A stretch of 63,398 bases of DNA from contig NZ_CAJYBT010000020.1 of assembly GCF_913064665.1 (NCBI RefSeq), positions 1-63,398 of the forward strand, written 5' to 3'. This document shows, piece after piece, positions 1 to 63,398 of the stretch. Positions within the stretch are counted from its first letter, which is position 1. Each line of letters begins with the position of its first letter. The position numbers and the translations under genes were made by a program. This DNA is from an uncultured Thioclava sp. GTDB taxonomy: Bacteria > Pseudomonadota > Alphaproteobacteria > Rhodobacterales > Rhodobacteraceae. Below the pieces are notes generated by a model, which worked only from the letters and a program-made list of their open reading frames with translations, searched no databases and was not told the origin of the DNA.

Positions 1-238
1 CTGTTGGGCTGTGTGTGACAGGTATGAGGTACAGAGGTCATGTGTATAAGGATAATGTTAGTTTTGTGTTCGTGGGTGCGTGGCAGTTGTAGGTAGGAGA
101 TCGTTGTTGGAGGGTAGTGAGAGTGTGGCACGTAATGCTTTTTATTATAGTAGGAGGTATGACGATGCTGGTGAGTTTGGATTCTATGAAGTATGGGGCA
201 ATTGTCATTTTTGTTGTTTTTTATTTTTTTTTTTTTTT
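1..238. other. Non-genomic run-off sequence with poly-T
   Basis: This stretch is GT-rich and of low complexity and ends in a long T run directly against the adapter at 239. On the minus strand the order is infB insert, adapter, poly-A, then random-looking bases. That is what an Illumina read produces when it runs past the end of a short fragment. No homology or codon structure of the rest of the contig is present, so it should be trimmed. Confidence 0.9.
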
Positions 239-304
239 CAAGCAGAAGACGGCATACGAGATCGTTTCACGTGACTGGAGTTCAGACGTGTGCTCTTCCG
301 ATCT
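239..304. other. Illumina P7 adapter with 8-nt index
   Basis: Positions 239-262 match the Illumina P7 flow-cell sequence. Positions 263-270 (CGTTTCAC) sit where the i7 index belongs. Positions 271-304 match the TruSeq read-2 primer, ending in CTTCCGATCT. Translated on the minus strand it gives the familiar artefact peptide RSEEHTSELQS fused to infB. This is library contamination left in the assembly, not DNA of the organism. Confidence 0.98.
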
Positions 305-1354
305 GATCGTGATGATCGGCGGGCGCGTGATCAATTCTTCGGGCTTGTCATCAACGGTGTCGATCACCTGTTCCACATCGGCATCGGACACACGCACAAC
401 TTTGTGGCCGAATTCCTCGATCACAAGCTCGGCGGTGTCGGCGTCGATGGTCTGGTTGCCCGTCACCATCATGCCCATGTTCATCAGCGATTTGACAACG
501 TCAGCACCGCGTTCTGCCATCCGGTTGGCCAGTTCCGAGACAACAATCGTCTCGGGCAGGCGCACGTCGCGCACCTGCTTTTCAGCGCGGGTAGAGCCAC
601 CCATCGCCTTCTGGCGCTGGCGTTCCTGCTTGCGCTTCATCGCGGCCATCGAGCGCTGACGCCCTTCGCCACCACCCAGTGCATCATTCAGCGAAAGCTT
701 GCCGGTGCGACGGTTGCCGCCATCGGTCTTGCCTTTGGTCGCGCGGGCGTCGCGTTCGGTGCGGGCGTCACGCTCACGGTCGGTCTTGCGCGGACCCGAG
801 GCGACAACGCCCTTGGTCTCGGCGCGCGACGCCGCCGCTTCGACAGCCGCCTGATCCTGCACGGCGTCGTCCTTTTTCGGAGCGCCCTTGCGGATCTCTT
901 CTTTCTTTTTGTCACGAAGTTCGGCTTCGCGCTTTTTGCGCTCGTCTTCTTCGGCCTTAGCCTTCAGCGCCTCTTCGCGCTCACGATCTTCGCGTTCCTT
1001 GGCCTCGGCCTCGGCACGACGGCGCTCGCGCTCTTCTTCGCGGGCCTTCTCTTCGGCTTCGCGGTTCGCGGCTTCTTCGACTTCGCGGATCTTGGCGGCT
1101 TGCAACGCCTTCATACGGCGATCCATCTCGGCATCGGAAATGCCAGCTGGACGCCGCGACGGATCACCGCCTGCAGAATTATTGCCACCAGGGCCTTTGG
1201 CGGCCCCGGCGCTTGGCTTGTTCAAGACACGCTTCTTGCCCTTCGTCTCGACCACAACATTTTTCGTGCGCCCGTGCGAGAAGCTTTGCTTCACCTGCCC
1301 GGGACGCGACGCCGCGCCAAGTCCGAGAGTCTTTTTGCCGTCCGTATCGCTCAT
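305..1354 (-). CDS. infB: Translation initiation factor IF-2, N-terminal part (truncated by contig end)
   Basis: IF-2 is the GTPase that places initiator fMet-tRNA on the 30S subunit. Only the first 350 codons are present. The N-terminus (MSDTDGKKTLGLG) is followed by a long charged, Glu/Arg/Lys/Ala-rich linker at about residues 80-215, then the conserved stretch before the G domain ending in TRPPIITI. The next expected residues, the G1 motif MGHVDHGKT, are missing because the adapter begins there. The reading frame that continues into 304-221 is artefactual. The start overlaps the stop of the upstream ylxR-like gene as ATGA, so translation is probably coupled. It is the last visible gene of the rimP-nusA-ylxR-infB operon. 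Confidence 0.97.
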
Positions 1355-1980
1355 GCCGTCTTCGTATCCTTCATAGCGGTCTTGCCGCCGTCCTGCCTGC
1401 GCAATCCCGCAAGCCTCGATATCTCTTCAATCACGCGAGGAGTGAGGCCACCGGCTGCAAGCGCGCCGTGTATCGCACGATCGCGACCGAATGCCAAACC
1501 CAATTCCTGTGAGGTGAGACAGCCGAACCAGCGCCCGCCCTCGGGCGTCCACAGCTTGCCTTTTCCTCTGTCCGAGCCGTCGCTGGCCTGAAGCAAAACT
1601 TTTGCCCGCCCATCTGCCAGCCAACCCTTGACCTTTTCGAACCCGATCACCGCGCGACCGGATTTCCGAACCAGAGAGATAAGCTCGACAACGCGGCTGG
1701 CAAGGGCTGATTCTACCATATCTGCCATATTTTCCGGGGTTTTCGCGGGCGCCTTGGCGGCGCGGGCAAAAAGCCCCTTCTTTATGGCCGTCTCCAGCAC
1801 GTCGCGATCGGCTGTCACCCAGATCCCACGACCGGGCAGCTTCTCGGCGATGTCGGGATAAATCATCCCGTCAGGGCCAAGCACGAAGCGCACAAGCCCG
1901 GCCTTCGGCTGAACATCGCCAGTGACGATGCAGCGCCGTTCGGGATCATCCCGATCTTTGGCTTTGCCTGCGCGACTCAT
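1351..1980 (-). CDS. YlxR-like RNA-binding protein (DUF448) with L7Ae-like C-terminal part
   Basis: A 209-residue protein. Its first 100 residues carry the YlxR fold signature (RRCIVTGD near the start, then GRGIWVTADRD), and its C-terminal half resembles an L7Ae/L30e-type RNA-binding domain. Genes of this kind sit between nusA and infB throughout alphaproteobacteria and are thought to bind RNA; the exact role is not settled. I placed the start at 1980 because GGAGAGAG precedes that ATG. An in-frame extension to 2073 would run into the nusA end with an Arg/Pro-rich shadow sequence. It lies 31 nt after nusA and overlaps infB by 4 nt. Confidence 0.92.
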   Translation of the reverse strand: MSRAGKAKDRDDPERRCIVTGDVQPKAGLVRFVLGPDGMIYPDIAEKLPGRGIWVTADRDVLETAIKKGLFARAAKAPAKTPENMADMVESALASRVVELISLVRKSGRAVIGFEKVKGWLADGRAKVLLQASDGSDRGKGKLWTPEGGRWFGCLTSQELGLAFGRDRAIHGALAAGGLTPRVIEEISRLAGLRRQDGGKTAMKDTKTA

Positions 1981-2011
1981 CTCTCTCTCCTGCCTGAGGC
2001 GGGGCCGGGGC

Positions 2012-3619
2012 TTACGCCTCGGCCTCCTCCTCGGTTTCGTCTTCGGCCTCGCCTTCCAACTCGGAGGGATCAACCCACCCCAGTTGAATGCGCGCGGTCA
2101 TGATCAGATTTTGCGCCTCTTCAAGGCTCATGTCGAACTTTTCGAGCAAACCGTCATCCTTGACGCGCGCGCCATCCACGGTGGTCCAGCCGCCGGCCAG
2201 TTCCCAATCCGCGCAGGTCGCGAAATCTTCCAGCGTCTTGATGCCGTCTTGCGCAAGCGCTTCGGTCATCTGCGGGGTCAGACCCTCGAAATCGAACAGT
2301 GACTGCTCGACGCCCAGTTCCTTTGCCGCTTCCAGAGCCTTGCGATTTTGCTCTTCGATCACGTCACGTGCACGCGCCTGCAATTCGCTGGCGGTGTCGG
2401 GATCGACGCCCTCGATCGACAACAGCTCATCGAGATCGACATAGGCCACCTCTTCGAGCGAGGTAAAGCCCTCTGCGACCAGCAGCTGCGCGAAGAACTC
2501 GTCCAGATCGAGCGAGTTGACGAACAGTTGGGTGCGCTCGGTGAATTCGGCCTGACGGCGCTGCGATTCTTCGGCCTCGGTAAGGATGTCGATATCCAGC
2601 CCGGTCAACTGGCTTGCCAGCCGCACGTTCTGACCACGACGACCGATGGCGAGCGACAACTGCTCATCGGGCACCACGACCTCGATCTTGCCCGCTTCTT
2701 CGTCGATCACAACTTTCGACACTTCGGCCGGTTGCAGCGCGTTCACAAGGAAGGTCGCCTGATCTTCGTTCCACGGGATGATATCGATCTTTTCACCCTG
2801 CAACTCGCCAACAACGGCCTGCACGCGCGAGCCGCGCATACCGACGCAAGCGCCGACCGGGTCGATCGAGTTGTCATGGCTGATCACGCCGATCTTGGCG
2901 CGCGAACCGGGGTCACGGGCCACGGCCTTGATCTCGATGATGCCATCGTAGATTTCGGGCACTTCCATCTTGAACAGTTCGGCCATGAACATCGGATCGG
3001 TGCGCGACAGGAAGATCTGCGGGCCACGGGCCTCGCGGCGCACGTCTTTGACATAGGCGCGGATGCGGTCGTTGGGGCGATAGCTTTCGCGACCGATCTT
3101 TTCGTTGCGACGCAGAATCGCCTCGCCACGGCCCACATCGACGATGATATTGCCGTATTCTTCGCGCTTGACGACGCCGTTGATGATGGTGCCTGCGCGG
3201 TCTTTGAATTCTTCGTATTGACGATCGCGCTCGGCCTCGCGGACGCGCTGCAAGATCACCTGTTTGGCGCTTTGCGCGGCGATCCGACCAAGTTCGACGG
3301 GCGGAACTTCGTCAACGACGGTGTCGCCCACACTGGGGGTATCAAGATATTGCTTGGCCTGAGCAACGGTCAGCTCTGCCTGATAGTTTTCCAGCAAATC
3401 ATCCTCGACCACGGTGCGCACACGGGTAAAGCGGGCGCGGCCGGTCTTGCGGTCAATCGTGACGCGGATATCCATTTCGGCGCCGTAACGCGACTTTGCA
3501 GCCCGTGCGAGGCTGTCCTCCATTGCTTCGATCACCAGCTCGGGGTCGATCATCTTCTCGCGTGCAACCGCCTCGGCGGTCTGCAGAAGTTCCAGCTGGT
3601 TGGCAGAGGTGATTGCCAT
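2012..3619 (-). CDS. nusA: Transcription termination/antitermination factor NusA
   Basis: NusA (535 aa) binds RNA polymerase and nascent RNA and modulates pausing, termination and rRNA antitermination. The N-terminal polymerase-binding domain occupies about residues 1-130 (start MAITSANQLELLQTAEAVA). An S1 domain follows at about 135-200, then two KH domains at about 225-345 with the GMRGSRVQ and GRRGQNV loops. The C-terminal extension contains acidic helix-hairpin-helix-like repeats typical of proteobacterial NusA and ends in a Glu-rich tail. The start lies 3 nt after the rimP stop, with its ribosome site (GAGGAGA) inside the rimP end. Length and order agree with the family. Confidence 0.98.
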   Translation of the reverse strand: MAITSANQLELLQTAEAVAREKMIDPELVIEAMEDSLARAAKSRYGAEMDIRVTIDRKTGRARFTRVRTVVEDDLLENYQAELTVAQAKQYLDTPSVGDTVVDEVPPVELGRIAAQSAKQVILQRVREAERDRQYEEFKDRAGTIINGVVKREEYGNIIVDVGRGEAILRRNEKIGRESYRPNDRIRAYVKDVRREARGPQIFLSRTDPMFMAELFKMEVPEIYDGIIEIKAVARDPGSRAKIGVISHDNSIDPVGACVGMRGSRVQAVVGELQGEKIDIIPWNEDQATFLVNALQPAEVSKVVIDEEAGKIEVVVPDEQLSLAIGRRGQNVRLASQLTGLDIDILTEAEESQRRQAEFTERTQLFVNSLDLDEFFAQLLVAEGFTSLEEVAYVDLDELLSIEGVDPDTASELQARARDVIEEQNRKALEAAKELGVEQSLFDFEGLTPQMTEALAQDGIKTLEDFATCADWELAGGWTTVDGARVKDDGLLEKFDMSLEEAQNLIMTARIQLGWVDPSELEGEAEDETEEEAEA

Positions 3620-3622
3620 GAC

Positions 3623-4204
3623 TCAGGTCTCCTCGTCGGGGGATTCTTCAATTTCGTCAAAGTCGTCTTCGTTAATGCTGCCTTCGGCCTTTTTCTGCCG
3701 GAGCATCTCGGTGATCAATTCGTCGGTGAGCACCAGTTTCGCATCTGCAAGCCAGTCAAATTGCAGGCCAATGACGACCTGCGCGCCCTGATTCTCAATC
3801 TCGATCAGAACTTCATTGCCCTCAGTGCCGCGCAATTCGCCCTTAAAGCGTTTGCGCCCGTCAATCAGCTCAAAGGTCTCGAGCTTGGCCTCATGGCCCT
3901 CGAAACTGTCGAAATCCTTCAGCCGGGTCAGCGGCCGGTCGATCCCGGGGGAGGACACTTCAAGCGTGTAATTCTCTTCGATCGGGTCTTCCACATCTAG
4001 CGTGGCCGACACCGCAGTCGAAATCTTGGCGCAGTCATCCACCACGATCCCACCGTCGGGACGGTCGGCCATGATCTGCAAATTGGGGGTCTCGCCGCCT
4101 TGTAGGCGCAAACGCACCAGTTCAAAGCCCAGCCCCTCAATCACGGGGGTGACGATATCGGCCAAACGCCGGTCAATGGCGGTCTTGGCGATTAGGTCGG
4201 TCAT
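3623..4204 (-). CDS. rimP: Ribosome maturation factor RimP
   Basis: RimP (193 aa from the chosen start) assists 30S subunit maturation. The sequence [21 protein letters not shown] begins the N-terminal domain. The core SSPGIDRPL motif is near residue 95 and is followed by the C-terminal SH3-like domain and an acidic tail. The open frame extends 27 codons upstream, but that part covers a hairpin and lacks family similarity, so I start at 4204. First gene of the nusA-infB operon. The strong hairpin with T-tract just upstream (4225-4249) may bear on its expression. Confidence 0.96.
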
Positions 4205-4224
4205 CGTTTCCGATCCTCTAACAC

Positions 4225-4249
4225 AAAAAAACGGGCCGCTGCGGCCCGT
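4225..4249 (-). terminator. Hairpin with T-tract, 20 nt upstream of rimP
   Basis: On the minus strand an 8-bp perfect GC stem (ACGGGCCG / CGGCCCGT, loop CAG) is followed by seven T residues, a textbook intrinsic terminator. It lies after tspO and only 20 nt before the rimP start codon. It could simply end tspO transcription, or act as a leader attenuator of the rimP-nusA-infB operon if the operon promoter lies upstream of it. Confidence 0.85.
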
Positions 4250-4340
4250 CACACGTTTCCGGTGGGCGCTGAGTTTGGACCTCAACGCACCGCTGTTGAA
4301 GGCGATATAGGCTTTTGCGCCCGAGTCCGCAAGCAGAACT

Positions 4341-4793
4341 TCATGCGGCGGGGTTATCGCGCCAGATCCGCCAGTTCAGCGCGCCCGCCAGACTAAGCCA
4401 GATGATATAGGGCAAGACCAACAGTCCCGCGATCAGATCAAGCCCGATAAAGGCAACCCCCATCGCCGCCACCGCGACCCACAGCAGCGCCAGCACGATC
4501 ATCGCAAGACCCAGCCGATGCGCCCCGAAAAACAGCGGCGTCCACAGCGTGTTCAGCGCGATCTGCACGGCAAAAAGCGCCAGCGCCAACTGCGCGCCAT
4601 CCTGCCCTGCCACCCGCGCCGTAGCGTAAGCGACCGAGATATAAAGATAGGTCCAAGCGATGGGAAATAGCCAATTGGGCGGTGTAAATCCGGGTCGGGT
4701 GAGCCCCTCATACCAATTGCCCGGCTTGAAAACGATGCCAGTGGCAGCGGCGGCAGCCGATGCGGCGAGAAAGAGCAGGAAAAAGATCAGCAT
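4341..4793 (-). CDS. tspO: TspO/MBR family tryptophan-rich membrane protein
   Basis: A 150-residue protein with five predicted membrane segments and the family hallmarks: [20 protein letters not shown] near residues 22-41, followed by [13 protein letters not shown], and abundant Trp. TspO proteins bind porphyrins. In Rhodobacter the homologue is an outer-membrane sensor that lowers photopigment gene expression with oxygen; whether it does so here cannot be seen. The frame starts [12 protein letters not shown] and is a normal length. It is monocistronic or follows the aminopeptidase gene, and is ended by the hairpin at 4225-4249. Confidence 0.93.
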
Positions 4794-4835
4794 GTGAGGC
4801 GTCCCGATCGAATGGTGTCGCGAATAAAATCGTGA

Positions 4836-5807
4836 CTATGATCTAAGCGCGTCCATCGCCCGGACAAGCCCTCGGGTGATCCCCGGCTCGCTCAACGCGT
4901 GGCCAGCCGCCGGAACGAGATGCAATTGCGCCCGCGACCAGCCATCTGCCAGCCGGTAGGCCGAGAGGGGCGGGCAGATCATATCCAGACGCCCCTGCAC
5001 GATCGTGGTCGGAATGTGCTCGATTCGGGAACGATCGCGCAGGATTTGCCCGTCCACCTCAAGGAAGGCGCGGTTCTGGAAATAGTGGTTCTCCAGCCGA
5101 GCAAAAGCGCGGGCGTAATCGGGGGATGCCTCACCGGGAGGGCCATCAAAGCCCACGGATGCCAGCGCATTCTCCCAGACCGCCCAATTTCGGGCATAGC
5201 GGGTTTCTTCCATATAATCGCCTGAGAACAGACGTTTATTATACGCGCCGATCAGGTCATTTTGCTCATCTTCGGGGATAAGCCTGCGGAAATTGGCCCA
5301 GAGATCAGGATAGAACTGCCCCGCGCCGCCGCCATAAAACCAATCAAGCTCTGCCTGCGTGGCGAGAAATACGCCGCGCAGAATCAGCGCCTGTGCACGC
5401 TCGGGATGAGTCTGGGCATAAAGCAGCGCAAGCGTTGCGCCCCAACTGCCGCCAAACACCATCCAGGAATCAACCCCCAGCGTTTCGCGAATCAGTTCCA
5501 TATCGGCGATCAGATGCCAGGTCGTGTTGTCGCTCACGCTGGCATGGGGGCGCGACAGGCCGCAGCCGCGTTGATCAAACAGGATGATGCGATAATGTGC
5601 CGGATCGAAAAACCGCCGCATCGTGGGGCTGCACCCGCCGCCCGGCCCACCATGGCAAACAATAACTGGCTGCCCCTGCGGATGACCCGACTGCTCGACA
5701 TACAGCACATGGCCACCGCCAACATCAATCTTGCGCTGATCGAAGGGTTCGATCGGCGCATAGAGCCGCGCTTCGGATGCGCGCTTTTGCCCTGCATTTC
5801 TGTCCAT
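4836..5807 (-). CDS. pip: Prolyl aminopeptidase (proline iminopeptidase, alpha/beta hydrolase)
   Basis: Cleaves N-terminal proline from peptides, in the cytoplasm. A 323-residue alpha/beta hydrolase of peptidase family S33. The oxyanion segment HGGPGGG is at residues 52-58, followed by FDQRGCGLS, and the nucleophile elbow GGSWG (Ser121). The catalytic Asp is probably in GRLDMICP and the His in AAGHALS near the C-terminus. The family start is the ATG at 5807 (MDRNAGQ); an upstream ATG at 5843 lacks a ribosome site. It diverges from ubiG, with 65 nt between the starts. Confidence 0.93.
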
Positions 5808-5872
5808 CCCTGCACTATATAGGTCAAACGAGACGCCCGCCATGGGCGTTTAACAGGGAAAACGGGGTAGCG

Positions 5873-6616
5873 ATGGCAGAGGCTGCAAACAGCATCGATC
5901 TAGGCGAGGTCGCGAAATTTGAGGCGATGGCGGCCGAGTGGTGGGACCCAAACGGCAAGTTCAAACCGCTGCATATGCTCAACCCCTGTCGGCTGGATTA
6001 CATCACCTCGCAGATCGCCACGCAATTTGGCCGCGACCTGACATCGCCCGAGCCGTTCAAGGGGCTGACCCTGCTTGATATCGGCTGCGGTGGCGGGCTT
6101 TTGTCCGAACCGATGGCGCGCCTTGGCGCAACGGTTGTGGGGGCCGATGCGGCGGGTGGCAACATTCCCGTGGCACAGCTTCATGCCGAACAATCGGGCC
6201 TCGAGATCGACTACCGCCATTGCGCTGCCGAAGACCTGGCCGCGCAAGGCGCGCAATTTGACGCCGTTCTGGCGATGGAAATCATCGAACATGTCGCTGA
6301 TCCGCAGGGCTTCGTGAACACGATCGAAAGCTTGCTCAAACCCGGTGGTTTGATGATCTGCTCAACCCTCAACCGAAATCCCAAAAGCTACATGATGGCA
6401 ATTTTCGGGGCTGAACGCGTCATGCGCTGGCTGCCTGTGGGCACGCATGAATGGTCGAAATTCGTCACTCCCGACGAGCTATATACCTTGGCGCAAACGG
6501 CCGGGATCGATCCGGTGGATCGGCGCGGCATGGTGTTCAACCCGATCAGCTGGCGCTGGTCGCTCTCAGATCGCGATCTGTCAGTGAATTATGCCATCAC
6601 GGCGGTCAAAAGATAG
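5873..6616 (+). CDS. ubiG: Ubiquinone biosynthesis O-methyltransferase UbiG
   Basis: Carries out both O-methylation steps of ubiquinone synthesis (3-demethylubiquinol and the earlier polyprenyl-dihydroxybenzoate step) with S-adenosylmethionine. It has 247 residues. The N-terminal [19 protein letters not shown] block is specific to UbiG. SAM motif I is LDIGCGGG at 68-75, followed by GADAA, and the EIIEHV motif lies near residue 141. The start at 5873 follows an AG-rich ribosome site; the longer frame to 5777 overlaps the divergent pip start region and is not conserved. Confidence 0.96.
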
Positions 6617-6621
6617 CGCGA

Positions 6622-6756
6622 GGGGCTCTGCCCCGCCGAGGCGATGCCTCGGCCCCCGGGATATTTCGATCAAGAGGAAGCTAATTCCGCCGTCCCACTT
6701 CCTCTTGATGAAAATATCTCGGGGGAAGCTGCGTAGCAGGTGGGGGCAGCGCCCCC
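6622..6756. repeat. Composite inverted-repeat element (REP-like) between convergent genes
   Basis: A nested set of palindromes. There are small hairpins at 6622-6634 (GGGGCTCTGCCCC), 6636-6652 (7-bp stem) and 6742-6756 (GGGGGC/GCCCCC). The central imperfect inverted repeat has 28-nt arms, 6653-6680 and 6698-6725, built on CCCCCGGGATATTT and ATCAAGAGGAAG, with a 17-nt loop. Similar GATATTT/AAGAGGAAG elements recur in Rhodobacteraceae intergenic regions. It fills the gap between ubiG and mog and probably serves as a bidirectional terminator. Confidence 0.8.
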
Positions 6757-6759
6757 TAG

Positions 6760-7296
6760 TTACTTCGCCTTGGGACGAAACGCTTCGATCCGCGTGGGAT
6801 CGGTCGCAAGATAAGCTGCGCCGATCAGATCAAGACAATAGGGGACAGCGGCGAAAACCGCATTGAGACAGGTCGCGATGGCCGAGGGTTTACCCGGCAC
6901 CATGATGATCAACGATTTGCCCGCGATGCCCGCTGATTGGCGCGACAGAATTGCGGTGGGCACTTCGAGCAGGCTCGCGCGGCGCATTTCCTCGCCAAAA
7001 CCTGCCAATTCTTTCTCGATCACTTCTGCGCAGCCTTCGGGCGTTTCGTCGCGTGGCGCGGGGCCGGTGCCACCGGTCACGAGGATCAGGTCGGCCTCTG
7101 CAGCGACCAATTCACGAAGCATGTTGGCCACGCTTTCGCGTCCGTCGGGGATGATGTGGCGCGTGATCGTTAAGTCCGATGTCACCACGTCACGCAAGTA
7201 TGCTTCGCAGCCCGGGCCACCCTTGTCTTCGTATTCGCCGCGACTGGCGCGATCGGAGACGGTGACAATTGCGGCATGGGGCTGCGAAACGCTCAT
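6760..7296 (-). CDS. mog: Molybdopterin adenylyltransferase (MogA family)
   Basis: Adenylates molybdopterin before molybdenum insertion in molybdenum cofactor synthesis. A 178-residue MoCF-fold protein. It has TVSDRAS at residues 12-18, the nucleotide/pterin loop [13 protein letters not shown] at 75-87, and the C-terminal PGKPSAI segment. Its start overlaps the argG stop by 4 nt (ATGA), which is an unexpected functional partner. A Mo enzyme encoded in this window that needs the cofactor is MsrP (61582-62511). MoaB-type annotation is possible, but the sequence resembles Mog more. Confidence 0.88.
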
Positions 7297-8522
7297 TTCT
7301 TGACCCGGGCGTTGCGCGTCGCGATCAGTTTCAAGCGCAGCGCGTTAAGCTGAATAAAGCCCGCCGCGTCTTTTTGATCATAGGCGCCCGCGTCTTCCTC
7401 AAAGGTCACATGCGCCTCGGAGTAAAGCGAATACTCCGACCAGCGCGCCACGGTGCGGGCCGCGCCCTTGAACAGCATCAGCTTGACGGTGCCGGTGACA
7501 TATTCCTGCGTCTTGTCGATCAGGGCTTGCAGCGCCTCGCGCTCGGGCGAGAACCAGAAGCCATTATAGATCAGCTCGGCATAGCGCGGCATGATCGAAT
7601 CCTTGAGATGCCCCGCGCCGCTATCGAGTGTGATTTGCTCGATCCCGCGATGCGCCTCTAGCAGGATCGTGCCGCCGGGGGTCTCGTAAATGCCGCGCGA
7701 TTTCATCCCGACAAAGCGGTTTTCGACGAAATCGAGTCGTCCGATGCCGTGCTTGCGGCCCAATTCGTTAAGCTGCGTCAGGATCGTCGCGGGCGACATC
7801 GCCACACCATTGATCGAAACCGCATCGCCGCGCTCAAAGCCGATCTCGACATATTCGGGGGCGTCGGGGGCCTCGGTCACCGGATCGACGCTGCGCTGAT
7901 AGACGTAATCAGGGGCCATCTCGCCGGGGTTTTCCAGAACCTTGCCCTCGGACGAGGTGTGCAAAAGGTTCGCATCAACCGAGAACGGTGCTTCGCCGCG
8001 CTTGTCCTTGGCGATCGGAATCTGGTTGGCCTCGGCAAATTCCAGCAATTTGGTGCGCGAGGTCAAATCCCATTCCCGCCAAGGCGCGATCACCTTGATC
8101 ATCGGATCCAGCGCATAGGCGGCCAGTTCAAAGCGCACCTGATCGTTGCCTTTACCGGTCGCGCCATGCGCCACCGCATCCGCCCCGGTCTCATGCGCGA
8201 TCTCGACAAGCCGCTTGGAGATCAGCGGACGCGCGATCGAGGTGCCTAGCAGATACAGCCCCTCATAAACCGCATTGGCGCGAAACATCGGAAAGACGAA
8301 ATCGCGCACGAATTCTTCGCGGACATCTTCAATATAAATGTTTTCCGGCTTGATGCCGAGCAACTCGGCCTTCTTGCGCGCCGGGTCCAGTTCTTCGCCT
8401 TGGCCCAGATCGGCAGTGAAGGTCACGACCTCACAACCATATTCGGTTTGCAGCCATTTCAAGATGATCGAGGTATCGAGGCCACCCGAATAGGCAAGCA
8501 CGACTTTCTTGGGCGCGGACAT
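7293..8522 (-). CDS. argG: Argininosuccinate synthase
   Basis: Joins citrulline and aspartate with ATP to make argininosuccinate, the penultimate step of arginine synthesis. It has 409 residues, the normal length. The PP-loop AYSGGLDTS is at residues 10-18. Further conserved blocks are [15 protein letters not shown] near 135 and [17 protein letters not shown] near 280. The start at 8522 ([14 protein letters not shown]) is unambiguous. It is translationally coupled to the downstream mog gene. Confidence 0.98.
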
Positions 8523-8842
8523 GAAGCAACTCCTGATGCGGATTTTAAGTCGCGCTTAGCGATTTTTGACGCCGAGGGCAAGGTAAGCGCGTTGACTGGG
8601 GCAATCGTGGCGCTCTTGACCTTTCGAGGCATCAAGACCGGAGTATTTGATGTCGCGATTGGCTGGCTCACGTCGATCCGATGGCTGGCGCACAAGACCA
8701 TGCTTTGCGGCCCTCGTGCCAGCGCGCGCCAATGCGATCCGCCAGCATGCCGCAGAGTTTACCGTCACGTCTATTGGTTTGGAAAAGCATGAAGATTAGG
8801 ATTTCGCAAATTTTAAAGTCTTTTTGACCGAAGGAATGTCCG
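8523..8842. other. Divergent intergenic region, 320 nt, no gene recognised
   Basis: The gap separates argG (minus) from a membrane protein gene (plus) and should hold both promoters. I see no recognisable gene, tRNA or riboswitch. Short frames on both strands lack ribosome sites and similarity. The last 40 nt before 8843 are AT-rich (TTTTAAAGTCTTTTTGACC) and include a plausible ribosome site GAAGGAATG. Confidence 0.6.
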
Positions 8843-9622
8843 ATGCACCCATGGCATATACTTCAACATTCGTGGCGGCAGGTTTTTGGAAATTTTGGGT
8901 CGGCGACCCAGATCGTCTTTCCGCCTTTTGTCCTCGGGGCCTTGTGTAATCTATCTTTTCAAGAGGGGCTGCGACGGGCCGCACATGTGGGTCACAGTGT
9001 GGCTGTGCCACCGTCTAGCGCGCTGCTGTATTTTCTTCTCTTTGTGATCGCGCAGTTTGTGTTGGCCACTGCATCCGTGAACTGGCACCGCTTTATCCTG
9101 TGCAACGAAAGCTGTGGCTGGCTTCCTCGGATCAATCTGCGGCGCAGTCTGCGATATTTCCTGCGGGCTTTTATAATTGTGGCGATGCTGACGCTCGTCG
9201 GCATTCTGTTAGGTGTGGTGGTTATTGTCCTTTTAATGCTGTTCGAGAAGATTATCGGATCTGACACAGCGGGCCTGATCGCAGGCGGAGTGAGCACGGT
9301 CATCATTCTTGTTTGGATGGTGGCGTTGTTCCTGCGTTTCAGCGTGGCGCTGCCCGGCGCGGCGCTTGATACGCTTGGGCTGCGTGCGGCGCTGCGCGCG
9401 ACCCGCGGCCAAGGTTGGCTGTTTGTGACGCTCAGCGTGATCGCAGTGCTCGTGGTGTTTCTGGGCGCGATATTCAATCCTTTGGTTGCGCTCTTGCCGG
9501 GGGTTGCGTGGGATGTCGGGTTTGTCGCCCAACTCGGGGTCGATTTTGTCGTGACTATGCTGGGATTGTCGCTGCTGACCACGCTCTATGGTGTTTTTGT
9601 GGAAAACCGTAAGCTGGTCTAA
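8843..9622 (+). CDS. Polytopic membrane protein of unknown function
   Basis: A 259-residue inner-membrane protein with about five or six hydrophobic segments, at roughly residues 20-36, 54-72, 110-135, 145-165, 190-215 and 230-250. The sequence RAALRATRGQGW between segments resembles the interior of membrane proteins related to the glycerophosphodiesterase-associated domain, but I cannot assign a family with confidence. The start MHPWHILQHSW follows GAAGGAATGTCCG. ilvA starts 38 nt downstream and may be cotranscribed. No function is proposed. Confidence 0.8.
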   Translation: MHPWHILQHSWRQVFGNFGSATQIVFPPFVLGALCNLSFQEGLRRAAHVGHSVAVPPSSALLYFLLFVIAQFVLATASVNWHRFILCNESCGWLPRINLRRSLRYFLRAFIIVAMLTLVGILLGVVVIVLLMLFEKIIGSDTAGLIAGGVSTVIILVWMVALFLRFSVALPGAALDTLGLRAALRATRGQGWLFVTLSVIAVLVVFLGAIFNPLVALLPGVAWDVGFVAQLGVDFVVTMLGLSLLTTLYGVFVENRKLV

Positions 9623-9659
9623 GCTTGCCAAACTGCTTGGCGCGCGTCACATCTGGCCT

Positions 9660-10910
9660 ATGAGTGAATTTGCCCTCTCCGCCATTGCCGCGACGCGCGC
9701 CCTGCGTGCGCTGTTCGAGCCCACGCCCCTGCAGCGCAACGACCACCTGTCGGCGCGCTTTGATGCCGATATCTGGCTCAAGCGCGAAGACCTGACCCCG
9801 GTGCGCAGCTACAAACTGCGCGGCGCGTTTACCGCGATGCGAAAGCGGCGCGAGGTTGACCCGCAGGCCGATCATTTCGTCTGTGCGAGTGCGGGAAACC
9901 ATGCGCAGGGCGTGGCCTTTGCCTGTCGTCATTTCGGGGTGCGCGGCACGATCTTTATGCCGGTGACGACGCCGCAGCAAAAGATCGACAAGACCAAGAC
10001 CTTTGGCGGTGATGCGATCAAGATCGTGCTGACGGGCGATTATTTCGACGACACCTTGGCCGCAGCGCAGAGCTTTTGCGCCGAAGCGGGGGCGCAATTT
10101 CTCGCTCCCTTCGACGATGCGTCGGTGATTGAAGGGCAAGCCTCGGTCGCGGTGGAAATTCTTGATCAGATGGGGGACACGCCCCCGGATCTGGTGATCT
10201 TGCCGGTGGGTGGTGGTGGCCTTGCTGCTGGCGTGACAGGATATCTGCGCGCGACCTCACCGCAAACGGAGTTTCGCTTTGTCGAGCCGATGGGCGGGGC
10301 CAGTCTGACCGCCGCCGTTGCCGCTGGTGAACCGGTCGCCCTGCCGCAAGTCAATAGTTTCGTGGACGGCGCGGCGGTGGCGAAAATCGGCGCGCGCCCG
10401 TTTGACAATCTGCGCTGGGTCACACCCGAGCTGGTTTTGCGCGCCCCCGAAGACCGGATCTGCGTGACCATGCTCGAGATGCTCAATGTCGAGGGGATCG
10501 TGCTCGAACCGGCGGGGGCCTTGTCTATCGACGTTCTGCCCGAACTGGCCGAGCAGGTCCGCGGCAAGCGCGTTGTCTGCATCACTTCGGGGGGCAATTT
10601 CGATTTTGAACGTCTGCCCGAGGTAAAGGAACGCGCGCAACGCTTCAGTGGTCTGAAGAAATATTTCATCCTGCGCCTGCCGCAACGCCCCGGTGCCTTG
10701 CGTGATTTTCTGGAAATGCTGGGCCCGGATGATGATATCGCCCGGTTCGAATATCTCAAAAAATCCGCGCGCAACTTTGGCTCGGTTCTGATCGGGATCG
10801 AGACCAAACAGGCAGACGATTTCACCACACTGTTTGCCAAGCTCGACGCTGCCGGTTTCGTCTGGCGCGACATAACCGAGGATGAAACTCTTGCGGAATT
10901 TCTGATCTAG
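9660..10910 (+). CDS. ilvA: Threonine ammonia-lyase (threonine dehydratase)
   Basis: PLP enzyme converting threonine to 2-oxobutanoate, first committed step to isoleucine. It has 416 residues. The PLP lysine is K52 in SYKLRGAF; the substrate loop is SAGNHAQG near residue 80; the phosphate-binding glycine loop is VGGGGLAAG near 183. The C-terminal 85 residues (KKYFILRLPQRPGALRDF onward) form a single ACT-like regulatory domain, so this is the shorter form rather than the two-ACT E. coli IlvA. The ATG at 9660 follows the stop of the membrane protein gene by 37 nt. It converges with the HPt gene across a 4-nt gap. Confidence 0.95.
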   Translation: MSEFALSAIAATRALRALFEPTPLQRNDHLSARFDADIWLKREDLTPVRSYKLRGAFTAMRKRREVDPQADHFVCASAGNHAQGVAFACRHFGVRGTIFMPVTTPQQKIDKTKTFGGDAIKIVLTGDYFDDTLAAAQSFCAEAGAQFLAPFDDASVIEGQASVAVEILDQMGDTPPDLVILPVGGGGLAAGVTGYLRATSPQTEFRFVEPMGGASLTAAVAAGEPVALPQVNSFVDGAAVAKIGARPFDNLRWVTPELVLRAPEDRICVTMLEMLNVEGIVLEPAGALSIDVLPELAEQVRGKRVVCITSGGNFDFERLPEVKERAQRFSGLKKYFILRLPQRPGALRDFLEMLGPDDDIARFEYLKKSARNFGSVLIGIETKQADDFTTLFAKLDAAGFVWRDITEDETLAEFLI

Positions 10911-10914
10911 GCGC

Positions 10915-11244
10915 TCAGGCGGCGGTCGTGAATTCCTCGAGACGGGTCATGAAGCAAGTCTTGGACGCGCCATAAACGTCTAAGATATTTGAGACATCAA
11001 CCTCATCCGAGCGTCCAGCGGCGGCCAGTTTCTCGCCGATCTGACACTGCGCCCCAAAGGCCCGAAACCCGAGGTTGAGCGCCGATCCCTTGAGGAAATG
11101 CAACTCGTCTTCAAGCTTTCCAGGCTTTTGGCCAAGCGCCATCACCACGGCCTCCACCTCATCAAGAAACAGTTCGACGACTTCGGCAAACCCCTCTGCC
11201 CCAATTTCCGAACGCAATTCGGCCACACGTTCCCAATCAATCAT
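10915..11244 (-). CDS. HPt domain phosphotransfer protein
   Basis: A 109-residue single-domain histidine phosphotransfer protein. The phosphorylatable His lies in HFLKGSALNLGF at about residues 49-60, matching the HxLKGSAxxxG HPt consensus. I start at the ATG at 11244 (MIDWERVAEL) behind GGAGGG; a TTG start at 11256 is possible but less likely. It diverges from a receiver-PP2C phosphatase gene, which suggests the HPt passes phosphate to or from that receiver, in the manner of a phosphorelay feeding a partner-switching module. The histidine kinase that would supply it is not next door. Confidence 0.9.
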   Translation of the reverse strand: MIDWERVAELRSEIGAEGFAEVVELFLDEVEAVVMALGQKPGKLEDELHFLKGSALNLGFRAFGAQCQIGEKLAAAGRSDEVDVSNILDVYGASKTCFMTRLEEFTTAA

Positions 11245-11396
11245 TTCACCCTCCAAGGTGCCCTTGGTTCACTCACCGCGCATCACATTAGCCTGCAAAG
11301 CTTGCCGAACCTTTAAGGCCGCATGTAATCAGGGATTCAGGAATTGTTAGGTGAGTTGTGAAACAACGGGGCAGTTTTGCCGATCGGACACCATCT

Positions 11397-12659
11397 ATGT
11401 CACTTGCTCTGAAACCTCATATCATCTCGGACCCGCGGTTGAATGAAACCGTGCCGCGGCGCGTTTTGGTGGTTGATGACAGCCGGATGCAGCGCCGGAT
11501 TCTGACTGCGCAACTTTCGCGCTCAGGCTATGAGGTGATTGAGGCGGCAAGCGCTGAAGAGGCTTTGCCGATCTGTGCAAAATGTGAGCCCGATATCGTG
11601 ATTTCCGACTGGATGATGGCAGGAATGAACGGGCCGGATTTCTGCCGCGCATTTCGCCAGATGACCCGGTCCAGCTATGGCTATTTCATTCTGCTGACCT
11701 CAAAGACAGACAAAACCGATGTCTCGCACGGTCTCGAAAGCGGCGCAGACGATTTCCTGTCCAAGCCGGTTAATGGCGAAGAGCTGCGCGCAAGGCTTGT
11801 CGCGGGGCGGCGTATCCTTGCCATGCAAGAAGAATTAAGCGCCAAAAATGCCCTTCTGCGCGCCTCGCAAGACGCAATTGAGCGCGATTTACAAGAGGCG
11901 CGCAAGCTACAGCAAAGCCTTGTGCGCGAACGCCACCGTAGTTTCGGCTCTGCGGAAGTCGCGTTGATGTTGCGCCCGGCGGGGCATGTGGGGGGCGATC
12001 TGGTGGGGTTCTTCCCGATCAACGCGCGCCGTGTCGGGCTGTATGGGATCGACGTGTCGGGCCATGGCATTACCTCGGCGGTGATGATGGCGCGGCTTGC
12101 GGGCTATCTGTCCGGTGCGATGCCCGCGCAAAATATCGCAATGGTCGAATCCGAATTTGGCATTTACGAGGGGCGCCCGCCAGCGGAATTGGCTGAGATG
12201 CTCAATGAACTTGTTCTCGAAGAGATGCAGACCGAAAGTTATTTCACCCTCGTTTACAGCGATATTGATCTGGTGACTGGCCGGGTTGAACTGGTGCAAG
12301 CGGGCCATCCCTATCCGGTCGTGCAACGCCAATCGGGGGATATCGAGTTTTTGGGGGAGGGAGGCTTGCCCGTGGGTCTGATCCCGGGCGCGCGCTATCG
12401 AAGTATCAATACCGTTCTTGCCCCCGGTGATCGGCTGATCCTGCTGTCTGATGGCATGACCGAAGCAACCAACCGCGCTGGAAAAATGATTGATCACGCC
12501 GGACTGAGCGCAATTTTTACCAAATTCGCGCAATTGCGCGGGCGCGCCTTTCTGGATGCGGTGTTTTGGGATCTTGAGAATTACACAGATGCGCAAATGG
12601 AAGATGACGTTTCTGCGGTCATCTTCAGTTTTGATGGCGCGAAGATGTATCGCGATTAA
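11397..12659 (+). CDS. Response regulator with PP2C-type (RsbU/SpoIIE) serine phosphatase output
   Basis: An N-terminal receiver domain (about residues 20-140: VVDDSRMQRR, phospho-Asp in ISDWMMAG, Lys in LSKPVNG) is followed by a coiled linker (about 140-185) and a PP2C phosphatase domain (about 190-415). The phosphatase has the metal motifs GGDLVG, GIDVSGHG and, near the end, LLSDGMTEA. Such proteins dephosphorylate an anti-sigma-factor antagonist or similar substrate when the receiver is phosphorylated. ATG 11397 is chosen; a GTG at 11358 behind AGGTGAG would add 13 residues and cannot be excluded. No STAS or anti-sigma gene is adjacent, so the target is unknown. Diverges from the HPt gene. 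Confidence 0.9.
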   Translation: MSLALKPHIISDPRLNETVPRRVLVVDDSRMQRRILTAQLSRSGYEVIEAASAEEALPICAKCEPDIVISDWMMAGMNGPDFCRAFRQMTRSSYGYFILLTSKTDKTDVSHGLESGADDFLSKPVNGEELRARLVAGRRILAMQEELSAKNALLRASQDAIERDLQEARKLQQSLVRERHRSFGSAEVALMLRPAGHVGGDLVGFFPINARRVGLYGIDVSGHGITSAVMMARLAGYLSGAMPAQNIAMVESEFGIYEGRPPAELAEMLNELVLEEMQTESYFTLVYSDIDLVTGRVELVQAGHPYPVVQRQSGDIEFLGEGGLPVGLIPGARYRSINTVLAPGDRLILLSDGMTEATNRAGKMIDHAGLSAIFTKFAQLRGRAFLDAVFWDLENYTDAQMEDDVSAVIFSFDGAKMYRD

Positions 12660-13500
12660 GGCTCGCGCGATTTGTAGAACGGCTTCAAAGGGATCACAGC
12701 ACGGCCTTCTCGCCAGTGTGCAATTCAACGGTCGCTTGCATCCCGGGGCGGATTTCCGGATGGCGCAGCCGCGCGTTCAGATGGCTCAGATCGACCGTCA
12801 CGGTCACTTCAATCAGTGGGGCCACGCCTTTTTCATACATCGCCTCTGTCAGATCGAGCTCTTGTCGCGCCTGAACCTTGACGTTTTTCGTGCCGGTTTC
12901 GCGCCCATAATCGCATCCAGCCCGCTCAATGCCGCTTTGACGTTGAGGTCTCCGCGCGAGCGTTCCCGCCAGTTGCGTCAGAGGCGCTCGCGTGCGCGAG
13001 GGTAGAATGCTGATCGTGATGATCGAGCCCACGGTGAAATCGCCTGCGAGCACCTTGTAGGTGCCGATCACCGCGGCAGCGATATAAGTGGCCTGCTGCA
13101 CCATTTTCGCCCAATAGGTCAGCGCCGATGCCAGCTCGCGTTGCTCGAAACTCTTCGCAGCCGTCCGGGTTATGCGGTCCTCCTAGATCCGCATGACCCG
13201 GACGCCGCCGTGCGCAGTGGTCACGGTCATGTTCATAATCGCCTCATGCAGCACGGGCGAGGCGCGGGTCGAAGCACCTTGCGTGGACTGTGTCAGCGCG
13301 ATCATCTTTTTCTGAAACAGAACACCGGGCACCACCATCAACGCCGAGCACGCCAGTTTCAGCCCCATCTCCAGCACCAGTGCCAGACCTGCGGCGACTA
13401 CGACATCGGCAAATTCGCGTTCGGCCTTTTCGCGCCATCCAGTTTTTCGAACTTGCCTTGGCCGTCAGGCGGGCAGCACCGAGCGGCGCGCCGCAAGGCG
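12656..13500 (-). pseudogene. Remnant of a type I secretion ABC transporter fused by deletion to a HlyD remnant
   Basis: Fragments in several frames can be read in order. Around 13440-13190 there is membrane-domain sequence (LALVLEMGLKLACSALMVVPG, then GASTRASPVLHEAIMNM). There is an in-frame TAG after VRVMRI near 13188, followed by EDRITRTAAKSFEQRELA and ALTYWAKMVQQATYIAAAVIG to about 13000. A frameshift follows LAGTLAR. The whole ATPase domain is absent. From about 12910 the sequence is periplasmic adaptor (HlyD): VKVQARQELDLTEAMYEKG, then a gap, then EIRPGMQATVELHTGEKAVL, and a last frameshift into IPLKPFYKSREP with a stop at 12656. At least one nonsense codon, two frameshifts and two deletions make it non-functional. 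The left end of homology near 13500 is approximate. Confidence 0.85.
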
Positions 13501-13759
13501 CGCATGTCTGATGCCCATCGAGTCGATGATTGGTGTTTGAGCCCTCCCCACGCGCCCCGATCAGATCGTCAGGTGGCTGATATCGTCATCCACAATAAGT
13601 GTGGCATCGCCCCGCGTATACACGCTGTTGCTATGCCCAGCTGTGATGCTTGCTTGCTACTGCGTGAGAGGCGCATGAATTCATGCAGTATTGCTAGACT
13701 ACCTCATTCCCTTAACGTCAACTTGTAGCGCGCAATATTATACGTTGAATTTGTGACGC
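13501..13759. other. Intergenic stretch beside the pseudogene, AT-richer
   Basis: No gene is supported. From about 13600 base composition drops below the surrounding GC, consistent with decayed or acquired DNA. A perfect 14-bp palindrome GCATGAATTCATGC lies at 13673-13686 and is flanked by TACTGC and its complement GCAGTA (the latter overlapping the palindrome end). It could be an operator or a leftover of the lost secretion locus. Confidence 0.5.
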
Positions 13760-14209
13760 CTAGCGCCTTGCAATCTGCAAAAATCTTTGCAGAAAGTGAC
13801 GATCTCCATCATTTCCAAGCGCTTCAACGGCCTCTTCGGGCGCCATCCAGGCAGCGCGATGGTCGGGCTCGCTGGGCAGGCCACGCCGGATCACCGGGCG
13901 GGCGGCGTAAATCGTGCAAAGTTTCTCGGCCCAGACTTCGTATTCGGGCATGTAGGCAAATCGGCGGAACGCCCCGATCCTGATGGGGGCGGCGATAGCC
14001 CAGCCGGTTTCTTCAAACACCTCGCGATGCAGCGCTCTGATAGCGCCCTCGCCAGGATCAACGCCACCGCCGGGCAATTGATATTCAGGCAGCGGCGCGC
14101 GTTGATGGGTCAGCAAGACCCGACCTTCGCGCATCAAGACACCATACGCACCGGGTCGAAGTTTGTAGCGCTGTCCTGTTTTCATGCTCTCGCCAAATCT
14201 GCGGATCAT
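13760..14209 (-). CDS. Nudix hydrolase
   Basis: A 149-residue protein with a complete Nudix box GGGVDPGEGAIRALHREVFEETG at about residues 47-69, matching Gx5Ex7REUxEExGU. These enzymes hydrolyse nucleoside diphosphate derivatives; the substrate here is not evident. The short N-terminus (KLRPGAYGVLMREGRVLLTHQ) is that of small housekeeping Nudix proteins. The start at 14209 follows AAGGGGGCAATC; an internal ATG at 14185 is an alternative. Diverges from hslO. Confidence 0.9.
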   Translation of the reverse strand: MIRRFGESMKTGQRYKLRPGAYGVLMREGRVLLTHQRAPLPEYQLPGGGVDPGEGAIRALHREVFEETGWAIAAPIRIGAFRRFAYMPEYEVWAEKLCTIYAARPVIRRGLPSEPDHRAAWMAPEEAVEALGNDGDRHFLQRFLQIARR

Positions 14210-14306
14210 GATTGCCCCCTTGGGTCTATGGTTGCCTCGCCTATATAGGGTCTATATGGCAGGCCGCGCGCCGCCCGAAAACCCCATTGAGCCCGTCAGG
14301 AGCACC

Positions 14307-15326
14307 ATGTCGAAGCTTTCCCAAATCGCCTGGGACGATACCGTTCTGCCGTTCCAACTTGACCGATCCGATATTCGCGGTCGGGTCGCGCGTCTTGATG
14401 GGGTGCTGGAAGAGGTGCTCTCGCAGCATGACTATCCGCGCATCGTTGAAATGCTGGTTGCCGAGGTGGCGTTGCTCACCGCGATGATCGGCCAGACAAT
14501 CAAACTGCGCTGGAAACTCTCGATCCAAGTGCGCGGCAATGGCCCGATCCGTATTATCGCCACCGATTACTACGCCCCCACCGCTGACGGCGCGCCAGCG
14601 CGCATCCGCGGCTGGGCGAGTTACGACGCGGAGGCGCTTGATCTGGCAGCTGATCCGTTTAGCCAGATCGGTCAGGGCTATTTCGCCATTCTGATCGATC
14701 AAGGTCAGGATACCACGCCCTATCAAGGGATCACGCCTCTGACCGGTGGTTCGCTGAGCGCCTGCGCCGAGGCCTATTTCGCCCAATCCGAGCAACTCGC
14801 CACCCGGTTCGAGCTGTCCTTCGGGCGCTCGATCTTGCCGGGGCAGGGCGAAAGCTGGCGAGCAGGGGGGGTGATGTTGCAACATATGCCGCCCGCCTCG
14901 CCGCTGCATATTGTCCCTGAAGGATCGGGCGATGAGAGCCTTCTAAACCCCGAGGATTTGCTGGAAGGCGAAGAGGGCGAGAATTGGGTGCGCGCGAATG
15001 TGCTGCTGGATACCGTCGAGGACATGGAGCTGATCGGCCCGACCGTGCAGCCCACCGATCTGCTGGTGCGGCTGTTTCACGAGGAACGCCCGCGTGTCTT
15101 CGATCCGCAGCGCGTGGAATTTGGCTGCACCTGTTCTGCTGATCGCGTGCGCAACTCGCTCTCGATCTATTCGGCGCGCGACATCGCCACGATGACCACG
15201 GATGACGGACGTGTCACCGCTGATTGCCAGTTCTGCGGCGCGCATTATGAATTCGACCCTGCGACGCTGGGATTTGAGGCCGCGAAAAACCCCGATGGTA
15301 GCCCGCGTGAGGGTGATGATGACTGA
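14307..15326 (+). CDS. hslO: Redox-regulated chaperone Hsp33
   Basis: Holdase chaperone activated by oxidation. It has 339 residues. The C-terminal zinc site is intact in CxC...CxxC form: C274 and C276 in FGCTCS, C307 and C310 in CQFCG. The N-terminal substrate-binding domain begins MSKLSQIAWDD after a CAGGAG ribosome site. The tail after the zinc domain is acidic and longer than in E. coli. The stop overlaps the start of the next Nudix gene, forming a small hslO-nudix-cca operon. Confidence 0.95.
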   Translation: MSKLSQIAWDDTVLPFQLDRSDIRGRVARLDGVLEEVLSQHDYPRIVEMLVAEVALLTAMIGQTIKLRWKLSIQVRGNGPIRIIATDYYAPTADGAPARIRGWASYDAEALDLAADPFSQIGQGYFAILIDQGQDTTPYQGITPLTGGSLSACAEAYFAQSEQLATRFELSFGRSILPGQGESWRAGGVMLQHMPPASPLHIVPEGSGDESLLNPEDLLEGEEGENWVRANVLLDTVEDMELIGPTVQPTDLLVRLFHEERPRVFDPQRVEFGCTCSADRVRNSLSIYSARDIATMTTDDGRVTADCQFCGAHYEFDPATLGFEAAKNPDGSPREGDDD

Positions 15327-15915
15327 TCCGCTCGCCCCGGTTCTGGCCGCGCTGGGCCGGGCGGGGCGGCCCTCGTCGGACTATGACCTGAACCCCGAAA
15401 CGGTTCTGGCGGAAGGGCGCACGCTGCGTTCGGCGGGGGTGCTGGTGGCCTTCGAAACCTCTGGCCCCGAGCCGCTGCTCTATCTTACCAAGCGCAGCTC
15501 GCATCTGCGCCACCACCCCGGCCAGATTTCTTTTCCCGGTGGCAAGGTCGATCCCGGCGACGCTGGGCCCGTCGGGGCGGCTCTGCGCGAGGCACACGAG
15601 GAAATCGGCCTTGATCCCGCCAATGTCGAAGTGTTGGGCACGCTTGAGCCGCATGAGACGGTGACCTCGTTTCTGGTGACGCCGGTGTTTGCGCGCATCA
15701 AGGCGCCGTTCACGCCACGCCCGGAAGCAGGCGAAGTGGCCGAGGTGTTTACCGTGCCACTGTCGCACATCGCGAACCCTGCGAATTTCCGCGTTGAATC
15801 GCGGCGCTGGCGCGGTGCACGGCGCTACTATTTCGTCGCGCCTTACGGACCCTACTACATCTGGGGGGCAACCGCGCGTATGCTGCGGTCCTTGGCAGAT
15901 GGGATGGCGGGATGA
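15319..15915 (+). CDS. Nudix hydrolase of the CoA pyrophosphatase type (NudL/YeaB-like)
   Basis: A 198-residue protein with the NudL-type signature: KRSSHLRHHPGQISFPGG just before the Nudix box (GGKVDPGD, then REAHEEIGL). Members split CoA or dephospho-CoA to 4'-phosphopantetheine and 3',5'-ADP. Two ATGs are possible (15316, 15319); the second is better spaced from GAGGGTG. It overlaps the end of hslO by 8 nt and the start of cca by 4 nt (ATGA), so all three are probably translated in series. Confidence 0.9.
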   Translation: MTDPLAPVLAALGRAGRPSSDYDLNPETVLAEGRTLRSAGVLVAFETSGPEPLLYLTKRSSHLRHHPGQISFPGGKVDPGDAGPVGAALREAHEEIGLDPANVEVLGTLEPHETVTSFLVTPVFARIKAPFTPRPEAGEVAEVFTVPLSHIANPANFRVESRRWRGARRYYFVAPYGPYYIWGATARMLRSLADGMAG

Positions 15916-17045
15916 AACTGACAGGCGATTGGCTGCGTGCGGGGCATGTGCAAGCCGTCTTGGCGATGCTTTCGGCTGGAGGGCATCAGGCGTTGCTGGT
16001 GGGCGGATGCGTGCGCAACGACGCCATCGGCGCGCCGGTCAGCGATATTGATATTGCCACGGATGCGCGCCCCGAACGGGTGATGGAGCTCGCCAAAAGG
16101 GCGGGGCTGAAATTCGTTCCAACCGGATTTGAGCATGGCACGATCACCGTGATCGCCGAAGGCCACCCACACGAGATCACCACATTTCGCCGCGATGTCG
16201 AAACACATGGCCGTCATGCAACGGTCGCGTTTTCCGAGGATCTGGTCGAGGATGCTGCGCGCCGCGATTTCACGATGAATGCCTTATATGCGCGCGCCGA
16301 TGGCGAGGTGCTTGACCCGCTCGGAACCGGAATTGCGGATTTGCGCGCGCGTCATGTGCGATTTGTGGGCGACGCGCAGGCGCGCATCCAGGAAGATTAT
16401 CTGCGGATCTTGCGATTTTTCCGCTTTACCGCGTGGTTTGGCCACGATCTTGATCCCGAAGGGTTGGCTGCCTGTGCAGCGAATTCCGCTGAAATAGAGA
16501 CGCTTTCGCGCGAACGCCTCGGCGCTGAGATGAAAAAATTGCTGGCTGCGCCCGATCCTGCGCCTGCTGTCGCGGCGATGGCGCAAGCCGGTATCCTGAT
16601 GGCGGTTTTGCCCGGCGCAGATGCGCGCGCTTTGGCCCCGCTGATCCATCTTGAGGACCGCCCAGCCAATCCAATGCGGCGTTTGGCTGTGCTGGGCGGT
16701 GTCAACGTCGCGCACCGTCTGCGCCTGTCCAAAGCCGAAGCACGCCAGTTGGCGCGATTGCGCGAGGCAATGGTGTCGCCCGAACGCCCCGAGGTTCTGG
16801 GCTACAGATTAGGGGCGCAAGAGGGCGCGGATGCGTTTCTGCTCCACCACGCGCTGATCGGTCAGGAACTACCACAGAACTGGCAAAACAGGCTCTGTTT
16901 CGGCGCAAATCAGGTTTTTCCAGTGACGGGTGCCGATCTGATGCCAGCGCTGCAAGGCCCGGAACTGGGCGCGCGTTTGCGCCAGATCGAGGCGCACTGG
17001 ATTGCGTCAGATTTCACGCTGACCCGCGACGAGCTGCTGGCGTGA
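15912..17045 (+). CDS. cca: CCA tRNA nucleotidyltransferase / poly(A) polymerase family
   Basis: Adds or repairs the 3'-CCA of tRNAs. A 377-residue class II nucleotidyltransferase with LLVGGCVRND at residues 28-37, the catalytic DID at 45-47, RRDFTMNALY near 117 and the RNA/ATP-binding segment EDYLRILRFFRF near 159. The lack of an HD domain is usual in alphaproteobacteria. Start overlaps the upstream Nudix stop. A short GC hairpin with little T-tract follows the stop near 17053-17078. Confidence 0.94.
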   Translation: MKLTGDWLRAGHVQAVLAMLSAGGHQALLVGGCVRNDAIGAPVSDIDIATDARPERVMELAKRAGLKFVPTGFEHGTITVIAEGHPHEITTFRRDVETHGRHATVAFSEDLVEDAARRDFTMNALYARADGEVLDPLGTGIADLRARHVRFVGDAQARIQEDYLRILRFFRFTAWFGHDLDPEGLAACAANSAEIETLSRERLGAEMKKLLAAPDPAPAVAAMAQAGILMAVLPGADARALAPLIHLEDRPANPMRRLAVLGGVNVAHRLRLSKAEARQLARLREAMVSPERPEVLGYRLGAQEGADAFLLHHALIGQELPQNWQNRLCFGANQVFPVTGADLMPALQGPELGARLRQIEAHWIASDFTLTRDELLA

Positions 17046-17107
17046 TCTTTGCGGCGCTTTCCCCCGCCTGATCGGGGGCTATATTGCAGTCGTGAAAGCG
17101 AGCCCGC

Positions 17108-18934
17108 ATGTTTGATCCATTCCAAAAGGCCGACGGCCCGCCCCCGCAAAGCCTTGCTGCATTTTTCCGCTGGTGCCTGAAAGGCGCCGGCACTCTGATC
17201 GTGATTTCTGGGGCAGCCTCCGTGTTGGCTGGCGCGATGGAGGTGGTCTCGGCGTGGCTGTTGGGGCGCGTGATCGACGCAGCCCTTGGCAGCGCACCTG
17301 CTGAGGTGATTGCCCGGAACGCAGGGCTTCTGGTGCTGTTCGTGAGCTTCTATCTTATCATCCGGCCCGCGGCTTTCGCGCTGAGTTCGGCGACAACCAA
17401 CCTGCTGATTGCTCCTAACGTTCTTCCGCTTGTGCTGTCGCGCCTGCATCGCTGGACGATGGGGCAATCTGTGACGTTCTTTGACAATGATTTCGCAGGC
17501 CGTATTGCGCAAAAGCAGATGCAGACCGCGCGCGCCGTGACGGACACGGTTTCCGAGGTGATCAATACCGCGCTCTTTGCGCTGGCCTCGATCCTGGGGT
17601 CGGTTTTGCTGCTGATCGGGATTGATCTGTGGGGAGCCTTCGCGCTGGTGATCTGGACGCTTGGCCTTGGGGTGCTGATCCGGGCTTTCCTACCCCAAAT
17701 CCGGGCGCGATCGCGTGCGCGCGCCGCGTCGCGGGCGATGGTGACCGGGCAAGTCGTTGACACGATCACCAATATCAAGACGGTGAAGCTGTTCGCGCAT
17801 GCCGCGTATGAGGATCGCTCGGCACTTGCTGCGATGTCGACGTTTCGCACGCGAACGATCCGTTTTGGGCAAGTTCAGAGCCTATATCGCACCGTCCAGA
17901 TGGCGTATTCCGGGTTGCTGCCCGTGATATTGGTTGGCGGAGCGATCTGGCTTTGGTCGCGCGGGCAGGCAAGTGCGGGCGATATCGCCACGTCTGGGGC
18001 GATTGCGATCCGATTGGCGCAAATGTCGGGCTGGGTGTCGAACGCGCTGATGGGGCTTTGGACCAATATCGGCGAGGCTGAGGACGGGATGCGCACGCTT
18101 GCGCGCCATCACGGGCTAACCGACGCCCCCGATGCGCGCGATCTTGGGCAAGTGGCCGGGGCGATCCGCTTTGATCATGTGGGCTTTGCCTATGGGCGCG
18201 AAAAAGGGGGCGTCGAGGGGCTGGATTTGCACATTGCCGATGGCGAGCGAATTGGGATTGTGGGCGCATCCGGGGCCGGGAAGTCGACGCTCGTGGCTTT
18301 GCTTCTAAGGCTCTATGATGCCGAAACAGGCTCTATTTTGATCGACGAAACCGATATTCGCGACGTCACCCAAGAAAGCCTGCGCCGCCAGATCGCGATG
18401 GTCACGCAAGAGACGGCGATGTTCAATCGCTCGGCCCGTGAAAACATCCTGTATGGCCGTCCCGATGCCAGCGAGGCGGAACTGATCGCAGCGGCGAAAC
18501 AAGCCGAGGCGCATGAGTTCATCCTCGCGATGCAAGATCACGAGGGAAACCGCGGCTATGAGGCCAAACTGGGCGAGCGGGGCGTCAAACTGTCGGGTGG
18601 TCAGCGCCAGCGGATCGCCTTGGCCCGCGCCTTTCTGAAAGACGCACCGATTTTGGTACTGGATGAGGCGACCTCGGCGCTTGATTCCGAGGTTGAGGCC
18701 TCAATCCAATCGGCGCTGCACCGGGTGATGGCGGGCAAAACGGTGCTTGCGATCGCGCATCGGCTGTCCACGATTGCCGAGATGGACCGCATCATCGTGC
18801 TGGAACAGGGTCGTATCGTGGAGCAAGGCAGCCATAATGACTTGCTGGCCGCGCAGGGGTTGTATGCTCGTTACTGGGCGCGCCAATCCGGTGGGTTCCT
18901 GAATTGCGATGAGGACAGTCAAGCGGCGCAATAG
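17108..18934 (+). CDS. ABC transporter, fused permease and ATPase (exporter type)
   Basis: A 608-residue half-transporter: six membrane helices in about residues 30-325 and a nucleotide-binding domain in about 345-595. Walker A GASGAGKST, signature LSGGQRQ, Walker B ILVLDEATS and the H-loop AIAHRLS are all intact. It resembles the MsbA/ABCB family that flips lipids or exports peptides and drugs as homodimers; the cargo is unknown. The start MFDPFQKADGPPPQSL is 62 nt after cca. The next gene starts 49 nt downstream. Confidence 0.92.
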   Translation: MFDPFQKADGPPPQSLAAFFRWCLKGAGTLIVISGAASVLAGAMEVVSAWLLGRVIDAALGSAPAEVIARNAGLLVLFVSFYLIIRPAAFALSSATTNLLIAPNVLPLVLSRLHRWTMGQSVTFFDNDFAGRIAQKQMQTARAVTDTVSEVINTALFALASILGSVLLLIGIDLWGAFALVIWTLGLGVLIRAFLPQIRARSRARAASRAMVTGQVVDTITNIKTVKLFAHAAYEDRSALAAMSTFRTRTIRFGQVQSLYRTVQMAYSGLLPVILVGGAIWLWSRGQASAGDIATSGAIAIRLAQMSGWVSNALMGLWTNIGEAEDGMRTLARHHGLTDAPDARDLGQVAGAIRFDHVGFAYGREKGGVEGLDLHIADGERIGIVGASGAGKSTLVALLLRLYDAETGSILIDETDIRDVTQESLRRQIAMVTQETAMFNRSARENILYGRPDASEAELIAAAKQAEAHEFILAMQDHEGNRGYEAKLGERGVKLSGGQRQRIALARAFLKDAPILVLDEATSALDSEVEASIQSALHRVMAGKTVLAIAHRLSTIAEMDRIIVLEQGRIVEQGSHNDLLAAQGLYARYWARQSGGFLNCDEDSQAAQ

Positions 18935-18983
18935 CCCAAAACAGGGCCTTTCCAGTGCCGCCCCATCCCGCTATGGCACATCC

Positions 18984-20204
18984 ATGACATATACGATCGA
19001 CCGACTTTCGCTCCATGCTGATGGCGTGGCCCATGGTCCCGAGGGGACCGTGCATGTCGCCATGGCGCTGCCCGGAGAGGTCGTGTCGGGTGAGCCGATA
19101 GCCGGTCGGATCGCCGCGCCCAAGATCGTCACGCCCAGTGCGGATCGGGTCTCGGCCCCTTGTCCGCATTACCGGGCTTGCGGGGGCTGCGTGATGCAGC
19201 ACGCCTCGGATGCTTTCACAGCTGGCTGGAAGGTTGACGTCGTGCGCCACGCACTGAGCGCGCGCAATGTCGCGGTGCCCGAAATGACGATCGCGACCTC
19301 GCCGCTCCACTCGCGCAGGCGCGCAACTTTGGCAGGGCGGCGTACCAAAAAGGGGACGTTGGTCGGGTTTCACGCCCGTGCTTCGGACACGCTGGTCGAG
19401 GTGCCGGGCTGTCTGATCTTGCGGCCGGAACTATTGGCAGCGATCCCGATCTTGCATGAAGCTACCGCGATTGGCGCCTCGCGCAAGGGCGAGGTCGCCT
19501 TTGCAATGAGCCTGTCGCAGAACGGCCTTGATATCGCGGCGACCGGTGGAAAAGACACTGATCCCGCCCAATTCGAGGCCTTGGCCGATCTGGCCCGCCG
19601 CCGGGACTTGGCGCGGCTCACTTGGAATGGTGAGGTGATTGCCGCGCGGCGCGCGCCACTCCAAAGCTTTGGTGCGGCCAAAGTTGCCCCGCCGCCGGGT
19701 GCGTTTTTACAAGCGACCGCGCATGGCGAGGCGGCGCTGGTCGCCTTCGTGCGTGAGGCGGTGACCGGGGCCTCAAAGGTCGCCGACCTGTTTGCAGGGT
19801 GCGGCACCTTCGCCCTGCCTTTGGCCGAGGATGCAAGCGTGCATGCGGTTGAAAACGCGACGGCGATGATTGAGGCGCTTGATCTGGGCTGGCGGCAGGC
19901 CAAAGGGCTGCACCGCGTGACCTCGGAAGTGCGCGATCTGTTTCGCCGCCCGCTTTTGTCCGATGAAATCGACCGCTACGATGCCGTCGTGATCGACCCG
20001 CCCCGGGCCGGGGCCGAGGCGCAGGTTGCACAGATCTGTGCGTCGCGCCTCAAGCGATTGGTGCATGTGTCGTGCAATCCGGTGACTTTCGCGCGCGAAG
20101 CGGCGGCGCTGATTGATGCTGGCTTTACACTGGATCGGATCTTGGTCGTCGATCAGTTCCGCTTTTCTGCTCATGTTGAGGTCGCGGCCTGTTTCAGCCG
20201 CTAG
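18984..20204 (+). CDS. RNA (uracil-5-)-methyltransferase, RlmD/TrmA superfamily
   Basis: A 406-residue SAM-dependent enzyme making 5-methyluridine in RNA. An N-terminal TRAM-like region (about 1-55) is followed by iron-sulfur cysteines C60, C66 and C69 in CPHYRACGGC. The SAM motif is DLFAGCGTFALPL near 270, then VIDPPRAGAEAQ, and the catalytic Cys lies in VHVSCNP near residue 365. The iron-sulfur motif argues for an RlmD/RumA-like rRNA enzyme, but the precise target base cannot be told. ATG 18984 is used; the frame reaches back into the ABC gene. Confidence 0.9.
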   Translation: MTYTIDRLSLHADGVAHGPEGTVHVAMALPGEVVSGEPIAGRIAAPKIVTPSADRVSAPCPHYRACGGCVMQHASDAFTAGWKVDVVRHALSARNVAVPEMTIATSPLHSRRRATLAGRRTKKGTLVGFHARASDTLVEVPGCLILRPELLAAIPILHEATAIGASRKGEVAFAMSLSQNGLDIAATGGKDTDPAQFEALADLARRRDLARLTWNGEVIAARRAPLQSFGAAKVAPPPGAFLQATAHGEAALVAFVREAVTGASKVADLFAGCGTFALPLAEDASVHAVENATAMIEALDLGWRQAKGLHRVTSEVRDLFRRPLLSDEIDRYDAVVIDPPRAGAEAQVAQICASRLKRLVHVSCNPVTFAREAAALIDAGFTLDRILVVDQFRFSAHVEVAACFSR

Positions 20205-20263
20205 AATCGGCCTTGGAAATCGCGTATGACTGAACAAAACAAGCAGTTGCGAACAGGCAAATC

Positions 20264-20764
20264 ATGAACCGCAGAACTCTATTTCTGGGCGCCAGCGCCC
20301 TTGCCGCTTTGGCCGCCTGTGGCGATTCAAGCAAATTCTTATCCTATAGCGGGCCGCAAGTGACCCAGATTCAGGTCTTCAAGGGCAAGCGGATGATGTA
20401 TCTGCTGCATGGCGACACGGTGCTGGAAAGCTACAAGATCAGCCTTGGCGGGGACCCGATTGGCCCCAAGCATTTCGAGGGCGACGGTAAGACCCCCGAA
20501 GGGCTGTATTACATCAACCGGCGCAACCCGAATTCCGCCTATTACCTGTCGATCGGGATCAGCTATCCCAATCCGCAGCAGGTGGCCTATGCCGCAGCTC
20601 AGGGCAAAAAGGCCGGCGGTGATATCTTCCTTCATGGTCGTGATGGCAAGAACAAAGGGCGCGGGCGTGATTGGACGGCGGGCTGCATCGCTGTGAAAGA
20701 CAAGGAAATCCGCGAGATCTACGCGATGGTGCGAGAGAACACGCCGATCTTTATCTTCCCATGA
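20264..20764 (+). CDS. L,D-transpeptidase lipoprotein (YkuD domain)
   Basis: A 166-residue exported protein. The N-terminus MNRRTLFLGASALAALAAC is a lipoprotein signal with the lipobox Cys at position 19 and a twin-arginine-like start. The YkuD catalytic domain follows, with FLHGRDGK and the nucleophile motif WTAGCIAV near residue 145. YkuD enzymes make 3-3 peptidoglycan cross-links or attach proteins to peptidoglycan. The C-terminus ends immediately after the domain. A terminator follows at 20771. It faces a CAP lipoprotein, and a second transpeptidase lies 0.7 kb downstream. Confidence 0.92.
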   Translation: MNRRTLFLGASALAALAACGDSSKFLSYSGPQVTQIQVFKGKRMMYLLHGDTVLESYKISLGGDPIGPKHFEGDGKTPEGLYYINRRNPNSAYYLSIGISYPNPQQVAYAAAQGKKAGGDIFLHGRDGKNKGRGRDWTAGCIAVKDKEIREIYAMVRENTPIFIFP

Positions 20765-20770
20765 TGTGCA

Positions 20771-20796
20771 AAGGGCCCCGCGTTGGGGCCCTTTTG
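20771..20796. terminator. Convergent intrinsic terminator
   Basis: A perfect 9-bp stem (AAGGGCCCC / GGGGCCCTT) with loop GCGTT, followed by TT on the plus strand and A/T on the other side. It ends the transpeptidase (plus) and CAP protein (minus) genes, whose stop codons flank it. Confidence 0.85.
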
Positions 20797-20798
20797 AT

Positions 20799-21314
20799 TT
20801 AGTTGCCGGTGACCATCGTCCACCAGATTTTTCCCGAAGGTTCCTGATACCACGAAAAGCCCATTTGCGTGGCCGCCGGGTTCAAGATCACGTCACGGGT
20901 GTCGGGCACATTCATCCATGCCGACAAGGTTTCCATCTCGGTCTCGTAGGTCTCCGAGATATTCTCGCCCAGCACGGTGCCGGTATAGCCCGCACGTTGC
21001 GCGCGTTCGAGGGGCGAGGAGCCGTCAGACCCCCAGTGCCACGGCCGATTCTGCGCGGCCATGTCCTTGGAATGGGCCAGCGCGGCCGTGGTGAGCGAGG
21101 CGTTCAGCACCAATGGGGCCGCCCCGCGCGCCGAGCGCAGCGAGTTGACCGATTCGAGAACCCGTTGCGGGATCACCTGGGCTTCGCGCCCGGTGATCGA
21201 ATACACCTTGGGCAAAGGCAGGCCATCGGGGCCAAGCTTGGGCTGTTGATCGACAGGATCGCAGGCCGCTAGGGCGAGCGTGGCGGAAATCGCAAGGAAA
21301 GTGGCGCGCAGCAT
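20799..21314 (-). CDS. CAP/SCP domain lipoprotein
   Basis: A 171-residue secreted lipoprotein. The signal MLRATFLAISATLALAAC has a lipobox Cys at 18 and is followed by a CAP (SCP/PR-1) domain: LVLNASLTTAALAHSKDMA, HWGSDG, GENI and the closing GFSWYQEP. Bacterial CAP proteins are extracytoplasmic and mostly of unknown activity. Between two L,D-transpeptidase genes, an envelope-related role is a reasonable inference. The start at 21314 is the first ATG. Confidence 0.88.
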   Translation of the reverse strand: MLRATFLAISATLALAACDPVDQQPKLGPDGLPLPKVYSITGREAQVIPQRVLESVNSLRSARGAAPLVLNASLTTAALAHSKDMAAQNRPWHWGSDGSSPLERAQRAGYTGTVLGENISETYETEMETLSAWMNVPDTRDVILNPAATQMGFSWYQEPSGKIWWTMVTGN

Positions 21315-21490
21315 GGTCTTGGGGGCCCCCTGATAAAGCTGCGTTTCCCTTTACACGTTCGTCCTTGGCCGCGCAAACCCTCCTAGCACGCGAAAGACAC
21401 ATCTTTCAGGGTTTGATTTGCACCAACGCCGTACTCACACTATGTTGATGCTGGTTTCTGACGCCAATAGTTCCGCCACATTCGGAGGGC

Positions 21491-22099
21491 ATGATGTCCA
21501 ACGCGCGTACCAAATTCGATCGCCGCGCTTTTCTCGGCGCGGCTGCACTTAGCGGTGCAGGGCTTGCGCTGCCAGCATGGGCCCAAACGCCCGATGCCGG
21601 GGCGGAGCAATTCGAGACCAACGCCTATACCAATCAGCGGCGCAATATCTCAAGCTTTCAGGCGCGCCAGTGGCAGCCCTATTTCAGCACGCTGCGCAAT
21701 GGGGCGATCCTTGTGGATACGACCTCGCGCGATCTGCATTACTGGTCGGAAGATCAAACGATCTATCGGTTGTATCCCACGTCGGTGCCAGTATCAGAGG
21801 ATCTGACGCGACGCGGCCGCACAGAGGTGATCCGCAAGGTCGAGGGGCCAAGCTGGGCGCCTACGCCTTCGATGAAACGGCGCAACCCCGAATGGCCGTC
21901 CTACGTGCCGCCCGGACCTGACAATCCGCTGGGCACCCATGCGCTTTATCTGTCGTGGAAATATTACCGCATCCACGGCACGCATGACACGCGCAAGATC
22001 GGGCGCAAAAGTTCGAACGGATGTATCGGGCTTTATAACGAACATATCCAAGAGCTGTTCGGGATGGCCAAGATTGGCACGCAGGTTCTGTTGATTTAG
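21491..22099 (+). CDS. L,D-transpeptidase with Tat signal (YkuD domain)
   Basis: A 202-residue protein with a twin-arginine export signal (FDRRAFLGAAALSGAGLALP, cleavage likely after AWA near residue 31). The YkuD domain follows, ending with the catalytic HGTHDTRKIGRKSSNGCIGL (Cys near 181). Unlike the first transpeptidase it has no lipobox, so it should be soluble in the periplasm. GGAGGGC precedes two consecutive ATGs. Proteins of this size are abundant in Rhodobacteraceae and are presumed to cross-link or remodel peptidoglycan. Confidence 0.92.
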   Translation: MMSNARTKFDRRAFLGAAALSGAGLALPAWAQTPDAGAEQFETNAYTNQRRNISSFQARQWQPYFSTLRNGAILVDTTSRDLHYWSEDQTIYRLYPTSVPVSEDLTRRGRTEVIRKVEGPSWAPTPSMKRRNPEWPSYVPPGPDNPLGTHALYLSWKYYRIHGTHDTRKIGRKSSNGCIGLYNEHIQELFGMAKIGTQVLLI

Positions 22100-22122
22100 C
22101 ATCTGTCAAAGCGTGACGTTTC

Positions 22123-22148
22123 AAAGGGCCCTCGCGTGGGCCCTTTTT
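22123..22148. terminator. Convergent intrinsic terminator
   Basis: Stem AAAGGGCCC / GGGCCCTTT with a six-base loop and five T residues on the plus strand, between the second transpeptidase and the yqaA-like gene, whose stop codon touches the T-tract. Confidence 0.85.
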
Positions 22149-22593
22149 ATTGCGCCAGCGCCAGGGCTTGCGCGGTGATCCAAGCCAGCGCCGCATACCG
22201 CCCCGTTTTGGCGATGAATACGAGCGACAAGAACAGCCACAGGTTCATGCGCAATACGCCCGCGACAAGGCAGATCAGATCACCGCCGGGGGCCCAGCTG
22301 AGCAGCAGCAAAGGCGCGCCCCATCTGTCCAGCCAGCGATGTCCGCGCTCAAGCTGTTTGCCTGAGGCAGGAAACCATTTGCGGTCTTTCCAATGGTTCA
22401 TGCCGCGGCCCAAAGCATAGGTAATCAGTGCGCCCAGCGTATTGCCGATGCTCGCGACCAAGATCATCTGCCACACTGCAACCCCGCCCGCAGTTTGCAG
22501 TGCGACGAACAGAATTTCGGATTGCATCGGGATCGGCGTTGCGGCGAGCATTGCCGAGACAAACAGGCCGATCAAAGAGGCGCTTAAAGCCAT
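22147..22593 (-). CDS. YqaA/DedA-like (VTT domain) membrane protein
   Basis: A 148-residue polytopic inner-membrane protein. It has ATPIPMQSEILFVAL in the first re-entrant region, IGNTLGALITYALGRG near 50, and a C-terminal WAPGGDLICLVAGVLRM. These match YqaA proteins of the SNARE-associated/DedA superfamily, believed to handle lipids. The start MALSASLIGLFVS follows a modest AGGACC ribosome site. The upstream gene on the same strand encodes a NYN nuclease, separated by a terminator. Confidence 0.88.
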   Translation of the reverse strand: MALSASLIGLFVSAMLAATPIPMQSEILFVALQTAGGVAVWQMILVASIGNTLGALITYALGRGMNHWKDRKWFPASGKQLERGHRWLDRWGAPLLLLSWAPGGDLICLVAGVLRMNLWLFLSLVFIAKTGRYAALAWITAQALALAQ

Positions 22594-22615
22594 AAAGGTC
22601 CTGTTCGCTCAAATG

Positions 22616-22649
22616 AAAAAGGGCGTGCGGGGCAATCCGCACGCGCCTT
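22616..22649 (-). terminator. Intrinsic terminator after the NYN gene
   Basis: On the minus strand a GGCGCGTGCGG / CCGCACGCC stem (one base bulged) is followed by five T residues. It sits 26 nt after the stop of the NYN protein gene. Confidence 0.8.
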
Positions 22650-22675
22650 GTAGCGTAAACTTCGATGACACGCGA

Positions 22676-23239
22676 TCAAGTCTCGGAGGGGTAGTCCTCT
22701 TCGCGCGGCTCGCGCGGCGGGCGCCCGATGACATCGCGCAGCGCGTCCAGCTCGATGAAGTTGTCGGCCTGACGGCGCAGCTCATCTGCGATCATCGGCG
22801 GCTGGCTGCGGATCGTTGAAACGACCGAAACGCGGCAACCCTGACGCTGCAGACTTTCAACCAGCGGGCGGAAATCACCATCGCCCGAGAACAGCACGAT
22901 ATGATCAAGGCGCGGCGCAAGTTCCATCGCATCCACGGCCAGTTCGATATCCATATTACCTTTGACTTTCCGCCGACCCATCGAATCGGTGTATTCTTTG
23001 GCAGGTTTGGTCACCATTGCGTAACCATTGTAATTTAGCCAATCGACAAGCGGACGGATCGGTGAGTATTCTTCATTTTCCAGAAGCGCAGTATAGTAGA
23101 AGGCCCGCAATAATTTGCCGCGCCGTTCAAATTCCTGACGCAATAATTTATAGTCGATATCGAACCCGAGCGCTTTTGCAGCGGCATACAGGTTTGAGCC
23201 ATCAATAAACAATGCGAGACGTTCGTCTTTGTAAAACAT
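22676..23239 (-). CDS. NYN domain (LabA/DUF88) protein, putative RNase
   Basis: A 187-residue PIN-like NYN domain protein. The conserved acidic residues of the family are visible: LFIDGSNLY near 10-18, KGNMDIELAVDAME near 94-107 and LFSGDGDFRPLV near 116-127. NYN proteins are metal-dependent RNases in the families tested; the RNA target is unknown. The C-terminus ends in an acidic tail (REPREEDYPSET). It is conserved in Rhodobacteraceae next to folK-rpoZ-rsh, transcribed divergently. Confidence 0.9.
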   Translation of the reverse strand: MFYKDERLALFIDGSNLYAAAKALGFDIDYKLLRQEFERRGKLLRAFYYTALLENEEYSPIRPLVDWLNYNGYAMVTKPAKEYTDSMGRRKVKGNMDIELAVDAMELAPRLDHIVLFSGDGDFRPLVESLQRQGCRVSVVSTIRSQPPMIADELRRQADNFIELDALRDVIGRPPREPREEDYPSET

Positions 23240-23379
23240 GCAACCCTCGTGCTGATGTGCCCGCCTTGTTCACTCGGATCGCGAAACGAATTTGATCATA
23301 TCGCTTGCTCAAGAGAACAGGGCCGACGAGATATGTCTACTGACATATGCATTACGCAAGGAATTTGGAGCCTGTCTAA

Positions 23380-23940
23380 ATGGACATGTCAGTGATTTGC
23401 GCCCTTGGGGCGAACCTGTCAGGGTCGCAGGGCGGCCCGCGCGACACGCTTTGTGCTGCGGTATTGCGGTTAATAAATGCAGGTTTTTCAGTCCTTTCGG
23501 TTAGTCGCTTTTGGCGGACACCCGCATATCCAGAAGGCTCGGGGCCGGACTTTGTTAACGCGTGTTGCAAATTGCAAACCACCCTTGGCGCAGAAGCCAC
23601 ACTTGCTGCGTTTCATCAGATTGAAGCGCAGCTTGGCCGAGAGCGATCAGCGCGGTGGGGTGCGCGCGCGATTGACCTCGATCTGCTTGCATATGGCAAT
23701 GCGGTGTTGCCGGATCAATCTGAGTATGAACACTGGCGCGATCTTCCACTGGACGCGCAGCAAACCGCCGCGCCAGACAATCTGATCCTGCCCCATCCAC
23801 GACTTCAGGATCGCGCTTTTGTGCTGATTCCCTTGGCCGAGATTGCGCCGCTCTGGCGCCATCCCGTCTCGGGCAGGACGGTCACGCAGATGCTCGCGGC
23901 GCTGCCAGATTCGGAAAAAGCGGGAATACGCCCGGTTTGA
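23380..23940 (+). CDS. folK: 2-amino-4-hydroxy-6-hydroxymethyldihydropteridine pyrophosphokinase
   Basis: Transfers pyrophosphate from ATP to 6-hydroxymethyl-7,8-dihydropterin in folate synthesis. A 186-residue [17 protein letters not shown] at the start, then RFWRTPAYP and GPDFVNACC, the ATP-binding [15 protein letters not shown] near 92-106, and [15 protein letters not shown] near 135-149. It precedes rpoZ by 87 nt in the order folK-rpoZ-rsh that recurs in this family. Confidence 0.95.
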
Positions 23941-24027
23941 CTGGGTTTTGACGCGATTGCGCGCTTGTCAATGTAGACCCAAGCGCCTAAGTAGGGCCTT
24001 CGATCGAAAGTCCTACTGGAGTTGCCC

Positions 24028-24384
24028 ATGGCCCGCGTGACGGTTGAAGATTGCGTCGATAAGGTTCCGAACCGATTCGAGCTGGTAATGCTCGCGTCCC
24101 ATCGTGCACGTGAAATCGCCGCTGGTTCCTCGATCACGGTTGAGCGTGATAACGACAAGAACCCGGTTGTGGCGTTGCGCGAAATCGCGGACGAAACCCA
24201 ATCGGCGGATGATCTGCGCGAGCGCCTGATCGAAAGCAACCAGACCCAGATCGAGGTTGACGAGCCCGAAGACGATTCGATGTCCCTGCTGATGGGCGGC
24301 GAAAGCCCCGATCGCGCTGTCGAAGACGATATGTCCGAAGAGCGCATGTTGCGTGCCCTGATGGACGCGCAGGGCCGCGAATAA
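24028..24384 (+). CDS. rpoZ: RNA polymerase omega subunit
   Basis: A 118-residue omega subunit. The core is [20 protein letters not shown], then [12 protein letters not shown] and [10 protein letters not shown], followed by an acidic C-terminal extension typical of alphaproteobacteria. Omega helps assembly of beta-prime and is part of one ppGpp-binding site, which fits its position 25 nt before rsh. The ATG at 24028 with CTGGAG upstream is preferred over a TTG at 24022. Confidence 0.96.
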
Positions 24385-24409
24385 GCAATAGGGGCGGAAA
24401 CGGGCGCGC

Positions 24410-26542
24410 ATGATCGACGTCGAAGACCTGATCGCGCTCGTTCGCAACTACAATCCGCAGACAGATGCCGATCTGATCCGCCGGGCCTATGCCTACGGGC
24501 TGGAAATGCATGCGGGTCAACTGCGCCATTCCGGTGAGCCCTATTTCACCCATCCAGTGGCTGTTGCCGCCATCTTGACCGAACAGCGGCTGGATGATGC
24601 GACCATCGTCACCGCGCTTTTGCACGACACGATTGAAGACACTCGCTCGACCTACACTGAGGTGACCGAGCTGTTTGGCGAGGAGATCGCCGAACTCGTC
24701 GATGGCGTGACCAAGCTGACCAATCTGCAACTCTCCAACGCCGCCTCTAAGCAGGCCGAGAATTTCCGCAAGCTGTTCATGGCGATGTCCAAGGATTTGC
24801 GGGTGATCCTCGTCAAGCTGGCCGACCGTTTGCATAACATGCGCACGATCCGCTCGATGCGGGTGGAAAAGCAGGTGCAAAAGGCGCGCGAGACGATGGA
24901 AATCTATGCGCCGCTTGCTGGGCGCATGGGGATGCAATGGATGCGCGAAGAGCTTGAGGATCTTGCCTTCAAGGTCATCAACCCCGAGGCGCGCACCTCA
25001 ATCATCCGCCGCTTTGTCAGCCTGCAAAAAGAAACGGGCGATGTGATTCCGAAAATCACCGCTGATATCCGTGCGCTTCTGGAAGATGAGGGCATCGAAG
25101 CGATGGTGTTCGGGCGCGCCAAACGCCCCTATTCGATCTGGCGCAAGATGGAAGAGAAGCAACTCGCCTTCTCGCGGCTTTCCGATATTTACGGATTTCG
25201 CGTCATCACCGACTCCGAAATGGATTGCTACCGGGTGTTGGGGTTGATCCACCACCGTTGGCGCGCCGTGCCGACCCGGTTCAAAGACTATATCAGCCAG
25301 CCCAAGACGAACGGGTATCGCTCTATTCACACCACAGTCTCGGGGCGCGATGGCAAGCGGGTCGAGGTGCAAATCCGCACCCGCCAGATGCACGAGGTCG
25401 CAGAGGCCGGGGTGGCTGCGCATTGGTCCTATCGCGATGGTGAGCGGGCGAAAAACCCCTTTGCCGTGGACCCGGCGAAGTGGCTGGCATCGCTGAATGA
25501 GCGGTTTTCGGAGGGTGATGGCGAGGGCGATCACGATGAATTCCTCGAGAACGTCAAGCTCGAGATGTATTCCGATCAGGTGTTTTGTTTCACCCCAAAG
25601 GGCGATGTGGTCAAACTGCCCAAGGGCGCAACGCCGATTGATTTCGCCTATGCGATCCACACCCGCATCGGCAATAGCTGTGTGGGCGCCAAAGTCGATG
25701 GCATCCGCGTGCCGCTTTGGACACGGTTGAAAAACGGTCAATCGGTCGAGGTGATTACAGCGGCTGGCCAGCGTCCTCAGATGACCTGGCTTGATATCGT
25801 GGTCACCGGGCGCGCCAAGGGGGCGATCCGCAAATCCCTGCGCGAGGAAGATCGCGATCGCTTTATCAAGCTGGGGGCGGAACTTGCGCGCGTGGCTTTT
25901 GAACATGTCGGGCGCAAGGTCACGGACAAGGCGCTGCGCACCGCCGCCAAGACCTTGGGTCTGCCCGATGAAGATGAGGTGCTTGCCCGTATCGGATCGG
26001 CGGAAATGGCGGCCTCAGAGGTGTTGGCCGCTCTCTATCCCGAACTGGCCGCACGTCAAAATGAAGGCGAGATCGAACCGACCCGCGCCGTCTTGGGCCT
26101 TGAGGCGGATCAGACGTTTACCCGCGCGAATTGCTGCCAGCCCCTGCCCGGAGAGCGGATCGTTGGCATCACCTATCGTGGGCAAGGTGTGGTTATTCAC
26201 GCCATCGACTGTCCCGCCCTTGAGGAATTTGAGGATCAACCCGAACGCTGGGTCGATCTGCATTGGAAAACCGGGCGCCATCCGCCCGCCTACACCGCGA
26301 CGCTCAAGGTCACAATTTCCAATGATGCGGGCGTTTTGGGCCATATCTGTACCTTGATCGGGCAGCAAAAGGCCAACATTTCGGATCTGAAATTCATTGA
26401 TCGAAAGCCCGACTTCTATTCGCTTCTTGTTGAGGTCGAACTGTGCGATGCCGAGCACATCCACCGTTTGCTCAATGCACTCGAAGCGGAAAGCGATGTT
26501 GCACAAGTGGCGAGAATCCGCGAATTGTCACGCAAGCCATAG
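24410..26542 (+). CDS. rsh: RelA/SpoT homologue, bifunctional (p)ppGpp synthetase/hydrolase
   Basis: A 710-residue stringent-response enzyme. The HD hydrolase domain contains LLHDTIEDT (H72, D73). A synthetase domain follows with YGFRVITD and FKDYISQPKTNGYRSIHTTV near residues 262-310, then a TGS domain (CFTPKGDVVKLPKGATPIDFAY near 390), a helical and zinc-finger-like region (RANCCQPLPG) and a C-terminal ACT domain (AYTATLKVTISNDAGVLGHI onward). Both catalytic halves appear intact, as expected for the single RSH of most alphaproteobacteria. Follows rpoZ directly. Confidence 0.96.
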   Translation: MIDVEDLIALVRNYNPQTDADLIRRAYAYGLEMHAGQLRHSGEPYFTHPVAVAAILTEQRLDDATIVTALLHDTIEDTRSTYTEVTELFGEEIAELVDGVTKLTNLQLSNAASKQAENFRKLFMAMSKDLRVILVKLADRLHNMRTIRSMRVEKQVQKARETMEIYAPLAGRMGMQWMREELEDLAFKVINPEARTSIIRRFVSLQKETGDVIPKITADIRALLEDEGIEAMVFGRAKRPYSIWRKMEEKQLAFSRLSDIYGFRVITDSEMDCYRVLGLIHHRWRAVPTRFKDYISQPKTNGYRSIHTTVSGRDGKRVEVQIRTRQMHEVAEAGVAAHWSYRDGERAKNPFAVDPAKWLASLNERFSEGDGEGDHDEFLENVKLEMYSDQVFCFTPKGDVVKLPKGATPIDFAYAIHTRIGNSCVGAKVDGIRVPLWTRLKNGQSVEVITAAGQRPQMTWLDIVVTGRAKGAIRKSLREEDRDRFIKLGAELARVAFEHVGRKVTDKALRTAAKTLGLPDEDEVLARIGSAEMAASEVLAALYPELAARQNEGEIEPTRAVLGLEADQTFTRANCCQPLPGERIVGITYRGQGVVIHAIDCPALEEFEDQPERWVDLHWKTGRHPPAYTATLKVTISNDAGVLGHICTLIGQQKANISDLKFIDRKPDFYSLLVEVELCDAEHIHRLLNALEAESDVAQVARIRELSRKP

Positions 26543-26572
26543 CCGTTTCGGCGGCGCGAAGGGGAGAGAAGC

Positions 26573-27235
26573 GTGGTTTTTAGGCGGCGCGAAAAGCGAA
26601 GCGTTCTAGAGAACCTGCGCGAGGCGGTCTGGCCGCGCTCGGGGTGGGGCCGTGCTTTTCAATACGTCAAACACCGCGTAAATCGCCTGCCAGATCGACC
26701 CCACCGCATTGCGCGCGGCGTCTGGGCCGGGGTGTTGGTGTCGTTCACCCCGTTCTTCGGGTTTCACTTTCTGTCCGCCGCAGCGGTCGCGTGGATCATC
26801 CGCGGCAATATCTTGGCGGCATTGCTGGCGACCTTTTTTGGCAATCCGATAAGCTTTCCCATCATCGCGGTGTTCTCGGTCAAGCTGGGCCACTACATCC
26901 TTGGAGGGCGACTGGATAGCGGGCATCCCGAGGGCTTGCTGCGCACGTTTCAGGCGGCCAGCCATGATTTGCTGCACAATTTCTGGGCCATGTTCACGCC
27001 AGATCATGCGGAATGGGGTGGGCTGGAGCGGTTTTTCACCGATGTCTGGCTGCCCTATCTGGTGGGGGGGATTGCGCCGGGGATCATCGCGGCGACGATT
27101 TGCTATTATGTCTCGCTTCCCATCATCACCGCCTATCAGAACCGCCGTCGTACCCGGCTGAAAGAGCGGCTGGAAAAAATCCGCGCCAAGATCAAACGCG
27201 ACGATAAAAACGGCGAGAAAAAGCCCCGCGAATAG
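26573..27235 (+). CDS. DUF2062 membrane protein
   Basis: A 220-residue protein with GTG start behind GGGGAGAGAAGC. The DUF2062 core spans about residues 45-185: ARGVWAGVLVSFTPFFGFHF, then AALLATFFGNPISFP and a C-terminal hydrophobic hairpin, followed by a strongly basic tail (RRRTRLKERLEKIRAKIKR). DUF2062 proteins are inner-membrane and functionally uncharacterised. It lies 30 nt after rsh; in relatives the same gene follows rsh, suggesting cotranscription. Confidence 0.9.
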   Translation: MVFRRREKRSVLENLREAVWPRSGWGRAFQYVKHRVNRLPDRPHRIARGVWAGVLVSFTPFFGFHFLSAAAVAWIIRGNILAALLATFFGNPISFPIIAVFSVKLGHYILGGRLDSGHPEGLLRTFQAASHDLLHNFWAMFTPDHAEWGGLERFFTDVWLPYLVGGIAPGIIAATICYYVSLPIITAYQNRRRTRLKERLEKIRAKIKRDDKNGEKKPRE

Positions 27236-27247
27236 GCTTTTTGCCGA

Positions 27248-27493
27248 TCAGGGTCGGCCCTTGGCCGCCCCCGCTTCACTAAGGCGATAGCCGCGCGTCT
27301 GGGCGTGGCGCCGGGCCGTTTCGGCGACGCTCACCGCGTCGCGCAGATTGGAAAACCAGCGCAAGCATTGGCGACCCGCGCGCCCATGCTGGCCCCATTC
27401 GCGCAGCACTGTGTATTCCCCGAACAAATTGTCGGAGATCTCAACGCGGTAGAAACGCCGCGTATTCGGCGTGTGCAATATGAGGTTGAGCAT
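27248..27493 (-). CDS. Small WGR-domain protein
   Basis: An 81-residue protein consisting only of a WGR domain: RFYRVEISDNLFGEYTVLRE, then WGQHGRAGRQ, near residues 13-43. WGR domains in larger proteins (PARP, MolR) contact DNA or protein partners. Stand-alone versions like this one occur widely in alphaproteobacteria without known function. The start at 27493 has GGGAG eight bases upstream. It converges with DUF2062 across a 12-nt gap. Confidence 0.85.
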   Translation of the reverse strand: MLNLILHTPNTRRFYRVEISDNLFGEYTVLREWGQHGRAGRQCLRWFSNLRDAVSVAETARRHAQTRGYRLSEAGAAKGRP

Positions 27494-27528
27494 GGCAGTG
27501 CTCCCGCATCCCAGTTTTGTGAACTGAA

Positions 27529-27738
27529 TCAGAGACGCGCGCCCTTTGCCAGCGAAAAAGGGTTAACGAAAAGGGCCGCGCGTTCTGCGACCGAACCTTT
27601 TGCGACATCGGTGAAATCGCCCAGATTGTCGCCCATCAACAGCGCGACGCGGTAATCCTTGGTGCGGTTGGGGATGTAGAAAATCTTCACGCCTTTGGAA
27701 GTCGCATATTTCAGGAAATCGACCGCGCAGCGCCTCAA
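27529..27738 (-). pseudogene. Fragment of an e(P4)-type 5'-nucleotidase/acid phosphatase
   Basis: Only 69 codons. AVDFLKYATSKGVKIFYIPN then RTKDYRVA, followed directly by LLMGDNLGDFTDVAKGSVAE. In intact e(P4) HAD phosphatases these two blocks are separated by roughly 50-60 residues, and an N-terminal lipoprotein half with the catalytic DxD precedes them. Here the N-terminal half, the middle and the C-terminal end are missing, so it is a deletion remnant. No ribosome site is convincing. Confidence 0.75.
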
Positions 27739-27791
27739 AAAGGCACTGCAGATGCAAGAACTGCAAGCGCGCGAGTTGCCTTGGCGTGAGC

Positions 27792-28502
27792 CTAGCTCCA
27801 GCGAACCTCGCCCAAAAAGATATAGCCTGCGCCGTAGATCGTCTTGATCAGTCGGGGATTTTTCGGATCTTCCCCAAGCTTGGTGCGCAGTCGTGAGATC
27901 CGCACATCCATCGCGCGATCAAAGCTGTCGCCTGCCGCACCGCCTAAGCTTTCCTGCATCTGCGCGCGGCTGATCAGGCGGTTCGGGCTTTCGAGAAATA
28001 GACGCAGAACCTCGCCCTCGGCATGGCTGAAGGAGGTCTCGTGTCCGGTCTCATCGACAAGCATATAGCGGTCGAAATGCGCCTTCCAGCCCGCGAAACT
28101 GGCGCTGTTGGCCGTGTTCGCCGCCCCCGAACGCCCCTTGCGCAGCCGGGCGCGAATGCGCGCGACGACCTCGGCGGGATCAAAGGGCTTGATGATGTAG
28201 TCATCCGCGCCCAGCTCAAGCCCCGTCACCCGGTCTTGCACTTGCGCGCGCCCCGAGATGATGATGATCGCCGCCCCGGATTCCAGCGCCAGACGATGCA
28301 CCAGCGCCAGCCCGTCGCGATCGGGCAAACCCAGATCGACAAGGCAGACATCGGGCGCGGTGCGGCGCAGCGCGGCCTCGAACTCGGTCGCGCGCCCGTA
28401 ACAGGTGGTGCGAAACCCCGCCTCTTGCAGCGCATCCGACAGCATCCGGCGAATTTCCGGCTCATCATCAAGAATCGCGACATGGGGTTGATCGGCGGTC
28501 AT
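27792..28502 (-). CDS. OmpR-family response regulator
   Basis: A 236-residue regulator. The receiver domain has ILDDEPEIRR, phospho-Asp D56 in LVDLGLPDRDG, and Lys105 in IIKPFDP. It is followed by a winged-helix DNA-binding domain (about 140-232: FSHAEGEVLRLF, VRISRLRTKL, TIYGAGYIF). Its start overlaps the stop of the hybrid kinase gene (ATGA), so the pair is one two-component system. The divergently transcribed acyl-CoA synthetase/Liv operon is the probable target; tandem 11-bp repeats in the shared upstream region fit OmpR-type binding. Confidence 0.93.
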   Translation of the reverse strand: MTADQPHVAILDDEPEIRRMLSDALQEAGFRTTCYGRATEFEAALRRTAPDVCLVDLGLPDRDGLALVHRLALESGAAIIIISGRAQVQDRVTGLELGADDYIIKPFDPAEVVARIRARLRKGRSGAANTANSASFAGWKAHFDRYMLVDETGHETSFSHAEGEVLRLFLESPNRLISRAQMQESLGGAAGDSFDRAMDVRISRLRTKLGEDPKNPRLIKTIYGAGYIFLGEVRWS

Positions 28503-30403
28503 GGTCTGGGTCCAGCAAGAAACGCGCCAAGATGTGCGGCGTCAAAGGGTTTCTGGATGACGGGGCAGGGGGCCGCCAAGCGCAGCGCATCCCCCGGAGG
28601 CAGCGACGTCATCAAGATCACTGGCACCTGATCGCCGATTGCGTGTGCAAGGTCCACCCCTGTGCGCGATCCGGCGAGTTGAATATCTGATAATACGAGA
28701 TTGATATCAGGCAGCGCCATCAGGGCCAGCGCCTCGGTCACGTTGCGCGCTTCGATGATAGTGTGGTCCATCGCGCGCAACATATCGCGGGTCGTGGTGC
28801 GAATATCTTCGTCATCCTCGACCAACAGCACCAGCATCGGCGTGGTGGACACCGCCGCAGGGCGCAAAGGCAGGCGCAGCGTCACTCGTGCGCCTTCGGG
28901 CATGTTGGTCAGCCGCACCGTGCCGCCTGCCAGCTTGGTTTGATCATAGACCATCGACAGGCCCAGGCCCGACCCCTCGCTACCCTTGGTGGTAAAAAAC
29001 GGATCGAGTGCATGGCTGAGCGCCGTCGGTGAAAACCCGGGCCCCTCATCGCTGACGGAAATTTCCACCCAAGTATCGCGCACCGGATGGGCCGCGATGC
29101 GGATGCATCCGCCCGTGTCGCGCATCGCGTCATTGGCGTTCAAGATCAGATTGAGAATGCTGTCTTGCAACGGGCCGGGGTCAAGCAAGACCGGGCTGTC
29201 CAGCCCATCTATCGCGATCTCAAGGCGGACCGCCTCGCGCAAGGTTGGCCCCGCCATCGCGGCCAGATCGTCAAACAGATCGGCGAGGACAACAGCTTGT
29301 GGACGCAATTCGCGCGGGCCGGAAATCGCGGCGAGGCGGTCCAGCAAAGTGCCGCCGCGCCGCGCCGCGCCCAAGGTCGCGCGGATCGCGTCTTGCGCGT
29401 CTTCCGGCAGGCCTTCCATGCGCTCCAGCCGACCTTGCAGCCCCAGAATGATCGTCAGCAGATTGGCGAAATCATGCGCGAGCCCTGACGACAGTTTGGC
29501 GGCCAATTCGCGCTTGGCGGTCTGGGCAAGGGCGGCACGCGCCTGCGCCTCATCGGTCACATCGGTGGACAGGATGAACACGCCCCCCACCGGGCCCGTA
29601 CCAATTCGGTCGGGCGTCAGCGCGATGCGGATGCGCCGCCCCGAAGGGTCATGCGTAATCTCGATCACGCTCGCCTCGCCATCCAAGGCGCGTTCAAACG
29701 CGGGGCGAATTTTGGCGAATGTCGCAACCCCCAGCGCATCGCTTGCCTCTTGTCCAACGACATCGGCATGGGATCCGGGCATCACCGAAGACAGTTTGCG
29801 ATTGGAAAACGTATAGACGAAATTGCGATCCATATGGGCGATATGGGCGGGCATCATCTCGGTTACTTGTCGGGTGCGCGCCTCGGTGATGGTGAGCTGG
29901 CGCTGGGTCTCTTGCAGCGCGGCATTGGTCGCGCCCAAGGCGCGGTTGGCGGCGCCCAACGCCTCGGCATGATCGAGCACCTGTTCGGACAGTTCCTCAG
30001 ATCGGGCACGCAGCAACGCCTCTTGGCGTTTGATCTCGGTGATGTCGGTATAGACGGTGATCCAGCCGCCTTGCGGCAGTGGTGCGCCCTCAACCGAAAT
30101 TGTGCGGCCATTGGCGCGGGTGCGCTCCATGTAATGCGGGGCGAAGGCGCGCGCGGTTTCCACGCGGTCGCGCACGGCAGCCTCGATATCGTCCACCGGG
30201 CCATATTCGCCCTGCTGCACCAGATAGCGCACGGTATCCTCAAACGAGGCCCCGGGCTGGGTCAGCGGATCGGGGAGGTTGAACATTTCCTTATACGGCG
30301 CGTTTGACACTGCCAGGCGTAGATCACTGTCAAAGATCGACAATGCCTGAGCGATCAGGTTCAGCCCCGCCTGTGTCAGCCTGTCATGTGCGCTTTCAGC
30401 CAC
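28499..30403 (-). CDS. Hybrid PAS sensor histidine kinase with C-terminal receiver
   Basis: A 634-residue cytoplasmic kinase without membrane segments. There are two PAS-type sensor domains (about 13-125 and 180-290) with a coiled coil between them. The phospho-acceptor H310 is in LAHDFANLLT; the ATPase domain at about 400-510 has LNANDAM, DEGPGFS and GSGLGLSM. A receiver domain lies at about 520-634 (LVEDDEDI, phospho-Asp in VLSDIQLAG, Lys in IQKPFDA). The GTG start has AAGGGGGG upstream. Lack of membrane anchors implies sensing of an internal signal, possibly a product of the neighbouring CoA ligases. Confidence 0.93.
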   Translation of the reverse strand: MAESAHDRLTQAGLNLIAQALSIFDSDLRLAVSNAPYKEMFNLPDPLTQPGASFEDTVRYLVQQGEYGPVDDIEAAVRDRVETARAFAPHYMERTRANGRTISVEGAPLPQGGWITVYTDITEIKRQEALLRARSEELSEQVLDHAEALGAANRALGATNAALQETQRQLTITEARTRQVTEMMPAHIAHMDRNFVYTFSNRKLSSVMPGSHADVVGQEASDALGVATFAKIRPAFERALDGEASVIEITHDPSGRRIRIALTPDRIGTGPVGGVFILSTDVTDEAQARAALAQTAKRELAAKLSSGLAHDFANLLTIILGLQGRLERMEGLPEDAQDAIRATLGAARRGGTLLDRLAAISGPRELRPQAVVLADLFDDLAAMAGPTLREAVRLEIAIDGLDSPVLLDPGPLQDSILNLILNANDAMRDTGGCIRIAAHPVRDTWVEISVSDEGPGFSPTALSHALDPFFTTKGSEGSGLGLSMVYDQTKLAGGTVRLTNMPEGARVTLRLPLRPAAVSTTPMLVLLVEDDEDIRTTTRDMLRAMDHTIIEARNVTEALALMALPDINLVLSDIQLAGSRTGVDLAHAIGDQVPVILMTSLPPGDALRLAAPCPVIQKPFDAAHLGAFLAGPRP

Positions 30404-30500
30404 CCGTTTCCCCCCTTGGCGTGATCATGGCTAACACCCCACCGGGCCCTGCGCAAATTACGTCTTTCGAAGTTGAGCCGCGCTGTAAGAATTCGTTACA

Positions 30501-30529
30501 ATCACGAAAACATCACGAAAACTTTGACA
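30501..30529 (+). promoter_or_regulatory. Tandem 11-bp repeats adjoining a -35-like hexamer
   Basis: ATCACGAAAAC occurs twice with no gap (30501-30511, 30512-30522), immediately followed by TTTGACA, whose TTGACA (30524-30529) is a consensus -35. One repeat per helical turn is the usual layout for OmpR-family dimers activating from beside the -35. No good -10 is seen 17 nt further on, as expected for an activator-dependent promoter. It lies in the gap between the two-component system and the synthetase/Liv operon. Confidence 0.6.
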
Positions 30530-30616
30530 GCGAGCCTAGCGCCATGCCGAACTGGGCGCGGAGGATTCGCCTTGGGCGGAGAGGGACGCCGGTCAACCGG
30601 CGCGAGGGAGGATAAT

Positions 30617-32593
30617 TTGGCTGAGGCAGTCACGAAGGGGCACGAGTCTGCCCAATCGATTCCTGCGCTGTTGGCGCGCAACGTAGCCCGTTTCGGGGGC
30701 TATCCTGCCTATCGCGAAAAGGAATTCGGGATTTGGCAAAGCTGGACATGGGCCGAGACCGCCGATGAAATCCGCGCTATGGCGCTTGGGTTTCTCAGTC
30801 TTGGGGTCGAGCGTGGCGATCATATCGCGATTATCGGGCGCAACCGCCCGGCGCATTACTGGGCGATCGTGGCGGCGCAGATGTGCGGTGCTATCCCGGT
30901 ATCACTGTATCAGGACGCGGCCGCCGATGAGATGGCCTATGTGATGGACCATTGCGGCGCGCGCTTTGTTGTGGCGGGCGATCAAGAGCAGGTCGACAAG
31001 ATCCTTGAGATCGGTGATCGCATCCAAGACATCACCCATGTCATGTATACCGACAAGCGCGGCATGCGGAAATATGACCACTCGCAGATGAACGCGCTTG
31101 AAGACGTCAAGGCCGAGGGGCGCGCGGGCCATGCGCGCTATGACGCAGAGCTGGATCGCCGCATCGCCGAGCTGACTTACGACACCACCTGCGTGATGCT
31201 TTATACCTCGGGCACGACCGGTAAGCCCAAGGGCGTGGTGCTTTCGAACCGCAATATCATCGAGACCGCCAAGGCGAGTTCCGACTTCGATCATCTGGAT
31301 CACAACGACGAGGTTCTCGCCTATCTGCCGTTGGCTTGGGTGGGCGATTTCATCTTTTCCATCGGGCAAGCGTATTGGACGGGCTTCACCGTGAACTGCC
31401 CGGAATCGCCCGAGACGATGATGACGGATCTGCGCGAAATCGGGCCGACCTATTTCTTCGCCCCGCCGCGGGTATTCGAAAATCAGCTGACCACCGTGAT
31501 GATCCGTATGGAAGATGCCGGGCGGGTCAAGAAATGGCTGTTTGATCACTACATGGAGGTCGCGCGCAAGATTGGCCCAGATATTCTTGATGGCAAGCCG
31601 GTCAGCTTTGGCAAGCGGCTGTCTTATGCGCTGGGCAATCTGTTTGTTTATGGCCCGCTCAAGAACACGCTGGGCTATTCGCGTATCCGCGTCGGCTATA
31701 CGGCGGGCGAGGCGATCGGCCCCGAGATCTTCAGCTTTTACCGCTCGCTCGGGATCAATCTGAAACAGCTTTACGGGCAGACCGAAGCGTCGGTGTTCAT
31801 CACGCAACAACCCGATGGCGAGGTGCGCGCCGATACCGTGGGCGTTCCAAGCCCCGGCGTCGAGGTGCGGATCGGCGAGAATGGCGAGGTCTATTATCGC
31901 AGCCCGGGCACTTTCGTGGCCTATTACAAGAATGCCGAAAGCACCGCCTCGACCAAAGATCCCGAGGGCTGGGTGGCGACGGGCGATGCTGGTTTCTTTG
32001 AGCCCGACACAGGCCATTTGCGCATCATCGACCGCGCCAAAGACGTTGGTAAAATGTCCGATGGTCGGATGTTCGCGCCGAAATATGTCGAGAATAAACT
32101 GAAATTCTATCCCGCGATTCTGGAATCCGTGGTGTTTGGGGCGGGCCGTGACCGCTGCACCGCTTTCATCAATATCGACCTTGCGGCAGTGGGCAACTGG
32201 GCCGAGCGCAACAACATTTCCTACGCCTCATATCAAGAGCTGGCCGGTCATCCGCGTGTCTATGAAATGATCCGCGAGCATATCGAAGAGGTGAACGAGA
32301 GCGTCGCGCAAGACCCGATCCTGTCGGGCTGTCAGGTGCATCGCTTCTTGATCTTGCACAAGGAACTGGACGCCGACGATGGCGAGTTGACCCGCACCCG
32401 CAAAGTGCGCCGCAACATTATCGCCGAGAAATTCGCCGACCTGATCGGCGCGCTCTATGACGGTAGCTCGGACATCTACACCGAAACCGAAGTGACCTAC
32501 GAAGACGGCCGTAAGGGCGCGATCAAGGCCACGTTGCGGATCGAGGATGCCAAGGTCATGCCGATCAAACCAATGGCGGAGGCCGCGGAATGA
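30617..32593 (+). CDS. AMP-dependent acyl-CoA synthetase (long-chain type)
   Basis: A 658-residue adenylate-forming ligase that activates a carboxylic acid to its CoA thioester. The phosphate loop is MLYTSGTTGKPKGV near residues 193-206. GQTEASVF lies near 380 and the hinge region around TGDAGFF and IDRAKD near 455-480. It resembles the long-chain fatty-acid CoA ligase branch; the substrate is not fixed. I start at a TTG preceded by GGGAGGATAAT because no ATG has a ribosome site and the upstream extension is unlike the family. Its stop overlaps the livG start. First gene of the uptake operon. Confidence 0.88.
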   Translation: MAEAVTKGHESAQSIPALLARNVARFGGYPAYREKEFGIWQSWTWAETADEIRAMALGFLSLGVERGDHIAIIGRNRPAHYWAIVAAQMCGAIPVSLYQDAAADEMAYVMDHCGARFVVAGDQEQVDKILEIGDRIQDITHVMYTDKRGMRKYDHSQMNALEDVKAEGRAGHARYDAELDRRIAELTYDTTCVMLYTSGTTGKPKGVVLSNRNIIETAKASSDFDHLDHNDEVLAYLPLAWVGDFIFSIGQAYWTGFTVNCPESPETMMTDLREIGPTYFFAPPRVFENQLTTVMIRMEDAGRVKKWLFDHYMEVARKIGPDILDGKPVSFGKRLSYALGNLFVYGPLKNTLGYSRIRVGYTAGEAIGPEIFSFYRSLGINLKQLYGQTEASVFITQQPDGEVRADTVGVPSPGVEVRIGENGEVYYRSPGTFVAYYKNAESTASTKDPEGWVATGDAGFFEPDTGHLRIIDRAKDVGKMSDGRMFAPKYVENKLKFYPAILESVVFGAGRDRCTAFINIDLAAVGNWAERNNISYASYQELAGHPRVYEMIREHIEEVNESVAQDPILSGCQVHRFLILHKELDADDGELTRTRKVRRNIIAEKFADLIGALYDGSSDIYTETEVTYEDGRKGAIKATLRIEDAKVMPIKPMAEAAE

Positions 32594-33411
32594 ACGATAT
32601 GAGCGACGGTTACATGACCGCGGATGGCCGCCAGATTGGTGGCGTTCTGATGGAGTTGAAGAACATCACGCTGAAATTCGGCGGCGTGACCGCGATCGAG
32701 AACATCTCGTTTGACATTCGCGAAGGCGAAATTCGCGCGATCATCGGGCCGAACGGCGCGGGAAAATCTTCGATGCTGAACGTGATCTCGGGGTTCTATG
32801 TGCCCACCGAGGGCGAGGTTTGGTTCAAGGGCTACAAGCGCGGGCCGATGAAGCCCTATGAAATCGCACGCCTTGGGATTGCTCGCACGTTCCAGAACAT
32901 CGCCTTGTTCGACGGGATGTCGGTGCTCGATAACATCATGACGGGCCGCTTGACCAAGATGAAGAAGGGCCTTCTGGCGCAAGCCGGTTGGTGGTGGACG
33001 GGCGCTGCCAAGGAAGAACATGAGAACCGCGAAAAGGTAGAGCGGATTATCGACTTTCTGGAGATCCAGAATATTCGCAAAACGCCCGTCGGTCGCCTGC
33101 CTTACGGGCTGAAAAAACGGGTCGAACTGGCGCGCGCCTTGGCCGCCGAGCCGAAAATCTTGCTGCTCGATGAGCCGATGGCGGGAATGAACGTCGAAGA
33201 GAAAGAGGACATGTGCCGCTTTATCCTCGATCTCAACGATGAATTCGGCACCACCATCGTCTTGATCGAGCACGATATGGGCGTGGTCATGGATATTTCG
33301 GACCGCGTCGTCGTGATGGATTACGGCAAAAAGATTGGCGATGGCGCGCCGACTGAGGTGCGCAACAATCAGGCCGTGATCGACGCCTATCTGGGGGTGG
33401 CCCATGACTGA
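32590..33411 (+). CDS. Branched-chain-type ABC importer, ATP-binding protein (LivG family)
   Basis: A 273-residue ATPase. Walker A IIGPNGAGKSS near residue 51, the LivG-type insertion GIARTFQN near 92, signature LPYGLKKRVELARAL near 170, Walker B ILLLDEPMAGMN and the H-loop IEHDM. It also has a 20-residue N-terminal extension. Starts on the synthetase stop (ATGA). It would pair with the LivF-like ATPase at 37294 and the two permeases to power uptake. Confidence 0.93.
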   Translation: MNDMSDGYMTADGRQIGGVLMELKNITLKFGGVTAIENISFDIREGEIRAIIGPNGAGKSSMLNVISGFYVPTEGEVWFKGYKRGPMKPYEIARLGIARTFQNIALFDGMSVLDNIMTGRLTKMKKGLLAQAGWWWTGAAKEEHENREKVERIIDFLEIQNIRKTPVGRLPYGLKKRVELARALAAEPKILLLDEPMAGMNVEEKEDMCRFILDLNDEFGTTIVLIEHDMGVVMDISDRVVVMDYGKKIGDGAPTEVRNNQAVIDAYLGVAHD

Positions 33412-33452
33412 TTTCTCACAAACGCAACGCGGTCAAACCGGGGAGGCGCATC

Positions 33453-34439
33453 ATGCCTGATCAACTCGTCTATGCGATGGAAGTGACGCTGAACGGGCTG
33501 ATGGCGGGGGTGTTGTACTCGCTGGTTGCGCTTGGCTTTGTGCTAATTTTCAAGGCCTCGGGCATCTTCAATTACGCCCAAGGGGTGTTGGCGCTGTTTG
33601 CCGCGCTCACGCTGGTGGGCATCCAGAACGGCCAAGTTCCGTTCGCCCATATGATCAACGCAATGACGGGCGGGCATCTGACCAATTTCGGCTGGCAAGT
33701 GCCATCGGTGATTGCGATTTTGTTGACGGGCGTCGTGATGGTTCTGCTGGCGATCGTGATCGAGAAGCTGGTGCTCAAGCACCTCGTCAACCAAGCGCCG
33801 ATCATCTTGTTCATGGCGACCATCGGCATGGCTTATTTCCTCGAAGGCTTCGGCGATGTGATGTGGGGGGCTGATATCAAAACGCTTGATGTCGGCCTGC
33901 CCCAAGGCATCAACGAAACCATTGAGAGCCTGACCGACCGCTGGTTCGGCTATGGGTTCTTCATCGACAATCTCGATATCGTGGCGACGTTGCTCGCGAT
34001 CTTGTTGGTCACCGCGCTGACGCTGTTTTCGCAATATTCCAAGCAGGGCCGCGCCTTGCGCGCGGTGGCCGATGACCATCAGGCCGCGCTGTCAGTGGGC
34101 ATCTCGTTGCGCTTTATCTGGGTGCTGGTCTGGTCGATTGCGGGCTTTGTCGCGCTGGTTGCGGGCATCATCTGGGGCACGAAGTCGGGTGTTCAGTTCT
34201 CCCTCAGCCTGATCGCGCTCAAGGCGTTGCCGGTGTTGATGCTGGGCGGGTTTACCTCGATCCCCGGTGCGATTGTCGGCGGGTTGATCATTGGCGTTGG
34301 CGAAAAGCTGTTCGAATTCTCGATAGGTCCGATGATCGGTGGCGCCACCGAGAACTGGTTTGCCTATGTGCTGGCGCTCGTCTTCCTCGTCTTCCGTCCG
34401 CAAGGGCTGTTTGGCGAAAAGATCATCGAGAGGGTCTGA
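33453..34439 (+). CDS. Branched-chain-type ABC importer, permease (LivH family)
   Basis: A 328-residue inner-membrane permease with about eight to nine hydrophobic segments. The sequence LNGLMAGVLYSLVALGFVLI at residues 10-29 and the cytoplasmic coupling segment GRALRAVADDHQAALSVGI near 193-211 are LivH hallmarks. It is longer than E. coli LivH, with a periplasmic insertion around 60-75. The start lies 41 nt after livG. Confidence 0.92.
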   Translation: MPDQLVYAMEVTLNGLMAGVLYSLVALGFVLIFKASGIFNYAQGVLALFAALTLVGIQNGQVPFAHMINAMTGGHLTNFGWQVPSVIAILLTGVVMVLLAIVIEKLVLKHLVNQAPIILFMATIGMAYFLEGFGDVMWGADIKTLDVGLPQGINETIESLTDRWFGYGFFIDNLDIVATLLAILLVTALTLFSQYSKQGRALRAVADDHQAALSVGISLRFIWVLVWSIAGFVALVAGIIWGTKSGVQFSLSLIALKALPVLMLGGFTSIPGAIVGGLIIGVGEKLFEFSIGPMIGGATENWFAYVLALVFLVFRPQGLFGEKIIERV

Positions 34440-34572
34440 ACAATGTCACGGAGCTGTGAGAATTTTCTTGATCGGGATGCGGGGCTGCGACAAGCTGCCG
34501 CATATCGTAGCGTCAAGGCAGGGGAGGCCCGTCGTTGCGAGAGCGTAACGAGCAAAGGGAGGACCGTTGCCC

Positions 34573-34752
34573 ATGAAAATCTGTGCGACCGTATTCACCA
34601 TCGGTTGGGGGGCCGCGCTTGCCTTCGGCTGGATCGCATTGGCGGCCCCGCCAGAAGAGGCGTCACAATTGCAAACCATCAATATCGCACTGGCCGCCTT
34701 GGGCGCCGGGGCCGGGCTTTGGGCTTGGCTCAGGATACGACGCGGCTGCTGA
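34573..34752 (+). CDS. Small two-helix membrane protein inside the Liv-type operon
   Basis: A 59-residue frame (MKICATVFTIGWGAALAFGW onward) with two hydrophobic stretches, about residues 6-24 and 34-50, joined by a short acidic loop, and a basic end (LRIRRGC). GGGAGG lies upstream, at good spacing for a TTG at 34567 and slightly long for the ATG at 34573. It lies between the two permease genes on the same strand, leaving 354 nt that would otherwise be unusually empty. I recognise no family. It could be an accessory subunit of the transporter. Whether it is translated is unproven. Confidence 0.6.
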   Translation: MKICATVFTIGWGAALAFGWIALAAPPEEASQLQTINIALAALGAGAGLWAWLRIRRGC

Positions 34753-34792
34753 CGGAAGAGATCGCTCTCTTCCCAAATAAGGGGAGAGGCTA

Positions 34793-35869
34793 ATGTTTTA
34801 CCGCGAAGCTGGTGATTTCAAGACGTCGTATAGTGAAGACGGGCAGACCTTTCCGATCAAATTCGATCGGTTGCGGTTTTACGCCGTGCTGGCCGTGGCC
34901 TTCGGGGTGATCCCGCTTTTCATCAATGATTACTGGGCCAACGCAGTGGCGGTGCCGTTTCTGATCTACGCAATTGCGGCGATCGGGCTGAACATTCTGG
35001 TGGGATATGCCGGTCAGGTGAGCCTTGGCACGGGCGGCTTCATGGCCGTCGGGGCCTATGCTGTTTACAAGCTGATGACTGCGTTCCCCGAAGTGTCGAT
35101 CTTCATTCACGTCATTTTGGCGGGCCTCATCACGGCCGCCGTTGGTGTGGTGTTTGGCCTGCCCAGCCTGCGCATCAAGGGGTTCTATCTGGCCGTCGCT
35201 ACGCTGGCGGCGCAGTTCTTCCTAGTCTGGCTGTTCAACAAGGTGCCGTGGTTTTACAACTACTCGGCTTCCGGCCAGATCAACGCGCCCGAGCGCACGG
35301 TGTTTGGCGTGTTTGTGACGGGCGCGCAGACCTCGGCGATGGCGAAATACATGTTCTGCCTCGTGATTCTGACACTGGTGGCATTGGTCGCGCGCAACCT
35401 GACGCGCGGCACCGTCGGGCGCAAATGGATGGCGATCCGTGACATGGATATCGCCGCAGAAATCATCGGGGTGAACCCGTTGACCACCAAACTTACCGCT
35501 TTCGCCGTGTCCTCGTTCTTCATCGGTATCGCAGGGGCGCTGTTCTTTGCAGTCTATCTGGGCGCGGCAGAGGTGGGCGAGTCCTTCGGTATCCAGAAAT
35601 CGTTCCTGATCTTGTTCATGGTGATCATTGGCGGGCTTGGCTCGATCTTCGGGTCTTTCGCGGGGGCTGCGTTCCTCGTGCTGCTGCCGGTGTTCCTCAA
35701 GAACGTGCTGGTGGGAACGCTGGGTTGGCCGACCGATCTGGCCGCGCATATCGAGTTGATGATCGTGGGCGGGCTGATCGTGGTGTTCCTGATCGCCGAA
35801 CCCCATGGCATCGCGCAGCTTTGGCGCGTCGCGAAAGAGAAACTCCGGCTTTGGCCCTTCCCGCACTGA
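34793..35869 (+). CDS. Branched-chain-type ABC importer, permease (LivM family)
   Basis: A 358-residue permease. The LivM signature GLNILVGYAGQVSLGTGGFMA lies at about residues 64-84; RIKGFYLAVATLAAQF near 123 and the coupling loop GRKWMAIRDMDIAAEIIGV near 208 follow. An aromatic-rich stretch near 150-170 (VPWFYNYSASG) is characteristic of transporters with this gene order rather than amino-acid LivM. GGGGAGAGGCTA precedes the start. It completes the membrane part of the importer. Confidence 0.93.
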   Translation: MFYREAGDFKTSYSEDGQTFPIKFDRLRFYAVLAVAFGVIPLFINDYWANAVAVPFLIYAIAAIGLNILVGYAGQVSLGTGGFMAVGAYAVYKLMTAFPEVSIFIHVILAGLITAAVGVVFGLPSLRIKGFYLAVATLAAQFFLVWLFNKVPWFYNYSASGQINAPERTVFGVFVTGAQTSAMAKYMFCLVILTLVALVARNLTRGTVGRKWMAIRDMDIAAEIIGVNPLTTKLTAFAVSSFFIGIAGALFFAVYLGAAEVGESFGIQKSFLILFMVIIGGLGSIFGSFAGAAFLVLLPVFLKNVLVGTLGWPTDLAAHIELMIVGGLIVVFLIAEPHGIAQLWRVAKEKLRLWPFPH

Positions 35870-35948
35870 CGCGAAGGCGCTGCCCAACATCGAAGAACCG
35901 GGATCAACCCGGCAAGGTATTCGACTGACTCTCTGGGAGGAGATGCAT

Positions 35949-37235
35949 ATGAGAAAGACACTAACCGCCTTGGTGGCCGCCGCGATGACGCTAGGCGCTG
36001 CCCCGGTCATGGCCGAACTGGTCGTGCCGAACCTGAGCTACCGCACCGGGCCCTATGCCGCGAACGGCATTCCCTACGCGGACGGCTTTAACGACTATTT
36101 CACGCTGCTGAATGAACGCGATGGCGGGATTGGCGGCGAGATGATCAAAAGTCCCGAATGCGAGACCGCCTATAACACCGAGAAAGGCGTGGAGTGCTAC
36201 GAGGCCACCAAGGGCGAAGGTGCGCTGGCCTATAACCCGCTCTCAACCGGCATCACCTATCAGCTGATCCCGAAAATGGCCGAAGATGGCATCACGCTGT
36301 ATACGCCCGGCTATGGGCGCACCTCGGCGGCCAATGGCAAAGTGTTCAAATGGGTGTTCAACTACCCGGCGAACTACTGGGATGGCGCTTCGGTCGCGGT
36401 CAAATACCTGATGGATCAGAACGGTGGATCGCTTGAGGGCAAGAAGATCGCGCTGGTCTATCACAACTCTGCATACGGCAAAGAGCCGATCCGCACGCTC
36501 GAAGAACTGTCCAAGAAACACGGTTTCACGCTGTCTACCTTGCCGGTCGATCACCCGGGCCAAGAGCAGAAATCGCAATGGCTGCAAATTCGTCGCGAAA
36601 AGCCTGACTATGTCATCATGTATGGCTGGGGCGTGATGAACCAGGTCGCCATTCAAGAGGCCGTCAACATCCGCTTCCCGATGGAGAACTTTATCGGCAT
36701 CTGGTGGTCCGGCTCTGAAAATGACGTTCAAGCCGCTGGGGACAAGGCGACTGGCTACAAGGCGCTTTCGTTCCACGGTACTGGCATGGATTACCCGGTT
36801 TACGCGGACATGAAAAAATATGTCGTGGATACGGGCAAAGCCAGCGGTGCGGGCGATCAGGTCGGCACGATGCTGTATTCGCGTGGCATGTATGCGGCGA
36901 TCATCATCTCTGAGGCGATCCGCAAGGCGCAGGAACTGGCGGGCAAATCGGCGGTGAACGCAGCCGAGGTGCGCGACGGTTTCGAAAACCTCGATCTGAC
37001 CGAGGCACGCTTGGTCGAACTTGGCCTGCCCGACTTTTCGCAGCCGATCAAGGCAAGCTGTGAGAACCACGGTGGTCCGGGGGCTGCGCGCGTCTTCCAG
37101 TGGGATGCGGCGAGCAAGAAATGGAACGCAGCTTCGGATTGGATCACGTCTGACAAGGACGTGCTGGATCCGCTGATCGCGGAAGACTCGGCTGCTTTTG
37201 CCAAGGAATCCGGCATTGAGGAACGCTGCAAATAA
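35949..37235 (+). CDS. ABC importer periplasmic substrate-binding protein (LivK-like, peripla_BP_6)
   Basis: A 428-residue exported binding protein. Signal peptide MRKTLTALVAAAMTLGAAPVMA is followed by a two-lobed type I binding fold, beginning VVPNLSYRTGPYAANGIPYA. Two cysteine pairs may form disulfides (near residues 58/69 and 362/428). The chosen ATG is six bases after GGGAGGAG; frames further upstream overlap livM. It is longer and Trp/Tyr-richer than LivK for amino acids, so a larger or aromatic ligand is plausible but not shown. A stem-loop after the stop may protect its mRNA. Confidence 0.93.
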   Translation: MRKTLTALVAAAMTLGAAPVMAELVVPNLSYRTGPYAANGIPYADGFNDYFTLLNERDGGIGGEMIKSPECETAYNTEKGVECYEATKGEGALAYNPLSTGITYQLIPKMAEDGITLYTPGYGRTSAANGKVFKWVFNYPANYWDGASVAVKYLMDQNGGSLEGKKIALVYHNSAYGKEPIRTLEELSKKHGFTLSTLPVDHPGQEQKSQWLQIRREKPDYVIMYGWGVMNQVAIQEAVNIRFPMENFIGIWWSGSENDVQAAGDKATGYKALSFHGTGMDYPVYADMKKYVVDTGKASGAGDQVGTMLYSRGMYAAIIISEAIRKAQELAGKSAVNAAEVRDGFENLDLTEARLVELGLPDFSQPIKASCENHGGPGAARVFQWDAASKKWNAASDWITSDKDVLDPLIAEDSAAFAKESGIEERCK

Positions 37236-37241
37236 CAGACT

Positions 37242-37267
37242 GGCTCCCGGCCTGCGGGTCGGGAGCC
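37242..37267 (+). other. Intercistronic stem-loop after the binding-protein gene
   Basis: An 8-bp GC stem (GGCTCCCG / CGGGAGCC) with a ten-base loop and no T-tract, 7 nt after the binding-protein stop and 27 nt before livF. Stems of this kind commonly stabilise the upstream mRNA so that binding protein is made in excess of the other subunits. Confidence 0.6.
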
Positions 37268-37293
37268 ACCTCTAACCCCTCGGAGTTTTTCCC

Positions 37294-38118
37294 ATGCTCG
37301 ATGACGTCAAAACCGATGCGGCCCTGCTTGAGGTCAACAATATCGAAGTGATCTACAATCACGTCATCCTTGTTTTGAAAGGCGTCAGCCTCAGCGTGCC
37401 CAAAGGCGGGATCACTGCGCTTCTGGGTGGCAACGGCGCGGGCAAGACGACGACGCTCAAGGCGATCTCGAACCTGCTGAGATCCGAACGCGGCGAGGTC
37501 ACCAAGGGCAGTATCATCTACCGTGGCGAGCGGGTTGAAGATGGCGCCCCGGCGGATCTGGTGCGCAAAGGCGTGATCCAGGTGATGGAGGGTCGGCATT
37601 GTTTCGAACACCTCACCGTTGAAGAGAACCTGCTGACCGGGGCCTATACCCGCAAGGATGGCCGCGCCGCCGTGCAGGCAGATCTTGAGATGGTCTATAA
37701 TTATTTTCCCCGCCTGAAAGAGCGCCGCAAATCGCAAGCGGGCTACACTTCGGGCGGCGAGCAACAGATGGTCGCAATGGGCCGCGCGCTGATGAGCCGC
37801 CCCGAGATGATCTTGCTGGACGAGCCCTCGATGGGGCTGGCGCCGCAATTGGTTGAGCAGATTTTTGAGATCGTGAAATCGGTCAATGAGAATGAAGGCG
37901 TGACCTTTCTGTTGGCCGAACAAAACACCAATGTCGCGCTACGATACGCGCATTACGGCTATATTCTGGAAAGCGGGCGCATCGTGATGGACGGCCCGGC
38001 CGCCGATCTGCGTGAAAATCCGGACGTGAAAGAGTTCTACTTGGGCGTTGGCGATGACGGGCGCAAATCGTTCCGCGATGTGCGTAGCTATCGTCGCCGC
38101 AAACGCTGGCTGGCGTGA
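37294..38118 (+). CDS. Branched-chain-type ABC importer, ATP-binding protein (LivF family)
   Basis: A 274-residue ATPase. Walker A LLGGNGAGKTT near residue 45, the LivF motif VIQVMEGRHCFEHLTVEENL near 94, signature YTSGGEQQMVAMGRAL near 150, and Walker B MILLDEPSMGLAP. Beyond the usual end it has an Arg-rich tail (FRDVRSYRRRKRWLA), an extension not found on amino-acid LivF proteins. It is the second ATPase of the importer. The CoA ligase follows after 87 nt. Confidence 0.93.
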   Translation: MLDDVKTDAALLEVNNIEVIYNHVILVLKGVSLSVPKGGITALLGGNGAGKTTTLKAISNLLRSERGEVTKGSIIYRGERVEDGAPADLVRKGVIQVMEGRHCFEHLTVEENLLTGAYTRKDGRAAVQADLEMVYNYFPRLKERRKSQAGYTSGGEQQMVAMGRALMSRPEMILLDEPSMGLAPQLVEQIFEIVKSVNENEGVTFLLAEQNTNVALRYAHYGYILESGRIVMDGPAADLRENPDVKEFYLGVGDDGRKSFRDVRSYRRRKRWLA

Positions 38119-38205
38119 CTTTAAGTCTTTGAAATTGAACAATTGCTGCGCAGAATTTCTGAGCGGCAGGGGGCAGTTTGCCCATAACAGGAAAAGGGTC
38201 GAGAG

Positions 38206-39426
38206 ATGGGTAAGCATTTCGACGAATTGGAAACCCGATCGGCTGATGCGCGTGAAGCCGCTTTGGCTGCCGCTCTTCCGGGCGTGATCGCCAAGGCGCT
38301 GCAAGCCCCGGGGATGGCCGCGCATTTGGCGGGCGTGGATGCCTCGCAAGTCACATCGCGTGCGGCGCTGGCGTGTCTTCCCGTGCTGCGCAAATCCGAT
38401 TTGGGCGCGGCCCAGAAAGGGGCGCCCCCCTTGGGCGGGCTAATCACCAAACCACTGACCGCTTTCGCCCATATCTTTCAATCTCCCGGCCCAATCTATG
38501 AACCCGGCGATGTCAGCCATGACTGGTGGCGGCTGGGGCGCTTTGCCCATGCCGCGGGGGTGGGCCCCGGTGACATTGTGCAAAACTGCTTTGGCTATCA
38601 CCTGACGCCCGCGGGCATGATGTTTGAAAATGCCGTGCGGGCGGTGGGTGCCGCTGTGCTACCTGCGGGCACGGGTCAGACCGAGCTGCAAGTGCGTGCC
38701 GCCGCCGATATTGGCACGACCGTCTATGCGGGCACGCCCGATTACCTGCGTATCATCCTCGAGAAGGCCGACGAGATGGGCGAGCGGTTGGCGCTGACCA
38801 AAGCCACCGTTTCGGGGGGCGCGCTCTTTCCCAGCTTGCGCCAGCTTTATGCCGATCGCGGCATCGCCTGTCTGCAATGCTATGCCACTGCCGATCTGGG
38901 CAATATCGCCTATGAAAGTGCCGCGATGGAAGGGATGATCGTCGATGAAGGCGTGATCGTCGAAATCGTGCGTCCCGGCACGGGTGACCCGGTCGCCCCC
39001 GGCGAAGTGGGTGAGGTCGTGGTGACAACGTTGAACCCCGATTATCCGCTGATCCGTTTTGCGACGGGCGATCTTTCGGCTGTGATGGAGGGCGCCTCCC
39101 CCTGTGGACGTAGCAATATGCGCATCAAGGGGTGGATGGGGCGCGCCGATCAAACGACCAAGATCAAGGGCATGTTCGTGCGCCCCGAACAGGTTGCTGC
39201 CTTTGTCGCGGCCCATCCGCAGGTGCAAAAGGCCCGCGTCATCGCCAGTCGTTCGGGCGAGATGGATGTGATGACCGTGCAGGTCGAAACCGAGAGCAGC
39301 GATGCAGCTCAATTCGACGCTGGCATTCGCGCTGCACTCAAGATGAAAGGGGTGATCGAACTGGTTGCTCCGGGCACTTTGCCCAATGACGGCAAGGTCA
39401 TTGACGACCAACGCAGCTATGATTGA
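38206..39426 (+). CDS. Phenylacetate-CoA ligase-like (PaaK family) adenylate-forming enzyme
   Basis: A 406-residue ligase of the PaaK/CapK branch: CYATADLGNIAYES near residue 225 in place of the PaaK YGLSE region, then LIRFATGDLSAV near 283 and the C-terminal IKGWMGRADQTTKIKGMFV (305-323). Family members form CoA thioesters, mostly of aryl acids. The usual PaaK phosphate loop (SSGTTG) is not obvious; the equivalent stretch reads IFQSPGP, so its adenylation chemistry may differ or be lost. It closes the Liv-type operon. A separate ligase for a second substrate, or a regulator of CoA intermediates, are alternatives. Confidence 0.85.
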   Translation: MGKHFDELETRSADAREAALAAALPGVIAKALQAPGMAAHLAGVDASQVTSRAALACLPVLRKSDLGAAQKGAPPLGGLITKPLTAFAHIFQSPGPIYEPGDVSHDWWRLGRFAHAAGVGPGDIVQNCFGYHLTPAGMMFENAVRAVGAAVLPAGTGQTELQVRAAADIGTTVYAGTPDYLRIILEKADEMGERLALTKATVSGGALFPSLRQLYADRGIACLQCYATADLGNIAYESAAMEGMIVDEGVIVEIVRPGTGDPVAPGEVGEVVVTTLNPDYPLIRFATGDLSAVMEGASPCGRSNMRIKGWMGRADQTTKIKGMFVRPEQVAAFVAAHPQVQKARVIASRSGEMDVMTVQVETESSDAAQFDAGIRAALKMKGVIELVAPGTLPNDGKVIDDQRSYD

Positions 39427-39479
39427 GGAACTTTTACGCGTGCTTCTGTGTTAATCCGTTTAGAGAGACGGAGGATAGC

Positions 39480-41138
39480 ATGCGTAAACTATTGTTGACG
39501 GGGGCCGCGATTGCGGCGCTTGCCGTGCCTGCGAATGCGGCCGATTTGGCGCTGATCTTGGGCAATGCGAATTACGACCGAATGGGCGATGTCAAAGCGG
39601 GGGATGCCTCGATTGCCGCCCAGTCGGGTTTGAAACAGGCCGGGTTCGCGGTTTTCGATCAGGACAATGCCGATGCGGGCGAGATCCGCGCGCGCTTTCG
39701 CGATTTTGTCGCGGAGTCGCAGGGGGCGGACACGGTTGTCGTCGCGCTGTCTGGGCGCTTTGTCCACAGCAATTCCGAGACGTGGTTTTTGCCCGTGGAT
39801 GCGCGCGATGCCACTTTGCCAGAAGCGGTCAGCGAGGCTTTGCCGCTGTCCGCCGTGATGACCGTTTTGGCGGCCCATCCGGGGAAAGCGGTGTTGCTGT
39901 TGGGCGCGTCGGACCCCGAGGGGGGCATGTCCGGGCTGACGATGCCGGGCATTGGCATGCTCGACATTCCTCAGGGCGTGAGCGTCCTGCGTGGAGAGCC
40001 CAAACAAGTGGCTGCCGTTATGGGCGGCGCGCTGGTGCAACCCGGCATGCCCCTTGCTCAGGCGGCGCGCGAAGCGGGGCTGACGGCCTCGGGGTTTGTG
40101 ATGCCGGAACGTGCGTTAGTCAATGTGCAAAGCCAGCCGAACACCCCTGCACCTGCGCCGGTCAAAACGCCCGCCGCCGATCCAGCCTCACCTTATTGGG
40201 ATCTCGCGAGCTCCGAAGACACGATTGACGCCTATCAGCTCTATCTCAAGCGCTATCCCAATGGCGCAAACGCGGCGGATGCCAAGGCGCGCATCGCGAC
40301 GCTCAAGGCGGAACCCGAGTTGCAGGCCAAGGCGGTCGAAAAGGCGCTCAACCTGTCGCGCGATCAACGCCGCGAGGTGCAGCAGAATCTGACCATCCTT
40401 CAGTTTGACCCGAAGGGCGTTGACGGGATTTTCGGCCCCGGTTCGCGCAGCGCGATTTCGCGTTGGCAGCAGGCAAACGGGTTTGATGGCACATCCTATC
40501 TAAGCTCCGAGCAGCTGACCAAACTGTCTGCACAGGGCGAAAAGCGCTCTGCCGAACTGGATGCCGAAGCCAAGGCGCGTCAGGCAGAGATTGACACGCA
40601 GGATCGCGCCTATTGGGAGCAAACGGGCAAGGCCGGGGATGAGCCGGGCCTGCGCGCTTATCTCAAGAAATATCCCGATGGGCTGTTTGCGGATTTGGCG
40701 CAAGAGCGGCTTGATACGATCGAGGCCGCTCGTCGGGCGGATGCGCAATCGGCGGATCGTGGGGATTGGGATGCTGCGCGCAAGGCCGACACGGTCGCGG
40801 CCTATCGCGAGTATCTCTCAAGTCGCGACAAACCTGCCTTCCAAGCCGAGGCCGAGGCCCGCATCTCTGAACTGCAGCAGGAAAACCAGGACAGCGCACA
40901 GGTGGCCCAAGCCAAGGCAACCGAAGATGCCTTGGGTTTGCCCAGTGTAGCGCGGCAGTTGGTGGAACAACGGCTATCGCAGATGGGGTTGAAGCCGGGC
41001 AAGGTGGACGGCGCCTTTACCCCCGAAACCCGCCGCGCGATCCGGCGCTATCAAACAGCCGGCGGGCTGCCTGCGACGGGCTATCTGACACAGGCAACCG
41101 TGGCACAGCTTTTGGCCGGTGCCATCGGGTTTCGCTAA
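39480..41138 (+). CDS. Secreted caspase-fold protein with two peptidoglycan-binding domains, catalytic residues absent
   Basis: A 552-residue exported protein (signal MRKLLLTGAAIAALAVPANA). Residues 22-215 align with peptidase C14 (LALILGNANYDRM, then WFLPVDARD). The catalytic SGHG is here SGRF (91-94) and DACR is GASD (142-145), so both His and Cys appear lost. Two repeat-like blocks starting YWDLASSEDTIDAYQLYLKR and YWEQTGKAGDEPGLRAYLKK follow. Each is linked to a peptidoglycan_binding_1 domain (about 285-355 and 485-550; VDGIFGPGSRSAI and VDGAFTPETRRAI). It probably anchors in the cell wall as a scaffold. The start at 39480 follows ACGGAGGATAGC. A terminator follows. Confidence 0.85.
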   Translation: MRKLLLTGAAIAALAVPANAADLALILGNANYDRMGDVKAGDASIAAQSGLKQAGFAVFDQDNADAGEIRARFRDFVAESQGADTVVVALSGRFVHSNSETWFLPVDARDATLPEAVSEALPLSAVMTVLAAHPGKAVLLLGASDPEGGMSGLTMPGIGMLDIPQGVSVLRGEPKQVAAVMGGALVQPGMPLAQAAREAGLTASGFVMPERALVNVQSQPNTPAPAPVKTPAADPASPYWDLASSEDTIDAYQLYLKRYPNGANAADAKARIATLKAEPELQAKAVEKALNLSRDQRREVQQNLTILQFDPKGVDGIFGPGSRSAISRWQQANGFDGTSYLSSEQLTKLSAQGEKRSAELDAEAKARQAEIDTQDRAYWEQTGKAGDEPGLRAYLKKYPDGLFADLAQERLDTIEAARRADAQSADRGDWDAARKADTVAAYREYLSSRDKPAFQAEAEARISELQQENQDSAQVAQAKATEDALGLPSVARQLVEQRLSQMGLKPGKVDGAFTPETRRAIRRYQTAGGLPATGYLTQATVAQLLAGAIGFR

Positions 41139-41141
41139 GGC

Positions 41142-41169
41142 AAAAGGGGCGGCTTGGTCGCCCCTTTTT
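41142..41169 (+). terminator. Intrinsic terminator after the caspase-fold gene
   Basis: Stem AAAGGGGCG / CGCCCCTTT with a seven-base loop, running into five T residues, directly after the stop codon. It insulates the following acuR promoter. Confidence 0.88.
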
Positions 41170-41229
41170 CATGACGATTTCGGGCGCGCGCAGCGACGCC
41201 ACGGCAAGGTCTCAATACACTCCGCTTTA

Positions 41230-41255
41230 TTTAGCATACCGATTGGTATATTAAA
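41230..41255. promoter_or_regulatory. Symmetrical operator and promoter of the acu operon
   Basis: A 26-bp dyad TTTA-N2-ATACC-GATT-GGTAT-N2-TAAA, perfectly centred between 41242 and 41243. It includes the 14-bp core ATACCGATTGGTAT (41236-41249) and a -10-like TATATT at 41247-41252, so a bound TetR-type repressor would block polymerase. The acuR ATG is at 41261, eight bases after the -10, with no ribosome site between. That implies a leaderless mRNA, as reported for this operon in Rhodobacter sphaeroides. Confidence 0.8.
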
Positions 41256-41260
41256 TATGT

Positions 41261-41902
41261 ATGCATGATTCTAACCCCTCGTCCGCCAAGCCCCGCCCCC
41301 GTGGTCGCCCGCCCCTTGCGCCTGATGCGCAGGCGTCGCGCAAAGCGTTGCTGCGCGCGGGGCTCGCGCAGCTGACAGAGAGGGGCTATGTCGCGGTGCG
41401 TCTGGACGATGTCGTCTTGAGTGCGGGTGTGACCAAGGGCGCGTTCTATCATCATTTCCGCTCAAAGGCGGACTATGGCACGGCGCTGATCGCGGAATAT
41501 GACGCGTATTTTCAGGCCCAGATCGCGCGCAGTTTGGGGCGTGCCGACCTAACGCCACTGGCGCGTTTGCAGGACTTCGCCACGATGGCCGAGGCCGGGA
41601 TGGCCCGGTTCGGATTTCGGCGCGGCTGCCTGATCGGCAATCTTGGTCAAGAGATGGCCTCGCTGCCCGAAGACTATCGCGCCAAGCTGATCGCGGTGCT
41701 TGAGGGCTGGCAAGACATGACCGCAACCTGTCTGCGCGCCGCTCAAGACGCAGGTGAGATCGCATCAGATCAAGACCCAGAGACCCTTGCCGCGCTGTTC
41801 TGGACCGGCTGGGAAGGCGCGGTCCTGCGCGCCAAACTCGAACGCAACCCCGCGCCGCTGCGGCAGTTTACTGCCGGATTCCTGCGCCTCGTATCGAAAT
41901 GA
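41261..41902 (+). CDS. acuR: TetR-family repressor AcuR
   Basis: A 213-residue TetR-type regulator. The N-terminal helix-turn-helix is [20 protein letters not shown], then [12 protein letters not shown], near residues 42-73; the C-terminal ligand domain includes [20 protein letters not shown]. In Rhodobacter sphaeroides AcuR represses its own operon and is released by acrylate from DMSP cleavage. Order (acuR-acuI-dddL) and operator here match. No Shine-Dalgarno precedes the ATG, consistent with leaderless translation. Its stop (ATGA) overlaps a possible upstream start of acuI. Confidence 0.94.
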
Positions 41903-41913
41903 CGGAGTTCCCC

Positions 41914-42906
41914 ATGACCAAAGCCATCGTGATTGAAAAGACTGACGAGACCCAAAGCGTTTCGTTGCGCGACATTGATCTGCCGCCGTTGGCCGAGGGC
42001 GAAGTGGCCGTCGACGTCGCCTATTCCACGCTGAATTACAAAGATGCGCTGGCATTGACCGGGGCCGCGCCGGTTGTGCGCAGCTTCCCGATGGTGCCGG
42101 GGATTGATTTGGCCGGGATCGTGCGCGAAAGCCTGCATCCCGATTATGCGCCCGGCGACCGCGTTGTTCTCAACGGTTGGAGTGTGGGTGAGAAATACTG
42201 GGGCGGGCTGGGTGCGCGCGCGCATCTGCGCGGCGAGTGGCTGGTGCCGCTGCCCGAGGGAATCTCGATGCGTCAGGCGATGGCGATCGGCACGGCGGGC
42301 TATACCGCGATGCTGTGCGTGATGGCACTTGAGGCCAATGGCGTGACGCCCGAGAGCGGCGAAGTGGTTGTGACCGGGGCCTCGGGCGGTGTCGGCAGCG
42401 TGGCCATCGCGCTGCTCGCGGCCAAGGGCTACACCGTGGCTGCGGTCACCGGGCGCGAAAGCGAGGCGGAGTATCTGAAATCGCTTGGGGCGTCGTCAAT
42501 CGTGGCGCGCGAGGAGTTGTCGGGTAAGCCGCGCGCCCTCAACAAAGAGCGTTGGGCAGGCGCGATTGATGTGGTGGGCAGCACGGTTCTCGCCAACCTG
42601 ATCTCGATGATGAAATATCACGGCACGGTCGCGGCGTGCGGTCTGGCAGGCGGGATGGATCTGCCCAGCTCGGTTGCGCCTTTCATTCTGCGCGGTGTCA
42701 CCCTTGCCGGGGTCGATAGCGTGATGTGCCCGCGCCCCCGGCGGATCAAGGCGTGGCAACGCTTGGCGCGTGATCTTGACATGGCAAAGCTGGAATCGAT
42801 GGTGGTCGAGGTCGCTCTGAAGGATGTGATCGCCACGGCCCCGAAATTCCTCGAAGGGCAGGTGCGCGGCCGGATCGTCGTACCCGTCGCCCCCGAGCTT
42901 GGCTAA
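41914..42906 (+). CDS. acuI: Acrylyl-CoA reductase (NADPH) AcuI
   Basis: Reduces acryloyl-CoA to propionyl-CoA, detoxifying and assimilating the C3 product of DMSP. A 330-residue zinc-free medium-chain reductase: ALNYKDALA-type N-terminal motif (here [13 protein letters not shown]), VPGIDLAG near 60 and the NADPH loop [13 protein letters not shown] near 151. GGAG seven bases upstream favours the ATG at 41914; an ATG at 41899 overlaps the acuR stop. YhdH-like annotation would refer to the same family. Confidence 0.94.
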
Positions 42907-42915
42907 GAGGGGGCG

Positions 42916-43632
42916 ATGAGCGACACCAACCCGCCCACCGAAATAGAGGCCGCGCAACCGGGGCAAGCCCGGTTGCGTGACTGCCCGGCTTGGACCTACC
43001 TGTTGCAAGAATTCCACGGCATCTACGCGCGGGGCTCTGCAGGGGGCAGCAAGGCGATCCGCGGGCATCGAAAGAAGGTGCGCGACAGCCTGTCCTACAC
43101 GATTGATTCCAATCCGCTCATTGCGCCGCGTCAGCCGGTGAACAAACCGGTCACTGCACATTTGCCGCGTGCTTTCGACCTCGCGGCGAGCGGCCCAATG
43201 GCCAGAATGAGCCGGGCGTTAGAACGCGCCAGCGCGCAGCTGACGTGGGATTATGGGTATGAGCGCGTGCCACAGCATTTGGCGCAGAAATACGCCTATT
43301 GCGAGGTGCTCGGCCCGCAAGGTCCGATCCTGTCAGAGCGGCTGACACTGGGTTTCGTGCTGTTTGCGCCGCGCACCACCTATCCTCAGCACAGCCATCT
43401 CGATATCGAGGAAAGCTATATCTCGATTGCGGGCGATTGGTCGGAAAACGAGTTTGCGGTGTTTGCGCCGGGCTCGCTGATTCTGAACAAGCCGGGGCAT
43501 GAACATCGCATCACTACGGGTGATTTCGACCCGTGCCTGCTGGCCTATGCCTGGATCGGTCCAAGCGACAAGTTGGCGACACCGGGGATGAAATTTTCCA
43601 AGACACGCAAGCGGAGTGTGCAGGGGATCTAA
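42916..43632 (+). CDS. dddL: Dimethylsulfoniopropionate lyase DddL
   Basis: Cleaves DMSP to dimethyl sulfide and acrylate. A 238-residue cupin-type lyase. The metal-binding motif HSHLDIEESY lies at residues 159-168 (H159, H161, E165, with the catalytic-type Tyr168), and a second motif His is in PGHEH (193-197). The start follows AGAGGGGGCG, 9 nt after acuI. Product acrylate is then handled by AcuI after CoA loading and serves as inducer through AcuR. The gene converges with fmt, with 13 nt between the stops. Confidence 0.94.
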   Translation: MSDTNPPTEIEAAQPGQARLRDCPAWTYLLQEFHGIYARGSAGGSKAIRGHRKKVRDSLSYTIDSNPLIAPRQPVNKPVTAHLPRAFDLAASGPMARMSRALERASAQLTWDYGYERVPQHLAQKYAYCEVLGPQGPILSERLTLGFVLFAPRTTYPQHSHLDIEESYISIAGDWSENEFAVFAPGSLILNKPGHEHRITTGDFDPCLLAYAWIGPSDKLATPGMKFSKTRKRSVQGI

Positions 43633-43645
43633 GCGGGCGCTTTGT

Positions 43646-44542
43646 TCAGTTCAGCGTCTCGGGCAAATCCAATCCGCGCAGAATGTCTTGCGCGGCCATC
43701 GGGCGCTTGCCGGGGCGCTGGGCCTGCAACACCTCCAAAGCACCGATGCCGCAGGCGATGGTGAACCCATGCAGCACGCGGCCAGCCGGGCCGTTCCCCT
43801 CGGTCAAGGCGGCATGAAGCAGCTTCACCCGTTCGTCTCCAATCGCGACCCAAGCGCCGGGGAGCGGGGACAGCCCGTTGATATGGCGCACCAGCTCGGC
43901 GGCGGGGCGGGACCAGTCGATGCGCGCCTCGGCTTTGTCGATCTTGGCGGCGTAGGTCACGCCCGTCTCGGGCTGCACCTCGGGTGTGAGGCTGTCGATC
44001 CGCGCGAGCGCATCCAGAATCAACCGCGCACCCATGTCCGACAGCCGGTCATGCAGCACGCCGGTGGTTTCGGTTGCGCCGATATCGGTGGCTTCGCGCA
44101 GCAGCACAGGGCCGGTATCCAGCCCCGCCTCCATCTGCATGATACAGATCCCGGTCTGCGCATCGCCCGCCATCACCGCGCGGTGGATCGGTGCCGCCCC
44201 ACGCCAGCGCGGCAACAGCGAGGCATGAATGTTCAGACAGCCCTTCGCGGGCGCATCCAACACCGCTTGCGGCAAGATAAGCCCATAGGCGACGACCACG
44301 GCGATATCGGCATTGAGCGCGGAGAAAGCCTCGCGATCCGATGGCGCTTTGAAATTGCGCGGCGTGCGCACCTCAATCCCCAGCTTCTCGGCGCAAAGCT
44401 GCACCGGCGAGGGGCGATCTTTCTTGCCGCGACCAGCAGGGCGCGGAGGCTGCGAATAAACCGCGACGACATCATGGTCGCGCGCCAGAGCCTCGAGCAC
44501 CGGAACCGAGAAATCGGGCGTGCCCATGAAGATCACCCGCAT
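43646..44542 (-). CDS. fmt: Methionyl-tRNA formyltransferase
   Basis: Formylates Met-tRNA for initiation. It has 298 residues. The N-terminal domain starts [19 protein letters not shown]; the signature [16 protein letters not shown] lies near residues 106-121, and the C-terminal RNA-binding domain near 205-298. The start ATG shares one base with the stop of the preceding deformylase-like gene (TGATG), so synthesis is coupled. Confidence 0.97.
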
Positions 44543-45042
44543 CAGGCTTTCCTCAGTTTCTTAGATTTCTGCACCAGCATTTTGCGGCGCAGCGGCGTCA
44601 GGTGATCGACGTAAAGTTTGCCGTTGAGATGGTCGATCTGGTGCTGCACCGAGGTTGCCCAAAGCCCGACAAAATCGCGATCTTCGCTTTCGCCGCTTTC
44701 GTTGAGAAACCGCACCGTCACCGCGCGCGGGCGTTCGATCGCGGCGAAAACTCCGGGCAGGTTGGGCGAGGCCTCGTCATGTTTGCGCATCTGCACCGAG
44801 GCATGCAGCACCTCGGGATTGGCCATGCGCACGGCTTGCCCGCGCTTGTCCGAGGCGTCGACAACGGCCAGACGCAGGGTGATCCCGATCTGCGGTGCGG
44901 CCAAGCCAACACCGGGCATCGCATCCATCGTTTCGACCATGTCGTCCCAGATCATGCGAACGGTTTCGGTGATCGCCTCGACCGGTTCGGCGGGGCGATG
45001 CAAGCGGCGGTCGTCATAAGGCAGGAAGGCGCGCACGGCCAT
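44542..45042 (-). CDS. Peptide deformylase-like protein, active site degenerate
   Basis: A 166-residue homologue of the adjacent deformylase. Motif 1 is kept (GVGLAAPQ at residues 44-51). Motif 2 reads EASPN at 90-94 where the neighbour has EGCLS, so the metal-ligand Cys is Ser92. Motif 3 reads HQIDH (134-138) in place of HEFDH, so the catalytic Glu is Gln135. Two metal-binding His remain. Loss of both residues predicts no classical deformylase activity. It is nevertheless full length, with good codon use, and locked between def and fmt by TGATG overlaps on both sides, so it is probably kept for some binding or regulatory role. Confidence 0.9.
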
Positions 45043-45587
45043 CAGGAAAGGAAATCCTTCGAGCCCGCTTCACGTGCGCGCTCGCGTTTCAGCTTTTCCA
45101 TCTTGCGGGTGATCATCTTGCGTTTCATCGGGCCAAGATAGTCGATGAACAGCTTACCGTTGAGATGGTCGAATTCGTGCTGCGCGCAAGTTGCCCAGAG
45201 CGCGTCGAACTGCTCTTCGTGGCTTTGCCCATCCAGACCCAGCCAGCGCATGCGCACCTCGGCGGGGCGGGTGACTTCGGCATATTGCTCGGGGATGGAC
45301 AGACAGCCTTCCTCGTAGACATTGCTTTCGTCCGAGACCCAGCTGACCTCGGGATTGATCAGCACCATCGGCTCGGGCGTGGCGTCTTGTTCCTTGACGC
45401 AATCCATCACGAACAGCCGTTTCATCACGCCAACCTGCGGCGCGGCCAACCCGATGCCGGGGGCCTCATACATGGTCGCAAGCATGTCATCGGCGAGTTT
45501 GCGGATCTCGTCGGTGACCTCGGCCACGGGGTCGCACACCTTTTTCAGGCGCGGATCGGGATGGATCAGGATCTGTCTTAGCGTCAT
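45042..45587 (-). CDS. def: Peptide deformylase
   Basis: Removes the formyl group from nascent N-terminal fMet. It has 181 residues. All three motifs are intact: GIGLAAPQ (44-51), EGCLS (93-97, metal ligand C95) and HEFDH (137-141). The ATG at 45587 starts [17 protein letters not shown]; the open frame continues far upstream, antisense to the aminotransferase, but only by chance. First gene of def-def-like-fmt. Diverges from the C-S lyase gene at 45714. Confidence 0.97.
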
Positions 45588-45713
45588 GACAGGGGATTTA
45601 GGCGAACTGTTCCGTCCTTGCAATGGCACGCGATTGTGTCTGAGACAAATCGGGGTTTGAACCTGTCTGCGCGATTTGCTCTGTTGCGCGCGTAACATAG
45701 GAGAGCCCGACAT

Positions 45714-46889
45714 ATGACCGCGCCCAATTTCGACGAGATGATCGACCGCATCGGAACCCATTCTGCGAAGTGGGACGCGATGGAGGGGATTTTTGGCGTA
45801 GCCCCCGAGGACGGGATCTCGATGTGGGTCGCAGACATGGATTTCCGCCCGCCTGCCTGTGTGCAGCGCGCGCTGGAATCGATGACGGCGCATGGGGTTT
45901 ATGGCTATTGGGGCGATATGCGCGATTATCACGCAGCCATTCAGTGGTGGATGTCCAATCGCCACGGCTGGCAGGTCGAACCCGAATGGATTTTCACCAC
46001 CCATGGGCTGGTGAATGGCACGGGGCTGTGTGTCGACGCCTTCACCAAGCCCGGCGAAGCCGTGGTGCTGATGACGCCAGTTTATCATGCCTTCGCACGC
46101 ACCATCAAAGCGGCGGGGCGCGAGGTGCGGGAATGTCCGCTGGCGCTGGAAGATGGCCGCTATGAGATGGATTTCGATGCGTGGGACGCCCAAATGACGG
46201 GCAACGAAACCATGCTGCTCTTGTGTTCGCCGCATAATCCCGGCGGGCGTGTCTGGAGCCAATCAGAGCTAGAGGCCACGGCCGCGTTCTGTCGCCGCCA
46301 CAACCTTGTGCTGGTCTGCGATGAAATTCACCACGACCTGGTGATGCCCGGCCACACCCATATTCCGATGACCGTGGCTTGCCCTGACCAACCGGTCGTC
46401 ATGATGACTGCGACGACGAAGACATTTAACATTGCGGGCACGCATACGGGCAATGTGATCATCGCCGATCCCGCGCTGCGCGAACGCTTTGCCGCGCGGA
46501 TGATGGCGCTGGGGATCTCGCCCAACAGCTTTGGGCTGGCGATGGCGACAGCCGCCTACAGCCCAGACGGGGCGGCTTGGGTTGACGCGTTGACCGCCTA
46601 TCTTGAGGGTAATCGCCATATTTTCGACGCGGGTGTGAATGCGATCCCCGGTCTGCGCTCGATGCCGCTGGAATCGACCTATCTGGCTTGGGTCGATTTT
46701 TCCGGCACCGGAATGGCGGCTGAAGACTTCACGGCCCGCGTCGAGAAAGACGCGAAAATTGCCGCCAATCATGGGGAAACCTTCGGGCGGGGGGGCGAGA
46801 GCTTCCTGCGCTTCAACATCGCGACCCCGCGCGCGCGGGTGCAAGAGGCCGTGGGCCGACTGCAAGCCGCCTTTGGTGATCTGCAATAA
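45714..46889 (+). CDS. PLP-dependent C-S lyase / aminotransferase (PatB/MalY family)
   Basis: A 391-residue fold-type I PLP enzyme. [12 protein letters not shown] near residues 36-47 and YGYWGD are PatB/MalY signatures. CSPHNPGG lies near 170 and the PLP lysine is in [11 protein letters not shown] near 232. PatB enzymes cleave cystathionine or cysteine conjugates (beta C-S lyase) and can release methanethiol. A link to the nearby DMSP operon is only suggestive. The start follows AGGAGAG. A terminator follows at 46892. Confidence 0.88.
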
Positions 46890-46891
46890 CG

Positions 46892-46917
46892 AAAGGCGCC
46901 CGTTCGGGCGCCTTTTT
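46892..46917. terminator. Convergent intrinsic terminator
   Basis: A perfect 10-bp stem (AAAGGCGCCC / GGGCGCCTTT, loop GTTC) with five T residues on the plus strand, just after the C-S lyase stop. Confidence 0.9.
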
Positions 46918-46952
46918 CCAAAGCCATTCAGGGGGCAACGGCGCGCCCCGCC

Positions 46953-47300
46953 TTAGGCTTTTGACAGGTAGCCTGCAATCTCGGGCCCTTCGAACACGAA
47001 ATCGAGCGGCGCGCGATCGGCGACAGCGGTCTCGCGTTTGACGTTGCAGATCAACTCGCCGTCAGCAACCTCTGAGGCGATGATCAGGCAGGTCGCGATA
47101 TGGGTCGACCCGTCATATAGATCGACATACCCCCGCAGATGGCTGACCCGATCCGCATCAAGCGCAAACCCGCCTTTGAACCTGCGCAGCACCCGCCAGC
47201 TTGCGCCATCCGCCAAGACGCGCAGACGCGATGTTTTCGCCGACTTGCGTTTCTGCGCGACGCGCAGCCCTTCGAGCAGTTCCTTGGGCAGAAATTCCAT
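46953..47300 (-). CDS. Conserved hypothetical protein
   Basis: A 115-residue soluble protein that I cannot assign to a family. It begins MEFLPKELLEGLRVAQKRK behind GGAGGC. A basic first third (RKSAKTSRLRV) is followed by a beta-rich part with FALDADRVSHLRGYVDLYDG, and THIATCLIIASEVADGEL. Codon use matches the neighbours. A second ATG at 47318 would add six residues without a ribosome site. Converges with the C-S lyase gene and diverges from the transglycosylase gene. Confidence 0.8.
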   Translation of the reverse strand: MEFLPKELLEGLRVAQKRKSAKTSRLRVLADGASWRVLRRFKGGFALDADRVSHLRGYVDLYDGSTHIATCLIIASEVADGELICNVKRETAVADRAPLDFVFEGPEIAGYLSKA

Positions 47301-47479
47301 CACAGCCTCCAGCAGCATCCCCGCACTCTATGCTGCTCACGCGAATGTAAAATTCAAGTTAACCATTTGTCCGATCTCATGCCGCACCTGCATGGAGTGC
47401 TGTATTTGCAACGTCTTGGCTGTTGTCGGACCTGTGAGTGCGCGTTAGCCTCTCGGTAATCTCATAAGAAAGTCTGCTC

Positions 47480-48646
47480 ATGCGCCTGCCGATTCTCGCC
47501 CTCAGCTTGTCGATTCTTGCCGCGCCCGTGATGGCACAATGCGGAGGGAGTTGGTCTGGGTTTCTCAGTGGCATCCGCAGCGATATCCGTGCCGCTGGCC
47601 TGAGCGCGGCGCAGGCCGATGCCTTTCTCAATGGTGCGCGCCAAGACCCAAAAGTGCTGCGGGCTGACCGCGCGCAGGGCGTGTTTCGCAAGGATTTTCT
47701 GCAATTTTCCAGCGCGGTGATCAGTCAGAACCGCCTCACCAACGGGGCACGCAACGCCAAGCGCTACAAATTGACTTTTGATCGGATCGAGCGGGACTAC
47801 GGCGTCTCGCGCGGGGTGCTGCTGGCGTTTTGGGCGCTTGAGACCGATTTCGGGCAGGTGCAGGGCGATTTCAACACCCGCAATGCGTTGCTGACGCTCG
47901 CCCATGATTGCCGCCGCCCCGAGCTGTTTCGCCCGCAGGTGATCGCCGCCGCCAAACTGTATCAACGGGGTGATTTTGATCCCCAGCGCGAAAAAGGCGC
48001 TTGGGCCGGAGAGATCGGGCAAGTGCAGATGCTGCCTGATGACATCTTGCGCAACGGGGTGGATGGCGATGGCGATGGGCATGTACGGCTGAAAACCTCT
48101 GCGCCGGATGCGCTGATGTCGGGGGCCAAGATGCTGCACGATCTGGGCTGGCGCAAAGGTGAGCCGTGGATGCAAGAGATCGTGCTGCCCGCCACGCTTG
48201 ATTGGTCCAAAACCGGGTTGAACACGCAAGCCTCCACCGCCGATTGGGCGCGGATGGGTGTGCGGGCACGCAGCGGGAGACTGGCGCAGGGGGTGCCGGG
48301 TTCGGTGTTGCTGCCGATGGGGCGCAAGGGGCCGGCCTTTATGGTCTATCCCAATTTCCGCGTGTTATTTGAGTGGAACAAAAGCTTTGTCTATGTCACC
48401 TCGGCGGCCTATTTCGCGACCCGGCTTGAAGGCGCGCCGCGCCTTGACCCCGGCCATCCCGATGCGGGGCTCAGCAGTGCGCAGATGTCGGCGCTGCAAC
48501 AAAAGCTGACGGCGCGTGGTTATGATGTGGGTAAGGTTGACGGGATTTTAGGGGCGAAAACGCGCCCCGCCGTCCAAAGCGAACAGAAACGGTTGGGCCT
48601 GCCTGCCGATGGTTGGCCCACCAAGGCGCTGCTGAACGCGCTTTGA
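47480..48646 (+). CDS. Lytic murein transglycosylase, MltB family with peptidoglycan-binding domain
   Basis: A 388-residue exported enzyme that cleaves peptidoglycan glycan strands to 1,6-anhydro products. Signal MRLPILALSLSILAAPVMAQ; the SLT_2 domain at about 25-310 has the catalytic Glu in FWALETDFG near residue 122, and GEIGQVQMLP near 175. A peptidoglycan_binding_1 domain is at about 330-388 (LTARGYDVGKVDGILG). No lipobox, so it is likely soluble in the periplasm. The 131-nt gap that follows holds a weak hairpin at 48683-48710. Confidence 0.93.
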   Translation: MRLPILALSLSILAAPVMAQCGGSWSGFLSGIRSDIRAAGLSAAQADAFLNGARQDPKVLRADRAQGVFRKDFLQFSSAVISQNRLTNGARNAKRYKLTFDRIERDYGVSRGVLLAFWALETDFGQVQGDFNTRNALLTLAHDCRRPELFRPQVIAAAKLYQRGDFDPQREKGAWAGEIGQVQMLPDDILRNGVDGDGDGHVRLKTSAPDALMSGAKMLHDLGWRKGEPWMQEIVLPATLDWSKTGLNTQASTADWARMGVRARSGRLAQGVPGSVLLPMGRKGPAFMVYPNFRVLFEWNKSFVYVTSAAYFATRLEGAPRLDPGHPDAGLSSAQMSALQQKLTARGYDVGKVDGILGAKTRPAVQSEQKRLGLPADGWPTKALLNAL

Positions 48647-48777
48647 ATTCAGGTGGCGCGACTGCGGAGTTCCAGAATTGTACAGCCCTTTTCATTGCGA
48701 GTGAGGGCTGCGCGCATTATGTCAAAGGGCCGGGGCACCCCGTGCTGCTCTGGCGGTAGGGTTCGAAAGGGGATCGT

Positions 48778-49551
48778 GTGACAGGTACAACCACCCAGCG
48801 CCTTGGCATAAGGACACTCGGGATTGCGACGTTGATCCTGAGCATGGCCGCAGGTCTTGCCGGCTGTGGGCCCGCCCCGCGCGGTAGCGGCATCAACGAT
48901 CCATATGAGGCGTCAAATCGCCAGACCCACGCGTTCAACAAAAAGGCGGACAGCGTGCTGTTTCGCGCGCCTTCGTCGGATGATACCCGTCCCCCCGTGG
49001 GGCCGGTGGGGCATGCGATTGGCAATGTGGGCAACAATCTTGGCCTGCCAAGCATGGTTCTCAATTCGCTTTTGCAAGGCCGCCCTGAACCGGCGATCAA
49101 GAATACCTTCCGCTTCATCATCAATTCGACGCTGGGTCTGGGTGGCATATTTGACCCCGCTGGCACCCGTTTCTCGCTTCCCGAGTCCACTACGGATTTC
49201 GGCGAAACGCTGCATGTTTGGGGGGTGGGCGAGGGCACCTATCTGGAGCTGCCGATCTTTGGCCCCTCGACGGAGCGTGACGCACTGGGCAAGGTGGTTG
49301 ATCTGGTGATTGACCCGCTCAACGCGCTGGACCCCGATCCGCGGTTGGTGGCCAAGGCGTTCCGCTTGGGCGCGCGCGTCGAAACCCGCAAGAAATATAG
49401 CGCTACCGTCGATTCGGTGTTGCATGACAGTGCCGATAGCTATGCGCAAAGCCGCCTGTTGTATTTGCAGAACCGGCGCTTCGAACTTAACGGCGAGGAG
49501 AGAAACGATGCCGCAGCCTATGATCCCTATGACGACCCTGCGCTACAATAG
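48778..49551 (+). CDS. mlaA: MlaA (VacJ) family outer-membrane lipoprotein
   Basis: Part of the Mla system that returns misplaced phospholipids from the outer membrane. A 257-residue lipoprotein: signal with lipobox LAGC near residue 30, then INDPYEASNRQTHAFNK and GLPSMVLNSLLQG, FIINSTLGLGGIFDPA, LPESTTDFGETLHVWGVGEG. GTG start behind AAAGGGGATC. Its last 44 nt overlap mlaC, so both are made together. mlaDEF are not in this window. Confidence 0.94.
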   Translation: MTGTTTQRLGIRTLGIATLILSMAAGLAGCGPAPRGSGINDPYEASNRQTHAFNKKADSVLFRAPSSDDTRPPVGPVGHAIGNVGNNLGLPSMVLNSLLQGRPEPAIKNTFRFIINSTLGLGGIFDPAGTRFSLPESTTDFGETLHVWGVGEGTYLELPIFGPSTERDALGKVVDLVIDPLNALDPDPRLVAKAFRLGARVETRKKYSATVDSVLHDSADSYAQSRLLYLQNRRFELNGEERNDAAAYDPYDDPALQ

Positions 49552-50137
49552 ACGTTTCATTTTGGGGGCCGGGGTTGCCGGGCTGGCCGGGGCGCTGGTG
49601 CCGGGTCAGGCTTTTGCGCTGAATGATTCACAGGCGAGGGCGCTGATTGAGCGCGCCGTGACCGATACCAACGCAGCCATCCGATCTGGCAAGACGGGCC
49701 CCGCGCTTTATGCCATGTTCGAGCGGATTTTCTCGAAATATGCGGATGTGAACGTGATCGCCCGCTCGGCGCTGGGGGTCGCGGCGCGTCAGGCGAGTGC
49801 TGCGCAGATGGCCGCCTTCACAAAGGCCTATCAGGGCTATCTTTCGCGCAAATATGGCAAGCGGTTCCGCGAATTCATCGGCGCGCAATTCGAGGTGAAG
49901 GGCGCGCGTGCGATCAAGACGTTCTATGAGGTGAAAACCACAGCGATCCTCAAGGGCCAAGCGCCGTTCGAGGTGCTCTGGCAGGTCTCGGATCGGTCTG
50001 GCCAAGACAAGTTTTTCAACCTGATCGTTGAGGGCGTGAATATGCTGGCCTCTGAGCGCGCCGAAATTGGTGCGATGCTTGATCGCCGTCGCGGTAACAT
50101 CGACGCAGTGATTCAAGATTTGAAAACGGCTGGCTAG
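49508..50137 (+). CDS. mlaC: MlaC family periplasmic phospholipid-binding protein
   Basis: A 209-residue periplasmic shuttle of the Mla lipid transport system. N-terminal export signal with RRFILGAGVAGLAGALVPG, then the MlaC fold including FSKYADVNVIARSALG and FTKAYQGYLSRKYGKRF, ending NIDAVIQDLKTAG. The ATG at 49508 lies six bases after GAGGAGAG within mlaA; later in-frame ATGs at 49520 and 49529 have no better sites. The longer frame back to 49310 is an overlap artefact. Confidence 0.92.
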   Translation: MPQPMIPMTTLRYNRRFILGAGVAGLAGALVPGQAFALNDSQARALIERAVTDTNAAIRSGKTGPALYAMFERIFSKYADVNVIARSALGVAARQASAAQMAAFTKAYQGYLSRKYGKRFREFIGAQFEVKGARAIKTFYEVKTTAILKGQAPFEVLWQVSDRSGQDKFFNLIVEGVNMLASERAEIGAMLDRRRGNIDAVIQDLKTAG

Positions 50138-50153
50138 GGCTTGCCTTACGGCT

Positions 50154-50195
50154 GATATGACAACGCCCGGTGGAGACACCGGGCGTTGTCATATC
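50154..50195. terminator. Perfect 19-bp stem between convergent mlaC and PBP genes
   Basis: Arms 50154-50172 and 50177-50195 are exact reverse complements (GATATGACAACGCCCGGTG on the left) around a GAGA loop. No T-tract, but the stem is far stronger than needed for a terminator and lies 17 nt from each flanking stop codon. A bidirectional terminator or an RNA-processing signal is likely. Confidence 0.75.
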
Positions 50196-50211
50196 AAAGC
50201 GCCGTCACACC

Positions 50212-52422
50212 TCAGTTTCGATTGCCGCCAAACACGCCCAGCAGGCTTTTGAGAATCGAATCAGATGGGTTACGGCGTTGTGCTTGGGGCTGAGGCTGCT
50301 GGGGTTGCGCGCTTTGCTCGGGCAGTTGCCCCGCACTTTGCGAATCGCCCGAATATTGCTGCGTCTCTGCCTGCCAATCCGAGGGCTGCGCCATCGGCAG
50401 TGGTTTTGCGGGCTGGCCGTCTTCCACGCGCGCCATCGTTTCGTGGAAGATCTCGGCGGGCAATCCACCGCCCGTGACGCCCTTCAGCGGCGTGTTGTCG
50501 TCATTGCCCATCCAGACGCCGACGACATAGTCCGCCGTAAACCCGATAAACCAGGCATCCCGCGAGCTTTGCGTCGTGCCAGTTTTCCCAGCAATTTCAT
50601 AGCCTTTGATATTAGCCCGCCCGCCCGTGCCATGCAGCACAACCTGACGCATCATATAGATCAACTCGCGCGCTGATTTTTCCGAGATCACGCGCTCGCC
50701 AATGCCGCCGGGTTTGCTGAAAAGCGGGTTGCTATCGCCCTTGAGCGTAAGCGTGTTCAGCCCGTAGGGCGTCACCGAAGAGCCGCCATTCAAGATGCCT
50801 GCATAGGCGCCCGTCATGTCCAGCAGATCCGATTCCCCGACCCCCAAAGCGACAGAGGGCAGGTTTGGCAGGTTCTGCGCAAAGCCAAGCCCCTCGGCGA
50901 CCTTGATGACATTCTCGCGCCCCACCGCCTCAGAGACACGCACCGTTGCAACGTTTACCGAATGCTCAAGCGCGGTGGTCAGGGTGATCGGGCCGCTGAA
51001 GTTGCGTTCATAGTTGCGCGGCGTCCAGTCCGGGGAGCCGGGCATTTTCACGGTCAACGGGGCATCATCTACCATCGAATCGGGGGTGTAGCCCAGATCC
51101 AGCGCGGTGGCATAGACAAAGGGCTTGAAGGTCGAGCCGGTCTGGCGCTGCGCCATCGTGGCGTGGTTGAACGCGCCGGTCACCTTGGTTGCGCGCCCGC
51201 CCACCATGCCACGCACGGCCCCATCGGGCGACATCACGACGATCGCAGCCTCGGCGGTGCTGTCTTTGGCGACCTTATCGCTAAAGACGGACTGCATCGC
51301 CTCTTCGGCGGCGGATTGGATGCGCTGATCCAAAGTCGTGTGAATCACCACATCTTCGGTCGTGCCGCGTGACAGGAAATCGGGGATCGTATCCATCAGC
51401 CAATCGGCGAAATAGCCCCCCGCGCGACGTTGCGCAGCCTCGCTCAGAGTGGCGGGATTGGCCTTGGCATCCAGATATTGCCGGTCCGTCAGATAGTGTT
51501 GCTGATGCATCAACATCAGCACGGTTTCCGCCCGCGCCTGAGCGCGCTCAAGGCTGTTGGTGGGCGCGTAATAGCTTGGCGCTTTGAGCAGGCCCGCCAG
51601 CATTGCAGCTTGCTGCGGATTGTCATTGGCGGCCGAAATCCCGAAATACCGCTCGGATGCGGCCTCAAATCCGCGCGCCCCGGCGCCCAGATAGGCCCGG
51701 TTGAGGTAGATCGAAAGAACTTGGTCTTTGGTATATTTCAGATCCAGCGCAAAGGCATAGGGCACTTCCTTGATCTTGCGCTTGAGCCCGCCAGAGCGGC
51801 AATCATCTTCATAGGCGGATTCGTTTTTCCATTGCTTTGGGTCGAACTTCACACCAAGGCACAAAAGCTTTGCTACCTGTTGCGTGATCGTCGAACCGCC
51901 ATTGCCCTGAAACGGGCCGCGCCCATCCTTGAGGTTGATCGCGATCGCCGAGGCGATGCCGCGCGGGCTGATCCCGATATGGTGGTAAAAACGGCGATCC
52001 TCGGTCGCGATTACCGCGTTGCGCAGATGGGGCGAGACGTTTTTGGCGTCGATCAGCCCGCCATAGGTTTCGCCGCGCCAGGCAAAGACCTTGTTTTGAT
52101 CGTCAAGCATCGTGACCGACCCACGGGTGCGCCCATCCAGAAGCTTTGTGTAGTCAGGCAGCGTCGAATAGAAATACAGCGTCGCCGCGCCCACAACGAG
52201 CGCGATCACCATGGAGAAACGCCAGAACGCCCCCCAGAGGAGGCGCCAGATAAACCGCACCATCCCTGCGATTGCGCCGCTGAACCCACCGCGCCGGGGC
52301 GGGCGCGGTTTTTGCCCGCGTGGTTTGCGGGGTTTCGGCGTCTTCGAGGGGCTCGCATTTTTCGACGTGGCGTAGCGCTTATCCGCTACCAACGACCCGC
52401 GTCGTCCGCCCTTCTGTGTCAT
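50212..52422 (-). CDS. Class A penicillin-binding protein (transglycosylase/transpeptidase)
   Basis: A 736-residue bifunctional peptidoglycan synthase, PBP1A-like. A basic, Pro/Lys-rich cytoplasmic N-terminus (about 1-50) precedes one membrane helix (about 62-85). The glycosyltransferase domain has ATEDRRFYHHIGISPRG and GNGGSTITQQVAK. The transpeptidase domain has SxxK in TGSTFKPF, SVN in EHSVNVATV and KTGTT in AGKTGTTQSSRDAWFIG. The C-terminal 60 residues are Gln/Pro-rich. The start at 52422 is the first plausible ATG. It faces away from glnK-amtB. Confidence 0.94.
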   Translation of the reverse strand: MTQKGGRRGSLVADKRYATSKNASPSKTPKPRKPRGQKPRPPRRGGFSGAIAGMVRFIWRLLWGAFWRFSMVIALVVGAATLYFYSTLPDYTKLLDGRTRGSVTMLDDQNKVFAWRGETYGGLIDAKNVSPHLRNAVIATEDRRFYHHIGISPRGIASAIAINLKDGRGPFQGNGGSTITQQVAKLLCLGVKFDPKQWKNESAYEDDCRSGGLKRKIKEVPYAFALDLKYTKDQVLSIYLNRAYLGAGARGFEAASERYFGISAANDNPQQAAMLAGLLKAPSYYAPTNSLERAQARAETVLMLMHQQHYLTDRQYLDAKANPATLSEAAQRRAGGYFADWLMDTIPDFLSRGTTEDVVIHTTLDQRIQSAAEEAMQSVFSDKVAKDSTAEAAIVVMSPDGAVRGMVGGRATKVTGAFNHATMAQRQTGSTFKPFVYATALDLGYTPDSMVDDAPLTVKMPGSPDWTPRNYERNFSGPITLTTALEHSVNVATVRVSEAVGRENVIKVAEGLGFAQNLPNLPSVALGVGESDLLDMTGAYAGILNGGSSVTPYGLNTLTLKGDSNPLFSKPGGIGERVISEKSARELIYMMRQVVLHGTGGRANIKGYEIAGKTGTTQSSRDAWFIGFTADYVVGVWMGNDDNTPLKGVTGGGLPAEIFHETMARVEDGQPAKPLPMAQPSDWQAETQQYSGDSQSAGQLPEQSAQPQQPQPQAQRRNPSDSILKSLLGVFGGNRN

Positions 52423-52693
52423 TTGCCTGATCCGCTGCCTTGTTTTCGTTGGCGCCAATTTACACGCAGCTTCACAGGATGTGGACCCGCATAAATTCAC
52501 GTTTCAGTTTCACATTTCGCCCAATAATTAGCCGATGCGCCTAAAATGTATAATTATTAGGCAGATTACTGGCAAGCTTCCCGATCTCTCTGCCTCTGTT
52601 TCCTTGTGCGCGTGCAGCGAACTTGGCCTTCTGACGCCAGATGGTGTCGATCGCTCACGACATTGAGATGTGCTGAACAAGGAAGGGACGACA
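52423..52693. promoter_or_regulatory. Divergent promoter region of the PBP gene and glnK-amtB
   Basis: 271 nt with a clearly AT-rich core at about 52500-52570. An inverted repeat GCCTAA-N12-TTAGGC lies at 52539-52562 around TATAATTAT, a possible operator over a -10. I looked for a sigma-54 -24/-12 pair ahead of glnK and see only a weak TGGCAAGC at 52570, so nitrogen control is not demonstrated from sequence. Confidence 0.4.
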
Positions 52694-53032
52694 GTGAAAC
52701 TCATCATTGCAGCAATCAAGCCGTTCAAGCTCGAGGAGGTGCGCGAAGCGCTCACCACCATCGGCGTGCGCGGTATGATGGTTACCGAGATCAAAGGCTT
52801 TGGCGCACAGTCGGGTCACACCGAAATCTATCGCGGCGCGGAATACGCCGTGAACTTCGTGCCCAAGGTGAAACTGGAAATCGTGGTTGCGGACGGCCTG
52901 GCAGACGAGGTCGTCGATACGATCCTCAAGGCCGCCAAGACCGACAAGATCGGCGACGGCAAAATCTTCGTGCTCGATGTGGGGCAGGCAGTGCGCGTGC
53001 GCACGGGCGAAACCAATGACGACGCGCTCTGA
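52694..53032 (+). CDS. glnK: PII nitrogen regulatory protein GlnK
   Basis: A 112-residue PII signal protein (MKLIIAAIKPFKLEEVREAL). The T-loop is GHTEIYRGAEYAVNFVPK with the uridylylation Tyr51, and the C-terminal part is KTDKIGDGKIFVLDV. The start is a GTG preceded by AAGGAAGGGA; an upstream in-frame extension is not conserved. When nitrogen is plentiful, unmodified GlnK docks on AmtB and closes it. amtB follows after 25 nt. Confidence 0.97.
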   Translation: MKLIIAAIKPFKLEEVREALTTIGVRGMMVTEIKGFGAQSGHTEIYRGAEYAVNFVPKVKLEIVVADGLADEVVDTILKAAKTDKIGDGKIFVLDVGQAVRVRTGETNDDAL

Positions 53033-53057
53033 GACGCGACAGAGGGAAAGTAGGACA

Positions 53058-54389
53058 ATGAAAAACCTTTCTAAAATTGCAGGTCTCGCCGGGGTTCTCG
53101 CCCTTGCTGGCCTTCCGGCTCTGGCGCAGGATGCTGCGGCCCCGGCTGAAGTCATCGACAAGGGCGACGTGGCGTGGATGATGACGTCTTCGTTGCTGGT
53201 TCTGTTCATGATCATTCCGGGTCTGGCGCTGTTTTACGGTGGCCTCGTGCGCACCAAGAACATGCTGTCGGTTCTGATGCAGACCACGATGATCGCGTCG
53301 ATCGTGATGATCGTCTGGGTGCTGTGGGGCTATTCCTTTGCCTTCGGTGGCGGCACATCGCCGTTCTGGGGCGGTTTGGGGAAAATCTTCCTCTCGGGCG
53401 TGACGATGGATTCGACCGCAGCGACCTTCACCGATGGTGTCGTGCTGCCGGAATATGTCTTCATCGCTTTCCAGATGACCTTTGCAGCCATCACCCCCGC
53501 GCTGATCGTGGGTGCTTTTGCCGAGCGCGCTAAGTTCTCGGGCATCGTGCTGTTCATGATCTTGTGGGTGACCTTCGTTTACTTCCCGATCGCACATATG
53601 GTTTGGGACGGCGCCGGTCTGATCTTCAACTGGGGCGCTATCGACTTTGCTGGTGGCACCGTGGTTCACATCAATGCTGGTATCGCCGGTCTGGTCTGGG
53701 CAATCGTCCTTGGTCCGCGCCTCGGTCTGGGCAAAGAGAACATGGCTCCGCACTCGATGACGCTGACGATGGCTGGCGCTGCGATGCTCTGGGTCGGTTG
53801 GTTCGGCTTCAACGCGGGGTCCAACCTCGAAGCGACGGCGAATGCGACGCTTGCGATGCTCAACACCTTCGTGGCCACGGCGGCTGCGGTCGTCTCTTGG
53901 TCGATCGTCGAAGGATGGGTGCGCGGCAAGGCCTCGGGTCTGGGGGCTGCGTCGGGCATGGTTGCGGGTCTGGTTGCGATCACCCCGGCTTGTGGCACCA
54001 CCGGTCCGGTTGGTGCGATCTTCCTGGGCCTTCTTGTCTCTCCGATCTGCTTCTTCTTCGTCACCGCCATCAAGTCGAAGTTCAAGTATGACGACAGCCT
54101 TGATGCTTTCGGTGTCCACGGTGTTGGCGGTATCGTCGGTGCCATCATGACCGGTATCCTCTGCGCCCCCTCGCTTGGTGGCACGGGCTTTGTGGTCGAA
54201 GCTGGCACCATGGGTGCGCAGGTCTTCGCCCAGATCAAAGCGGTTCTCTTGACCATCGTCTGGTCGGGTATCGGGTCGCTGGTCATCATCTACATCGTCA
54301 AGGCGATCACCGGTATCCGGGTCAGCGCCGATGATGAGCGTCAGGGTCTCGACCTTACGGCGCATGGCGAAAGCGCCTATCACAGCTAA
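53058..54389 (+). CDS. amtB: Ammonium transporter AmtB
   Basis: A 443-residue ammonium channel. Cleavable N-terminal signal (MKNLSKIAGLAGVLALAG) followed by eleven membrane helices starting DVAWMMTSSLLVLFMIIPG. The Amt signature region DFAGGTVVHINAGIAGLVWA contains the first pore His; the second is in DDSLDAFGVHGVGGIVGAI. The cytoplasmic tail (ADDERQGLDLTAHGESAYHS) is the GlnK contact region. The order glnK-amtB is nearly universal, and a terminator follows. Confidence 0.97.
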   Translation: MKNLSKIAGLAGVLALAGLPALAQDAAAPAEVIDKGDVAWMMTSSLLVLFMIIPGLALFYGGLVRTKNMLSVLMQTTMIASIVMIVWVLWGYSFAFGGGTSPFWGGLGKIFLSGVTMDSTAATFTDGVVLPEYVFIAFQMTFAAITPALIVGAFAERAKFSGIVLFMILWVTFVYFPIAHMVWDGAGLIFNWGAIDFAGGTVVHINAGIAGLVWAIVLGPRLGLGKENMAPHSMTLTMAGAAMLWVGWFGFNAGSNLEATANATLAMLNTFVATAAAVVSWSIVEGWVRGKASGLGAASGMVAGLVAITPACGTTGPVGAIFLGLLVSPICFFFVTAIKSKFKYDDSLDAFGVHGVGGIVGAIMTGILCAPSLGGTGFVVEAGTMGAQVFAQIKAVLLTIVWSGIGSLVIIYIVKAITGIRVSADDERQGLDLTAHGESAYHS

Positions 54390-54410
54390 GACGCGATAAG
54401 ATCAACAAAG

Positions 54411-54440
54411 AAGGCCCGGAGTTCGCTCCGGGCCTTTTGC
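54411..54440. terminator. Convergent intrinsic terminator
   Basis: A 10-bp stem (AAGGCCCGGA / TCCGGGCCTT, loop GTTCGC) followed by TT on the plus strand and preceded by A residues, between amtB and the emrB-type gene. Confidence 0.88.
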
Positions 54441-54458
54441 GTTGTGAGGGTAAGGCGC

Positions 54459-56042
54459 TTATTCCGCAGTCACAGCTGCGCCGCCTTTCTGTGGGGCAGA
54501 GCTTGAGTAATCGGGTTTGCGCAAGAACACGACAAGCGGGATCGCAGCGATCGTGATCCACATCATGAACTTGAAATCATCCAGATACGCGATCATCGCA
54601 GCCTGTTGCGTCGTCAGCGAATTCAGCACCTCATAGACCGCTGTTTCCCCATAATGCGCCAGCGAAGAACTGCCCGAGGCCAGCCCTTGCAGGTTCTGCG
54701 GGTTCATCCCCGAGGCCAGCTCGGAATGGTTGACCGCAATCATATGGGTCAGCAGCGCCGTCACGATCGAGATCCCGATCGACGAGCCGATATTACGCAC
54801 AAGGCTGAACAGCGCCGTTCCGTCGCCGCGAAATTTCGGCTCGAGCGTGGCGAAGGTGAGCGTTGAAATCGGCACAAAGACCGAGCCCAGACCAAAGCCC
54901 TGAACGATCCCCGAAATGACGAACCATTTTGCCCCCATCAGCGGCGAGAAAGTGGACATCATATGCAGAGAGTAGGCGGTCAAAGACAGCCCGACCACCA
55001 CCAGAATACGCAGGTCGACAAATTTCATCAGCCGCCCGATCAGCAGCATCATGATCATCGCCCCGACACCGCGCGGCGACATCACCAACCCGATGGTCAG
55101 CGTTGGATAGCCGTAGATGCTGGAGAGCATTGGCGGCAGGAGCGCAAGCGATGCCAGCAAGACGATCCCGACGACAAAAATGAACAGCAGCCCCATCGAC
55201 AGGTTGCGATCCAGAAACATCCTCGGGTCCAAGAAGGGTCGCTCTGCCCCCAAGATCCAGACCACGAAAATCCAGAACCCGGACACCGACAGCGCCAACT
55301 CGATCCAGATTTCAACCGACGAGAACCAGTCGACGTCAGAACCGCGATCAAGCATCAACTGCAACGCCCCGATCCCCACGGCAAGGGCCGCAAAGCCGAA
55401 GAAGTCGAACTTGATCTTGCGCTTGGGCATCTCGGGCAGAAACGACCACGCCCCCGCAATTGCGATCATCCCCAGCGGCACGTTGATATAGAACACCCAA
55501 CGCCAGTTGAGCGACTCGGTCAGATAGCCCCCGAGCGTCGGCCCGATGATCGGCCCCAGCATGATGCCTGCGCCAAACATAGCCATGGCTTGCCCGTGGC
55601 GTTCCCGCGGGTTGATATCGAGCATGAAGTTCTGCGCCAGCGGCACGATTGCAGCGCCAAACACGCCCTGAACCAGACGAAACGCAACCATCGTGTTGAG
55701 GGACCATGCAGCCCCGCACAGCATCGAGAACACAACAAAGCCAACCACCGAGATCATGAAAATCTCGCGCCGTCCAAACTGGTTGGACAGCCAGCCCGAC
55801 ATCGGCGTGATGATCGCAGCGGCCACGATATACGAGGTCAAAACCCAGTTGATCGTGTCCGTCGACGCGCCAAGATCAGCCCGCATGTCGGGCAGCGCCA
55901 CGTTGGCGATGGTGGTGTCAAGCACCTGCATGATCACCGCCAGCATCAGCGCCGCCATGATCAGGCCGCGATGAGGCACGTTATAGGGGTCGATCGCCTT
56001 TGGCTGATTGGCCTGCGGGCTCTGCGTGGCAGCCTCGGCCAT
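54459..56042 (-). CDS. DHA2-family MFS drug exporter (EmrB-like)
   Basis: A 527-residue proton-driven exporter with 14 membrane segments. The DHA2 motif LDTTIANVALPDM is at residues 41-53, followed by NWVLTSYIVAAAI and NQFGRREIFM. It has a Ser/Ala-rich hydrophilic N-terminus and C-terminus. With the adaptor encoded 3 nt upstream and an outer-membrane channel it would pump hydrophobic compounds out of the cell. Last gene of a marR-emrA-emrB operon. Confidence 0.93.
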   Translation of the reverse strand: MAEAATQSPQANQPKAIDPYNVPHRGLIMAALMLAVIMQVLDTTIANVALPDMRADLGASTDTINWVLTSYIVAAAIITPMSGWLSNQFGRREIFMISVVGFVVFSMLCGAAWSLNTMVAFRLVQGVFGAAIVPLAQNFMLDINPRERHGQAMAMFGAGIMLGPIIGPTLGGYLTESLNWRWVFYINVPLGMIAIAGAWSFLPEMPKRKIKFDFFGFAALAVGIGALQLMLDRGSDVDWFSSVEIWIELALSVSGFWIFVVWILGAERPFLDPRMFLDRNLSMGLLFIFVVGIVLLASLALLPPMLSSIYGYPTLTIGLVMSPRGVGAMIMMLLIGRLMKFVDLRILVVVGLSLTAYSLHMMSTFSPLMGAKWFVISGIVQGFGLGSVFVPISTLTFATLEPKFRGDGTALFSLVRNIGSSIGISIVTALLTHMIAVNHSELASGMNPQNLQGLASGSSSLAHYGETAVYEVLNSLTTQQAAMIAYLDDFKFMMWITIAAIPLVVFLRKPDYSSSAPQKGGAAVTAE

Positions 56043-56045
56043 AGC

Positions 56046-57170
56046 TTATTGCCCCTGAGTCGCGGGCGTGGCCTGAGCCTTGTCGCCGATGAGTTGAGCG
56101 AGATTCGATTTGACCTTGGTATCCACATTCACCGTCGCCGAAAGACCCGCGCGCAAACCGGTCAAGTCCGAGCCTTTCGCGAGCCGCAGCCGCACGGGAA
56201 CACGCTGGGTCACCTTCACCCAGTTGCCGGTCGCGTTTTGCGCCGGAAGGATCGAGAACTCGGCCCCGGTGCCTGCGCCGACCGCTTCGACGGTGGCTTT
56301 GTAGTTGCGACCGGGGAAGGCGTCGAACGTGACCGTGGCGGATTGCCCCGCGCCCATATGGGTCAGCTCGGTTTCCTTGAAATTCGCGATCACCCAGACA
56401 TCGGTGGTATCAACCAGCGTGAACAGGCTTGATCCCGCACCAACCATTTCACCGGGCTTGAACGAGCCGGCTTGGTAGATGACGCCGTCGGCTGGCGCGA
56501 ACAGTTCCGTTTGCGAAAGGTTATATTTCGCATCGTTCACGGCGGTGATTGCAGCTTTCACCGTGGGGTGATCCTCGACAGCGATGTCGGGATTGCCGTC
56601 AAGGGCAACCTTGGCGGCTGCAACCTTTTGCTGGGCGGCGGCAAGCGTGTCTTGGGCCGCGATTGTGGTCGTGCGCTGCGCATCAAGCGATGTCTGCGTC
56701 GCAGCCCCCGATTTGGTCAGCGATTCTTGCCGGGCAAGCTGCTTGGCTTGGTAGTCTGCATTGTCAGAAGCCTGTTTTTCATCCGCCAACGCGGCCTTAT
56801 ACGAGGCGCGCAGCTGTTCGACCTGAAGCTTGGCCATCGACAGCCCGGCCTCAGCCTTGGCCAAGGCCAATTCATAGGGTTTCTTGTCGAGTTCGAACAG
56901 CGGGTCGCCCTTTTTGACATGCTCGTTTTCTGAAACGAACACCTTCGTCACCCGGCCCGAGATTTGTGAGGCCACCGGAATGCGCGCCATCTGGAAGTTG
57001 GCGTTTTGGGTGGACTCAGATCCGCCGGAACTCAGCCAATAATACGCGCCGCCAAGCACGATCAGCGCAGGCACAAGGACCAGCAGCCATGTTTTTGGCC
57101 GCTTTTTCTTTTTCGTTTCGATGTCTTGCCCATTGCTCGGGGCAGATTTTTTTTCTGTTGCGTCACTCAT
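56046..57170 (-). CDS. Membrane fusion protein (EmrA/HlyD family)
   Basis: A 374-residue periplasmic adaptor. A Lys-rich cytoplasmic N-terminus (KKKKRPK) and one anchor helix (about 29-47) are followed by a lipoyl half (VFVSENEHVKKGDPLFELD near 84-102), a coiled-coil hairpin (about 105-185) and the second lipoyl/barrel part (ELFAPADGVIYQAG). It starts inside the marR stop region (8-nt overlap), so the regulator and pump are coupled. Confidence 0.93.
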   Translation of the reverse strand: MSDATEKKSAPSNGQDIETKKKKRPKTWLLVLVPALIVLGGAYYWLSSGGSESTQNANFQMARIPVASQISGRVTKVFVSENEHVKKGDPLFELDKKPYELALAKAEAGLSMAKLQVEQLRASYKAALADEKQASDNADYQAKQLARQESLTKSGAATQTSLDAQRTTTIAAQDTLAAAQQKVAAAKVALDGNPDIAVEDHPTVKAAITAVNDAKYNLSQTELFAPADGVIYQAGSFKPGEMVGAGSSLFTLVDTTDVWVIANFKETELTHMGAGQSATVTFDAFPGRNYKATVEAVGAGTGAEFSILPAQNATGNWVKVTQRVPVRLRLAKGSDLTGLRAGLSATVNVDTKVKSNLAQLIGDKAQATPATQGQ

Positions 57171-57621
57171 GATTGGCCTCGGAACTCTGGGAGGGGCTCT
57201 CCTCATCGGAGAGATTTTCGATTATTTTGTTCAGGGAACTCATGACCTGTTTGACCGCACGGTCTGACAGGCCATTGAGGGCTTTGGCGTAAATGGCTTC
57301 GGCGATGTCATGCGCCTCTTCAAAGGCAGCACGGGTCTTCGCCGTGGGGTGGATCAGCTTGACGCGCCGGTCGTTGGAATCGTGCTTGCGCAAAACCCAA
57401 TCGGCCTCTTCCATCCGGTCGACAAGGCGCGACACCGAGATCGGCTCGATCTCGAGCAACTCGGCCAGACGCGCCTGTGCCAGCGGTCCTTCGCGCTTGA
57501 GATAGACCAAGAGACGCCATTGCGCGGTGGTCAAACCCAGCTCATTGGCACGTTTTTCAAAGCGACGCCGGATCAACCGGGTCGCGTCATGCAACAGGAA
57601 ACCTAGGCTTTGTTCGGACAT
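57163..57621 (-). CDS. MarR-family regulator of the efflux operon
   Basis: A 152-residue winged-helix regulator. The helix-turn-helix and wing lie at about 50-100 (LAQARLAELLEIEPISVSRL, then LRKHDSNDRRVKLI). It is the first gene of the operon with the adaptor and exporter, the same arrangement as emrRAB of E. coli, in which EmrR releases the promoter on binding the exported drugs. Two related dyads upstream (57650-57676) are the likely binding sites. Confidence 0.93.
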   Translation of the reverse strand: MSEQSLGFLLHDATRLIRRRFEKRANELGLTTAQWRLLVYLKREGPLAQARLAELLEIEPISVSRLVDRMEEADWVLRKHDSNDRRVKLIHPTAKTRAAFEEAHDIAEAIYAKALNGLSDRAVKQVMSSLNKIIENLSDEESPSQSSEANHE

Positions 57622-57649
57622 AGCGGGCTCCGGGTCAATGCGTATATCA

Positions 57650-57676
57650 TAAGCCCTTACATTATAAGCTTGCTTA
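57650..57676. promoter_or_regulatory. Paired dyads upstream of the marR-efflux operon
   Basis: TAAG-CC-CTTA at 57650-57659 and TAAGC-TT-GCTTA at 57665-57676 are both perfect palindromes sharing TAAG/CTTA half-sites, with centres 16 bp apart. They lie 29-55 nt upstream of the marR start in AT-rich sequence, as expected for autorepression. Confidence 0.65.
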
Positions 57677-57710
57677 CTATTTCAAGGGTAAAATGAAAAA
57701 TTTTCCAAAT

Positions 57711-57740
57711 AAAAAGACGGAAGCCCGAAGGCTCCCGTCT
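57711..57740 (-). terminator. Intrinsic terminator after the aromatic aminotransferase
   Basis: On the minus strand AGACGGGAGCC / GGCTTCCGTCT (one G-T or mismatch) with a TTCG loop, followed by five T residues. It closes the sseA-aminotransferase operon, 28 nt past the stop. Confidence 0.85.
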
Positions 57741-57768
57741 TAAATCGTCAAGCTTGGTTGTAGGTTCC

Positions 57769-58953
57769 TTAGACGCCCGCGTCGATCAAGGCGCGCGCCA
57801 GCAGCGGTACCGATTTTGTATTCAGCCCGGCGATGTTGATGCGCGAATCGCCGACCATATAAATCCCGTTTTCGGCCTTCATCTTGGCGACCTGCTCGGG
57901 GGTGGCCCCGAGGCGCGAGAACATGCCGCGATGCTCGGCCACGAAGTCGAAGCGATCCGAGTTGGTCAGACGCCGCAATTCATCGGCAAGCTGTTTGCGT
58001 AGGTCCAACATGCCCGTGCGGACCTCTTCCAATTCGGCCTCCCATTCCGCGCGCAGCGCCGGATCGGTCAGCACGCGCGCGACCAGCGCCTGCCCGTGAT
58101 AGGGTGGGAAGGAATAGGTCTGGCGGTTGAGGTACGACAGCACGTCTTGCGTCACCGCGCGCGTGGCCGCATCGCCCAGAACCATCAGGCAGCCGGTGCG
58201 CTCGCGGTAAATCCCGAAGTTCTTGGAACAAGACGCCGCGATCAGCACCTCAGGCAAGCGCGACGCAATCAGACGGGTGCCTGCGGCGTCTTCTTCCAGC
58301 CCATCGCCGAAGCCCTGATAGGCCAGGTCGATCATCGGGATCGCGCCGGTCTGTTCCAGGAGGTCTGCGACCGCGCCCCACTGCTCGATCGTCAGGTTTG
58401 CGCCGGTCGGGTTGTGACAGCAGCCGTGCAGCAGCACGATGTCACCTTTTTTGACCGCTTTCAGATCTGCCATCATCGCGTCGAAATCGACGCTGCGGCT
58501 GGCGGCATCGAAATAGCGATAGGATTTGAACGCCTGCCCCATGAAGTTCAGGATCGACAGGTGGTTCGGCCATGTCGGATCAGACACCCAGACCGTGGTT
58601 CCTTCACTGGCCATGCGCGCCAGTTCAAAGCCCATCCGGCACGCGCCAGTGCCGCCCACGGTGGACAAGCAGGCGAGACGGTCGGCTGGGTAACCCTTGC
58701 CCAGCACCATTTCCGCCATCGCGGCGTGGAATTCGGGCTGGCCGGCAAGGCCCGCATAGGATTTCGTGGTCTCGCTGTCCCAGACCTGTTTTTCAGCTTT
58801 GTGAACGGCGGTCATGATCGGGGTTTTGCCGTCGGCATCTTTATAGACGCCGACGCCCAGATCGACTTTGTTGTCGCGCGGGTCAGCGCGATATTCGCCC
58901 ATCAGCGCGAGGATTTTATCCGGCGCTTGCGGTTTGAGATTGTTCAGCATCAT
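57769..58953 (-). CDS. Aromatic/aspartate aminotransferase (class I, TyrB/AspC type)
   Basis: A 394-residue PLP enzyme. VDLGVGVYKDADGKTPIM lies at residues 30-47, HGCCHNPTGANLT near 175-187, and the PLP lysine in ASCSKNFGIYRER near 240-252; the C-terminal arginine lies in DSRINIAG. Such enzymes interconvert aspartate, tyrosine or phenylalanine with their oxo-acids. Two adjacent ATGs follow GGAGACGC. It overlaps the stop of the sulfurtransferase gene. Confidence 0.93.
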   Translation of the reverse strand: MMLNNLKPQAPDKILALMGEYRADPRDNKVDLGVGVYKDADGKTPIMTAVHKAEKQVWDSETTKSYAGLAGQPEFHAAMAEMVLGKGYPADRLACLSTVGGTGACRMGFELARMASEGTTVWVSDPTWPNHLSILNFMGQAFKSYRYFDAASRSVDFDAMMADLKAVKKGDIVLLHGCCHNPTGANLTIEQWGAVADLLEQTGAIPMIDLAYQGFGDGLEEDAAGTRLIASRLPEVLIAASCSKNFGIYRERTGCLMVLGDAATRAVTQDVLSYLNRQTYSFPPYHGQALVARVLTDPALRAEWEAELEEVRTGMLDLRKQLADELRRLTNSDRFDFVAEHRGMFSRLGATPEQVAKMKAENGIYMVGDSRINIAGLNTKSVPLLARALIDAGV

Positions 58954-59801
58954 GCGTCTCCGGTTGCGACCTTGAGGTCGTTATACATGCCCCATTCGGC
59001 CCATGATCCATCATAGAGGGCCCAATCCGACTTGCCGATCAGCTCCAGCGCGAGGGCCAGAATGGCCGCGCTCACGCCAGATCCACAGGTGGTGATCGCG
59101 GGTTTGGACAGATCGACGCCCGCGCCTTCAAAAACCTTGCGCAGGGCCTCGGGGGATTTCATCGTGCCCTCTGGCGTCAAAAGGCTTTCCCACGGCACGT
59201 TTCGCGATCCGGGGATATGGCCTTTGCGCAGGTTCGGGCGGGGTTCAGCGTCTTGACCGATGAAACGGCCATGCGCGCGGGCGTCGATGATCGCATAATC
59301 ACCCAGCTTAGAGGCATGGGCCACTTGCGTCACGTCTTTCACCAAGCCGGACTGGCGCTGCACGGTCATGTGACGGTCGCGCACCATCGGCGGCATGTCT
59401 TCAAGCGGGTGGCCCTCGGCCTCCCATTTTGGCAAGCCACCGTCGAGCACGGCCACATCGGTCTTGCCCATCAGCCGGAACAGCCACCACACGCGCGGGG
59501 CCGATAACATCGAGTGTTGGTCATAGACCACGACCTGATGGCCGTCGCCCACACCCATCGCGCGCATCCGGGAAATGAACTTCTCGGTCGGCGGCGCCAT
59601 ATGCGGCAAATCCGAACGGTTATCAGCGATCTCGTCGATATCGAAGAAGCGCGCGCCGGGGATATGTTTGGCATCATAGGTCGCCTTGGCGTCCAGCCCC
59701 ATCTGGGGCAAGAACCACGAGCCATCCAGAATCCGCAGATCGGGATCGTTCAGATGGGTGGCAAGCCAGTCCGTCGATACGAGCGTTTTCGGGTTGTCCA
59801 T
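58950..59801 (-). CDS. sseA: 3-mercaptopyruvate sulfurtransferase (rhodanese family)
   Basis: A 283-residue tandem rhodanese. First, non-catalytic domain at about 5-140 (DGSWFLPQMGLDAKATYDA; HIPGARFFDIDEIAD) and second domain at about 165-280 with the active-site loop CGSGVSA (near residue 240), the CG(S/T)GVTA form of mercaptopyruvate enzymes. The coupled aminotransferase next to it could turn cysteine into mercaptopyruvate, giving a cysteine-sulfur pathway; that link is inference. Confidence 0.92.
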   Translation of the reverse strand: MDNPKTLVSTDWLATHLNDPDLRILDGSWFLPQMGLDAKATYDAKHIPGARFFDIDEIADNRSDLPHMAPPTEKFISRMRAMGVGDGHQVVVYDQHSMLSAPRVWWLFRLMGKTDVAVLDGGLPKWEAEGHPLEDMPPMVRDRHMTVQRQSGLVKDVTQVAHASKLGDYAIIDARAHGRFIGQDAEPRPNLRKGHIPGSRNVPWESLLTPEGTMKSPEALRKVFEGAGVDLSKPAITTCGSGVSAAILALALELIGKSDWALYDGSWAEWGMYNDLKVATGDA

Positions 59802-59890
59802 CGCGGTGCGCCTCTCTCTATCGGTCAGAGTTGATTAGACTCAGCACCGCAGGGGACGCAAGGGCAGGGCGCCCAAAACCGCGCCTCAGC

Positions 59891-60364
59891 TCATTGATTC
59901 TGCTTGAGCAGCCGTTGTTTCTGGCGGTTCCAGTCGCGCTTGGCCTCGGTTTCGCGTTTATCGGCCAGCTTTTTGCCCTTGGCGATTCCGACCAGCAGTT
60001 TCGCGATGCCCTTGTCGTTGAAATACATCTTGAGCGGCACGATGGTCATGCCCTCGCGCTGGGTGGCGTTCCACAGCCGGGACAATTCGCGTTTGGACAC
60101 CAGTAGCTTGCGCTTGCGCCGTTCCTCGTGGCCGAAATGCCCCGCTTGCATATAAGCTGCGATATAACTGTTGATCAGCCACAGCTCGCCATCTTCAACC
60201 GAGGCATAGCTTTCGGCGATATTGGTCTGGCCAGTGCGCAGCGATTTCACCTCAGAGCCATAGAGCATGATCCCCGCCTCGAGCGTATCCTCGACGGCGT
60301 AGTGATAACGCGCTTGCCGGTTTTCGGCGATCAGCTTGGAGTTGGGATCAGAATGTTTTGCCAT
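59891..60364 (-). CDS. smpB: SsrA-binding protein SmpB
   Basis: Delivers tmRNA to stalled ribosomes. It has 157 residues: the beta-barrel core ([19 protein letters not shown], then [20 protein letters not shown]) and the basic C-terminal tail ([20 protein letters not shown]) that enters the mRNA channel. Start at 60364. The tmRNA gene itself is not in this window. Confidence 0.97.
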
Positions 60365-60475
60365 GGTCGCCCCGAAATAGGGCTTGGATGCCGCTCTGTC
60401 CAGTGCGGCACTGCGGCGCTTGACGCGAGACGGGCTGCGCGCCTAGCTGGGACCGTTGCTGTCGAAAGGATTACC

Positions 60476-60937
60476 ATGCTCCACCAGATCGCTATCGGAT
60501 CGCTGATGATGCTGATCACGGTTTCTTTCGCTGCGACGACAGCTTGGGCGATGGAGGCGATGTTCGTGCGCTCTGCCCGCTGGGTGATGCGTGAACCCCA
60601 CGGGCCCAAGATGTTGCTTCTGGTGATGGCGTCCGCGCTATGGGCGCTGGGGATGGTGACGGCCAGCGTCTGGGCCTGGGCGGCCTGCTTTCGCGTGCTC
60701 GATATCTTTCACACGATGGAAGAGGCGGTCTATTTCGCGCTCGTCGTCTATACGACGCTGGGCTATGGCGACATTCTTCTCAGCCATGACTGGCGTATTC
60801 TGGGGGGCATGGCGGCGGCGAACGGGTTGCTCAATATCGGGTTTCTCACCGCGATGATGGTCGAGACCCTGCGCCAGACCCGCAACAGCCAGATCGAAGC
60901 GCGCAGGATCAAGGCGCATTTGAATATGCACCTGTAA
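60476..60937 (+). CDS. Small potassium channel protein (Ion_trans_2 type)
   Basis: A 153-residue membrane protein with three hydrophobic segments (about 4-28, 45-70 and 108-130). A pore loop carries the selectivity filter TTLGYGD near residues 98-104, the K+ channel TxGYGD motif. There is no RCK or other cytoplasmic domain, only a short Arg-rich tail. It resembles minimal 2TM-pore channel proteins common in alphaproteobacteria. The ATG at 60476 follows AAAGGATTACC; the open frame upstream overlaps smpB. Confidence 0.85.
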   Translation: MLHQIAIGSLMMLITVSFAATTAWAMEAMFVRSARWVMREPHGPKMLLLVMASALWALGMVTASVWAWAACFRVLDIFHTMEEAVYFALVVYTTLGYGDILLSHDWRILGGMAAANGLLNIGFLTAMMVETLRQTRNSQIEARRIKAHLNMHL

Positions 60938-60953
60938 ATCCCGCGCGCGCCGC

Positions 60954-61406
60954 TTAGTCGATCATCAAGGCGTCTTTGACGATCCCCGTCAGCATATCGG
61001 TCACCGGGTCCATCGTGTCCTTGGGATAGTCACGAAAGCCGACCGTGATCTCGCCCGCGTTTTCGGGGGTCTCATAGACAAAGATCGTATAGGGGCAATA
61101 TTGCACATTGGTGATGTCGCTGGTCATCACCTCGCGCGATACCTTGGCCGAGCAGAACGAAAAGATATCTGCGCCTGTAAACAGGGTCTTGGTTTCGCCC
61201 ACCGCGTCTTTGGTGCGTTCCAGCATGTCGCCGGTATGGCTGACGTGATCAACCACAAGCCCCGCGCCGACGATCGCGTTTTGCACCGCGAAAGTGACGT
61301 TATCGAACGTGTCTTCGGTGGTCCAGGTATGCGCCTCTTGTGCCGAAGCAGCCTGCGCACCTAGCATGAATGCCGCCGCAACTGCGGCGCTGATCAGATG
61401 TTTCAT
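60954..61406 (-). CDS. Exported DUF302 protein
   Basis: A 150-residue periplasmic protein: signal MKHLISAAVAAAFMLGAQAASA, then a DUF302 domain (NVTFAVQNAIVGAGLVVDHVSHTGDM) with two cysteines (FSFCSAK and VQYCPYTIF) that could bind a ligand or form a disulfide. Function of DUF302 is unknown. ATG 61406 lies after AGGGAGACACAG. It is divergent from msrP. Confidence 0.85.
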   Translation of the reverse strand: MKHLISAAVAAAFMLGAQAASAQEAHTWTTEDTFDNVTFAVQNAIVGAGLVVDHVSHTGDMLERTKDAVGETKTLFTGADIFSFCSAKVSREVMTSDITNVQYCPYTIFVYETPENAGEITVGFRDYPKDTMDPVTDMLTGIVKDALMID

Positions 61407-61581
61407 CTGTGTCTCCCTTATCTCCCACACGGGTCACGCCGGATGGCGCCCAGTGATCCAATCCCGAGTTTGGCGCGTATTTTTCTTTATGCCTAGGGGT
61501 AACAATGTCGCCCCCTCTTGCGAAAAGGGATGCACAGGGCACGCCCCGCACTCATAGTGTGGGCCTAAAGGAGGTATTTCC

Positions 61582-62511
61582 ATGCGCAAGATCAGACCCG
61601 GTGACCCAACATGGGCCGACGTGACGCCAAAGGCCGATTTCCTTAACCGTCGCCAGATCATGGCGGGCGCAGGCGCGATGGCGCTGGGTGCAATTGCGGG
61701 GCCGGCCTTGGCCAAGATCAATGCAGCGCCATCGAGATATTCGACTGATGCTGCGCCGAATACGCTTAAAGACATCACGCATTACAACAATTTCTACGAA
61801 TTCGGCTGGGACAAGACCGACCCGGCGGCCTATTCGAAGCAGCTTGTGACCGACCCGTGGTCCATCGAGATTGACGGGCTGGTAGATAAGCCCGGCAATT
61901 ACGCGCTGGATGATATTCTTAAGCCGGTGACGCTGGAACAGCGCATCTATCGGTTTCGCTGTGTCGAGGGGTGGTCGATGATCGTGCCGTGGATCGGGTT
62001 TGAGCTGGCGGATCTGCTGAACCGCGTGGGCGTGCAGCCCGGAGCGAAATACGTCGCGATGCAGACCTTGCTGCGTCCCTCGCAAATGCCGGGGCAGAAA
62101 CAGGGCGGTATCGACTGGCCCTATGTCGAGGGCCTGCGGATCGACGAGGCGATGAACCCGCTGACGATTTTGGCGACCGGGCTTTACGATGAAGAGATGC
62201 CCAACCAGAACGGCGCTCCGATCCGGCTGATCGTGCCGTGGAAATATGGTTTCAAGTCGATCAAGAGCATCGTGAAAATCTCGCTGACCGACAAGATGCC
62301 GCGCACCACGTGGAATCAGCTTCAGCCGCGCGAATACGGTTTCTATGCCAATGTGAACCCCAAGGTGGATCACCCGCGCTGGTCGCAAGCCACCGAACGG
62401 CGTGTGGGCGCAGGGCTGTTTGCCGGGCGCGAACCGACGCTGATGTTCAACGGCTACGAGGATGAGGTCGCGAGCCTCTATACCGGCATGGACCTGCGGA
62501 AGAATTACTGA
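61582..62511 (+). CDS. msrP: Protein-methionine-sulfoxide reductase, molybdenum catalytic subunit MsrP
   Basis: Repairs oxidised methionines in periplasmic proteins. It has 309 residues: Tat signal [19 protein letters not shown] at about 23-41, then the molybdopterin domain with the Mo-ligating Cys in [11 protein letters not shown] near residue 132 and the MPRTTWNQL and [10 protein letters not shown] segments that are typical of YedY/MsrP. A strong AAAGGAGGT ribosome site precedes the ATG. The stop shares a base with the msrQ start. Confidence 0.96.
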
Positions 62512-63116
62512 TGACCACCGCAAGCCTGTCGGCCCCGATCAATGGTGCGTTGCGACATGTGCCCAGTTGGGTTGTCTATCTCGCAGGGCTGATTCCTCTG
62601 GCCTGGGTGGTCTATCTGACCTTCACCGGGGGGATCGGGGTCGATCCCGTGAAAGGGATCGAGCATCGGCTGGGCAAGATCGCGCTGTGGTTTCTGGTGG
62701 GCGGATTGGCGATCACGCCCGCGCGGCGCTGGCTGGGGCTCAATCTGATCCGCTATCGTCGCGCGATCGGGTTGCTCGCGTTCTTCTATATAGCCCTGCA
62801 TCTGACGGCTTGGGCTGTTCTGGATATGAGCATGCTGTGGGCGCAGGCCTTGTCGGGCCTCGTGAAGCGGCGCTACCTGTTGCTGGGAATCAGCGCCTTC
62901 ATCCTGCTGATCCCGCTTGCGATCACCTCAAACAATGCCTCGATCCGCAAGCTGGGCCGCAATTGGCGCAAGCTGCATTGGCTGGTTTACCCTGCCGTGC
63001 TGCTGGGGGTGATTCATTATCTGCTACAGATGAAGGTGATCTCCACTCAGGGCTGGCTGTGGTTGGCAGCGGTATTGCTGCTTTTGGGGCTTCGTTTCGC
63101 CCCCCGATTCCGCTGA
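62511..63116 (+). CDS. msrQ: Heme-binding membrane subunit MsrQ
   Basis: Passes electrons from the quinone pool or a flavin reductase to MsrP. It has 201 residues with six membrane segments, IEHRLGKIALWFLVGGLAIT and candidate heme His residues in EHRLG, ALHLTAW, LHWLVYPAV and GVIHYLL. The start overlaps the msrP stop by one base (TGATG), so the pair is made together. Followed by the AT-rich rRNA promoter region. Confidence 0.95.
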   Translation: MTTASLSAPINGALRHVPSWVVYLAGLIPLAWVVYLTFTGGIGVDPVKGIEHRLGKIALWFLVGGLAITPARRWLGLNLIRYRRAIGLLAFFYIALHLTAWAVLDMSMLWAQALSGLVKRRYLLLGISAFILLIPLAITSNNASIRKLGRNWRKLHWLVYPAVLLGVIHYLLQMKVISTQGWLWLAAVLLLLGLRFAPRFR

Positions 63117-63287
63117 CCCGGCGGAATGCGCGTTCAGAGGTTTCGTTGAGTCGGGTGTTTTGCGAAAGATTCTTGCGTAAGCGTGAAATTGGACCGGTTA
63201 GACAAAGAATCTAACAAGGTAAGACCGTTATTTTTCAAAGGCCTAAGTGGTTCTTTGCGGAAATGTGGAAGTTTTTTAAAAAAGTGG

Positions 63288-63316
63288 TTGCGGAGGTCGG
63301 GGAGTATCCGTAGAAC
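63288..63316 (+). promoter_or_regulatory. Putative rRNA operon promoter
   Basis: TTGCGG at 63288-63293 and TAGAAC at 63311-63316 are separated by 17 nt. Upstream lies a run of A and T tracts (63216-63283) like an UP element. The layout and the CCCCTC after the -10 resemble promoters of Rhodobacteraceae rrn operons. An inverted repeat GTTAGA-N7-TCTAAC occurs further up at about 63198-63216. Confidence 0.65.
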
Positions 63317-63398
63317 CCCCCTCACCGAAGCAGCAAACGACGCAGCGACGGTAGCCGGAAGTGCTGCAAGGTGCTGAAAAGCGAAACAAAATTTGGAG
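63317..63398 (+). other. Probable 5' leader of an rRNA operon, cut by the contig end
   Basis: No coding frame is supported. The sequence after the promoter ends GCGAAACAAAATTTGGAG with no 16S rRNA yet reached. Contigs commonly end here because rrn operons are repeated. Confidence 0.55.

Follow-up and report, generated by a model that had tools for sequence, protein, structure and literature searches.

What acid a Liv-type importer takes up, and whether its uptake is coupled to CoA activation, is the question raised by an operon in which such an importer is flanked by relatives of two CoA ligases. The operon lies in a 63,398-nucleotide stretch from an uncultured Thioclava sp. (the whole stretch analysed, hereafter the window), in the order acyl-CoA synthetase (ACS), livG, livH, small membrane protein, livM, periplasmic binding protein (SBP), livF and PaaK-like protein, and is faced by a divergent PAS hybrid kinase/OmpR regulator pair. 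Gene order, strands and families of the original prediction all agree with the open reading frames, Pfam and NCBIfam; the block is real, while two coordinates, those of the SBP start and of the small protein, were corrected as follows.

27792..28502, minus strand: OmpR-type response regulator, receiver and winged helix (Pfam PF00072, PF00486; orthologue adjoins the kinase in relatives)
28499..30403, minus strand: soluble PAS hybrid histidine kinase with C-terminal receiver (Pfam PAS_7, PAS_4, HATPase_c, Response_reg)
30617..32593, plus strand: ACS, AMP-forming, long-chain type (Pfam AMP-binding, 230.8 bits)
32590..33411, plus strand: LivG-type ATPase (Pfam; best NCBIfam match LivG, 247.9 bits against a cut-off of 362)
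33453..34439, plus strand: LivH-type permease (Pfam BPD_transp_2)
34573..34752, plus strand: 59-aa membrane protein with two hydrophobic stretches (reading of the frame; relatives have hydrophobic ORFs in this gap)
34793..35869, plus strand: LivM-type permease with aromatic loop (Pfam BPD_transp_2; loop conservation)
35949..37235, plus strand: SBP, 428 aa, start corrected (Pfam Peripla_BP_6)
37294..38118, plus strand: LivF-type ATPase with C-terminal basic tail (Pfam; sequence reading)
38047..38115, plus strand: LivF tail, following the YLG that closes the ATPase domain (VGDDGRKSFRDVRSYRRRKRWLA), a proposed docking motif (co-occurrence of tail and ACS)
38206..39426, plus strand: PaaK-like protein lacking the P-loop, a proposed non-adenylating partner (homologue motifs; model)
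38476..38508, plus strand: degenerate P-loop FQSPGPIYEPG, opposite SSGTTGKPT of PaaK (loop lost in 128/128 homologues)

Two LivF/LivG-type ATPases, two BPD_transp_2 permeases and one Peripla_BP_6 protein make up a Liv/HAAT-class ABC importer by Pfam, with the same five-part architecture and families as E. coli LivFGHMJK. All four scored subunits stay below the NCBIfam Liv cut-offs (LivG as listed, LivH 88.8 against 379, LivM 129.3 against 366 and LivF 209.2 against 441 bits), and the system differs from that of E. coli in the replaced T102 and E226 ligand residues of its SBP family, in the 23-aa tail of LivF, which E. coli LivF lacks, and in its linkage to ACS and the PaaK-like protein. The aromatic loop noticed in LivM is genuine and partly family-wide, with two Trp in 56/59 and 57/59 and an Asn in 55/59 sequences, residues at which E. 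coli LivM differs. The small membrane protein exists as the 59-aa frame, which overlaps an Arg-rich ORF (34443-34793) that is no membrane protein; a livH-livM gap of more than 150 bp occurs in 59 of the 130 relatives with both genes, and 48 of these 59 gaps hold a hydrophobic ORF of 48-161 aa. The SBP starts near 35949, its 476-aa frame overlapping livM; of the 42 matches from other genomes, 24 start no earlier than query residue 41, and 8 hold in-frame stops. Since relatives at 56 loci measure 416-449 aa, the SBP of 428 aa is not unusually long as had been thought. The open frame of ACS extends back to 30473, and the TTG at 30617, preceded by GGAGG, is proposed as its start.

A search for conservation of the whole block, proposed with the original prediction, found the seven-gene core widespread: complete on a single strand in 45/60 loci (L062-L121), co-stranded in 9/12 further loci (L203-L214) and complete in 72/80 named loci. 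A second gene order, G-ACS-H-M-K'-F-PaaK, keeps the block with a distant SBP (K'). The PaaK-like marker is present in 68 of the 240 genomes sampled from the window's class and in 42 of the 299 from its phylum; in the phylum sample, SBP and PaaK-like gene occur together in 34 genomes, the SBP only in 6 and the PaaK-like gene only in 8, a split obtained by comparing the lists of two 299-genome searches assumed to be the same draw. In all eight of the last group, G, ACS, H, M, a divergent SBP and F adjoin the PaaK-like gene, which in one (L111) lies on the opposite strand. Since the block is conserved across further families and classes, chance assembly is ruled out. Queries for the downstream genes 41261-41902 and 41899-42906 (acuR-acuI-DMSP lyase region) revealed no copy beside the operon in relatives, among the matches shown in their layouts (above 60 and 80 bits), so that region is counted as a neighbour only. 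No description of the operon was found in the available parts of the literature surveyed (including PMC12632250, PMC9974510 and PMC10481361), the survey not being aimed at the LivF tail.

The kinase carries PAS_7, PAS_4, HATPase_c and receiver domains, an H-box spotted by eye (GLAHDFANLLTIILG) and, as judged by eye, no transmembrane stretch; the regulator combines a receiver with Trans_reg_C. From its divergent position, the pair most likely switches the operon in Rhodobacterales and some Rhizobiaceae, where it is retained. The predicted sensor control would apply to these groups. A Crp/Fnr-type gene adjoins the operon in 9/60 loci, three of the nine checked by Pfam.

ACS bears the motifs of an AMP-forming acyl-CoA synthetase, namely a canonical P-loop, YGxTE, TGD and the A10 Lys, which are intact across homologues in 123/124 (one gap) and in 124/124. 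The coupling of uptake to activation, a part of the original prediction that stood, is supported by ACS remaining with the importer in two or more gene orders, one of which has another SBP, and by the co-occurrence of ACS with the LivF tail.

This tail, correctly recognized at the outset as basic, reads RKSFRDVRSYRRRKRW in the window. It is present in 151/151 LivF proteins encoded with ACS and/or a PaaK-like gene within 9.5 kb and in 0/7 with neither; tail-bearing LivF reach down to 51-54% identity, and tail-less LivF show 53-63%. Six further tail-bearing paralogues have an ACS gene directly adjoining LivF (five) or the neighbouring LivG (L310), with no PaaK-like match in the surrounding stretch; three of the six were chosen prospectively for a likely tail alone, and all three had an adjoining ACS. 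L218 LivF has the tail as well. In a count covering 17 of 30 short-LivF loci, the 13 on the opposite strand being left out, five had the tail, four of them with an AMP-binding or PaaK-like match within 1.5 kb, and 12 had neither tail nor such a match. L215 combines tail and PaaK-like gene, but no ACS match. The co-occurrence makes the tail a candidate docking site for ACS.

It is also possible, if rather doubtful, that the tail serves LivF in membrane or lipid binding or in autoregulation, and that its association with ACS reflects operon history only. Basic peptides with a Trp near the end are typical of the membrane interface, and the tail is strongly basic with Trp near its end; six of the seven tail-less LivF of the main count belong to one clade; and the tail-less paralogues L315 and L322 have a same-strand AMP-binding gene lying some 2.4-2.9 kb upstream from the closest permease match, possibly in the same operon, which would make them exceptions to the rule. 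Against this, the tail tracks an adjoining ACS in paralogous Liv systems too. L098 and L101, whose AMP-binding genes are fragments of 282-301 aa that lack the P-loop, have no tail.

The cargo was approached through the SBP (model pLDDT 93.7). At the position of LivJ Glu226, which we take to be the amine-binding ligand residue, the family has Trp in 42/51 and an acidic residue in 0/51, and at that of T102 Gly in 51/51. The missing amine-binding Glu favours a cargo other than an amino acid. Loss of this Glu is still compatible with amino acids, as 3LKB, a relative titled with bound valine, aligns a His there. Among solved chains the nearest is 4RU0 ('ABC transporter permease from Pseudomonas fluorescens group'), a periplasmic binding protein with 41% identity and a TM of 0.88-0.91 to the model. 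It is near-identical to the SBP of L098 (939 bits), thus representing the tail-less sister clade, whose L098 operon differs from that of the window in lacking ACS and PaaK-like genes and the tail, and in having a truncated AMP-binding fragment and SfnB nearby. R. palustris-type aromatic-acid importers (4JB0, Rp1789; 4EVQ), presumably those named CouP, are likewise Liv-class organic-acid importers, their SBPs sharing 12-18% identity with that of the window.

Judging by gene neighbourhoods in some relatives, the cargo most likely belongs to the isovalerate-like branched acids of short to medium chain. In 3/4 plasmid loci of Rhizobiaceae, which share the kinase/regulator pair, Liu (isovalerate/leucine) genes directly continue the operon; in 2/3 Azospirillum loci an aldehyde dehydrogenase gene stands between the operon and the Liu genes. 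B12 acyl-CoA mutase and MeaB genes, found in 0/40 control stretches, lie just upstream of the operon on plasmids of Roseovarius THAF8 and Xanthobacter Py2 (Xaut_5043 is assumed here to be pivalyl-CoA mutase). In Peteryoungia and Azospirillum the link to Liu/valine genes seemed decisive, but it was rejected as general proof of the cargo for want of enrichment: Leu/Val genes occur within the stretch in 3/72 loci against 3/40 control stretches, and in 1/80 named loci. Directly downstream, they occur in 0/77 named loci, 3/12 plasmid loci (all one family) and 2/58 usable loci outside these sets (expected 0.24); only this direct fusion exceeds expectation, mainly in one family, and it is a lead only. 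An organosulfur cargo was also rejected: SfnG/MsuE (L093) and SfnB (L098), all above cut-offs, adjoin the tail-less sister clade, which is separate (6 rows, 99/93 support), so that this cargo is not transferred to the window system.

An importer of long-chain fatty acids, bound by the SBP and activated by the long-chain-type ACS as in FadL/FadD by another route, is unlikely. Its best NCBIfam match makes ACS a relative of FadD11, a fatty acid-CoA ligase, but at 276.5 bits where the cut-off is 950; among the SBP's matches, second place by fold and third by profile go to 4N03, whose title is 'Fatty acid ABC transporter substrate-binding protein', but at 16% identity and with a fatty-acid label known from the title only; and genes for thiolase and acyl-CoA dehydrogenase follow the operon in some plasmids, although the downstream gene sets include isovalerate or valine genes.

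The PaaK-like protein has the fold of PaaK and homology to it (model pLDDT 92.8), scoring 99.7 bits against the NCBIfam cut-off of 646.3; phenylacetate-CoA ligases (2Y27, 2Y4O; BT_0428, 4R1L) are its fold and sequence relatives. Unlike these, it has no P-loop in 128/128 homologues, where an SPGPIYEP-like stretch replaces SSGTTGKP. The A10 Lys, which we assume to be the catalytic lysine of PaaK, is kept in 81/128 homologues, replaced in 46 and gapped in one, and Gln replaces the second Asp of GRxDD. Because the P-loop is lost throughout, the protein is probably no second ATP-dependent ligase, and the earlier mention of two ligases was an overstatement. Residues predicted to bind AMP or an acyl-adenylate are kept, but the loop for the ATP triphosphate is gone; the protein's most likely role is to regulate or assist the synthetase by binding AMP, acyl-AMP or acyl-CoA, with no second substrate activated.

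It is improbable that the protein instead works as a ligase through an unusual P-loop and that two acids, or one acid in two steps, are activated. The overall fold, the Tyr of A5 and the TGD and GR motifs, invariant in 128/128, and the A10 Lys retained in the window would suit it, and strict conservation argues for function; however, SPG stands for SSG with TTGK following in 0/128, Leu, Ile, Val or Arg takes the place of the A10 Lys in 46/128, and five solved relatives compared show a canonical or near-canonical loop. A reading still less probable, the first option of the original prediction, is an aryl-acid importer with the PaaK-like protein as aryl-CoA ligase. It draws on PaaK homology, on R. 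palustris aromatic-acid SBPs among the fold matches and on single aromatic-type neighbours (a PaaI-type thioesterase in Xanthobacter, a Rieske/PDR pair about 7 kb away in Methylibium and a carboxymuconolactone-decarboxylase-family gene in Azospirillum ramasamyi), but the P-loop is lost, no aromatic-degradation gene set recurs among nine annotated plasmid loci, and a PaaK homologue with P-loop (L003) sits elsewhere in the window's own genome, away from the operon. The P-loop count and the neighbour survey led us to drop both the two-ligase and the aromatic readings. Least probable is an ordinary branched-chain amino-acid importer with the ligases as unrelated passengers, for which the LivFGHM family names and the valine-titled 3LKB speak, against the scores under the Liv cut-offs, the changed LivJ ligand residues and the retention of ACS in two gene orders.

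The preferred reading, to which we give a probability of roughly 0.45, is a Liv-class importer that couples uptake of a carboxylic acid to its CoA activation, with a tail-docked ACS, the PaaK-like protein as an accessory and a branched acid as cargo. The importer would take up a carboxylic acid rather than an amino acid, the basic, Trp-bearing LivF tail would hold ACS at the cytoplasmic face of the transporter, and the imported acid would be handed to ACS and trapped as its CoA ester on entry. In vectorial acylation by FadL/FadD, the acid is likewise trapped as a CoA ester on entry, but no ABC importer takes part, whereas the present synthetase would be attached to an ABC ATPase. More tentatively, these operons may define a class of ABC importers whose dedicated LivF docking tail recruits ACS, making import and CoA activation physically coupled and vectorial, the widest-spread branch adding a non-adenylating PaaK relative as a regulatory or acyl-transfer subunit.

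The permeases of the operon are labelled branched-chain amino-acid permeases in 5/6 plasmid records, and a widespread uptake system often labelled as an amino-acid importer may tag an acid with CoA on entry. The PaaK relative, strictly conserved and without a P-loop, could be a new pseudo-ligase or perform new chemistry on the PaaK fold. If the coupling is true, a short, testable LivF peptide would mark those 'Liv' operons that take up acids in order to activate them with CoA, and ABC importers would gain a vectorial-acylation mechanism of their own.

The block at 27792-39426 is a conserved Liv-class importer-plus-synthetase unit, and the original prediction of a sensor-controlled Liv-type importer with two CoA ligases described a real finding that was misread in part. 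Located on contig C20 of a 3.72-Mb genome, it consists of one operon and a divergent regulator pair, in which Pfam assigned PAS_7, PAS_4, HATPase_c and receiver domains to the kinase and receiver and Trans_reg_C domains to the regulator. The operon families are, in order, AMP-binding (the acyl-CoA synthetase, ACS), ABC_tran (LivG), BPD_transp_2 (LivH), BPD_transp_2 (LivM), Peripla_BP_6 (the substrate-binding protein, SBP) and ABC_tran (LivF). The last gene, PaaK-like, gave AMP-binding matches only, all under the gathering cut-off, and its product is closest to Thioclava atlantica (88% identity) among the named relatives in the matches listed. Two gene calls were corrected:

34573-34752, + strand: small membrane protein, a 59-aa two-helix ORF between livH and livM
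start at ~35949: binding protein, 428 aa

Hydrophobic ORFs occupy the livH-livM gap in many Rhodobacterales loci, many of them starting with MxKLIAIxNVxAWxGFWAFGYLALT. The SBP, previously regarded as long, falls at its corrected 428 aa within the 416-449 aa range of 56 relatives.

LivF of the window terminates in ...FYLGVGDDGRKSFRDVRSYRRRKRWLA, with a basic, Trp-bearing tail of 23 residues added after the ATPase domain, in contrast to E. coli LivF, whose C-terminus lies at ...AYLGG. Among 158 LivF from the fetched loci, the tail was present in 151/151 with an ACS and/or PaaK-like gene at most 9.5 kb away (both genes in 138, ACS only in 4, PaaK-like only in 9) and in 0/7 with neither, although six of these seven form one clade in the SBP tree and are not independent cases. 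Under a stricter tail rule L218, alone of the 151, is missed, but its tail reads VKHYRRRKRWLA. In seven of the nine PaaK-like-only cases, all of them named loci, the sequence reaches at most 7.5 kb upstream of LivF, and one of these, L151, opens with the last part of an ACS; in L212 the stretch stops within LivF, and the Methylibium plasmid locus L215 bears the tail and the PaaK-like gene with no ACS match found in the stretch. The tail does not simply follow LivF relatedness: tail-bearing proteins (down to 51% in L218 and 54%, with 17 others at or below 62%) and tail-less ones (53-63%) overlap in identity.

A survey of paralogues yielded 47 LivF matches in three genomes, of which, besides known systems, three (L310, L311 and L312) reached query residue 272-273. 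All three carried both tail and ACS, the latter encoded straight after LivF in L311 and L312 and after the neighbouring LivG in L310, and no PaaK-like match was found in the stretches. Seventeen of the other 40 paralogues were fetched, and neither a tail (0/17) nor an AMP-binding gene immediately flanking the transporter genes (0/17) was observed, six of them having an AMP-binding gene 4-8 kb from LivF. In tail-less L315 and L322 such a gene lies on the same strand ~2.4-2.9 kb upstream of the nearest permease match; possibly these genes belong to the operon, which would make both loci exceptions to the tail-ACS rule. In a prospective test on 50 LivF matches from six further genomes, three unseen matches reaching 272-273 were compared with three stopping near 253, and tail plus ACS was found in 3/3 long and 0/3 short matches. 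Four of the six extra tail-bearing paralogues exhibit a second tail type, GARGERRWKKKKTWR-like, with other letters and again basic and Trp-bearing. As all six lack a PaaK-like gene within the 18.5- or 10.5-kb stretch, the partner of the tail would more likely be ACS than the PaaK-like protein.

The PaaK-like gene was detected in 68/240 genomes of the class and 42/299 genomes of the phylum (both at E <= 1e-60), and the SBP in 40/299 phylum genomes, with both together in 34 when the two match lists were compared. Sixty loci were fetched: 40 of the 42 SBP matches in genomes other than the window's, plus 20 sites of the PaaK-like gene taken from the class search; 12 further PaaK-like sites (L203-L214) were added later. 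The seven core genes lay on a single strand in 45/60 loci. Of the 15 incomplete loci, L111 has the PaaK-like gene on the opposite strand; L079-L082 have none nearby, yet all four genomes have one elsewhere; L090 runs into a contig end; six (L093, L095-L098 and L101) retain the transporter and SBP with ACS and the PaaK-like gene absent; and L099, L100 and L120 hold SBP alone, the transporter without ACS and the PaaK-like gene alone, respectively. A second gene order, G-ACS-H-M-K'-F-PaaK, with a distant binding protein (K'), was found in 9/12 of the later loci (L203-L211), in L113, L114 and L119, and in all three Azospirillum plasmids examined, while L213 and L214 have the PaaK-like gene alone and L212 additionally the LivF cut by the stretch end. 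At least 581 relatives were confirmed in named genomes, and among 80 kept the block was whole in 72 and incomplete in 8. Since at least two gene arrangements retain the block, ACS, importer and PaaK-like protein are a conserved unit. In L113, L114, L119, L203-L211 and L219 the cargo receptor differs and ACS, tail and PaaK-like protein stay; the closest solved chain to the distant binding protein of L114 is 3EAF.

The assignment of two CoA ligases could not be upheld. In an alignment of the PaaK-like proteins from the window and 127 loci (n = 128), S-P-G occupies the S-S-G position of PaaK in 128/128 and is followed by Thr-Thr-Gly-Lys in 0/128, the loop being SPGPIYEP or near, while the ACS motif is intact (T-S-G-T-T in 123/124 with one gap; A10 Lys in 124/124). 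The own-genome homologue L003 (contig C14), aligned alongside, has SSGTTGKPT; the loop is canonical or near-canonical in each of five solved relatives compared. All 128 share the A5 Tyr, TGD and GR. At the A10 lysine position 81 proteins, that of the window among them, have Lys, 46 have Leu, Ile, Val or Arg, and one has a gap. The AlphaFold model (pLDDT 92.8) has BT_0428, PaaK1/2 and 2-hydroxyisobutyryl-CoA ligase as Foldseek neighbours. It is possible that the protein is an active enzyme with an unusual loop; judged from its motifs, the favoured reading is a PaaK relative that may hold AMP or adenylate and is unlikely to make the adenylate from ATP. A second Liv-type transporter in the window's genome (L317, G000:C14:34700-53200) lies near a canonical-P-loop PaaK homologue and PaaI-like and crotonase-like genes; its LivF has no tail, and L317 is probably a phenylacetate locus, a contrast case to the window operon.

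The kinase gene was found in 12/14 own-family loci (L062-L075), the exceptions L064 and L071 showing no kinase over 2.4 and 4.8 kb of upstream sequence, and outside the family in L076, L104 and 4/4 Rhizobiaceae plasmid loci. A Crp/Fnr-type gene adjoins the operon in 9/60 loci (three of them Pfam-checked) and one named plasmid. The predicted sensor control is therefore a lineage feature.

Two further gene groups lie downstream in the window:

39480-41138, + strand: protein with a caspase fold (Peptidase_C14) and peptidoglycan-binding repeats, encoded immediately 3' of the PaaK-like gene
41261-43632, + strand: acuR, acuI and DMSP lyase, forming an acrylate/DMSP operon that begins 1.8 kb past the PaaK-like gene

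Relatives of the former occur downstream in 7/14 own-family loci (L062-L075). In the latter, acuR scored 250.4 bits (cut-off 247) and acuI 519 (cut-off 440), the lyase belongs to PF16867, and no adjacent copy of acuR or acuI was seen in the layouts of the relatives' loci.

The six loci that lack both tail and ACS group in a single clade (support 99/93), represented by the solved chain 4RU0, which is nearly identical to the SBP of L098. Genes lying close by or directly upstream of livG are as follows:

L093 3946-5670: SfnG and MsuE genes, over NCBIfam cut-offs
L098 15437-16633: SfnB gene, over NCBIfam cut-off
L098 12692-13540, - strand: truncated AMP-binding protein of 282 aa, reduced to its N-terminal part and lacking the P-loop, encoded immediately upstream of livG
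L101 6943-7848, - strand: truncated AMP-binding protein of 301 aa, likewise reduced to its N-terminal part and lacking the P-loop, encoded immediately upstream of livG

This sister branch probably serves sulfur scavenging or organosulfur import, and is a useful contrast because the transporter persists there although a full ACS, the PaaK-like protein and the tail are all missing.

The most probable cargo is a carboxylate other than an amino acid. The SBP model (pLDDT 93.7) matches 4RU0 best (TM 0.88-0.91, 41% identity), followed by 4N03 (titled 'fatty acid') and 3LKB (titled 'with bound valine'). In three of the four Rhizobiaceae plasmid loci (Peteryoungia, by annotation; Allorhizobium and Rhizobium sp. 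SSA_523, by similarity), which carry the same kinase/regulator pair, the next genes after PaaK-like, read in the same direction, encode thiolase, acyl-CoA dehydrogenase, isovaleryl-CoA dehydrogenase, both methylcrotonyl-CoA carboxylase-type subunits, HMG-CoA lyase and enoyl-CoA hydratase; no such set lies within reach of the operon on the Ciceribacter plasmid. A like set is present in 2/3 Azospirillum plasmids, isovaleryl- and isobutyryl-type dehydrogenase genes come next in L113 and L108, and in Roseovarius THAF8 and Xanthobacter Py2 the operon is immediately preceded by genes for a B12-dependent acyl-CoA mutase and MeaB. These hints are offset by the lack of general enrichment of Leu/Val genes within the stretches (3/72 loci versus 3/40 control stretches) and by direct fusion to such genes in 0/77 usable named loci, most operons standing alone, so that branched short or medium acids rank first, yet at a probability under one half, ahead of long-chain fatty acids in second place. 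Amino acids are unlikely, as judged from the positions of Glu226, Thr102 and Ser79 of LivJ, which we take to be ligand contacts: they hold Trp in 42/51 and an acidic residue in 0/51, Gly in 51/51 and Thr in 44/51 SBPs, respectively, and this cargo is unlikely rather than excluded because 3LKB has His opposite the LivJ Glu. On the Methylibium petroleiphilum PM1 plasmid (L215 20294-22856), the block lies ~7 kb from a Rieske/PDR oxygenase pair, presumably mdpJK of tert-butyl alcohol oxidation.

The LivF tail tracking the synthetase and the P-loop-less PaaK relative are new here, and physical coupling of importer and synthetase, if shown, would be a new mechanism.
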